IMG/VR virus record: IMGVR_UViG_3300047476_000645
Location: 1 to 30,717 of that record
Reading direction: 5' to 3' (one strand)
Origin: a virus
Length of the DNA: 30,717 bases
Shown here: in pieces, positions 1-30,717 of the stretch
Layout: every line of letters begins with the position of its first letter
Numbering within the stretch: position 1 is the first letter of the stretch
Notes under the pieces: generated by a model
What the model saw: only the letters and a program-made list of their open reading frames with translations
Database searches by the model: none
Told to the model about the DNA's origin: nothing
Position numbers and translations under genes: made by a program

Positions 1-17
1 ATCCAATACGCTGGCAG

Positions 18-34
18 GTTACTGCCGCAGTAAC
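18..34. other. Short perfect inverted repeat downstream of the GP88-like gene
   Basis: Seven-base arms (GTTACTG and CAGTAAC) flank a CCG loop, starting 6 bases past the stop of the minus-strand GP88-like gene. In the minus-strand transcript this would fold into a compact hairpin just after the stop codon, so it may end or protect that mRNA. There is no T-run after it in the direction of transcription, so it is not a standard intrinsic terminator. The rest of bases 1-40 shows nothing recognisable. Confidence 0.35.
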
Positions 35-40
35 AGACGC

Positions 41-787
41 TCACGACTCGACTCCTTTCTGGACGAACGATTGCTCGTGTCCGATGACTCCGATGGCTTT
101 GCCTTTGCCACGCAGTCCGATGATGCGACCATGCTCACGCTGGTCGAGGAAACGCAGGTCGTGCTTGTCGCCGTCAACGACTTCGTATCCCCAATGGTGG
201 GAAGGAAGAGGTTTGTTGCGAGGCGTGTCGAACACGACAGACACATTCACGCCGTTATCCAAACACCACATCGCATTGTTGGTGTCGCCACCGCCATACG
301 AATAGGTGAGATGATAGTTCAGCGGCAACTTGCCAAGAGTCCAATCGACGATGCGATTGAAGTCCTTTGAGTAGTCGTAGAACTGCGTGTCGGGATGACG
401 ATACATAATCGTCCTCATGTCCGTGTTCCAGATATCGCTCGTACCGTTGATGCGAACGCACGGTTTGAACTTACGCTTGAGTCTCGTCTGGTGACGATGC
501 GTGAGGTTCTCGTGGTTCGTAATCTCGGTGTCGATGCGAGACCAGAACTGCTCTGGTGCTTTGTGCATCCAGCGAGTCTTCTTGATGCGAGACTCTTGGA
601 TTGACTTGAACACACCAGCAAGGCCAGCCGTGTTAAGGCATAGCAACTTGCATTGGAGCGTTGCGTGTTCGCACACATCGGTCACCCCAGACATTTTGTG
701 CGGGGCGAGATAGAGGATGGCGGTGCGATAGCCGAGCCTCTCTCCTTTGATGGTCTTTGCGTTCGTGAAGTTGAACAGGTTTTTCAT
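41..787 (-). CDS. GP88-like phage protein (cysteine-motif protein of unknown function)
   Basis: This 248-aa protein resembles the phage 'Gene product 88' family. The N-terminus has the pattern of that family: a KTIKGERLGYRTAILYLAP stretch at about residues 11-29, then cysteines at 39, 46 and 50 (C-x6-C-x3-C). The cysteine triplet could bind metal or an iron-sulfur cluster, but that is inference. No reaction is established for the family. It is the last gene of a three-gene minus-strand group, 68 bases after the unknown 176-aa gene. The start at 787 has no Shine-Dalgarno; the leader reads roughly CTTCCTACGCAT before ATG. A short hairpin follows the stop. Family assignment is from remembered sequence pattern, not a search. 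Confidence 0.7.
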   Translation of the reverse strand: MKNLFNFTNAKTIKGERLGYRTAILYLAPHKMSGVTDVCEHATLQCKLLCLNTAGLAGVFKSIQESRIKKTRWMHKAPEQFWSRIDTEITNHENLTHRHQTRLKRKFKPCVRINGTSDIWNTDMRTIMYRHPDTQFYDYSKDFNRIVDWTLGKLPLNYHLTYSYGGGDTNNAMWCLDNGVNVSVVFDTPRNKPLPSHHWGYEVVDGDKHDLRFLDQREHGRIIGLRGKGKAIGVIGHEQSFVQKGVES

Positions 788-855
788 ATGCGTAGGAAGA
801 TGCGGCAGAGATACTCGCCCACGGTTGCCAGCCGTGAGCGAGACGCTCCGATGCG

Positions 856-1386
856 TTACGAGTTCTGGTTCGTGATGTCGTCCGTAGCGTCAGCAACGGT
901 GCTGGAGTTCTCGATGGTCACGATGGGGTCGTCCTTGGAGACGGACTCCATGCGGAACTCGCGGATGCCGTTCTCGACTTCGCCGTTGAAGTCCAGAAGG
1001 AAAGCACCGCTCATCTTGCGGGTCTCCTCCTTGGCTTCATCGCTTTTGAGACGAGCGAAACCGTCGGCGTGGATACCGTAAGCCTTGGCGAGCAAGGACG
1101 GAACGCCCTTGACGAACTGATAAGCGGCGAGGCGAATGAGTTCGTGCTTCGTGATGTCGAAGCGGTGCATCCAGTCGCCAGCCTCTTTCGTGGTCACGAA
1201 AATGCTGGTGAAGGTGTACTCGCTGTTCGACTTGGACACGGCGAGAGCGGCGGACACGAACATCGTTTCACCTTCGTAGGTGTTGATGCTTGCGTACGGA
1301 GCGGTGTGAGTCCAGACGCAGGACGAGACGACCTCGACCTTGACGGCGTTCTGGAGCGTGAGGGAGAGCGACTTGATGTTGCTCAT
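856..1386 (-). CDS. Hypothetical protein, 176 aa
   Basis: I do not recognise this protein. It is soluble by appearance, with no signal peptide or membrane segment. The N-terminal half (about 1-70) is rich in beta-forming residues, the middle (75-105) looks helical, and the C-terminal tail (from about 145) is acidic and Ser/Thr/Asp-rich. An acidic tail could contact partner proteins, but nothing further supports a single-stranded-DNA-binding role. It sits between the helix-turn-helix gene and the GP88-like gene on the minus strand. The start at 1386 is supported by an ATG after an A-rich leader (ACAAAACAACC) with no Shine-Dalgarno. A GTATC-AC-GATAC inverted repeat lies just upstream (1396-1407), possibly an operator. 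Confidence 0.7.
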   Translation of the reverse strand: MSNIKSLSLTLQNAVKVEVVSSCVWTHTAPYASINTYEGETMFVSAALAVSKSNSEYTFTSIFVTTKEAGDWMHRFDITKHELIRLAAYQFVKGVPSLLAKAYGIHADGFARLKSDEAKEETRKMSGAFLLDFNGEVENGIREFRMESVSKDDPIVTIENSSTVADATDDITNQNS

Positions 1387-1650
1387 GGTTGTTTTGTATC
1401 ACGATACTTGCCGCCGCATAGACCGACACGCCCACAGGTATATGGGTTAGTGGGCATGGCAGTTCCTGTCACCCAGCCACACGGCTGGATGCTTGCGTCT
1501 AACGAACAGGGGCGGCGGCTTTCTCGCTTACCCCTATTATCTCACACTTTCTGGATGGGTCTGGGCTGGTCTGGCCTCCGCAAACCCGAGCCACCCATCC
1601 CCACCTTTTATCTTGCTGACACCTTACTTCAGTGTGAGTTTTTTTGGAAA
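1387..1650 (-). promoter_or_regulatory. 264-nt gap rich in inverted repeats between two minus-strand genes
   Basis: No credible gene lies here. Four structured elements are visible. (a) GTATC-AC-GATAC at 1396-1407, near the start codon of the 176-aa gene. (b) GCCCAC at 1430-1435 paired with GTGGGC at 1450-1455. (c) CCAGCC-ACAC-GGCTGG at 1473-1488. (d) A long hairpin of GGATGGGT (1553-1560) with ACCCATCC (1593-1600), extended inward by GGCT (1564-1567) with AGCC (1589-1592). CTGG also recurs at a 10-base spacing at 1551, 1561 and 1571. In a compact genome such a gap probably carries a terminator for the helix-turn-helix gene and a promoter or leader for the 176-aa gene. No convincing -35/-10 pair was found, although a GATAAT is present on the minus strand near 1536-1541. 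Confidence 0.5.
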
Positions 1651-2115
1651 TTAATTTTTCGGGACATCTTGGTTTGGGATGTCTATGACTTCACCCGAAA
1701 GCATTCTATTGATGTCCTCGTGTCTGACCTTTAGGCGATGTTCGGTGACCACGACAGGCTGGTCGTTGAGGGTCTGAACCTTGTCGATGAGAATGGCGAG
1801 AGCCAGAGGCATCTGGGTGATGGGCAGTTTATCAATCTCTGAGTCGAGCCTAGTAGCACCCTTCAAGATGATAGATTTAAACAACTCGCTGGTCTTACGC
1901 TTGTAAGTGCCGAGGTCTATGTCCTTGTCGCCCATCTCTTGACGGACGGCAACGACAGTATGTGAAGAGACACCGACCTTCTCCTCGATGTCCTTCTGGG
2001 TATGACCCTGCTCTGTGAGCCAGACAATTTCCTTCTTTTTTTCTGGCGTAATCTTTTCTAGGGTAACAGACTTTTGGTCATTCTTAACCCGCTCGTACTT
2101 AGACTCTGATTCCAT
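1651..2115 (-). CDS. Helix-turn-helix DNA-binding protein; possible small terminase subunit or regulator
   Basis: This is a 154-aa protein with a clear helix-turn-helix at about residues 23-61 (ITPEKKKEIVWLTEQGHTQ followed by the recognition helix VSSHTVVAVRQEM). The N-terminus is charged. The C-terminal half contains a leucine-rich helical segment at about 95-115 (PITQMPLALAILIDKVQTL). Phage proteins with this N-terminal HTH plus an 'LPLALAIxxDK' type segment are often small terminase subunits or unassigned DNA-binding proteins, so both roles are possible. It is divergent from the replication operon, with only 11 bases between start codons, so it is well placed to control its own and the opposite promoter. 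The start at 2115 lacks a Shine-Dalgarno; the leader is T-rich. Confidence 0.7.
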   Translation of the reverse strand: MESESKYERVKNDQKSVTLEKITPEKKKEIVWLTEQGHTQKDIEEKVGVSSHTVVAVRQEMGDKDIDLGTYKRKTSELFKSIILKGATRLDSEIDKLPITQMPLALAILIDKVQTLNDQPVVVTEHRLKVRHEDINRMLSGEVIDIPNQDVPKN

Positions 2116-2126
2116 AGCAACAAAAT

Positions 2127-2585
2127 ATGCAAAATTTACCAGAAAGTCAATGCTGGCTGGTCGCTCCTATCGAGCCGCCGACATCGACCCATCAAGCAAA
2201 CCTACGGATACTGAAGACGAGGGAGGGGCGTATGTTTATAGGCAAGACAAAGAACAATAAAATCTCAAACTGGTCTAAGATGTTCGCCATGTTCATCCAG
2301 AAGCCAGATAAGCCAATAGAAGGGCCAGTTCGGATGTATATTAGACTTTATTATACTCCTCCCAAGTACCTTTTACCAAAGATTAACAAGTGTAAAATAC
2401 TTGTAAAAACGACTAAACCAGATGTGGACAATGTTGTCAAGGCCATATTGGACGAGTTTACAAAATGCAAATACTGGGTTGACGACAGCCAAGTATGGGC
2501 AATAACAGTTGAGAAGTACTGGGCGGCTCAACCAAGAGTCGCCGTGTACATAGACCAAAACCAACAACCAACAACCAATGAGTAA
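2127..2585 (+). CDS. rusA: RusA-family Holliday junction resolvase
   Basis: This nuclease of 152 aa should cut four-way DNA junctions made during phage recombination and replication. The RusA signature is clear: KPDVDNVVKAILDEF at 97-111 (acidic residues D99, D101, D109; lysine K105) followed by a second acidic pair D119-D120 before SQ. The N-terminus (PIEPPTSTHQ at 14-23, then a segment ending in residues typical of 'KP.y....K') also matches the family, so the start at 2127 is preferred. A strong GGAGGGG-like sequence precedes the in-frame ATG at 2232, but that start would remove conserved residues. First gene of the plus-strand operon. It overlaps the next gene by 8 bases and faces the helix-turn-helix gene across 11 bases. 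Confidence 0.88.
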   Translation: MQNLPESQCWLVAPIEPPTSTHQANLRILKTREGRMFIGKTKNNKISNWSKMFAMFIQKPDKPIEGPVRMYIRLYYTPPKYLLPKINKCKILVKTTKPDVDNVVKAILDEFTKCKYWVDDSQVWAITVEKYWAAQPRVAVYIDQNQQPTTNE

Positions 2586-3360
2586 GTCACTAGTATGTGA
2601 AATGTCGGAGAGCGAGTACCGCTCTCTTCCCGCCCTGAATGCTTCCCGCTTCAAGGCGTTCCACCGCTCGCCCTACCACTTCCTTAACCAGAAGGAGGTC
2701 GAGACCACCGAGGCCATGAAGATTGGCACTGCCATCCACACGGCTATGCTCCAGCCCAACCTGTACTCGTCCGAAATCGGCTATCTGCCCGATGTGGACG
2801 GACGGACGACTGAGGGTAAGGCCATCAAGAGGGCGTTTGAGGAAATGTACGCTGGCAAGACCATCCTTAAGGCGGCTTCCAAGGATGTCGTTGATAGGGC
2901 TTGCTCCGCCATCGTTCGTAGCGATGAGTGGGATGCCATCAAGGCCACCAAGTCGATGCGTTACGAGCAGGTGCTTATGTGCGACCTGTTCGGTACGGCC
3001 TGTAAGTCTCGCCTTGACCTTATCGATGTCGATGGAGGCATCATTCGGGACATCAAATCGTGTGACGATGCAAGCATTGTTCGGTTCTCCTATACAGTGA
3101 AGGACAGGCTGTACTGGCTACAGGCAGGGTTCTATACCTTGATGGCAGAACAGGTGTTCAACAAGCGGTTCAACTTTGAGTTTATTGCAGTCGAGACTAG
3201 CGACCCCAGCGTTGCCCTGTTTCACCCTGTGGACGAGCAGGAACTGCTGAAGTGGAAGCGTATCGTTGAAGGTTTGCTTCACCACTACAAGGTTTGCGAA
3301 AACACAGGCGTGTGGCATAAGCCTGTCTCCGCTCTCATCAAAGACCTGTACATCGGATGA
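2578..3360 (+). CDS. RecE/exonuclease VIII-like PD-(D/E)XK nuclease
   Basis: At 260 aa, this matches the PDDEXK-like domain of RecE-type exonucleases, which chew one strand of duplex DNA ends to expose single strands for an annealing protein. Visible landmarks are LNASRFKAFHRSPYHF (20-35), GTAIH with H54, a likely acidic residue E130, RLDLID with D147, the D158-I-K160 pair that forms the PD-(D/E)XK core, and QAGFY (Q182, Y186) as in RecB-family nucleases. The length fits the isolated nuclease domain rather than full E. coli RecE. It works with the ERF annealing protein encoded 1.6 kb downstream. It overlaps rusA by 8 bases and the O-like gene by 4 bases (ATGA), pointing to translational coupling. 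Confidence 0.85.
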   Translation: MSKSLVCEMSESEYRSLPALNASRFKAFHRSPYHFLNQKEVETTEAMKIGTAIHTAMLQPNLYSSEIGYLPDVDGRTTEGKAIKRAFEEMYAGKTILKAASKDVVDRACSAIVRSDEWDAIKATKSMRYEQVLMCDLFGTACKSRLDLIDVDGGIIRDIKSCDDASIVRFSYTVKDRLYWLQAGFYTLMAEQVFNKRFNFEFIAVETSDPSVALFHPVDEQELLKWKRIVEGLLHHYKVCENTGVWHKPVSALIKDLYIG

Positions 3361-4004
3361 GCAAGCCGTCATTCACTGGTGTCTGGATTCCTGTAGAGGT
3401 TTTCCAGATGGAAACCCTTACCATCACTGAGAAGGTGGTGTACGGTATCGTGAACGCCCTCGACAATGAAGAGGGCTGTTTCGCCTCCAACGGCTACCTT
3501 GCACAGACCCTGCAACTGAGCGACAGACAGGTCAAGAATGTCCTCAAAACGCTTATCGACTACCAGTTGGTGGTACGCATCGAACTGGACGGCAAACGCA
3601 TCCTTAGGACGGTGGAGAAGCAGGCTCTGGTGGGTGCTACAGATTTCCTAGGGAGGGGGAAACCTATTTCCCCTAGGGGGGGAAGTAGACTTCCTACATA
3701 TAGAATAGAAGATAAAAAAGAGGATAATAAAAAGGAGTTGGAGGTCGTGTTGCCTTATGGCGAGGAGTTCAAGGCCGCATGGAAGAAGTGGGAGGACTAC
3801 AGGAAGCAGACCAAGAAGCCTCTGACGGCTATGACGAGGGTCGAGCAGGTCAAGATGCTGACCGACCTTTCAAACGAGAAACAGGCCATCGCCACGATTG
3901 ATAAAAGCATTGCATTCGGCTGGCAGGGGCTTTTTGTGACCAAGCAGGACAACGCAAAATACAAAGCACCTCTCACCAACCAAGACCACGCCAATGGCTT
4001 CTAA
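3357..4004 (+). CDS. Lambda-O-like replication initiator (winged-helix replisome organiser)
   Basis: This 215-aa protein has an N-terminal winged-helix region (about 1-75; FTGVWIPVEVFQ, then LTITEKVVYGIVNAL and LSDRQVKNVLKTLIDYQLVV). A low-complexity Gly/Arg/Lys linker follows (about 95-128). The C-terminal domain (about 130-205) has the AIATIDKSIAFGWQGLF stretch common in phage replication proteins. It probably binds the origin and recruits the helicase loader encoded just after it. The linker-coding DNA holds palindromes and a C-free A/T-purine tract (3644-3745), the same layout as the lambda origin inside gene O. It overlaps the DnaC-like gene by 11 bases. The start at 3357 uses an ATGA overlap and has no Shine-Dalgarno. 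Confidence 0.78.
   Translation: MSKPSFTGVWIPVEVFQMETLTITEKVVYGIVNALDNEEGCFASNGYLAQTLQLSDRQVKNVLKTLIDYQLVVRIELDGKRILRTVEKQALVGATDFLGRGKPISPRGGSRLPTYRIEDKKEDNKKELEVVLPYGEEFKAAWKKWEDYRKQTKKPLTAMTRVEQVKMLTDLSNEKQAIATIDKSIAFGWQGLFVTKQDNAKYKAPLTNQDHANGF
3644..3745. other. Candidate replication origin inside the O-like gene
   Basis: Three inverted repeats lie close together: TTTCC...GGAAA (3644-3662), CCCCTAGGGG (3670-3679, inside a TTCCCC...GGGGAA frame at 3668-3684) and GGAAGT-AG-ACTTCC (3681-3694). The first two look like copies of one palindromic iteron containing CTAGGG. They are followed by a tract with no C residues from 3698 to 3745, rich in A and G (ATATAGAATAGAAGATAAAA and onward), which would melt easily. 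Iterons next to an AT-rich unwinding tract inside an O-type initiator gene is the layout of lambdoid origins. The encoded stretch is the protein's low-complexity linker, so the DNA can carry the signal with little protein cost. Confidence 0.65.
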
Positions 4005-4683
4005 GTGCATTCACTGTAAGGCAAACGCAGTACCTGTCTGGGACGCACGGAGCGAGAAGTTCAAACCTCTCGTGTCCGTGTGCTTGGACTGTTTTAACAC
4101 CAAGGAACACCACGAGTGGCCTTTCATCTACAAGGATGTTTTTGAGAAAAACAACTGGCAGTTCCGCCCTGTTCACCCGAACACTCCTTCCGCCTTCTAC
4201 GACACCATCGAGTCCAAGTTAGCACCCCAGATGCAGGAGGCTGTCAAGTCCTACGACCCAGCCAAGTCCTACCTGCTTCACGGCGTGACTGGCACAGGCA
4301 AGACCCGCACGGCTTGGCTCATGTTCAACCGTGGATGGAACAGCACCTATCCCAAGGTTAGCGAGTTCCTCACCATGCGGAAACTGGAGCAGAAGATTGA
4401 GGAGGGCTTTGAGAACAGGAAGCACGGCGAGGTTATCGAGCGTCTTGTCAACTGTGCCATCCTTGCGATTGACGACCTTGGTAAAGAACGCTTGACGGCT
4501 CGTATGGAGTCTGATTTGTTCGCCATCATTGACGAGCGTACATCGAATAACCGACCGACCATCATCACGACAAACTACAATGGCAACGGCCTTCTCGACA
4601 GGTTCGGCAACTCTGAAACTGGTGCGGCAATCATCCGCAGGATAAAGGATTACTTCACCATCTACGGAGCGTCCAAGGAATGA
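3994..4683 (+). CDS. dnaC: DnaC-like AAA+ helicase loader
   Basis: This 229-aa ATPase would load the replicative helicase at the phage origin together with the O-like initiator. It has an N-terminal zinc-ribbon (C5, C8, C30, C33), Walker A GVTGTGKT at 97-104, Walker B AILAIDDLG at 155-163, sensor-1 TIITTN at 189-194 and a C-terminal AAIIRRI segment with the expected sensor-2 arginine. The length is typical of DnaC/IstB-type loaders. It starts within the end of the initiator gene (11-base overlap) and overlaps the next ORF by 4 bases. No phage helicase is seen in the window, so it may load the host DnaB; that is inference. Confidence 0.9.
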   Translation: MASKCIHCKANAVPVWDARSEKFKPLVSVCLDCFNTKEHHEWPFIYKDVFEKNNWQFRPVHPNTPSAFYDTIESKLAPQMQEAVKSYDPAKSYLLHGVTGTGKTRTAWLMFNRGWNSTYPKVSEFLTMRKLEQKIEEGFENRKHGEVIERLVNCAILAIDDLGKERLTARMESDLFAIIDERTSNNRPTIITTNYNGNGLLDRFGNSETGAAIIRRIKDYFTIYGASKE

Positions 4684-4967
4684 AAGACCACACAACTTCT
4701 CCCTTGCCAAGGGCGTGGTTCAACAACATTAATTTCACCCCCACCAAAATGGAAAACCAAAACCAAAACGACAACGGCCTCGTCATTGAGGTCAACAACG
4801 CAAAGAAATATGTCATCCTGCCCGATGGTCGGATGGCTCGACTGCTGAAGCCAGTCAAGGTCAAGAAGTACGAGTACTACTCCTACCTCAACGACCAAGG
4901 CAAGGCTGTCCGCATCAACAAGGAGAACAGCCGTCACATCAACGATGAAGTGGTCACGAGCAAGTAA
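4680..4967 (+). CDS. Small hypothetical protein (72 or 95 aa)
   Basis: The function is not recognised. The ORF runs 95 aa from 4680, where its ATG overlaps the helicase-loader stop (ATGA). The residues from the internal ATG at 4749 (72 aa) look more like a folded protein, and the first 23 are odd and Pro/Asn-rich, so 4749 is an equally good start. The core VILPDGRMARLLKP followed by YEYYSYLNDQGKAVRI resembles the short beta-rich region found before HNH nucleases in phages ('G.vr.lk....y.y..l..nGk'), but no HNH residues follow. It lies between the helicase loader and the ERF gene, so a role in replication or recombination is plausible but unproven. Confidence 0.6.
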   Translation: MKDHTTSPLPRAWFNNINFTPTKMENQNQNDNGLVIEVNNAKKYVILPDGRMARLLKPVKVKKYEYYSYLNDQGKAVRINKENSRHINDEVVTSK

Positions 4968-4989
4968 CCAACTCTGGACTAAAATCGAT

Positions 4990-5712
4990 ATGCAAGACGA
5001 CACGCTCCCCAAGCCCAATCTCGCAGAACTGTACATTGCCCTAGGCAAGGTGCATGACGAGACGAAGGACATCGTAGCGGATGACTTCAATCCGCATTTT
5101 AAGTCGAAGTTCGCCAGTCTCTCGGCTCACCTGTCGTACCTGAAGCCAATCTTCAGCAAGCACGGCCTCGTGGTCATCCAACTGCCGACCTCTGAGTACC
5201 ACGACAACGGCATCGGCATCAAGACCATCATCGCCCACAAGAACGGAACAAGCATCGAGTCCTCCTGCATCGTCCCTGTCGGTGAACAGGCTACTGGTCA
5301 ACAGGCTGGTGCAATTCTGACCTATCTGAGACGGTACTGCTTGGCTTCCATCGGAGGTCTGGCTACCACCGATGACGACTGTGAAGTTGACCGTGTGGTC
5401 AAGACTGCGTCCGCTCCTGCCCCTGCCAAGAAGGCCGCTCCTGCGGCCTCTTCCGCCTCCATGATTGGCGTGAGCGTGGACTTCTCCCTCGCTGTGCCGT
5501 TCGGTAAGAACAAGGGCACTTCCCTCCAAGACCTGCCAGATGCCGACCTCGACTACTGGGCTAACAAGTGGGAGCCGAAGCCTTGGGAAAAGACTGGCAA
5601 GGTCGGAGCAAAGGACTTGTCCCTCAAGAAGTCTGCCCAAGCCCTCTGGGCGATGAAGTCTTCTGAAAGCGGCAATAGCACGGACGAACCCGAAGACCAA
5701 GTTCCGTTCTAA
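4990..5712 (+). CDS. erf: ERF-family single-strand annealing protein with C-terminal extension
   Basis: About 240 aa. The N-terminal ERF domain (about 1-130) contains PNLAELYIALGKVHDETKDI, NPHFKSKFASLSAHLSYLKP and GQQAGAILTYLRRY...GL, all typical of ERF recombinases that anneal single strands produced by the RecE-like nuclease. An Ala/Pro/Lys-rich linker follows (about 138-160). Next comes a VPFGKNKGTSLQDLPDADL segment that resembles the small domain found at the C-terminus of ExoX-like nucleases. The last residues, DEPEDQVPF, are acidic and end like SSB tails (D..PF). The ORF is open to an ATG at 4945, overlapping the upstream gene, but 4990 is closer to the conserved region. No Shine-Dalgarno at either start. 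Confidence 0.88.
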   Translation: MQDDTLPKPNLAELYIALGKVHDETKDIVADDFNPHFKSKFASLSAHLSYLKPIFSKHGLVVIQLPTSEYHDNGIGIKTIIAHKNGTSIESSCIVPVGEQATGQQAGAILTYLRRYCLASIGGLATTDDDCEVDRVVKTASAPAPAKKAAPAASSASMIGVSVDFSLAVPFGKNKGTSLQDLPDADLDYWANKWEPKPWEKTGKVGAKDLSLKKSAQALWAMKSSESGNSTDEPEDQVPF

Positions 5713-5719
5713 TTAATCT

Positions 5720-5791
5720 GTCCCTGTAGTTCAATGGATAGAACATCTGCCTTCTAAGCAGAATATCTAGGTTCAATTCCTAGCAGGGACA
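5720..5791 (+). tRNA. tRNA-Arg (anticodon TCT)
   Basis: The full cloverleaf is visible. The acceptor arms are GTCCCTG and CAGGGAC, the D-arm is AGTTCAATGGATAGAACA, the anticodon arm is TCTGC-CTTCTAA-GCAGA with anticodon TCT reading AGA, and the T-arm is CTAGG-TTCAATT-CCTAG. The 3' CCA is not encoded. It sits 7 bases after the ERF stop, in the replication operon and away from the other five tRNA genes. Confidence 0.93.
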
Positions 5792-5819
5792 ACTTTGGGG
5801 TAGTAGTTTAACTAAAACG

Positions 5820-5892
5820 CTAATGCGGTGTATCCCAGCGGTACTGGTATGAAATGCAGGGTTCGACTCCCACGCCGTACACAGAGCATTAG
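5820..5892 (+). ncRNA. tRNA-like structured element without an anticodon arm
   Basis: The element folds as a three-way junction. A long stem pairs CTAATGC (5820-5826) with GCATTAG (5886-5892) and continues as GTGTA (5828-5832) with TACAC (5878-5882). Inside are a D-like arm CCAG-CGGTA-CTGG (5835-5847) and a T-arm-like hairpin GGG-TTCGACT-CCC (5859-5871) that carries the tRNA B-box consensus. No five-base anticodon stem with a seven-base loop can be drawn, so it is not a standard tRNA. It ends 3 bases before the first in-frame ATG (5896) and 39 before the likely endolysin start. It could be a decayed tRNA, an RNA processing signal, or a leader that controls the endolysin gene. Upstream bases 5792-5819 show only a GTTT...AAAC mini-stem. 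Confidence 0.45.
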
Positions 5893-5931
5893 ATTATGGG
5901 TAAAGTCCCATCGCCCCTCCACTTTCCACCA

Positions 5932-6348
5932 ATGAAATACGCACTCCTCCTCGCCTTGTGCATCCAAGCACAGGCTATGGAAATTACGGACGGCTTTTTG
6001 GATAAATTAGCCGTCATCGAGTCCAGCGAACGCTGTACTGCAGTCGGAGACAAAGGCCAAAGTCTCGGATGCTTCCAGATGAAGCGTGATGCTTGGGTCG
6101 ATGCCTGTAAACGGAACTACGCCAACTGGGAGTACAGCAAGTCCAACGCCTTCAACTACCCTATCGCCAGACAGGTAGCCCAATGGCACTGCGAATGGAT
6201 TGTCGAACGGCTCAAGGCAAACGGCATCAAGCCAACCCCTATCAGCATCTATATGTGCTACGCTATGGGCTTCAGCGGGGCTAAGAAGCACCGCTTCAAC
6301 ACCAACCTAGACTACCCTGCCCTCAATCGGGCTAGGGGCATCCTGTGA
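5932..6348 (+). CDS. Exported endolysin, lysozyme/transglycosylase-like
   Basis: From the ATG at 5932 this is 138 aa. It starts with a short signal peptide (MKYALLLALCIQAQA, likely cleaved after AQA at residue 15). The catalytic region follows: LAVIESSE with candidate catalytic glutamate E30, then GDKGQSLGCFQMKRDAW, the G-x-S-x-G-x-F-Q pattern of lytic-transglycosylase-like folds. Five cysteines follow the signal and could form disulfides in the periplasm. It would cut the glycan strands of the cell wall. Sec export would let it act with the minus-strand holin mainly as timer. An in-frame ATG at 5896 would add 12 residues before the signal and is disfavoured. The gene overlaps the next one by GTGA. 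Confidence 0.75.
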   Translation: MKYALLLALCIQAQAMEITDGFLDKLAVIESSERCTAVGDKGQSLGCFQMKRDAWVDACKRNYANWEYSKSNAFNYPIARQVAQWHCEWIVERLKANGIKPTPISIYMCYAMGFSGAKKHRFNTNLDYPALNRARGIL

Positions 6349-6743
6349 ACCACACGAAACAGAACAGCCTAAAGGGGTGTGCCTATATGCTAGGCATCTC
6401 CGTAGAAGAACTCATCGATGTCCTCCACAACGCCTCCAAAATCAAGGAAATCCGTACTACCAGTGGATGTCCGTTTGTCCTACCTACTAGGGAAGGCAAG
6501 GAAGAGTCCCTTTCAGAAGTATGTGAGTCTTTCCGTCAAGGACGCAGAGTTGATTCTGACTGCTTTGAGGAACCGAACTATGCCAATCCCGATGAGTGTA
6601 AAAGAGCAGTCACCCAACTGAGTCAAGCCCTGCATTACTGGCAGATTGAAGCACAGCACTGGCACGGATGCTGGCTGAACACAATCAAGAAACCCTATGT
6701 CGGGCCTATTCCTCCGAATATGGGCATCTATGAAGCCAAGTAA
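6345..6743 (+). CDS. Hypothetical protein, 132 aa (GTG start)
   Basis: The product is not recognised. The start is GTG, overlapping the endolysin stop as GTGA, which supports coupled translation. The protein has an N-terminal helical segment LKGCAYMLGISVEELIDVLHN (split over residues 9-29) that could be a helix-turn-helix-like fold, a middle acidic part, and an aromatic stretch LHYWQIEAQHWHGCWLN near 97-113 rich in Trp, His and Cys. No membrane segment or signal is evident. It belongs to the run of small overlapping genes between the endolysin and the metallophosphoesterase, typical of accessory phage genes. Confidence 0.6.
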   Translation: MNHTKQNSLKGCAYMLGISVEELIDVLHNASKIKEIRTTSGCPFVLPTREGKEESLSEVCESFRQGRRVDSDCFEEPNYANPDECKRAVTQLSQALHYWQIEAQHWHGCWLNTIKKPYVGPIPPNMGIYEAK

Positions 6744-6903
6744 AAAACTAGGCAACAAACGAGGACTATGCGGAAAAGGAAAACCATTCCAGAAGCAGGG
6801 GCTGACTCCAACGGAGCAGAAGAAAGTAGACCTGCACCAGAAGTGGGCAAAGGAGCGATGGGAATACCTACTCTCCCTCAACAAATGGACGAGGGTCTCG
6901 TAA
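6730..6903 (+). CDS. Small basic hypothetical protein, 57 aa
   Basis: From the ATG at 6730 the product is 57 residues and strongly basic (MKPSKKLGNKRGLCGKGKP at the start), followed by one predicted helix with WAKERWEYLLSLNKW. The ORF is open from 6697, but 6730 gives a 14-base overlap with the previous gene and a sensible N-terminus. It also overlaps the next small gene by 19 bases in another frame. Basic, helical, very small: it could bind nucleic acid, but nothing proves it. Confidence 0.5.
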   Translation: MKPSKKLGNKRGLCGKGKPFQKQGLTPTEQKKVDLHQKWAKERWEYLLSLNKWTRVS

Positions 6904-7016
6904 GGTTCGGTGACATGGTGAAGGCCATGCAATACCTCACCGATGAGGTCACCAACCTACGCTATAAACTTCTCCAATACGAACTATGTCCAAAAAAACC
7001 AAGCCAAAGAAAATAA
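6885..7016 (+). CDS. Small hypothetical protein, 43 aa
   Basis: From the ATG at 6885 it encodes 43 residues with one amphipathic helix (FGDMVKAMQYLTDEVTNLRY) and a basic end. The same frame is open from 6768, but that part overlaps the previous gene entirely and has a composition (Ala/Gly/Pro/Glu) expected of an out-of-frame reading, so the short version is preferred. It overlaps the previous gene by 19 bases and the metallophosphoesterase by 31. Function unknown; a small coiled-coil partner protein would fit its look. Confidence 0.4.
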   Translation: MDEGLVRFGDMVKAMQYLTDEVTNLRYKLLQYELCPKKPSQRK

Positions 7017-7741
7017 AATTCGTCATCGTATCTGATAACCACGGAGACATGGTCGATTGGGATGCGGCTAAAAGCCTGTTCGACTTCATCCAATGGTATC
7101 AGCCAGACGAGATAATACACGCTGGAGATGGGTTCGATTTCCGCTCCATAAGAGGCGGTGCTTCACTCAACGAGCAGTCGGAGTCGCTTGAGGATGACAT
7201 CAAGTGGGGGAAGAAATTCCTCAGACAACTGAAGCCCACCAGATACCTCAAGGGCAACCACTGCGAACGACCAGAGAACATATTCTATGCTACCACAAAT
7301 GCTATCGTTAAAGACTACTGCCATCATCTCATGGAAGACATTGACAACTTCCTTAAAGAGGTTGGTTGCAAGACTATTCTCCCCTACCACGCAGACGAAG
7401 GAGTGTTTCGCCTTGGGCCAGTGGCAATCGTACACGGATATACCGTCAACCGCTATTCAGTATCTGAACACGCAGAGTTCTACGGAGTGTCGGGTGGAGC
7501 GGTCACAATGGGACACCTCCATCGCATCGCCTGTGTCAACGCAAGAAAGCACGGAGGTGTCGTTGGATTTTGCGGAGGACACCTCTCTCGTAAGCGTGAA
7601 ATGCGTTATAGCAAAAACCGACTGGGAACGAGTGAGTGGGGTACTGGCTGGCTCTGCGGATACATCCAAGGCAACGACTGGAAAATCTGGCAGATTCACC
7701 GTGTTGGTGACAAGTTCATCTACCCTCAAGACGCACGATGA
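6986..7741 (+). CDS. Calcineurin-like metallophosphoesterase
   Basis: All the metal-binding motifs are present in this 251-aa protein: DNH at 17-19 (D17, H19), AGDGFD with D48, KGNHCER with N91 and H92, VHG with H150, and MGHLH with H177 and H179. These proteins use two metal ions to cleave phosphate esters; targets in phages range from nucleic acids to proteins or nucleotides, so the substrate is open. The N-terminus is basic (MSKKTKPKKIK). The gene overlaps its small upstream neighbour by 31 bases and the next gene by 4 (ATGA). No Shine-Dalgarno precedes the ATG. A second same-strand frame open at 7287-7967 runs through it but looks like an out-of-frame reading. Confidence 0.9.
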   Translation: MSKKTKPKKIKFVIVSDNHGDMVDWDAAKSLFDFIQWYQPDEIIHAGDGFDFRSIRGGASLNEQSESLEDDIKWGKKFLRQLKPTRYLKGNHCERPENIFYATTNAIVKDYCHHLMEDIDNFLKEVGCKTILPYHADEGVFRLGPVAIVHGYTVNRYSVSEHAEFYGVSGGAVTMGHLHRIACVNARKHGGVVGFCGGHLSRKREMRYSKNRLGTSEWGTGWLCGYIQGNDWKIWQIHRVGDKFIYPQDAR

Positions 7742-8043
7742 AACCAAAGGTAAACTTCACGGAGTTGGTGAACGAACTGAACATTCGTCATCGGTACAAG
7801 CCAGTGAAGGAAGAGCCGATGCCCAAAGGATTCTTTTCATCCGCAGAGATGGCGAAGAAGTACAACACTGTCCAGCGTGTTTCTCAAAGATGGATTTCAT
7901 TCATGATGGGAGCAAACGCACTAGAGGTAAGGTTCGTAAGAAGAAGAATAAACGGAGTGTTCGTTAAGAAAATTCCTGTCTATAAATTCAAACACAAAGC
8001 CGATGAGAAAGAGTTCAAAAGCAGACTTAAAAGAAAACGATGA
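7738..8043 (+). CDS. Small basic protein with winged-helix-like region
   Basis: This 101-aa protein is not recognised as a known family. The middle (SSAEMAKKYNTVQRVSQRWI at about 34-53, then GALEVRFV-like strand and basic hairpin RRRINGVFVKKIPVYKFK) looks like a helix-turn-helix with a following wing. It ends with a run of lysines and arginines. It could bind DNA as a regulator; that is inference from shape and charge. It starts with ATGA overlap on the metallophosphoesterase stop and overlaps the next gene by 41 bases. Confidence 0.6.
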   Translation: MKPKVNFTELVNELNIRHRYKPVKEEPMPKGFFSSAEMAKKYNTVQRVSQRWISFMMGANALEVRFVRRRINGVFVKKIPVYKFKHKADEKEFKSRLKRKR

Positions 8044-8317
8044 ACTGTACAAGGGGTGCATCTTTTTGACCCCTAGGGAATGGATGGACAACGCCATCAC
8101 AGGCAAGTGCATCAACACTGGTGGCATCATCTACGACTACGACAGCCTCATCGAGGTCTACATGACCAAGGACGGCATAACCTACGACCAAGCATCGCAG
8201 GTGGTGGACTTCAACACGGAGCGAGCCATCCCCTATATGCCGACCCCACGGCCTGTCATCCAGAAGGAAGAGATTGACATCGATGACGAGGACTACGATG
8301 AAGATGACTTAGACTGA
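8003..8317 (+). CDS. Small acidic phage protein, 104 aa
   Basis: It resembles a small protein seen in many phage genomes with the core CINTGGIIYDYDSLIEVYM, then ITYDQASQVVDFNTERAIPYM at about 68-88 and a very acidic tail (DIDDEDYDEDDLD). I know no established function for that group. The acidic tail contrasts with the basic end of the gene before it, with which it overlaps by 41 bases, so the two might interact. It is the last protein gene of the plus-strand operon; tRNA-Gln begins 5 bases after its stop. Confidence 0.65.
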   Translation: MRKSSKADLKENDELYKGCIFLTPREWMDNAITGKCINTGGIIYDYDSLIEVYMTKDGITYDQASQVVDFNTERAIPYMPTPRPVIQKEEIDIDDEDYDEDDLD

Positions 8318-8322
8318 CCTAC

Positions 8323-8393
8323 ACACCTATGGTGTAACGGTAGCACAGGAGATTTTGATTCTCCTTGTCTAGGTTCAAATCCTAGTAGGTGTG
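8323..8393 (+). tRNA. tRNA-Gln (anticodon TTG)
   Basis: The acceptor arms are ACACCTA and TAGGTGT, the D-arm is GTGT-AACGGTA-GCAC, the anticodon arm is GGAGA-TTTTGAT-TCTCC with anticodon TTG, and the T-arm is CTAGG-TTCAAAT-CCTAG. Discriminator base is G at 8393. CCA is not encoded. First of a five-gene tRNA cluster at the end of the plus-strand operon. Confidence 0.92.
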
Positions 8394-8401
8394 CGTTCTT
8401 T

Positions 8402-8474
8402 GTGGGAGTGGCGAAATGGTAGACGCATCGGACTTAAAATCCGCTCGCTGTGGGTTCGACTCCCACCTCCCGCA
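8402..8474 (+). tRNA. tRNA-Leu (anticodon TAA)
   Basis: The acceptor arms are GTGGGAG and CTCCCGC (one G-T pair), the anticodon loop is CTTAAAA with anticodon TAA, and the T-arm is GTGGG-TTCGACT-CCCAC. The variable region is only about six bases (CTCGCT), unusually short for a leucine tRNA, which normally has a long extra arm. Confidence 0.88.
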
Positions 8475-8481
8475 CAATTTC

Positions 8482-8554
8482 ACGGCAGTAACTCAATTGG
8501 CAGAGTGTCAGTTTTCCAAACTGGATGTTGCGGGTTCGACCCCCGCTTGCCGTA
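8482..8554 (+). tRNA. tRNA-Gly (anticodon TCC)
   Basis: The acceptor arms are ACGGCAG and TTGCCGT, the D-arm is ACTC-AATTGGCA-GAGT, the anticodon arm is CAGT-TTTCCAA-ACTG with anticodon TCC reading GGA, and the T-arm is GCGGG-TTCGACC-CCCGC. CCA is not encoded. Confidence 0.92.
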
Positions 8555-8558
8555 TTTC

Positions 8559-8643
8559 AGAGGGTTGGCAGAGTGGTCTATTGCGGCAGTCTTGAAAACT
8601 GCTGGGTGTAACAGCCCCATCCGTTCAAATCGGATACCCTCTA
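8559..8643 (+). tRNA. tRNA-Ser (anticodon TGA)
   Basis: The acceptor arms are AGAGGGT and ACCCTCT, the anticodon arm is GCAGT-CTTGAAA-ACTGC with anticodon TGA, there is a long variable arm GGGTGTAACAGCCC as expected for serine, and the T-arm is ATCCG-TTCAAAT-CGGAT. Confidence 0.93.
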
Positions 8644-8653
8644 CTCTCGATTG

Positions 8654-8729
8654 GGGTGTGTAGTTCAAAGGTCAGAACATTCTGCTCATAACGGACAAGA
8701 TGCTGGTTCAAGTCCAGCCGCACCCACCA
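8654..8729 (+). tRNA. tRNA with anticodon CAT (Met, or Ile2)
   Basis: The acceptor arms are GGGTGTG and CGCACCC, the D-arm is GTTC-AAAGGTCA-GAAC, the anticodon loop is CTCATAA with anticodon CAT, and the T-arm is GCTGG-TTCAAGT-CCAGC. A CCA end is encoded (8727-8729); it is the only tRNA here with one. The first acceptor pair is G-C, so it is not an initiator. It could be elongator Met or an Ile tRNA that needs lysidine; the sequence alone does not decide. Confidence 0.9.
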
Positions 8730-8852
8730 ATCGCTACTGCGTCCCTAAGGGAAGAACGCAGTAACTTCATACAGGGGCTACCAAAGGTAACAACGCTAAC
8801 CCTCCCTTAACCCCACTATGCGGCAATCACTCTGCCGTTGCCAGACTCCATG
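8730..8852. terminator. Convergent boundary with inverted repeats
   Basis: This 123-base stretch separates the plus-strand tRNA cluster from the end of the minus-strand late operon and holds no gene. TACTGCGT (8735-8742) pairs with ACGCAGTA (8756-8763), with CCCTAAGGG (8743-8751) inside the loop as an alternative stem. A second hairpin CGGCA-ATCACTC-TGCCG lies at 8821-8837. Neither is followed by a clear T-run on either strand, so factor-dependent ending or RNA protection is as likely as intrinsic termination. Confidence 0.5.
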
Positions 8853-9467
8853 TCAAGAGACATACCAGAGGAGCAACGCCTCAAGCAGGATTGCACACGC
8901 AACCATAACAGCACCAGCCCTTTTGAGAAAAATAATCGGAGAGAATGCTACCACCAATACCCCAGATAACAGTAGTCCTAGACAAGCCAACGACGCTTGG
9001 AGGATTAATTTTGTTTTACGCTCTTCTCGCAGGTTGCGTTCTGCTTCTTCTCGTATTGCGACTGCTTCAGTTAGTAGTTTGTCTTTTTCTTCTACTTGTG
9101 CCCACAGTTTGTTGGTTTCTTCATAGACCTTAGCGGCTCTGTTCTTGTCTTCCTCTGCCGCCTTGAGGTCTTTCTCTCGGATGATGCGTTCGTACTCCTT
9201 GATGATTGCGTCCGTAGGCTTGCTGATACCGCTCAGTCTTTCGACTTGCCCTCTGACAATTTCTTTAGGCACTCCAGCAGGGAGGGTAGGAACGACAGCA
9301 GTGAGAGCAGAAGCAGACTCAGAGACGACTTCTTCGACCTTCGTGATGTATTTGTCCTTTTGCTCATTGTTGGAAACTACGACTGGCGGTTTGTCTTTCT
9401 CCCAAATGGCACAACCAGATTGAGTAAAAACCAGTATTGTTAAAACCAGTACATTAATTTTGTTCAT
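8853..9467 (-). CDS. Probable unimolecular spanin (outer-membrane lipoprotein with C-terminal membrane anchor)
   Basis: This protein has 204 aa. The N-terminus is a lipoprotein signal (MNKINVLVLTILVFTQSGC) with the lipidated cysteine at 19; the -3 residue is Gln, so the lipobox is imperfect. A long charged helix (about 82-152, EYERIIREKDLKAAEEDKN and onward) is a likely periplasmic coiled coil. The C-terminus has two hydrophobic segments, about 154-180 and 185-203. A lipoprotein head plus an inner-membrane tail is the plan of u-spanins such as T1 gp11, which fuse inner and outer membranes at lysis; T1 gp11 has one C-terminal membrane segment, so the pair here is unusual. It follows the holin with a 14-base overlap and is the last gene of the late operon. 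Confidence 0.7.
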   Translation of the reverse strand: MNKINVLVLTILVFTQSGCAIWEKDKPPVVVSNNEQKDKYITKVEEVVSESASALTAVVPTLPAGVPKEIVRGQVERLSGISKPTDAIIKEYERIIREKDLKAAEEDKNRAAKVYEETNKLWAQVEEKDKLLTEAVAIREEAERNLREERKTKLILQASLACLGLLLSGVLVVAFSPIIFLKRAGAVMVACAILLEALLLWYVS

Positions 9468-9771
9468 CGGCTTGGGCTTTTTGTAAAAATTTAGAGCGTA
9501 GCCAATTGAATAGTTCGGGTGATAAAGACCCAGACACGGAACACAAAACAGTCTTATAAAAGGGGTCTAGGCTTGTCTGGTGGACGGAGAAGTAGCAGAT
9601 GATGCCTACTATAGTTCCTGCCGCCACCTTCCGTATCCAGCGTGTCGTGTTGTACTTCTCATCGGTAAGGATGAGTCTAGCCAACATACCAAGACCGCCT
9701 AGAATGCCAAACACCCAGCCAGTTTTCTTGAACTCTTCTAGGATATGTTGGATGGATTGGTCATCATTCAT
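9454..9771 (-). CDS. Phage holin with about three membrane segments
   Basis: Holin of 105 aa. Hydrophobic segments lie at about 17-35 (TGWVFGILGGLGMLARLIL), 48-63 (KVAAGTIVGIICYFSV) and 70-91. The N-terminus is charged and the C-terminus is basic then acidic, the usual plan for the superfamily III (LydA-like) holins. It would form holes in the inner membrane to time lysis and, because the endolysin has its own export signal, may act mainly as trigger. It overlaps the giant gene upstream by 8 bases and the spanin downstream by 14, so the lysis genes are translated as a coupled set at the end of the late transcript. Confidence 0.78.
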   Translation of the reverse strand: MNDDQSIQHILEEFKKTGWVFGILGGLGMLARLILTDEKYNTTRWIRKVAAGTIVGIICYFSVHQTSLDPFYKTVLCSVSGSLSPELFNWLRSKFLQKAQADEQN

Positions 9772-12700
9772 ACTGTTTCATCTCCTGTTTAAGGATTTCC
9801 TCAACCGCTTCGTACTCATGGTAGGTCTCAGCCATGAAGACAGACGCAGGGTTGAAGATACGGAATATGCTCCTGCCCTTGTCGTCTATCTTGATGATGG
9901 TATACTTGAGTCTGTTCCTCACGATGACCCAGTCCTCGAAAGGCTTGTCTGTGCTAGGGCCAGAGGACTGGATGATGTCAAAGTTAGACACATCGCTGAC
10001 GGTCTTCTCTTCTGGTGACTGGCTTCTGGCTTCTTCAGTCTTAAGGGCTTGTCCTTGAGTCGTGGCGTTCTCTTCCGTGGCGGCGTTGGGGTCAACGACA
10101 GGCTTGTCCGACTTGCGGCGAACCCACAGTTGGTGACCATCCTTGCTTCGGCGTTGCTCAAAGTACTTGGAGATGATGCCCTCCTTCTGGGGGGTGATGA
10201 GCATGGACTTGGTTCTGGTTCTGCCATTGGCATCCCAGACAAGGTATCCCTTCTCTCCGTACTGACCGATACCTTCAAGTTTGTCCGCCATCAGTTGTCT
10301 GAAGAACGGCTTACCCTTGTTCTCCATGTACAGGTTCAGAACCTGCTCGGAGAAGTGACCAGCGTTAGACCAGTTGATGAGCAGACCCTGTCTAGGGTCT
10401 TGGGTAGGCAGTGACTGCTCCCCGACTCTGAACTCGTCAAACTTTGTTTTACCTCCCTCAATCATGTCGGCGGCTCTCTTCACACGCATGACATCGTCTT
10501 CAAATAAGCGTATCATGACCTGTGCTTCAGTCAGATTGTCCGTTGAAGCAAAGCGTGTCGTAGGTATCTCGTGAACCTTCTGTCCGCTCGGAGTATTGAA
10601 CCGCTCTCCCTTGAAAAAGATGGTGAACCGTTCTCCAGTCTTACCCTTTTTGTCGGTAGTAACCTCACGCTTGATGAAGTATCTTCCGTCTATGGTGTCT
10701 CTGAAGTTGGGCTTGTTCTTGTTGTCCCAATCGATGGAGGTACTTCCGTCCTTGTGCTTCCGCAGGTCTGTAATCCTAAGGTTGTCCTTCATGGACAGCA
10801 GGTTATCAAGAGCGAACGGACGAGTGCTGATGAAGCCCTGTGCGTCACGCTTGTACTTGATAAGGGATGCCTCCGTGGACAGAGCCTCGGCAAGAATGTG
10901 GTTAATTCTAGCCCACTCGTCCTTGATGATGGTGTCGCTTTGCCCGAATGAAAACTGCTCAAGGGAAGCATCATCAAGGATAGCCTTGTTCTTCTGCTTG
11001 TATCTTTTCTTGGTCTCACGAGCGGCTTGGATGTTTGAACGCTCGTTGTCCTTCATCATCTGGGTGATGGTAGGCATATCCAAGTTGAACCGTTCCTGCG
11101 GAGGAAGGTTCTCATACATCTGCTTGATGGAGTAGTTACGCTCTATGCCGAACAGCGAGTCCTCGGTATGTCTTGCGACTTCCTGCTTCCAGATGTCCAT
11201 GAAGCCCTGCATACGCACGAGCGTGTCGATGGGCAGGTGACCAATGTCACTTCTGGTGGCGAACGGAGACTTCTTTCTTGCGAGTATGGGTCTAAGTTCC
11301 TTCGGGGTGACATCAGAAACGCCAGCGTCGATGTACTTCTGAACCTGTTCTTCAGACCATCCCTTCTTCTCTGCGATTGCGTAGATACGAGCGATGTCAT
11401 CCTTGGAAAGCGTGGTGTGGATGCTGTCTCTGAAGTTAAACTTCTCACCCTTAGTGCCGACAGGAACGACTCCGTTCTTCATCAGATACATGGCCTGTTC
11501 AAGCACCTCGATTGTGTTGAGGCTTCTGTCAACTGCGTCTGGGTTCTCTTCTCTCCACTGCTTGAACTCAGCATCTGACATCTGTTTCAGTTTCTTCAGT
11601 GCGACTTCTCTGATGCCAGCATTGTCCGTAATCAAGTCCAGTGCATCCACAACGAACGAGCGTACGAAACGCTCCTTCTCAGTGGCTGTCTTGAGGTTAT
11701 CCATTATTCCGTTCGTGAACGCCTCGTGCTGTTTCATCTTCTCTTCGGGCACTCTGTTAATCTTGTCGGCAAGAAGGCCGTTGGCAGACTCCCTAGGGAA
11801 GAAGAACTTTATGAGGTGTGCGTCAGCCGCAGACATCGGCATGGACGGATTTTTCTCGTGGTACGCCCTCTTGGCATGGGCAAAGTGGATGTAGTCGGCA
11901 AGGAACACAGGTCTCTTGGAGTTTCTTGCATCCTGTCTGACGAAATTCCTTTGCTCTCCGCCTATGGTAGAAGAGGGTGCGTCATTTCCAGAGATGACTC
12001 CAGCGTTATGCGTACCCTCGGTGTAGGATGTGCTTAAGTCCCATTGTCTCCAAGAAGACTGGAACAGGTCACTGCTAATCTCTGGGAAAGAGTAGGCGAT
12101 GTACTGCGTAGAAGGGTCAGCAGGGTTAATCTCGACCCTAGAGTCCTTGATGTTCTTGAGGCCAAGGTTTCTGGCAAAGTCATCATACTGTCTGAACAGT
12201 TTTGTGATGCTGGACTTACGCAGTTTCTCTATCTCACGGAGACGCTGTCTGTCCTGCTTGGTGTTTCTTCTGGCGATGGTCTCTTGGTAGTCCAACTGTT
12301 TGTACTCAGCCACGAGACGCTTGAACTCTGCAGGAGCGTTTTCGTCTCCAGCCTTTTTGAGTATTTTTTCGTAGCGGCTTTTGAGGGCTTCCTTCTGGCC
12401 TCTAAGTTTCTTGAGTTCAGCCTCAAGTCTCGGGATGTCCTTAGGTATCTCGGCTCTATACTGTCTAAAGAACGGAAACTCAGACTGTATGTCCGTGTTC
12501 ATGTCCACCAGTTCTATGCCTCTGTGGGCAAGGTTGAGCCTGTTGGCTACGATGGCAATCTTCTCTACCGTCTCGTCCAGAGCCTTGACCGTATCCTTGA
12601 GGGCGATGCCGTCTTTGCCAAGGGAAGAGAGCAGTTCCTCGTCCTTAATCATCTGGACTGCCTCGTTGTGGTCTATGCGACCTTCCATGATGTCAGTGTC

Positions 12701-15700
12701 CAGTTTCTTGATGAAGTCTCTGTTCTTCGGTTCGTTAGCCCATCTGAAACCCGCTTCACCAAGGTTCTTTTCGGTAAGTTTGTTACGCAGATGGTGGTGG
12801 ATGGATATGTCCGTGTTGGCAGGGGTCAACTCTATGCCAAGGATGTTCTTAATCGAGATGTCTCCCTGTGAAATGCCAGCATCGTAGTAGTTCTTAAGAT
12901 TGATAAGCCTTGCCTTGAACTCTTCAGTGTAGTCCTTGACGGTTCTGTGGTACTCATGTCCTTTACCAAGAACATTGTCCACATCCACAAGGTATGACGG
13001 CTCTCCGTAGGTGACTCCCTTGCCCTGCGGACGAGATGTACGCAGTTTGTTGAAGTCGAACTTAGAGACGACATCAAAGTCGTGCAGTTTTGCGGCTTCA
13101 ATGAACGACCTTTCAGCCGTTACCTTTATGCCCTTGGCTTGCAGGTATCTCTTGGAAAGGAAGTCTATTTTGCCCTTGATGCCAGACAGGTCTTCATCTC
13201 TTCCGTACAGACCATCGTGCATCTGAGTCCACTTGTCCTGCAATACGGCAAACTTGTTTCCGTTTTCTATGAACGACCTCTGAAGTTGTTCAATCATGCC
13301 TACCACATTTCCATCCCTCGGGACAGCCATACGATATTCGTCAAAGTCTATTTCTTTAGACTTAGCAGATATACGATACATGAGTTCCTCAACACGCTCT
13401 GGACTAAAGCCTTTCATCTTATCCAGAACCTTCATCTCGTGCAATTGAACAGCCGCCGCAAGATGCATGGCCTCGGCTTCGTCAGCCGCCAGTTCAATTT
13501 CGTCTAGTTCGCTCTTGATACGCTCTATAATCTTAGACTCTTCAAGCGGCTTCTTTCCCTTAAGTCGCAGTTCGTTATTAATACGAGTCTTTTCGTTTCT
13601 GTAGAAGCCTCTCTGCTGTTTCTCAACTTCGTTAAGTTCAGCCATCAGTTTCTTAATCTGAGGGATGATGCTGTCTGCGTGAGTTCCTTCTGCAAGGAGC
13701 GTACCAAGTCTGTTCATCTCAGTAAGACGCAGACCGTTGATGAACTGGTTGAAGTTCTTGAATGAAGACTCCGCAAACTTCTCAAAAGCCTCACTGGAAT
13801 TACGACCCTTGTTGGTCGCCATTCTTGCGAGTTCTGCATTACGCTCCTTCAGTGAGCCAAACTGAGTTGTGATGATTTCTGCTCCGTACTTTTTGTCTAT
13901 TATGAACGAGAAGCCCAAGTCTTGGTTCTTAAATCTCTTGAGTCTGGTAATCTCGTCTCTGAGTTTAACCTTCTCGTCAATCGTCAGTTCTTTCTTCTTG
14001 TCCAGTTTGTCGCTCTTCTTGACACCGCTGTCGAGTTGTTCGCTAAGAGAGGCTTGTTCTGCCTGTAACTGCTCCATACGCTCAACGCTTCCGAACTTGT
14101 TGTCACGGAGGATTTCATCGACCTTTTGCAGACGCTCTTCCAACTTGGTACGCTCAAACTCGGTTATAGGTCTGGTGGCGTTAGCCTTACCAGATGCAAG
14201 TTGCTCCTCAAGTTGCTTAATCTTTGCACCGACATCGTAGCCCATCTCTGCGTTGAATATTTCCTGTGCAAGGAAGTAGTCTCCGTTTCTGAAGAGTCTG
14301 AACTTGTCGCTTGAGACTTCGCCTGTGCCTCTGGACTGCTTGGCAACCGCAAGGATAAGGTTCTTCATGTTGCCTTTAACCTCTTGGTACGGCCCCTCAA
14401 TCAGTTGTTGTGCAGGGATGTCTCCAGTTCCAATCTTGTTGCGAACAGTCTGGGTTGCTTCCTGTAGGAACAGTTCAACCGTTTCGTCTATGACGCTCAG
14501 AGGAACATCCTTAAGAGACTTCTCCCCTGTCTTTTTATCAACTTCTTCTGTTCTAAATTTGTACTCTTTTCTAGACAGAATATTTCCGTCCTTGTCGTAC
14601 ATGGCAAGGGTTCTCTTGGTGTCTCCAGCAAGTTGTGTCTCAAGAACCGTAAGGTGCGTACCATCAAAATTCCAAGCCCTCTGCACATTCTTTACGACAC
14701 CGTTTTCGTGTACGGCAATGACACCGTTTGTCTTAGAAATGTCCGTAGGCTTCCATCTGACTCCATAGAAACCTTCCTTCTCAAGTCGGTTGATGGACTC
14801 GATGTAGTTACGCTTTATCGACTCACGGATTTTAGCAAGGCTCTCCTTGCCTCCGCTGTCGTAGAAGGCATACAGTTCAACGCTTCTGGCAATGGCTTCT
14901 GGAGTACCAAGTTCGATGAAGCCCTTTGCGGACTCGTCATACAGTTTGGCTCTAATCTTATCCAGCACATCGGGGTTGATGTCCTTAATGTGGTAGGCGG
15001 ACAGGAAGTCCATGATGCGTTGCTTGGCATCGTCAGAGATGATGTTGTCAACCTCTCTGGTCTGTCTGTCCCAGATGGCTCTGGCCTCGTCAGCCTCAAT
15101 GGCTATGTTACGCTTTGATGCGACAACAGCCTCGTAGGCGTTTACGATTTCCATCATATCCTTTCTGGCGTATCCTCTGTCCGTCTTGATGAGAGTCTTG
15201 GCGAACCCGATGTTTCGTTCCATGAACGCTTTCATCATCTTGTTCTTTGCGTAGGTGGACAACACAAGGTTGTCGTCACCAAGTCTGCCTGTACCAAGGA
15301 TTGAAGCGTCAGCCAAGAAGACCAACTGCTTCTGGCGTTCAGCCATATTGTCTATGAGTCCAGCGATGCCTTGGTTCTCTCTAAGAACCCTAGCGATTAC
15401 AGCCTCAGATATGGACGCTTTGTCAGATATGCCCTGTCTGATGAGTCTTGCCTGTTCTGCAGTAAGACCACCCATGTCTTTTCTGACTTCAGCAACCCTC
15501 ATGTTTGCCTCTTCCTTCTTACCAGCCTCGACCTCCTTGTATAATTGACCCCACTTTTTGTAATTCTTGAGTGCCATGTATTCGGCCTCAGACATTTCAA
15601 CCCAGTGACCAAGTGACGGTATACCAGTCTCAGCAAGCGTCTTGGGGGTGATGCCATACTTGCTGGCGTTCTCTATGAGAGCAGAGTCAGCAGTAATCGA

Positions 15701-18700
15701 AACCTTTGGGATGTATGTTTCCCTTCCGAACGGAGCAATAAGTTTGGTCTCCATTGAGCCAACGCTCTGTACATAGGACGCAAATCCGTCCATTGAGTAC
15801 TGGGCAATTTGTTCAAGAACCTCAAGCGGTGCGTCTTGAAACTTCTCCTTAAGCACACGAACCATACGAGGAGTCATAGCCTCCTTAAACCTCTTGTGCG
15901 TCTCTGTCGTAAACACCTTCTCGTCCTTAAGGTACTTCAATGCATCATCGACCAGAGTCTGGTTGAAGTTGATGGTATCCGTTAGGCTTTTTTCAGTAAT
16001 CTGTTGTTCAAACTTCGTTCTAGGAACGACATTTCCTTGGTCATCAATCTTATACTTGAGCAGGGCTGTGATGTCATCAGAGCCAGCCCTCTTGACCTGT
16101 TCTCGGTACTTGTCCGCAATGGTCTTTGCGGGTTGGAACATGAAGTCATTCGCACCCTTGACCTGTCTGTTTTCGACAAACCGTCTAGACTCAAGGATTG
16201 CAACGGAACTGTACTCGTGACCGCTGATAGGGTTGTGGTTCATGTAGCCAACGGACTCTATTCCGTAGTCTCTGAACAACTTCTTGCTGGTAGCAGTCAT
16301 CAGCCACTCATCCATCGTAGGCATGGAAGAAGAGATGGCATCAGTGTCTCTCTGGAATAAGTCAAAGATACGGTTTCCGCTCTCATCTTTCATGCGGAGC
16401 ATATCCTCCATGACCTTTCCGACAGGAGTTCCTGTTGTCTCCGCTATGCGTCTGGAGACCATATCGACAGCCGTACGCATATCCGTACCGAACGGAATGT
16501 CTGAGATGTCTAGGTGCGACTGAGAGTCGATGTACCCGACACGCATCTGCTTGTCCTCAAAGAACCCAGCCTCATGGATGTCGGGGGTAAAGTGAAGCCA
16601 GCCGTTCTTAGATGTGTACTGGCTACCTCTTAGTGAGGGAATTGCAAACTCCATCTTGTCGGCAAGACCGTCGTCTACATAATCGAAAACTCTTGTGCGG
16701 TCTGTACGCACCTGTATCTCTGAAGACGGAGTACGGAGGGCATAAACGGCAATGTGTTCGCCTTCCTTATTTCTGTAAACCGTGTCCTTGATGATGTGTC
16801 CAGCACCGTACGGAATGATGTTTCCGTTGTTGTCTCTGCGGGTGATGGCAGGAGAGAAGTTGGCCTGTGACCGCTTGTACGCTTCGTTATGGTCATATCT
16901 GAAGCCCTCTCCGTTCTCAGCCACAATCTTGGACATTCTGTCCACACGGAAATTCTTCATTACCGTGAAGGTCTCTGGCATAGCATCACGCATCTGGAAG
17001 TCCAGAGGGGTGTTCTTCCAGCGTCTTTTCTTAGCCATCTCCTTTGTCGGGTGGTATCCGATGACAGCGTTGACGATATCTCGCTTGAGGGCGGCATCTC
17101 TTTCTCCTCCCTTTCCTCTTGAGAACAGTTTCAGTCCAGCCTCTGCATGATTGCCAAGGCTGTAATTGCTCAATAGAGCCTTGACCGCTTCTCTGAGGTT
17201 CTGCTGTGTTGTGAACAGGTTTCTGACACCCTTGTAGTGGAGGTCTCCGTCATCTATCTTGTTGTAGATGAAGTCTTCTCTACGCAGGTAAGCATCCCAG
17301 TCGAACACTTGTACGAGCAGTTTGGCTTCTCCAACCGTGTACTTCTGTATGCCATCCTTCGGCTTACCCTTAGGCTTGGTCTGGAAGTACATATTGAGTT
17401 CAACAGGAACGAACCTGCGTTGCTCGATAAAGTAACCCTTTTCTCTTCCATCATCGGTGGACTTCTCCATCGTGATGACGGTAGAACGTACGATGTTTGA
17501 AACCATGTCTGTTCTTCCGACTCTTGAGGTCTCGATGACCAAGTTAAGTTCACGGAGTCTGGTGGCAGTAGCCTTTCCAAGATACTGTTCAAACAGGCTG
17601 AGTTCCTTGGGGGTAGCCAGTCCAGTAATTCTGACACGAGGGTTACCCTGCCAGAAGGACTCCCAGAAGTCTCCAGTCTTTTCAAGACTCCATCTGCCGT
17701 CTCCTACCTCTCTCTCGACCTTGCGAGGTTTGCCGCCCTTCTTAGGGCCAAGTTCTGCGAGGTCTGAGGCAGTAACACCAGTCTCAGCCAGTTTCTTTCT
17801 GTGCTTTAAGAACCAAGCCCTCTCCTTGTTGACATCGATTACATCAGAAGGCTTTGTCGCTTCTGGGAGAACTTCCTTCTTAGGCTTCTTCTTAGGCTTG
17901 GCTGGCTGGTATCTGGCAATGCTTTCGCCCTGCTCGTTCATCAGTTCAAGTTTAAGACCACGGTCTGACGCAGGAAGAGCCATCAGTTCGTCTGCAAGTC
18001 CCGCTATTCTGGCGGACATCTCCTTGTTCACCTCTGCCTCAGTCTTTTTGGTCATAGAGCCAGACTCAATGTCTGTCTTTATGAGGTGGTCGAAATCGCT
18101 GTTAAGAAGGGTGTGGTTGTCTGCGTACTTCTTGTTGTTCAACGCCCAACCGTCATACATACCTTGTCCAAGTTCCTTCACATAATGCTTCATCAACCGC
18201 TCAAGCATAGGTATTCTGACTCTCTGCTTGGTCGTCTGGTCGATAAGGAACATATCGGGCGTGTCGCCCTTGATTAACTGAACGCCAGCCTCCTGCAGGT
18301 CTTTAGCCATCGTGTTGCGATAGAAGTCCTTCGCACCCTGTATCGCATTTCTGACAAGACCAAGGTCTCCTCCCTTGAGCAGGTAGTCCAGAGGCTTGTC
18401 TTCTACGAACCTGTTCCAGTAAGAGGCTAAGAACTCCTCAAACAAAGCGTTAAGTTCTGTGGCCTTCTCTCCACCCTTGAACCGCTCAATGGCTTCGTTG
18501 AACTTCTTGTACATACCAGACATATTCTCTGGCGTGTGACCGCCAGTTTCCTTGTCTAGGTTGAAGTATTGGTCTCTGAATTGCTCAAGAAGTGAAACAG
18601 CCTTGTCCTTAGGCATTCTGTACAACGCACCAAGGTTGTTTTCCGTGCCGACAAGGGCATCTACTGCGTGTTTTGTGAAAGCCTTTCCGTAACGCTTGGT

Positions 18701-20440
18701 AAGAAGAAGGCCGTGGAAGGTCTCTTCCGACACAGCAGACCTAGCGGCTCTGTCTGCGTTGATAAGAATGACGGACTTTCCGTCCTTGTCTTTAAGAAAT
18801 GTTATGCCACCAAACTCTGGGTTGGCAAGGTTCTGTCTTTCGTAAGCATCAAACTCGGCACTCGTAGACATCTCCTTAATCTTCTTCTCCGTAAGGATAC
18901 GGATAGGGTCATCTGGAAGCAGACGCTCGGCGGCGGCAATCTTAGACATGACGCTAAGTTGTCCCTGCGTTCCTGCTTCAGTGTGAGCATTCTCAAGAAG
19001 ACGCATAAGTCCTTCTTGGTTGTGGAAGTCGTAGTGGCTAGTAGCCCAAAGGAACTGCTTGACCGTATCTCTGACAGCATCTCCACCAGAAACGGTATTG
19101 TGAAGTACGCCTATCTGGTTGAACGCAGAACCGATGACAAAGCCAGTTCCAAGTCCGTGGTAGAGACCTTCTTCTCCGCCAAAGGCAAAGCCGAAAGCAC
19201 CACCATACATGGAAGAGTGAAATCCAACCTTAGTCGTATTCGTAGCCCACTGAACAAAAGGAGAAGCGTTTGCCGCCCAGAATGTAGCGACTTTTTGAAT
19301 AGGCTTGCTGGTAGACTCAAGGGCGACACGCTCCGACAGTGTCATACCTGCAATCTTGGGTTCTTCTGCGGCTAACTTTAATGCAGTCTCTCCAAGACGA
19401 CCAACACCCTCTGTCAGTTTAGCCGCACCCCAGACCATCGTGACCTTAGCCCAAGCAGGAATGGTTACTTGGTTTACGCCAAGACCTCCTTCGGCGGCAC
19501 GAACAAGACCTTCATTACCTTGGATTTTACCCTGTCCTGTAATATGGTGCTGGTGACCAGTCATGTCTGTCATGACCTCTCCGACACCCTTGTCAACCTT
19601 GGCAATCTTGGATGAAATCCACTCGCCTCCGTCTCCAAGTTTACCGAAACCTTCTGAGGCTTTCTTGAGTGCAAACGCACTGGCCTTCGTTAGATTTTCG
19701 CCAAGACCGACAGCCGCAGTAGCACCACGGAGACCCTTTGCGATTGCAGACTCTATTCCAAGGTTAGGAATAAGCCAAGAAGGGTCTGCGACATAAGAGA
19801 CCGCTTGAACAACAGCAGGGTTGGTCAAGTCTAAGTCCATACCTCCGACATTAATCGTAGGAGGAAGAATTATGCCCTCGTTCTGGTCTTTATGTATCAT
19901 CTGCCGAACCTTGAGAGCCTCTTGGTATGACAGGTATTCGTCTTCTGGAGTGCTGTGGTTGTTGAACAACATCTTGCTCAACCAAGAGTTCTTGTCGTAC
20001 TTGGCCTGTTCGTACATATACAGCCAGTTCTTAGTTCCAACAGCCGCACCTTCGATGCCAGAACCAACAACTTTAGGAACTTTAAGTGTAACCACATCTC
20101 CAGCAAGTTCGTACGCACCAGTAGCAAGGTCTGTGGTAGCCGCACCAACGGCTTCTCCAACCGTCTTCCACATGGACACCTTCTTTTCGTCCATGAACGC
20201 CTTATACTTCTTATAGTCCTCAAAGGGCATGACATACCCAAGATGACCATAACGCTTGTCCATCTCCGCCAGATACTGTCCCTTGAACTCGTCTGGTATC
20301 TGGTCTGGTATTTCTGCGTCTTGCTCTTTCGTCAGAGGAACTTCTGGGTTTGAAATAGCCTCTTCAGTCGGGAGTCTTAGTCCCTGCTGTGCGGCATATC
20401 TCTTGAGTTCTTCTGAACTAGAATAGGTAATTTCGGACAT
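9764..20440 (-). CDS. Giant virion-associated protein, 3558 aa, with ADP-ribosyltransferase-like segment
   Basis: One uninterrupted frame of 10.7 kb, a third of the window. Its place after two ejection-type genes and before the holin matches the largest internal virion protein of T7-like phages (gp16) or giant polyvalent ejected proteins. Visible parts: Gly-rich hydrophobic stretch at about 397-440 that could insert in membranes; at about 545-590 a metallopeptidase-like VILINADRAARSAVSEETFH whose expected HExxH reads EETFH; Lys/Pro linker near 845-857; at about 1283-1437 a segment resembling polyvalent ADP-ribosyltransferase domains (MRVGYIDSQSHLDISDI, then YGIESVGYMNHNP and ANDFMFQPA); long coiled coils near 2070-2160 and 2670-2750. 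No transglycosylase motif or T7/N4 polymerase motif set was found. The start overlaps the upstream stop as TAATG. Confidence 0.8.
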   Translation of the reverse strand: MSEITYSSSEELKRYAAQQGLRLPTEEAISNPEVPLTKEQDAEIPDQIPDEFKGQYLAEMDKRYGHLGYVMPFEDYKKYKAFMDEKKVSMWKTVGEAVGAATTDLATGAYELAGDVVTLKVPKVVGSGIEGAAVGTKNWLYMYEQAKYDKNSWLSKMLFNNHSTPEDEYLSYQEALKVRQMIHKDQNEGIILPPTINVGGMDLDLTNPAVVQAVSYVADPSWLIPNLGIESAIAKGLRGATAAVGLGENLTKASAFALKKASEGFGKLGDGGEWISSKIAKVDKGVGEVMTDMTGHQHHITGQGKIQGNEGLVRAAEGGLGVNQVTIPAWAKVTMVWGAAKLTEGVGRLGETALKLAAEEPKIAGMTLSERVALESTSKPIQKVATFWAANASPFVQWATNTTKVGFHSSMYGGAFGFAFGGEEGLYHGLGTGFVIGSAFNQIGVLHNTVSGGDAVRDTVKQFLWATSHYDFHNQEGLMRLLENAHTEAGTQGQLSVMSKIAAAERLLPDDPIRILTEKKIKEMSTSAEFDAYERQNLANPEFGGITFLKDKDGKSVILINADRAARSAVSEETFHGLLLTKRYGKAFTKHAVDALVGTENNLGALYRMPKDKAVSLLEQFRDQYFNLDKETGGHTPENMSGMYKKFNEAIERFKGGEKATELNALFEEFLASYWNRFVEDKPLDYLLKGGDLGLVRNAIQGAKDFYRNTMAKDLQEAGVQLIKGDTPDMFLIDQTTKQRVRIPMLERLMKHYVKELGQGMYDGWALNNKKYADNHTLLNSDFDHLIKTDIESGSMTKKTEAEVNKEMSARIAGLADELMALPASDRGLKLELMNEQGESIARYQPAKPKKKPKKEVLPEATKPSDVIDVNKERAWFLKHRKKLAETGVTASDLAELGPKKGGKPRKVEREVGDGRWSLEKTGDFWESFWQGNPRVRITGLATPKELSLFEQYLGKATATRLRELNLVIETSRVGRTDMVSNIVRSTVITMEKSTDDGREKGYFIEQRRFVPVELNMYFQTKPKGKPKDGIQKYTVGEAKLLVQVFDWDAYLRREDFIYNKIDDGDLHYKGVRNLFTTQQNLREAVKALLSNYSLGNHAEAGLKLFSRGKGGERDAALKRDIVNAVIGYHPTKEMAKKRRWKNTPLDFQMRDAMPETFTVMKNFRVDRMSKIVAENGEGFRYDHNEAYKRSQANFSPAITRRDNNGNIIPYGAGHIIKDTVYRNKEGEHIAVYALRTPSSEIQVRTDRTRVFDYVDDGLADKMEFAIPSLRGSQYTSKNGWLHFTPDIHEAGFFEDKQMRVGYIDSQSHLDISDIPFGTDMRTAVDMVSRRIAETTGTPVGKVMEDMLRMKDESGNRIFDLFQRDTDAISSSMPTMDEWLMTATSKKLFRDYGIESVGYMNHNPISGHEYSSVAILESRRFVENRQVKGANDFMFQPAKTIADKYREQVKRAGSDDITALLKYKIDDQGNVVPRTKFEQQITEKSLTDTINFNQTLVDDALKYLKDEKVFTTETHKRFKEAMTPRMVRVLKEKFQDAPLEVLEQIAQYSMDGFASYVQSVGSMETKLIAPFGRETYIPKVSITADSALIENASKYGITPKTLAETGIPSLGHWVEMSEAEYMALKNYKKWGQLYKEVEAGKKEEANMRVAEVRKDMGGLTAEQARLIRQGISDKASISEAVIARVLRENQGIAGLIDNMAERQKQLVFLADASILGTGRLGDDNLVLSTYAKNKMMKAFMERNIGFAKTLIKTDRGYARKDMMEIVNAYEAVVASKRNIAIEADEARAIWDRQTREVDNIISDDAKQRIMDFLSAYHIKDINPDVLDKIRAKLYDESAKGFIELGTPEAIARSVELYAFYDSGGKESLAKIRESIKRNYIESINRLEKEGFYGVRWKPTDISKTNGVIAVHENGVVKNVQRAWNFDGTHLTVLETQLAGDTKRTLAMYDKDGNILSRKEYKFRTEEVDKKTGEKSLKDVPLSVIDETVELFLQEATQTVRNKIGTGDIPAQQLIEGPYQEVKGNMKNLILAVAKQSRGTGEVSSDKFRLFRNGDYFLAQEIFNAEMGYDVGAKIKQLEEQLASGKANATRPITEFERTKLEERLQKVDEILRDNKFGSVERMEQLQAEQASLSEQLDSGVKKSDKLDKKKELTIDEKVKLRDEITRLKRFKNQDLGFSFIIDKKYGAEIITTQFGSLKERNAELARMATNKGRNSSEAFEKFAESSFKNFNQFINGLRLTEMNRLGTLLAEGTHADSIIPQIKKLMAELNEVEKQQRGFYRNEKTRINNELRLKGKKPLEESKIIERIKSELDEIELAADEAEAMHLAAAVQLHEMKVLDKMKGFSPERVEELMYRISAKSKEIDFDEYRMAVPRDGNVVGMIEQLQRSFIENGNKFAVLQDKWTQMHDGLYGRDEDLSGIKGKIDFLSKRYLQAKGIKVTAERSFIEAAKLHDFDVVSKFDFNKLRTSRPQGKGVTYGEPSYLVDVDNVLGKGHEYHRTVKDYTEEFKARLINLKNYYDAGISQGDISIKNILGIELTPANTDISIHHHLRNKLTEKNLGEAGFRWANEPKNRDFIKKLDTDIMEGRIDHNEAVQMIKDEELLSSLGKDGIALKDTVKALDETVEKIAIVANRLNLAHRGIELVDMNTDIQSEFPFFRQYRAEIPKDIPRLEAELKKLRGQKEALKSRYEKILKKAGDENAPAEFKRLVAEYKQLDYQETIARRNTKQDRQRLREIEKLRKSSITKLFRQYDDFARNLGLKNIKDSRVEINPADPSTQYIAYSFPEISSDLFQSSWRQWDLSTSYTEGTHNAGVISGNDAPSSTIGGEQRNFVRQDARNSKRPVFLADYIHFAHAKRAYHEKNPSMPMSAADAHLIKFFFPRESANGLLADKINRVPEEKMKQHEAFTNGIMDNLKTATEKERFVRSFVVDALDLITDNAGIREVALKKLKQMSDAEFKQWREENPDAVDRSLNTIEVLEQAMYLMKNGVVPVGTKGEKFNFRDSIHTTLSKDDIARIYAIAEKKGWSEEQVQKYIDAGVSDVTPKELRPILARKKSPFATRSDIGHLPIDTLVRMQGFMDIWKQEVARHTEDSLFGIERNYSIKQMYENLPPQERFNLDMPTITQMMKDNERSNIQAARETKKRYKQKNKAILDDASLEQFSFGQSDTIIKDEWARINHILAEALSTEASLIKYKRDAQGFISTRPFALDNLLSMKDNLRITDLRKHKDGSTSIDWDNKNKPNFRDTIDGRYFIKREVTTDKKGKTGERFTIFFKGERFNTPSGQKVHEIPTTRFASTDNLTEAQVMIRLFEDDVMRVKRAADMIEGGKTKFDEFRVGEQSLPTQDPRQGLLINWSNAGHFSEQVLNLYMENKGKPFFRQLMADKLEGIGQYGEKGYLVWDANGRTRTKSMLITPQKEGIISKYFEQRRSKDGHQLWVRRKSDKPVVDPNAATEENATTQGQALKTEEARSQSPEEKTVSDVSNFDIIQSSGPSTDKPFEDWVIVRNRLKYTIIKIDDKGRSIFRIFNPASVFMAETYHEYEAVEEILKQEMKQYE

Positions 20441-22614
20441 TATTTCTTCGGTTCGTTATACTTGTTGTAAATATCTGGATACTTGTCCTTTAGGCCAAGA
20501 ACAATTTGCTCAATTCTCTTGGCGGCTTGCTCCTTAGACATACCACCAGCAAGACCCTTTGTTGGCTTAATTTCAATACCTATCGCATCTGCCTTTACCT
20601 TTGCAGAATCTGCTATGAGGCTTCTTGTAAGTTCAAGCGTCTCAATGGTTTTGTCAACATCCTGTAGGTTTCTCCAGAATGTAGGTTCAGCCATCATGTC
20701 TCCAAGTCTTTGAGCGTCTTTTTCAGTTTCTGTACCCGGAGCAATGAAGTTCTTTCTGAATGTTTCAAGACCTCTCTGGTATGTCGTGTATTCAGTTTCC
20801 CATCTCGCTCCAATAAGAGGAAGGTTTTCATACCACTTCTTTTCCTTCCATAGGTTTACCATGTTGTCGATGTACTTGTCAGCCTTGTCGATGTCGATTG
20901 TGAGTTGTGTTAATTCCTCCTGTGCCTTTTCTGCGTTAATAATAGGCAGTTCAGACATCGGGTCTTCCTTGTTGTTTGTCTTGGCTCTGAAGACATAGTT
21001 TCCGTAGGTTCTTCCTTCACCAACGAACTGACGGAAGTAATTGTTTGCACCTTGACGCTTTATTCCAGCCTCAGTCGTAGGAGTTCTAGTAAGACCCATT
21101 CCCTCCAGTTCGTCCTGCGACTTTGTATTACCCTTTTCATCGGTATACATAACCTTGCCGCTATCGGTCTGCCATCTTCTCATTCCGCCAAACAGACCAA
21201 ACACCTTGTAGGCATCGTCTCTGGTCATCGGGAACGGCTGGTTTCTATCCTTGAATACCTTAAAAGCAGAGTCGTAAGCCTCATCAACCATTCTCTGGTC
21301 TGTCTTGTAGGCGACAATCTCCTTTGATGTGCCGACAACACTCTTTTCTTCAGAGATAATTCTGACACCAGTCGGGGCTGTTCTAGGAACAGGTTTAGCA
21401 ACCTCTGGCTTGATGCCAAGGCTCTTACCAACCGCTTCTTGGAACTGCGTGGTATTGGAATATCTTACGGCTATGTCATATCTGGCTGTGTCCAGTTCAA
21501 CATCCTTATTCTCACCCTTGGCTGAAGCGTTCCACTTAAACTGGTGGTCAATCGTAGCCCTTTGCTCTGGGAAGTTTCTTATCAACTGTTCATACACACC
21601 CTGCACGAACTGTTTCTTGTTCTTTGATGTGTTGTTTACGGCAGGTATGGTCGGGTCAAACTGTGCATCTCCAGACAGCGTCCGTGCTATGGTCGTAGAA
21701 AAAGGAGTAACTTTCTGTTCTCCAGTTGCAGTAACATCTTCAACCTTGAGACCGCTTTCCTTAAGGAACTTGTCGATGTCATCGTACCAGTCGTACATAT
21801 TATCTGGCGTTTCAAGCCAGCCAGAACGAACTTCCTTCTGTCCTTTGACTGTGACCTTCTCAGTAGGGACGATACCCTGTCTTGTCTGTATCATCAACTC
21901 CCTAGCCTCTTCCGTGCTTAAGGCTCTCTCGGTAGATTTAGCCTTAGCACCAGCAACCCTAGCCTCCGCTTCAAGCAACTTAAGTCGAGCAGGGCCAAGT
22001 ACCTTTTCTAAACCAAATCTATCTCTTTCAAGTTGCAGTTTTAGTGCATCAAGTTCGTCGCCCTTCTCACCACGAGCAATACGCCATTCAAGGTCTCTTA
22101 CTCTAAACTTAAAATCCTGCTCTTGTGCCGTTACTCTTGATTTTGCTTCTTCTCGTGCAAGTCTTAGTTTTTCTTCTTCAATCTCAAGACCTCGCTCTTT
22201 AGCCTTTCTATTAAACTTGTTCTCATCGTCCTGCTCAAACTTTGAATGAACGGTCAAAAACGATGTAAGGTCAGTCGTTGAAACGCCATCGACTCCGTCT
22301 GGCTGTTTCTGCGACTTTTTCCATAGTTCAACAATGTGCTGTGGTGCATCAGCCTTAGGCTTGTACGAAATCTCTCCAGTGGCATCATCCTCTGGGCCGT
22401 CCTGCTCCATGTACTGTTTAAGCACACTGTTGGCAAGGTATGAAGCCTTTGCCTTTTCTTCCTGTGTCTGCTGGTACTTATCAAGTCCTTCTGCGACATT
22501 TTTGCCAAACCCAGCAATAGCATTGGCAGTTTGTTCTGCAATTGCCCCTGTATACGGCAGGATGTTAATAGGTTGAACCTGTTCGTTTTGGTATCTTTGA
22601 AATGGTGAAGCCAT
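20440..22614 (-). CDS. Internal virion (ejection) protein, 724 aa
   Basis: I infer this role from position and composition. It lies between a short Ala/Gly/Met-rich ejection-type protein and the giant protein, as T7 gp15 lies between gp14 and gp16. The N-terminus (IAEQTANAIAGFGKNVAEGL at about 25-44) is the helical start often seen in such proteins. A long charged helix follows at about 130-245 (RKAKERGLEIEEEKLRLARE and onward), probably coiled coil. The rest is mixed and soluble, with a C-terminal helical domain. No catalytic motif was recognised. The stop overlaps the giant gene start (TAATG). The start at 22614 follows an A/T-rich leader without Shine-Dalgarno, 4 bases after the PP-loop enzyme gene's end. 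Confidence 0.65.
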   Translation of the reverse strand: MASPFQRYQNEQVQPINILPYTGAIAEQTANAIAGFGKNVAEGLDKYQQTQEEKAKASYLANSVLKQYMEQDGPEDDATGEISYKPKADAPQHIVELWKKSQKQPDGVDGVSTTDLTSFLTVHSKFEQDDENKFNRKAKERGLEIEEEKLRLAREEAKSRVTAQEQDFKFRVRDLEWRIARGEKGDELDALKLQLERDRFGLEKVLGPARLKLLEAEARVAGAKAKSTERALSTEEARELMIQTRQGIVPTEKVTVKGQKEVRSGWLETPDNMYDWYDDIDKFLKESGLKVEDVTATGEQKVTPFSTTIARTLSGDAQFDPTIPAVNNTSKNKKQFVQGVYEQLIRNFPEQRATIDHQFKWNASAKGENKDVELDTARYDIAVRYSNTTQFQEAVGKSLGIKPEVAKPVPRTAPTGVRIISEEKSVVGTSKEIVAYKTDQRMVDEAYDSAFKVFKDRNQPFPMTRDDAYKVFGLFGGMRRWQTDSGKVMYTDEKGNTKSQDELEGMGLTRTPTTEAGIKRQGANNYFRQFVGEGRTYGNYVFRAKTNNKEDPMSELPIINAEKAQEELTQLTIDIDKADKYIDNMVNLWKEKKWYENLPLIGARWETEYTTYQRGLETFRKNFIAPGTETEKDAQRLGDMMAEPTFWRNLQDVDKTIETLELTRSLIADSAKVKADAIGIEIKPTKGLAGGMSKEQAAKRIEQIVLGLKDKYPDIYNKYNEPKK

Positions 22615-22618
22615 AAAA

Positions 22619-23419
22619 TTAGTCCTTCATGTAGGATAGTGGAGTCTGGTCAGCCCAAGGATACCTAGAAGAAGCGTTTTCAACAACTCCCTTAAACTTG
22701 GGACAATAAACAAATTTCTTAGCATCTGTCCTTCTGTCGATGCAAGCAGTACAAGCGTGGACATAGTCTGCGTTAAAAGACCTGTCAGCCTTTTCTCTGT
22801 ACTTACCATCTACTTTCTCATACCTGTCTTTGTCCCAAGGGACATTGTGTGCCTCAATGTATTCCCATATGTCATCGTGAGACCAGTCACGAAGAGGAAA
22901 CATAAAATTCATCCATCCTTGTCCAAAACGGCTGTTAATTCTAGTTCCAGCGTCACCACCAAGGATAGGGTCACTGTCACATCCCTTGTGTCCAACCCAT
23001 AGCATATCCCAGTTTGCTTGCAGACCTAGTTGTTTAGGACGATTAAGAATGTCAATTGCACAAACCCACGGCTTTCCTTCTACAGGAGGAGTAATCCCAG
23101 TAGGACAGGTAATGGTAGATGTGTTAAGAGCGTAAATATTTTGAACCTCAAACTCATCATCTGTCTGTTGAAACAGAGAATTGCACGGACTCCAAGAATA
23201 GACTTCAAGTCCGTAGTCAGCGATTACTTTGTTTTGAAACGAGTACTTGGATGGTTGCCACGGTTCTTTGAAAAAAACAACAGGCATCTTAACGCCAAGA
23301 GTATGGAGAATGTGCAAAAGAACCATAGAGTCCTTTCCTCCAGACCAAGCCAATACGGACTTATTAGGAACTGAGAGGCCAGCCCTAATTAAATCAATTG
23401 TTTTTTCCAATTTGTTCAT
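22619..23419 (-). CDS. PAPS-reductase-like PP-loop enzyme
   Basis: This 266-aa protein belongs to the adenine-nucleotide alpha-hydrolase (PAPS reductase) family. The PP-loop SGGKDS is at 26-31, followed by LHILHTLGVKMPVVFFKEPW. Several cysteines are spaced through the protein (CPTG near 110, CDSD, and CTACID then YCPK near the end). The C-terminal ECGLHxG motif of true assimilatory CysH is absent, so sulfate reduction is doubtful. Members of the family also activate nucleotides for tRNA thiolation or DNA phosphorothioation (DndC type). The position is odd: between two ejection-protein genes of the late operon, so it is made with the virion. It starts on a TAATG overlap with the upstream gene. 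Confidence 0.82.
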   Translation of the reverse strand: MNKLEKTIDLIRAGLSVPNKSVLAWSGGKDSMVLLHILHTLGVKMPVVFFKEPWQPSKYSFQNKVIADYGLEVYSWSPCNSLFQQTDDEFEVQNIYALNTSTITCPTGITPPVEGKPWVCAIDILNRPKQLGLQANWDMLWVGHKGCDSDPILGGDAGTRINSRFGQGWMNFMFPLRDWSHDDIWEYIEAHNVPWDKDRYEKVDGKYREKADRSFNADYVHACTACIDRRTDAKKFVYCPKFKGVVENASSRYPWADQTPLSYMKD

Positions 23420-24264
23420 TAAATAAATGAAACAGCGGCGGCCCCACCTGCCTTACTTCCAAGAAAAGAACCAGCCGCACCAATAAGTCCACCCATCAAG
23501 CCACTGCTGGCCTGTGCGTTTGCGGTAGCCGCTTGCATCGCCATATTCTGATTTGCGGCAACAAGGTTAGCATTATACTGAGACTCTGGTTGGAGATATG
23601 CAGGGCCAAGGTTTTGGTTGTATTGCATTGACATACCCGCAAGACCCATCGGGGAAAGAGCAGACATACCGCTTTGAACAAGCGGAGACCCATACTGTTG
23701 GTATGCGTTTCCTGATATAGTCATATCGTTGCCGAGAACAGTGTTAGAGAACATTCTGGCTCTATCTTCACGCTGTAGACCCAATTGGTAACCGCCAAGA
23801 ACTTCCGCACCTATGCCACGATTAGTATTTCCAAGACCTCTGGCTGTAGCCGCCGCACGAGCCATCTGCTGTGCCTGTGTCTGCATTTCTGGCGTAAGAC
23901 CCATCCCAGCATCAAGGTCTGACATGGCCTGTGCCCTCATTTTGTTCTGAAGAGCCGCTCCACCTCCAAGACTAGCCTCATATGTCTGTCGAGAAGACTC
24001 TGCAATAGGTGTCAAAGCACCAGCAAATTCTCTACCATACTGGGACAGCAGAGCAGAACTATCGCCCATTACCTCTCTATAAAAACTCTTAAGGTTGTCT
24101 GCCTGTCCAAGCATCTGCTCCTTCTGCATTGCTTGCCACTGAGGTATGAGTCTCCGCTCTGCCTCCATCATTTGAGGAGCAAGGTCTATCTGTGCCCGAA
24201 TTGAGTCTGACATCTCCTTGTAGTAGTCACGAGGAGGCGGTGCTGAAACTTTTTTAGAACCCAT
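23419..24264 (-). CDS. Small ejection protein (T7 gp14-like by position), 281 aa
   Basis: The protein begins with a Lys/Ser/Pro tail (MGSKKVSAPPPRDYYKEMSD), continues as Gln/Met/Ala-rich helices, has the RAAATARGLGNTNRGIG stretch at about 135-151 that is common in podovirus internal virion proteins, and ends with a glycine-zipper-like hydrophobic segment (GLMGGLIGAAGSFLGSKAGG near 255-274) able to enter a membrane. These are traits of proteins released first through the tail to build the ejection channel. Its order before the 724-aa and 3558-aa proteins matches gp14-gp15-gp16 in T7. It lies 4 bases after the GNAT-like gene and overlaps the PP-loop gene as TAATG. Confidence 0.75.
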   Translation of the reverse strand: MGSKKVSAPPPRDYYKEMSDSIRAQIDLAPQMMEAERRLIPQWQAMQKEQMLGQADNLKSFYREVMGDSSALLSQYGREFAGALTPIAESSRQTYEASLGGGAALQNKMRAQAMSDLDAGMGLTPEMQTQAQQMARAAATARGLGNTNRGIGAEVLGGYQLGLQREDRARMFSNTVLGNDMTISGNAYQQYGSPLVQSGMSALSPMGLAGMSMQYNQNLGPAYLQPESQYNANLVAANQNMAMQAATANAQASSGLMGGLIGAAGSFLGSKAGGAAAVSFI

Positions 24265-24268
24265 TAGT

Positions 24269-24694
24269 TTATTTGTTTAAAAGATTGATGTATTTGTTTG
24301 AGATTTGTTTTGGTTCTTCAAATTGAAGCCCCCATTTCTTTTGGCTTTCCCAGTAAGGGTATCTCTTCTTAAAGTTTTCTACGAGCGTTTTTCTTCCTTC
24401 TTCTGTTGTTGCCACCCAATCCATAATACACAGTTCGTGTTTATGTTCTTCGTCCTTAGGAACTATTTCGTTAAACACAAAGAGAGTAAACTTGTCACCA
24501 TTAAAAGGTCTTTTGAGCGGGTACGCAACACCAACACCTACAATTTCATTGTTGTTGAAAACTAAAAACAAATAGTTAAAAGAAAAAGCCCAAGTCAGGT
24601 ACATCTTAAGGGTATCACCCTCAAACCCAAATGCTTCCCTTCTGCCTTTAGTTCTATTGGCGTTTATAAAGTCAATGACTTCCTCTTGTAGCAT
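24269..24694 (-). CDS. GNAT-like protein, 141 aa
   Basis: This is a small alpha/beta protein whose middle (YLFLVFNNNEIVGVGVAYP at about 41-59) looks like the paired beta strands of GNAT acetyltransferases, followed by a strand-helix unit (LCIMDWVATTEEGRKTLVEN) that resembles the GNAT helix before the acceptor site. The classic Q/RxxGxG/A acetyl-CoA loop is not obvious, so an enzyme role is uncertain. It lies between the tail fibre and ejection-protein genes, where several phages carry a small GNAT-like gene of unknown role. It overlaps the tail fibre stop as TAATG. The alternative is a structural chaperone or connector. Confidence 0.45.
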   Translation of the reverse strand: MLQEEVIDFINANRTKGRREAFGFEGDTLKMYLTWAFSFNYLFLVFNNNEIVGVGVAYPLKRPFNGDKFTLFVFNEIVPKDEEHKHELCIMDWVATTEEGRKTLVENFKKRYPYWESQKKWGLQFEEPKQISNKYINLLNK

Positions 24695-25920
24695 TATGAT
24701 ACACGGTAGCGAATGATTACGACACCGCTTGCTCCAGCAGAAGCACCTCTTCCGTTATAACCACAACCACCGCCACCACCACCGCCAGAGTTTGCAACAG
24801 GGGCACTAGCGTCACCGCCAGAGTTTGCTCCACGACCACCGCCATAGATGCCAAGGCCGGGATAATTGGTGTTTTGACCATATGTAGAGCCACCACCGCC
24901 ACCACCACCGCCATATCTCTGGAAAGACCCACTGATGGTAGAGCCTTGTCCTTCACCTCCAACGCCTCCTCCCAACCACATATAAGCCGAAGGGCCAGCC
25001 GCACCTCCGCCACCACCACCACCAGAACCAAAGTTTCCGTTCGTTCCAGCCTGTCCGCTACCAGAAGTTCCGCCAGCATATCCAGAGCCAGAGCCACCAC
25101 CATTTGCCGTGACTCCTCCAAAGGAGGATGCAAGTCCAGTAGTACCAACAACAACATCCATAGGTGCTGTGTTCCTAGTAATGTCTAAGAATCCAGTCTT
25201 TACATCACCACCACCACCACCGCCACCGTGAGGATTAAAGCCAGCACCGTTACCTCCACCGCCGACAATAAGATACTCAACCTTACCTTCAGCGTTTAGC
25301 GAGGGAGTGAATGTACCAGAAGCGGTAAAGGTATGAATCCTAAAACCGCTTATAGTTGTTACATTTCCCCCGCTTGCGTCAAAAGGGCTACCACCCACAG
25401 CCTTCCATTCAGTGCCAGAGTATACTTCGGCTTGGTCTAGTGTGCTGTTGTATCTGAGTTGACCAGCCACAGGAGTGGCAGGTCTCTGCACAGTAGTACC
25501 AACAGGAATCTTAATGGCTGTGTTTGTGTTAAACGAGGCAGGGCCAGTAACAGCAAAAGTACCACCTACCGTAGAGTTTCCAGTAACGATGTCGTTTCCA
25601 ATAACTTGGAAGTTTCCAGCGATGTCAACCTCACGACCAGAGGCAGGAGTGATAACGATATCAACTCCAGTCGCTCCTGTGATGGAAGATGTGTTAATTG
25701 GTAGGTTACTACCAAGAAGGCTTCCAGCGGTAACCTTCTTAAGTACACCGCCATCAGCGATGATAGTAGTATCATCAGCCGTCACGGTGTTGGTTGTCAT
25801 CGCAGGTTGTTCTACGATAGCACCGACAAGGAGAGCAGAAGAATCAACCAATTGATTGAGTCTTATAGCGTCTACCTGTTGACCATTTGTAAAGGTGTCA
25901 CCCTTTTGAATTTGTGCCAT
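24694..25920 (-). CDS. Tail fibre with glycine-rich tip
   Basis: Protein of 408 aa. The N-terminal part (about 1-135) is Thr/Ala/Val-rich beta-repeat sequence (VTADDTTIIADGG, GNFQVIGNDIVTGNSTVGG) typical of fibre shafts. A QRPATPVAGQLRYNSTLDQA...VYSGTEW segment lies at about 145-172, as in many tail fibres. From about 225 the protein is dominated by glycine runs (GGGGNGAGF, GGGGGGGD, GSGGGGGGGAAG) and ends in GVVIIRYRVS, matching the glycine-rich domain of receptor-binding adhesins, where poly-glycine II sheets hold exposed recognition loops. It should bind the host surface. The stop overlaps the GNAT-like start. Confidence 0.85.
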   Translation of the reverse strand: MAQIQKGDTFTNGQQVDAIRLNQLVDSSALLVGAIVEQPAMTTNTVTADDTTIIADGGVLKKVTAGSLLGSNLPINTSSITGATGVDIVITPASGREVDIAGNFQVIGNDIVTGNSTVGGTFAVTGPASFNTNTAIKIPVGTTVQRPATPVAGQLRYNSTLDQAEVYSGTEWKAVGGSPFDASGGNVTTISGFRIHTFTASGTFTPSLNAEGKVEYLIVGGGGNGAGFNPHGGGGGGGDVKTGFLDITRNTAPMDVVVGTTGLASSFGGVTANGGGSGSGYAGGTSGSGQAGTNGNFGSGGGGGGGAAGPSAYMWLGGGVGGEGQGSTISGSFQRYGGGGGGGGSTYGQNTNYPGLGIYGGGRGANSGGDASAPVANSGGGGGGGCGYNGRGASAGASGVVIIRYRVS

Positions 25921-25922
25921 AG

Positions 25923-27533
25923 TTATTTTTTACTCTGATTAGTTTTGAATTGGTTAATAGCGTAGATGTACGCAGACCTAATAGAAGGTCTAAGGTTTGT
26001 AGTACTAAACTTGAGTTGGATTCCTGTGCCAATCTTTCGGACAGGAACACGCCTTGCAGAGTCTTCAGTGACAGCCACTCCAAACTTGTCTGTGACGCTA
26101 ATTACATCTGGATTATAGACCTCGATGGTTGTTTCAATCTGACTGCCAGCGTCACAGACCATTTCTACTTCGGATGTGCTGAACCGTTTGTCACCAATAC
26201 TATCAAATGTGTACCTTCTTGTCTTAAGGATTCCGTTAATCTGGTTAGGAGTGAATGCCGAAGGATTAAGCGTTGTAGGAATGAAGAACGGAAGGATAGG
26301 CGTTCCTGTGCTAGGGCCATACTCATCCCAGTTCAGTTGCTCCATCAGGAAGAAACCTTGGTCTCCATCCATAGCGTAGAGCCTACGCTGATTGTCCTTC
26401 TTGCCTACGAGGAAAGAGAACACATCAAAGCCAGCAGGGTAAGTATCAACAGACTCCCACGCCTTAAGGATGAAATTGTACACCAAGATGGCGTTGTTAT
26501 CCTGAGAGTTGTCTAGAGGAACGGCAAGGTAGTACCTGTTATTCCAGTAGGTAGCAACCGCTCTATACGCATACTGCCTGTTAATTCTCTGAATGACATC
26601 GTCAATCGGAGAAGACATAGGGTCTGCAACCGTAAGAAGTCTGACGGACTCGTTAGAGCCTACGGCCTGAGGGGTAAGGAAGTAGACACCATTGTCAGAG
26701 AGGAAGATTACTCCTCCGTTAGCCTGAACAACGCTTCTCTTGGCGGAGCAACCAATGTCTGTAACGAGCGTCTTGATGAAAGATGTCGTACCAAGTGGGT
26801 CGCTTTCTGCGTATCTTCCAAGGCCGATGTTTACATAGAAGATGCTGTTACGCATTAGAACCAAGAACTCGTTAAGAGTCCAAGGAGCGACAGAAACAAC
26901 CTCATCGTTACCGCCTTCGTTGAATGTGAACGCATCAAGAGCGTCCCAATGGTTAGGCTCTAGGTAGTTGCTAACTGAAACAGTGTCACGGTTTCTTGCC
27001 GTGTTTGTTTCACCGTGATGCTTGCCAATAGCAACAAGTCTATTGGCGTAGTACATAAGCGATGTGCAGTTAGGAAACTCCACACCAGTACCACTGGAAG
27101 CAAGGGCGGTAACCCCTGTTCCAATATCCCACACTAGAGGTCGCTTAGAAAACCCTCTGGAGATGTATACCTTATCTACGGCTTGAATCACATCACAGCC
27201 GTCCTGCGTTGTGATAGTCTCGCCTACAGGGAAGTTAACCTTGATAGACAGTAGTTCCGTCTGAGGGTTGTAAGAATACAGACCGTCAGTAACTACGATT
27301 ACAAAAATCTCCTGACCTGTACCATTGATATACGAGCCACTTCCGTAGACCTGTTGCCCGACAAGGGCGATGGATGTCTTACGCTGTAGCCCCTTTCTGA
27401 CGGTGGCTACACCTCTATCCAGTCTGAAGTTCTGAGACTGAGACACAACGCCTTTAGGCAATGCAGAAGGATTGTCACGGCTGTTAAGCCCGACAAATCC
27501 TAGGTCTCCGTCTCTGACAACTTCACTGGGCAT
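25923..27533 (-). CDS. Tail nozzle/hub beta-propeller protein, 536 aa
   Basis: The N-terminus (GLNSRDNPSALPKGVVSQSQNFRLDRG at 15-41, split by family as 'N.r..p..L..g..v.a.N...r.g.l..R.G') and repeated blade-like strands (VYISRGFSKRPLVWD, NRDTVSVSNYLEPNHWD near 180, FLVLMRNSIFYV, LSDNGVYFLTP near 280) are typical of podovirus tail proteins that form the nozzle below the adaptor (T7 gp12 or P22 gp10 role). The C-terminal part is a beta-rich domain. It would seal or conduct DNA in the short tail. Start ATG at 27533 overlaps the end of a frameshifted mini-gene as TAATG. Three bases separate it from the tail fibre. Confidence 0.78.
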   Translation of the reverse strand: MPSEVVRDGDLGFVGLNSRDNPSALPKGVVSQSQNFRLDRGVATVRKGLQRKTSIALVGQQVYGSGSYINGTGQEIFVIVVTDGLYSYNPQTELLSIKVNFPVGETITTQDGCDVIQAVDKVYISRGFSKRPLVWDIGTGVTALASSGTGVEFPNCTSLMYYANRLVAIGKHHGETNTARNRDTVSVSNYLEPNHWDALDAFTFNEGGNDEVVSVAPWTLNEFLVLMRNSIFYVNIGLGRYAESDPLGTTSFIKTLVTDIGCSAKRSVVQANGGVIFLSDNGVYFLTPQAVGSNESVRLLTVADPMSSPIDDVIQRINRQYAYRAVATYWNNRYYLAVPLDNSQDNNAILVYNFILKAWESVDTYPAGFDVFSFLVGKKDNQRRLYAMDGDQGFFLMEQLNWDEYGPSTGTPILPFFIPTTLNPSAFTPNQINGILKTRRYTFDSIGDKRFSTSEVEMVCDAGSQIETTIEVYNPDVISVTDKFGVAVTEDSARRVPVRKIGTGIQLKFSTTNLRPSIRSAYIYAINQFKTNQSKK

Positions 27534-27641
27534 TACTTCGTGACGATAGACTCGTAGATAGACTTAATCTTTTCAGACCAGCGTGTGCCGACATAAAGGC
27601 CACCAAGGAAGGTGACCGTAGCGAGGATGAGTGTAATCATT
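27533..27641 (-). pseudogene. Mini membrane-protein gene interrupted by an apparent +1 frameshift
   Basis: ATG at 27641 overlaps the stop of the upstream 60-aa gene (AAATGA). In that frame the product starts MITLILATVTFLGG, a membrane segment, then goes off into PLCRHTLV and stops. One base over, at the run of G/C near 27599-27604, the reading continues LYVGTRWSEKIKSIYESIVTK and ends in TAA that overlaps the next start as TAATG. Joined, the product would be one membrane helix and a basic amphipathic tail of about 35 aa. Both ends keep the operon's overlap pattern, but the length (109 bases) is not a multiple of three. It may be a sequencing error, a decayed gene or programmed frameshifting. 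Confidence 0.45.
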
Positions 27642-27819
27642 TAGGTAGGGAAATCTTGAGTCTTTCGAGTTCAGTTTTGAGTTCGGCTTCGGTGGGCTTT
27701 GTGATGAGGGTCAGAGTGCCAAAGTACTTGCCACCACCAACAAACTCACGGTATCCAAGAGCCTTGGTATCTTTAACAAAGGCTGTCCAGCCGTTGGGAA
27801 TTTTTGTTTCAGTAGCCAT
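27637..27819 (-). CDS. Small hypothetical protein, 60 aa
   Basis: From the ATG at 27819 the product is MATETKIPNGWTAFVKDT and onward, 60 residues, with a short beta-like first half, GREFVGGGKYFG-like loop and a C-terminal helix (EAELKTELERLKI). The open frame reaches 27858, but those extra codons overlap the Tyr/Ser-rich gene and spell an Arg/Leu run that looks out of frame. It lies 5 bases after that gene's stop and overlaps the next mini-gene start by ATGA. Unknown function; location suggests a minor virion or assembly protein. Confidence 0.55.
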   Translation of the reverse strand: MATETKIPNGWTAFVKDTKALGYREFVGGGKYFGTLTLITKPTEAELKTELERLKISLPK

Positions 27820-27824
27820 AAAGT

Positions 27825-28643
27825 TTAGTAGTAGTAGTAACCGCCTGTGCCATCCCAATAGTAACTGTAAGTGCCATCATTGGTAATGTAGTCTCCGTAG
27901 TTTGCAGACACTACACCCTGATAGTAGTAACTATAAGTATTTCCGCTGAGTTGGTAGTAGTAGTCAATGGAAGACCAACTGCCATAAGTGAAGTAGTTAC
28001 CGCTACCGCTAGGAACTTCTGTCTGGCTTGAACCACCAGTAGAATCTGTTCCGATAAATGTCCCATCAGTCGCTTGAGAGTACCCATCTCTATTTGAGTA
28101 GTAACTACCAGACCCATCGTGGTAGTAGGAGTTTCCAGACCAATTCTCGTATGTAAACGAGCCTACAGGGGTAGAAATAGAACTGCTTCCAGAGTTACTG
28201 TCAGAGGTGATATAGTCTCCGTAAGGAGAGTAAGAACTGCTTCCAGAAGTATAATACGAACCAGAACCATCGTGGAAGTAATCGTAACTGTACGAACCGC
28301 TGGAGTAATCCGTTCCGTTAATAGTCACATACAAAGTTCCGCTACTAGAAAAAAACGACTGACCAGATGGCTTATATGAAACATCAAAAACATTAGCCCA
28401 GTCATAATAACTGCCACCAACTCCATCTGCCTTTAGGTAAACGCTACAAATTTGATTAGGAACAAATCCAACTTCTGAAAGATAGAAACTGCTACCGCCA
28501 TTGTCAGTAGGATACTCAATGCCAGTAAAGGTATTCAGGATAGTACCAGCCTCTGGAAGAGACGGAGACTCGCTTGAGCCGTCAACGGACATACCTCCGT
28601 TACCCCAAGACAGTCCAATAAGACTGAAAAGTCTGCCAAACAT
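27825..28643 (-). CDS. Tyr/Ser/Gly-rich repeat protein, 272 aa
   Basis: After a short N-terminus (MFGRLFSLIGLSWGNGG) and a beta-like domain to about residue 110, the protein becomes a degenerate Tyr/Ser/Gly/Asp repeat. The recurring pieces are DGSGSYY (twice, near 125 and 176), YGDYIT (twice, near 142 and 247) and endings such as YSYYWDGTGGYYYY. The spacing of the aromatic pairs suggests repeated short beta hairpins. Such composition fits a surface appendage, decoration or adhesive virion protein. It sits between the small 101-aa protein and the nozzle gene, with a TGATG overlap at its start. I do not recognise a family. Confidence 0.65.
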   Translation of the reverse strand: MFGRLFSLIGLSWGNGGMSVDGSSESPSLPEAGTILNTFTGIEYPTDNGGSSFYLSEVGFVPNQICSVYLKADGVGGSYYDWANVFDVSYKPSGQSFFSSSGTLYVTINGTDYSSGSYSYDYFHDGSGSYYTSGSSSYSPYGDYITSDSNSGSSSISTPVGSFTYENWSGNSYYHDGSGSYYSNRDGYSQATDGTFIGTDSTGGSSQTEVPSGSGNYFTYGSWSSIDYYYQLSGNTYSYYYQGVVSANYGDYITNDGTYSYYWDGTGGYYYY

Positions 28644-28948
28644 CAGACAGAGCCGACAGCAAGATGGGCAATAGAGCCAGCAGTATCCGAACGAAGAAGA
28701 ACCGTGCCGTTATAATTCTCAACGGAGATGGTCTGGTTCGGGGGAATGAAAAGACCAGCAGAGCCAGTCGTGTCAAAGATGACTTCAAGGGTAGCCGTAG
28801 AAGACTTGTTCTGGATGGCTACGATAACTCTACGCTCAGGAAGAACTCTAGGGCCAAGCACCGAAGCAAACGATGTGGTCATAGTGATGTCCGAGTGGGA
28901 CATCTTCCGCAGAGCGGGAGTAGAGAAGGATGTGTAGGATAGCGACAT
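28643..28948 (-). CDS. Small beta-rich virion-type protein, 101 aa
   Basis: The protein is likely a beta sandwich: alternating strands such as RRVIVAIQNKSSTATLEVIF (about 39-58), then GLFIPPNQTISVENYNGTVLL (66-86, quoted as family-like 'i.Pg....e.y.G.i.l') and a final hydrophobic strand. This 'non-specific jelly-roll' pattern is common in small phage head or tail decoration proteins. No signal peptide or membrane segment. It lies between the adaptor gene and the Tyr/Ser-rich gene with 1-base overlaps on both sides (TAATG and TGATG), so it is tightly coupled to them. Confidence 0.6.
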   Translation of the reverse strand: MSLSYTSFSTPALRKMSHSDITMTTSFASVLGPRVLPERRVIVAIQNKSSTATLEVIFDTTGSAGLFIPPNQTISVENYNGTVLLRSDTAGSIAHLAVGSV

Positions 28949-29721
28949 TAGGAGTAGGGATTAATGAATCTGATTTTAGATGTTTGGTTCTGCTGTCTAG
29001 CAATCTTGTCTACTTCAACAGCAAGTCTTTCGTTAGCCTTGGCCTCGATAGCACCAGCCTCTTGTACGAGGTTTTCAGAAGCGAACCAATTAGCCGCACT
29101 TCCCCAAGACAGGTAATGTGCAAAAATGTAAGGGATATTTACCTTCTGCCAACTGGCAGGGTGAGTTGTAGGACTATTTCCAGCGACAGTGGAGTTTACA
29201 ACACAGGTGTAAAAATTACCACTATGTGGCTTCCCAGAAACTGGAAGGTATGTACCTGTTCCAGAACCAGAGTCAAAATAGACCTGTGAACCTTGGTAAT
29301 ATACGACTGAAGGGTTGTACAAGTCGCCGACCAAAGCAGGACATTTAATTCTATAATGATACCATCCATCGGCTAGTATTCGGTTTTGTACAATAACCTT
29401 TGTGGTAGTACCATCATTGTAAAGGTCATATCCAAGGTCTGTTACCCTAGTGCTTGACTGAGGGTTCTTGTTAAAAACGCCAAGTACTTCCCCAGCGTCT
29501 GAAGGTAAAGTGAACGAAACAACATTGTTTGTATCAATGCTGGTCGTGAATTGTGCTAGTCTGCAAAGGTCGGGCCACTCGTCTTGCTCCCACGCTTCAC
29601 GCAATCTAGCGTTAGCGAAATCTCTGAATTGACCAAAGGTTTCGTCATTAATGTTATGTCTGTCGTTGCCGCTGTATTGCAGGGCTTCAAACAGTATTTG
29701 TGAAAAATCGGTAGTACGCAT
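28948..29721 (-). CDS. Head-tail adaptor protein with inserted carbohydrate-binding-like segment
   Basis: Adaptor of 257 aa. The N-terminal helices (FGQFRDFANARLREAWEQDE at about 30-49, then WPDLCRL) and the C-terminal helices (LVQEAGAIEAKANERLAVEV near 218-237) match podovirus adaptors that join portal to nozzle. Between them, about 138-195, is a segment (YYQGSQVYFD, then GNFYTCVVNSTVAGNSP and WQKV) with the Y..G..V....Y.......G..P.....W..V pattern of small carbohydrate-binding modules of the chitin-binding type. That insert could face outward and stick to host glycans; this is inference. Overlaps neighbours by one base on each side (TAATG). Confidence 0.72.
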   Translation of the reverse strand: MRTTDFSQILFEALQYSGNDRHNINDETFGQFRDFANARLREAWEQDEWPDLCRLAQFTTSIDTNNVVSFTLPSDAGEVLGVFNKNPQSSTRVTDLGYDLYNDGTTTKVIVQNRILADGWYHYRIKCPALVGDLYNPSVVYYQGSQVYFDSGSGTGTYLPVSGKPHSGNFYTCVVNSTVAGNSPTTHPASWQKVNIPYIFAHYLSWGSAANWFASENLVQEAGAIEAKANERLAVEVDKIARQQNQTSKIRFINPYS

Positions 29722-30086
29722 TATACTTGGTAACCATCCGCTGTGAAGATAGTTCCTTGAACTACCGTCTTCTTACAATAATTGCGGACAGCGAGTTCGG
29801 GATTATCACGCAGGAATTCTTTCATAAACTGCTTATCCTTCCAGCATTCATACCCTAATCGCTGTCCCCAATAGTGATAGGCATCGGCAGGGATTTCAGC
29901 AACCTTTCTGCCTAAACCTTTGACATCGTGAGCCTCGTGAGTGTGCCCAAAATGGGCAATCTGCTTGGCTTCTGCACGAGCAACAGACTCACGCATCCGC
30001 CAGCCATTGATAAGTTCCCTTTCCATTTCCTTATGGAGATGGGCTGGAATTAACTCGACCAATGACTGAACGAATGCGTCAGCCAC
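29721..30086 (-). CDS. Hypothetical protein next to the capsid gene, 121 aa (GTG start)
   Basis: The start codon is GTG at 30086, 6 bases after the capsid stop. The product is helical with a central HFGHTHEAHDVKGLGRKVAE (47-66), then AYHYWGQRLGYECWKDKQFMKEF. From memory, similar small proteins with 'HT.EA.DV.GLG......Y.YW....G..CW.D..F...F' lie beside capsid genes in other environmental podoviruses, but no function is established. The His/Trp/Cys-rich centre could bind metal. It overlaps the adaptor start as TAATG. Confidence 0.65.
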   Translation of the reverse strand: MADAFVQSLVELIPAHLHKEMERELINGWRMRESVARAEAKQIAHFGHTHEAHDVKGLGRKVAEIPADAYHYWGQRLGYECWKDKQFMKEFLRDNPELAVRNYCKKTVVQGTIFTADGYQV

Positions 30087-30092
30087 TATTGC

Positions 30093-30717
30093 TTAGGCAG
30101 TGAAGTCGAACTTGGCGAGACCAAGCGGGTTCTTCACGATGCAAGTAGCGATAGCCTCGACCATTCTGGCAGGGCCACCACCGTTATCGGTGAGTTCCTT
30201 GACTTGGGCGATGTTGCCTCCGTAGCCGACTCCGACTAAGTCCCAATTCAGCAGGTAACCGCAGAAGTTGTTCTTAAGGAAGAGCGATGTGTGGAGACGG
30301 ATAGAGCCGAAGTCACCTTCAAAGACATCGATGCTGGACTTGTACACGCTCTGTTCCGACTCTCTGTTGAGTGTGCGGATAACGGAAGCGGGGGCAGTGC
30401 CAGTCTGTCTTGTCGTGTATGTGAGGGCGGTGAAGGCTTGCTTCAACTTGTAGCCACCAAGGAGGTCAAACTCCTGCGGACGACCAGTCTGTTCAAAAAC
30501 GGAGGCCAGCATATTCTGGACAACCATTTCATCAAGAGCGGCTGTGCCGACATTGGAGATAGACGAGGTCGGGGTGCGGAACGATGTCGGGACAGGGAGG
30601 TAGGTGTCGCCTGTGAAGTCGTTCTTAATCCACGAGTCGAGACCACGAGAAGCGTAGCCTTGGGAAGCACCATCGTCAGCCTTCGGGAGGTTGGCGGAGC
30701 AGAGGGTTCTTTCCATC
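30093..30717 (-). CDS. Major capsid protein, C-terminal part (SU10-like/HK97 fold), cut by window edge
   Basis: About 207 residues are visible; the gene continues beyond base 30717, so the ATG at 30716 is probably internal. Features resembling the SU10/DUF5309 capsid family are ASRGLDSWI near the visible start, then LDEMVVQNMLASVFEQTGRP, DLLGGYKLKQAFTAL, and the late strand pattern FEGDFGSIRLHTSLFL followed by GYLLNWDLVGVGY. The ending (NPLGLAKFDFTA) is a clean C-terminus. It would form the icosahedral head. As the first late gene seen, its promoter and the portal and terminase genes should lie to the right, outside the window. The next gene starts 6 bases after the stop. Confidence 0.75.
   Translation of the reverse strand, partial: MERTLCSANLPKADDGASQGYASRGLDSWIKNDFTGDTYLPVPTSFRTPTSSISNVGTAALDEMVVQNMLASVFEQTGRPQEFDLLGGYKLKQAFTALTYTTRQTGTAPASVIRTLNRESEQSVYKSSIDVFEGDFGSIRLHTSLFLKNNFCGYLLNWDLVGVGYGGNIAQVKELTDNGGGPARMVEAIATCIVKNPLGLAKFDFTA

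Follow-up and report, generated by a model that had tools for sequence, protein, structure and literature searches.

The window, a stretch of 30,717 nucleotides, carries a block of late genes on the minus strand that begins with a capsid gene fragment and several head and tail genes and continues through a tail protein (25923-27533), a protein with a glycine-rich C-terminal domain (24694-25920), a 141-aa protein, and a 281-aa protein (23419-24264). The block ends with a PAPS-reductase-like gene, a 724-aa protein (20440-22614), a giant protein of 3,558 aa (9764-20440), a holin-like protein directly downstream of the giant (9454-9771), and a putative spanin-like (Rz-type) membrane protein (8853-9467) assigned by reading its sequence. 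In relatives, genes for the terminase, portal, scaffold, and an SU10-type capsid protein lie upstream of this set. Judged by its genes, the window is probably a fragment of a short-tailed bacterial virus from an uncultivated podovirus lineage. It also holds six tRNA genes (Arg, Gln, Leu, Gly, Ser, and Met, at 5719-5793 and 8323-8729), five of which form one cluster on the plus strand.

The giant begins with an ATG that shares one base with the stop codon of the 724-aa gene (TAATG), and its 3' end overlaps the start of the holin-like gene by 8 nt. With an intact frame and no internal stops, it is a genuine gene, and it is conserved along its full length in uncultivated phages from IMG/VR, at 77% identity in a partial relative (L002), 55% in L067, and 32 to 41% in the others. 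Comparison with L002 over 3,089 codons gave a pN/pS of 0.21, indicating purifying selection. The initial observation that a single reading frame covers a third of the window was therefore borne out. The giant makes up 35% of this 30.7-kb virus record and about 23% of a related, complete-looking genome of 46.7 kb; the ends of that genome overlap by 244 nt, 243 of them identical, and a gene of this kind would account for roughly a quarter of such a genome. Among sampled relatives covering the region, its size ranges from 1,757 to 3,836 aa. Neither the giant nor the 281-aa protein found a match in INPHARED, a collection of annotated phages, by megablast or tblastn, and bacterial genomes searched for prophages yielded no relative. 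Its C-terminal third, sought as an independent unit, occurred only in the same contigs and in short fragments.

The gene order that marks the podoviral ejection triad, in which a small, a medium, and the largest late gene lie side by side, is found in the window, with lysis genes next in line, and also in T7 (14-15-16), P22 (7-20-16), N4 (52-51-50), SP6, phiKMV, and P-SSP7. By position, the 281-aa protein, the best conserved of the three, falls in the gp14 slot expected for an outer membrane pore, the 724-aa protein in the gp15 slot expected for a periplasmic tunnel, and the giant in the gp16 slot; the giant also comes after the gp14- and gp15-slot genes in sampled relatives covering the region. 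For T7 and P22, the occupants of these slots have an established role as ejection proteins (PMC8954989, PMC8402733), and N4 and DEV possess a matching trio (PMC12633501, PMC10925440). The PAPS-reductase-like gene (22619-23419, minus strand; Pfam E 5e-12, 7 Cys) separates the gp14-slot gene from the gp15-slot gene; as it is missing from that position in L002, L003, L004, and L007, it appears to be an inserted moron. One 88,287-bp contig, IMGVR_UViG_3300010970_000150 (L003/L070), contains two gp14-like genes separated by 44.5 kb and a pair of distinct giants of 3,511 and 2,586 aa, and for this reason appears to combine the genomes of two related phages in a single record.

All three proteins of the window trio (281, 724, and 3,558 aa) are free of cysteine. 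The giant has no in-frame TGT or TGC codon, the other two frames having 100 and 170, and the chance of such an absence is about 2e-11 if Cys is taken to occur at the 0.69% seen in the remaining genes of these phages. Across 25 chosen giants, totaling 73,302 aa, we counted 10 Cys, against about 500 expected at the rate of these phages' other genes. The pattern extends to known systems: the gp15- and gp16-type proteins of T7, SP6, phiKMV, P-SSP7, and N4 have no Cys in 12,774 aa, P22 gp7, gp20, and gp16 have none each, and neither do the first 1,000 to 1,200 residues of nine schitovirus virion RNA polymerases (vRNAPs). Several Cys are present in other large proteins, both of the virion and of replication; small capsid or coat and scaffold proteins may also be Cys-free, so this composition supports ejection without proving it. 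The signature was derived in this analysis and is not a published definition; the window trio shows it. Lack of Cys in such giants had been noted earlier and taken as a sign of a vRNAP (PMC10747016), the only prior mention among the open-access literature searched. Most relatives have one further Cys-free open reading frame of 533 to 946 aa downstream of the giant (L003, 20826-22841; L006, 18864-20558; L007, 21281-24121; L057, 12626-14227), which the window lacks; it could encode an accessory fourth ejected protein.

Within the giant, residues 100 to 760 are common to the whole family, even in members only 20 to 23% identical. The first part of this region (residues 100 to 470; 19031-20143, minus strand) is glycine-rich around residues 401 to 445 and has no strong transmembrane helix by hydropathy; we propose that it may serve as a docking or inner membrane part. 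A zincin-like domain follows at residues 540 to 710 (18311-18823, minus strand), with an EExxH motif (E572, E573, and H576) and a downstream E668/E669 pair. Members of a sister clade that align with this domain have HExxH and an EE pair about 95 residues further on (18/18 sampled), and the 16 members without HExxH comprise 11 with EExxH, as in the window, 4 with GExxH, and 1 with AExxH. The two groups are split by a branch with 100/100 support in an unrooted tree of 34 members, all of which retain E573, H576, E668, and E669. Taking HExxH as ancestral, because it is the canonical zincin motif and the tree carries no root, the alignment indicates that the clade of the window has lost the first zincin histidine and that its predicted metal site is altered. 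The combination of HExxH with a downstream Glu that defines an MPTase-type zincin metallopeptidase does not occur in the window protein, and on its motif the domain is filed here as zincin-like rather than as an active zincin. In one relative, DUF5700, a putative zinc peptidase family, gave a weak match at this region.

Structure prediction covered residues 470 to 1650 and 1195 to 1475 and returned models of low confidence (pLDDT 58 to 60). The larger model (pLDDT 58) aligned with a zincin catalytic domain over 145 residues (Z 5.1). Its best structural match fell on a beta-rich domain at residues 952 to 1185 (16886-17587, minus strand), tentatively WYL-like because 87 residues aligned with a BrxR WYL protein at Z 8.1; this resemblance may reflect only a common barrel. 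A tentative ART/RES-like fold occupies residues 1265 to 1430 or thereabouts (16151-16648, minus strand), of which residues 1272 to 1431 aligned with NatT in both models. The dedicated model matched NatT (Z 4.1), MbcT (Z 3.3), and tankyrases (Z 2.2 to 2.8), all NAD-using enzymes of the ART/RES fold, at Z scores that are low throughout. Profile comparison of this region with the HGT-type ART of relatives was not significant, and we therefore treat the assignment as a lead only. The window protein has Gly at a position of the ART-like region where Glu is common; given this substitution and the lost histidine, both the zincin-like and the ART-like domain may be inactive here. Further along, a coiled coil is indicated at about residues 2590 to 2765 (12146-12673, minus strand), and consensus lines define a small conserved C-terminal domain at residues 3490 to 3558 (9767-9973, minus strand), these last 70 or so residues resembling the C terminus of the other, distant clade. 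The named domains leave about 60% of the chain, mainly residues 1 to 470 and 1430 to 3490, with no assignment beyond the coiled coil.

Searches of the giant against Pfam, PHROGs, NCBIfam, and PADLOC returned nothing usable, and Pfam recognizes no domain in it; a sequence search of the PDB gave coiled-coil and chance matches only. Foldseek found nothing in the PDB below E 0.7 for the predicted models, and the best BFVD matches were proteins of uncultured phage. The first-pass annotation had suggested a polyvalent protein with enzyme-like segments separated by coiled coils, to be checked by structure prediction and fold search. What can be named in the window protein itself is an altered-ligand zincin-like domain and a weak ART/RES-like fold; the proposed separators come down to one indicated coiled-coil stretch, and the fold search across the modeled regions produced the low-Z zincin, WYL, and ART/RES matches above.

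The polyvalent part of that description draws firmer support from relatives, whose giants in the same slot carry recognized ART, GNAT, and helicase/RadC domains. One such giant contains ART-PolyVal (L050, Pfam E 3e-12), and a distant member combines an SNF2-like helicase with RadC in a Cys-free protein of 3,257 aa (L069). In the HExxH clade, GNAT was found in 5/14 members (best E 4e-11) and ART-PolyVal in 1/14. ART-PolyVal, GNAT, SNF2 helicase, and RadC all belong to the polyvalent-protein repertoire described by Iyer et al. in 2017 (PMC5512222), which also places an MPTase domain in the N4 vRNAP. At least two distinct effector or enzyme domains in a late-gene context are present in L050, L069, and the GNAT/ART members, and the window has two tentative ones. 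A phage-integrase gene lies near the L069 giant (3995-13768; also 2166-3458), and that phage may for this reason be temperate. Because the domains differ among relatives, the gp16 slot looks like an exchangeable cargo position in these cases. A more ambitious, two-part proposal is that the gp16-slot protein is a multi-effector delivery vehicle with swappable cargo (zincin, ART/RES, GNAT, helicase/RadC, and, in N4, RNA polymerase) and that the cargo of this lineage is a NAD-using or protein-modifying effector, with a re-purposed metal site (EExxH), that acts on the host within the first minutes; taken jointly, we think this rather doubtful.

Operon position and the Cys-free signature strongly favor the reading that the giant would be packed in the virion and ejected. 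We consider it probable that the giant is a third ejection protein, in the slot of T7 gp16 and N4 gp50, of a polyvalent form that lacks an RNA polymerase. Counted against this reading are the lack of detected sequence homology to the gp16-type proteins of T7, P22, SP6, and P-SSP7 or to the N4 vRNAP N terminus, the low-confidence models with their low Z scores, the substitutions in the zincin-like and ART-like domains, the occurrence of Cys-free small capsid and scaffold proteins, and the share of the chain that carries no assignment. Comparison of the giant family with the gp16-type proteins of T7, SP6, P-SSP7, and P22 by hmmsearch was not significant, and the known members are themselves highly divergent (PMC8954989). 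Overall, the initial observation was right, and its interpretation, only partly supported, was broadly correct.

A cryptic virion RNA polymerase deserves consideration because the giant matches N4 gp50 in size, place in the operon, lack of Cys, and presence of a zincin-type motif, and the same inference was made before for the Cys-free giant of StenR_269 (PMC10747016). The giant would then be a diverged N4-type vRNAP transcribing early genes. However, searches with Pfam PF00940 and with the polymerase domain of the N4 vRNAP drew no match from the giant or from 12 related records. The controls were positive: PF00940 recovered T7 and N4, whereas the N4 domain recovered three distant schitoviruses, down to 25% identity. 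A lone BLAST match to the N4 vRNAP N terminus (E 0.001) was discounted, as it had an hhalign probability of 1% and no significant hmmsearch score. We regard a hidden polymerase as very unlikely, in agreement with the absence of polymerase motifs first read from the sequence. The accompanying claim that the giant holds no transglycosylase agrees with the lack of any Pfam, PHROGs, or NCBIfam match, a result with which a diverged transglycosylase is also compatible.

The giant might instead be a purely structural or channel component of the gp16 type at the inner membrane, its zincin-like and ART/RES-like domains being non-enzymatic relics or scaffolds. Loss of the first zincin ligand in the entire clade (16/16), the Glu-to-Gly change in the ART-like region, and the long helical and coiled-coil stretches would all suit such a role. 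The other zincin motif residues are nevertheless invariant in 34/34 members, the giant far exceeds channel-only gp16 proteins (609 to 1,337 aa), and relatives have recognized enzymes in the same slot, all of which make this explanation improbable. Placement outside the capsid, as a giant tail appendage or fiber, could be argued from the presence of a very large late gene adjoining tail genes and from the length of some tail appendages, but the giant follows the gp14- and gp15-slot genes, is predicted to be helix-rich, and is Cys-free like known internal proteins, and the gene at 24694-25920, with its glycine-rich C-terminal domain, is a better fiber candidate. We give an external location almost no credence.

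As a third ejection protein, the giant would be packed in a few copies above the portal together with the 281- and 724-aa proteins. Upon adsorption, the trio would pass unfolded through the tail, and the observed absence of Cys may serve to avoid disulfides in the oxidizing periplasm. By analogy with T7 and N4, the 281-aa protein would form an outer membrane pore and the 724-aa protein a periplasmic tunnel; the giant would dock on these proteins at the inner membrane through its conserved N-terminal part. The remainder, in which long helical or coiled-coil linkers accompany the zincin-like and ART/RES-like domains, could refold in the cytoplasm, where the predicted domains, partly recognizable at the family or fold level, would act on the host or on entering DNA within the first minutes.

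These data describe a large variant of the podoviral polyvalent-type ejection protein, which, like the accompanying 281-aa protein, is unmatched in the annotated phage collection. They separate two categories that phage annotation has already equated (PMC10747016), the "giant Cys-free late protein" and the "virion RNA polymerase," and suggest that podoviruses use the position of the third ejection gene for interchangeable early effectors. Screening large late proteins for a lack of Cys provides an easy test for ejected proteins, applicable to any phage genome. That a whole clade has lost one zinc ligand but kept the other motif residues turns the role of an ejected zincin-like domain into a concrete question.

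Among known systems, the N4 vRNAP gp50 of Schitoviridae, which acts with gp51 and gp52, is also the third and largest gene of its trio, encodes about 3,500 aa (PMC12633501), belongs to a set of three Cys-free proteins, and has an HExxH-type domain. The window giant differs in having no RNA polymerase domain and no detectable sequence homology to gp50, and its zincin-like domain is N-terminal (540 to 710) rather than placed after the polymerase (2124 to 2375). T7 gp16, P22 gp16, SP6 gp37, and phiKMV gp37 share its operon slot after gp14- and gp15-type genes and its lack of Cys, but the window giant is 2.7 to 5.8 times longer, with no recognized transglycosylase or detectable sequence homology. 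Polyvalent proteins (PMC5512222) are likewise large, late, and multidomain, with parts comparable to its zincin-like and ART-like regions, whereas the window giant has no Pfam-recognized domain and a substituted zincin ligand. The 2,270-aa protein of podophage StenR_269 and its Zobellviridae counterparts (PMC10747016) are giant, Cys-free, and late, with no recognized domain; the StenR_269 protein was proposed to be a vRNAP, and its comparison with the window, made only through tblastn of INPHARED, gave no match. The closest named phage by terminase (31%), C75C1 (OQ984151; L156), has consecutive Cys-free late proteins of 2,769, 375, and 1,343 aa (38751-39484/1-7576, 7573-8700, and 8707-12738), all annotated as hypothetical. 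Its giant differs from that of the window in lying upstream of the smaller proteins and lacking HExxH, and its 1,343-aa protein has a sole match, to the distant member L055 (E 2e-6). The Cys-free trio of C75C1 is a candidate ejection set in an already deposited genome.

What the first reader, a model, noticed from the sequence alone, without database searches (positions are those of the whole stretch)
16100..16650. ADP-ribosyltransferase-like segment inside the giant protein
Residues about 1283-1437 contain MRVGYIDSQSHLDISDI, which resembles the 'v..vyLni.NPl.l.D' strand, and later YGIESVGYMNHNP, SSVAILESRRF and ANDFMFQPA, which resemble the 'GyDGi.Y.N......vvFdp.qIks' end of the ART domain found in phage polyvalent proteins. 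If real, the phage could modify host proteins at once on entry, as T4 does with Alt.
Basis: inference. Interest (0 to 1): 0.7.

Follow-up and report, generated by a model that had tools for sequence, protein, structure and literature searches.

The report
ART-like domain without classic catalytic triad
A giant protein that this virus of bacteria probably injects into its host contains a module with the fold of ADP-ribosyltransferases (enzymes that modify host proteins), but in this whole virus group the usual catalytic residues are missing, so it is either a retired enzyme now used for binding or structure, or an enzyme with an unfamiliar active site.

Summary
The motifs are real. They lie on the minus strand, in a 3,558-residue ORF (window 9764-20440), at residues 1299-1438; the whole module spans about 1217-1438. 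Single-sequence searches (Pfam, PHROGs, PDB) find nothing. Two lines point to an ADP-ribosyltransferase (ART) fold. First, with 17 relatives AlphaFold2 gave a usable model (pLDDT 69.7, pTM 0.71); 49 of the 50 best solved-structure matches are ART-superfamily entries (NatT, ParT, tankyrase, PARP), and the other is the cyanophage A4 pre-ejectosome at a YHGT/TYFS region. Many top viral matches are polyvalent ART proteins. Second, in a scan of the whole giant protein against an ART-PolyVal profile, this region ranks first. Catalysis is not supported. The strand-1 histidine (17 of 18 ART-PolyVal sequences) is Ala, Ser, Thr, Gly, Pro or Asp in 17 relatives, and no acidic residue is fixed at either candidate strand-5 site. 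The strand-2 site is an invariant histidine (H1283). Purifying selection is strong. The giant protein has no cysteine (about 43 expected), as in N4 virion RNA polymerase, which suggests injection. Best reading: a conserved, ART-PolyVal-like pseudo-enzyme or atypical ART in an ejection protein.

The parts
9764..20440 (-). giant ORF, 3558 aa, no cysteine; predicted ejected internal virion protein that carries the module
   Evidence: relatives of 3505-3733 aa where complete
16127..16792 (-). ART-fold module, residues about 1217-1438
   Evidence: AF2 model of residues 1205-1440, fold searches, profile ranking
16730..16771 (-). strand-1 element NKEGEHIAVYALRT (1224-1237); counterpart of 'd.nGeP.vvYHGT' in ART-PolyVal
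   Evidence: hhalign register; strand 1232-1235 in the model
16739..16741 (-). A1234, at the place of the catalytic strand-1 histidine; S8 T3 G2 D2 A1 P1 in the 17 sequences
16568..16603 (-). strand-2 element GWLHFTPDIHEA (1280-1291); counterpart of 'GfyFTnd...A..Y'
16592..16594 (-). H1283, at the strand-2 triad site; invariant in 17 relatives and in the L030-L033 group
16499..16537 (-). strand-3 element GYIDSQSHLDISD (1302-1314); counterpart of 'vylniknPl'
16271..16492 (-). helical insert, residues 1317-1390 (weak LPD22-like score, 13.3 bits against cut-off 28.6)
16232..16264 (-). strand-4 element GIESVGYMNHN (1393-1403); counterpart of 'GYDGiiynn'; Asp site is E1395, variable
16169..16216 (-). 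strand-5/6 element EYSSVAILESRRFVEN (1409-1424); counterpart of 'yvvFNPNQIKS'; no conserved Asp/Glu before the strand core
16127..16153 (-). ANDFMFQPA (1430-1438), F.FSPAK linker that ends the module; a similar NFSPA linker lies just upstream (residues 1194-1198)
20440..22614 (-). neighbouring 724-aa ORF without cysteine, possible second ejection protein
23419..24264 (-). 281-aa ORF without cysteine, possible third ejection protein
25923..27533 (-). tail-tube-B / head-closure-like protein that places the virus among short-tailed phages

Best explanation
Residues 1217-1438 of the giant protein form an ADP-ribosyltransferase-fold module of the kind found in phage polyvalent proteins, inside a cysteine-free internal virion protein that is probably ejected into the host with the DNA. 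The canonical NAD-transfer residues at the strand-1 and strand-5 sites are absent throughout the family while many other residues are fixed under purifying selection. The module is most likely a pseudo-ART kept for binding (NAD, ADP-ribose, nucleic acid or a partner protein) or for assembly of the ejection apparatus. Shown: motifs, family, conservation, loss of the canonical residues, no cysteine. Supported by prediction: the fold. Inferred: delivery, and binding or structural rather than catalytic use.
For: AF2 model with 17 sequences: pLDDT 69.7, pTM 0.71. Solved-structure comparison: rows 1-5 are NatT, ParT and TNKS2 (Z 5.2-5.7), the rest of the 50 rows are PARP1/2 and tankyrases (Z 4.6-5.0) plus cyanophage A4 pre-ejectosome residues 1418-1600 (Z 5.0), which in its ORF27 read SLYHGT...GTYFS. 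Viral fold search: 3 hits at E<=1e-3; several top hits are named PolyVal ADP-ribosyltransferase or ART-PolyVal-like. Profile ranking and shuffles. A divergent group with 37-39% identity elsewhere in the protein has, at the same place, a 124-residue version whose profile scores Prob 21.8%, E 1e-3 against ART-PolyVal. Triad sites. dN/dS of the module 0.06-0.14 in three pairs where synonymous change is not saturated, similar to or lower than the rest. No cysteine in 3558 residues, 0-3 in relatives, about 43 expected.
Against: PDB Z-scores are modest (best 5.7) and Foldseek E-values against PDB do not pass 1e-3 (best 0.037); TM-scores of the leading hits are low (0.27-0.41). Only the best of five AF2 models is near pLDDT 70 and strand 1 is among its weaker parts; the earlier 7-sequence model (pLDDT 49) matched no ART. 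Absolute profile probabilities are low and the full-length alignment needed a permissive setting. So many invariant polar residues (Y1222, R1223, N1224, E1228, R1271, H1283, D1287, H1309, S1313, N1403, E1423, N1424) would also fit an active site.
Confidence: 0.52

Rival explanations
1. An atypical but active enzyme: an ART-fold NAD-user (transferase or NADase) whose active site was rebuilt around invariant residues such as H1283, R1223, E1228 and R1271, acting on the host right after entry.
For: H1283 sits at the strand-2 triad site and is invariant in 17 sequences and in the L030-L033 group; about a dozen further invariant polar residues; strong purifying selection. H-H-h ARTs also use a strand-2 histidine (PMC7955679), but need one in strand 1 too.
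Against: No conserved histidine or arginine at the strand-1 site and no conserved acidic residue at either strand-5 candidate. The L030-L033 group keeps H1283 and the GE pair but not YRN, RG or W.
Confidence: 0.27
2. A classical T4-Alt-like ART that modifies host proteins on entry; the triad is present but misaligned here.
For: ART fold in a probably ejected protein; ARTs are the commonest protein-modifying domain of polyvalent proteins (PMC5512222).
Against: The YHGT motif is absent from all 17 family members and the 4 divergent ones; the hhalign register and the model agree that the site is VY[ASTGPD]L.
Confidence: 0.08
3. Not an ART fold at all: another alpha/beta module, with chance motif resemblance and a misleading model.
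For: No match to the ART-PolyVal Pfam model at E<=10, modest Z and TM-scores, one good model of five.
Against: Structural, profile and motif evidence point to the same superfamily in the same register. Control profiles (RES, N4-like metallopeptidase) did not pick out this region.
Confidence: 0.13

Closest known systems
ART-PolyVal (Pfam PF18760; H-Y-D ART family of polyvalent proteins, prototype Roseovarius Plymouth podovirus 1 vRNAP)
   Same: order of elements (d.nGeP.vvYHGT / FTnd..A / vyL.i.NP / GYDGi / vvFNPnQI / F.FS linker), location in a giant virion protein, fold-search hits
   Different: no strand-1 His, strand-2 Tyr replaced by invariant His, no conserved Asp; extra N-terminal and helical inserts; not reached by the Pfam model
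Anabaena phage A-4L ORF27 (PDB 9k3a chain B, pre-ejectosome)
   Same: ART-like region in a large ejection protein of a short-tailed phage; model matches residues 1418-1600 at Z 5.0
   Different: A-4L keeps YHGT and TYFS; no sequence similarity found to this family
NatT (8qnl) and ParT (6d0h) toxins
   Same: best structural matches, Z 5.3-5.7
   Different: bacterial toxin-antitoxin proteins; a small RES profile (4 sequences) shows no sequence link
T4 Alt
   Same: idea of an ART delivered with the DNA
   Different: Alt is an R-S-E enzyme (PMC5512222); no such triad seen here
LRRC9 and other pseudo-ART families (PMC7955679)
   Same: ART fold with divergent active site, predicted pseudo-enzyme
   Different: eukaryotic, unrelated context

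Membership tests
ART superfamily (fold) | split beta-sheet ART fold | tested here: met
   by prediction only: model; rows nearly all ART-superfamily at Z 4.6-5.7; top hits include PolyVal ARTs; moderate confidence
ART superfamily (catalysis) | H-Y-[EDQ], H-H-h or R-S-E active-site residues | tested here: not met
   strand 1: S8 T3 G2 D2 A1 P1; strand 2: H17; strand-5 candidates: 1395 H8 Q4 D2 N2 E1, 1412 A12 S3 T1 V1
ART-PolyVal (PF18760) | match over the Pfam cut-off (31.2 bits) | tested here: not met
   no match at E<=10 in the window or six relatives; the RPP1 prototype scores 36.5
ART-PolyVal (PF18760) | His in strand 1, Tyr in strand 2, Asp in strand 5 (PMC5512222) | tested here: not met
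Phage polyvalent / ejected virion protein | very large protein encoded among virion genes | tested here: met
   3558 aa; between head/tail genes and a holin-like gene
Phage polyvalent / ejected virion protein | several recognisable effector domains in one chain | tested here: inconclusive
   no Pfam or PHROG domain in the whole protein; metallopeptidase guess not supported
Phage polyvalent / ejected virion protein | present in the virion and delivered into the cell | not testable with these tools
   only indirect: no cysteine, gene context
RES-domain toxins (PF08808) | sequence relationship to RES profile | tested here: inconclusive
   no signal, but the profile held only 4 sequences
Alt/VIP2 (R-S-E) ARTs | R-S-E triad | tested here: inconclusive
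   R1223 is invariant but lies about ten residues before the modelled strand 1; no Alt profile compared

The most novel reading that the evidence does not exclude
An ART-fold module in a phage ejection protein has replaced the classical triad by a new conserved centre around the strand-2 histidine H1283 (with R1223, E1228, R1271 as candidates), giving an NAD- or ADP-ribose-related chemistry, or a ligand-sensing function, not seen in known ARTs.
Probability: 0.25. Interest if true: 0.7.

Novelty: new variant of a known kind. Interest (0 to 1): 0.45.

Why it matters
ARTs in phage virions are expected to act on the host at once after entry. Here an ART-like fold is kept under strong selection without the known catalytic residues in a whole group of uncultured short-tailed phages, so a domain that looks like an injected enzyme may serve the ejection machine or use another chemistry. 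The solved cyanophage A4 pre-ejectosome, which holds a YHGT-containing ART-like region, makes the structural role testable.

Tried and rejected
Single-sequence and profile searches against Pfam, PHROGs, PDB sequences and GenBank phages found no relative of the module. LPD22: weak hits of 13-15 bits in the helical insert only, cut-off 28.6, and control genomes ring too; rejected. First AF2 model with 7 sequences: too poor, its fold matches are unrelated proteins. A degenerate zincin (EETFH...FEEFLASYW) around residues 572-680: profile comparison with N4-like metallopeptidases (4 sequences) gave nothing. RES toxins: no sequence signal. N4-like RNA polymerase: no vRNAP Pfam hit; not pursued. No relatives in bacterial genome contigs. 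Phage C75C1, which shares the tail protein, has a giant protein in which this module was not found. ART-superfamily members absent from the fold-search rows are not excluded.

Full report
What is there. The window is a 30.7 kb virus record. The segment lies on the minus strand inside one open reading frame, 9764-20440, of 3558 codons. Upstream are a head protein, a tail-tube-B/head-closure-like protein and two further ORFs without cysteine; downstream a holin-like ORF. This is a podovirus late region, and the giant ORF sits where internal ejection proteins are usually encoded (inference).

Relatives. No match to the module exists in GenBank phages, PDB sequences, Pfam or PHROGs. Scans of IMG/VR gave relatives at 34-84% identity, all inside giant ORFs (3505-3733 codons where complete). 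Four more distant contigs (L030-L033; 37-39% identical in residues 575-775) have at the same place a compact 124-residue module, ETVFKSPSGEPYRVFASNKEGGVHYAWFD..A...GYISLRNNEVLDM...MGYKAVVARTNDGDRVVAFTDFNKFKQ...NFAPKS.

Is it an ART fold? (a) An ART-PolyVal profile was built from 18 sequences: the Roseovarius Plymouth podovirus 1 vRNAP, three N4-like vRNAPs, crAss-like cr130_1 and bacterial sequences, of which RPP1, L082, L083 and L084 were checked as over the PF18760 cut-off. The giant-protein alignment was cut into 231-residue slices and each compared by hhalign. The two slices that start at 1233 and 1310 rank first (28.5, Prob 16.6%); the next unrelated slice scores 20.6. For the exact domain the score is 24.3, against 10.5 reversed and at most 19.1 for 60 column shuffles. 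The compact L030-type module gives Prob 21.8%, E 1e-3. A permissive alignment pairs KEGEHIAVYALRT with the 'nGeP.v.YHGT' strand, GWLHFT with the 'GffFT' strand and GIESVGY...SSVAILES with 'GYDGii...vvFNPN'. (b) With 7 sequences AF2 failed (pLDDT 49); with 17 it gave pLDDT 69.7 and pTM 0.71. Of the 50 solved structures listed, 49 are ART-superfamily entries (NatT Z 5.7, ParT Z 5.4, tankyrase 2 Z 5.2, then PARPs and tankyrases), and the other is cyanophage A4 pre-ejectosome chain B, residues 1418-1600 (Z 5.0). That chain is Anabaena phage A-4L ORF27, whose residues from 1425 read YHGTRVKGWTPGNGGVGEWGSGTYFS. In the viral library the leading named hits include PolyVal ADP-ribosyltransferases. Z values under 8 are not proof; the specificity of the list is what persuades. 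I put the ART fold at about 0.85.

Is it an active ART? Iyer et al. describe the polyvalent ART site as His in strand 1, Tyr in strand 2 and Asp in strand 5 (PMC5512222). In the ART-PolyVal set 17 of 18 have the strand-1 His. In the window family the site (1234) is S8 T3 G2 D2 A1 P1 and the following Gly is always Leu. The strand-2 site is H1283 in all 17 and in the L030 group. The GYDG Asp site (1395) is H8 Q4 D2 N2 E1, and the PARP Glu site before the last strand is Ala/Ser/Thr/Val. So two of three sites are lost and the third is changed to His. The module is not decaying: dN/dS is 0.06-0.14 in three pairs with measurable synonymous change (0.18 in L030/L032, where the alignment is less sure), similar to the rest of the protein; in two pairs synonymous sites are saturated.

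Is it delivered? The protein has no cysteine in 3558 residues; from the other ORFs of the window about 43 would be expected, and relatives have 0-3. The lack of cysteine in N4 and roseophage vRNAPs has been linked to entry into the cell (PMC2784036). The N4 vRNAP is ejected with two further proteins (PMC12633501). Delivery here is inference.

Conclusion. The functional extrapolation to Alt-like modification is not supported. The best reading is a conserved pseudo-ART or atypical ART in a giant ejection protein. A biochemical test of the module decides between the two.

Limits. The fold rests on one good model of five; the model coordinates could not be inspected, so the spatial clustering of the invariant residues is untested. 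The paper on the cyanophage A4 pre-ejectosome was not held, so I do not know whether its authors recognised the ART-like region. The assignment of the strand-5 acidic site in ART-PolyVal is mine; both candidate columns were checked.

Noticed in passing
window 9764-20440 (-), 20440-22614 (-), 23419-24264 (-): Three ORFs (3558, 724 and 281 aa) have no cysteine at all, while the other listed ORFs of the window hold 73 in about 5,000 residues; giant relatives have 0-3. Looks like a signature of the ejected proteins.
   Followed up: yes
L098 20116-25269 (-) (Anabaena phage A-4L ORF27, PDB 9k3a chain B): Residues from about 1425 read YHGT...GTYFS...GVDAL...LVINPDAV, an ART-PolyVal-like pattern in a solved pre-ejectosome protein annotated only as tail protein; not detected by Pfam, hhalign to ART-PolyVal Prob 78%.
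   Followed up: partly
window about 18116-18727 (-), residues 572-775 of the giant protein: Among the most conserved stretches of the giant protein (EETFH...FEEFLASYWNRF..KP.DYLLKGGDLG); unknown function, metallopeptidase guess not supported.
   Followed up: partly
window 16847-16858 (-) and 16127-16144 (-): Two similar FSPA/FQPA linkers bracket the module, like the 'DIRFS' linkers between domains of polyvalent proteins; the region before the first one may be another domain.
   Followed up: no
window 22619-23419 (-): PAPS-reductase-like N-terminal match (E 2.7e-12) in an ORF between the ejection-type genes.
   Followed up: no
L006 6389-17188, residues 1598-1644 of the giant protein: Weak XendoU endoribonuclease score (E 0.014, 15.1 bits, cut-off 32.3).
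   Followed up: no
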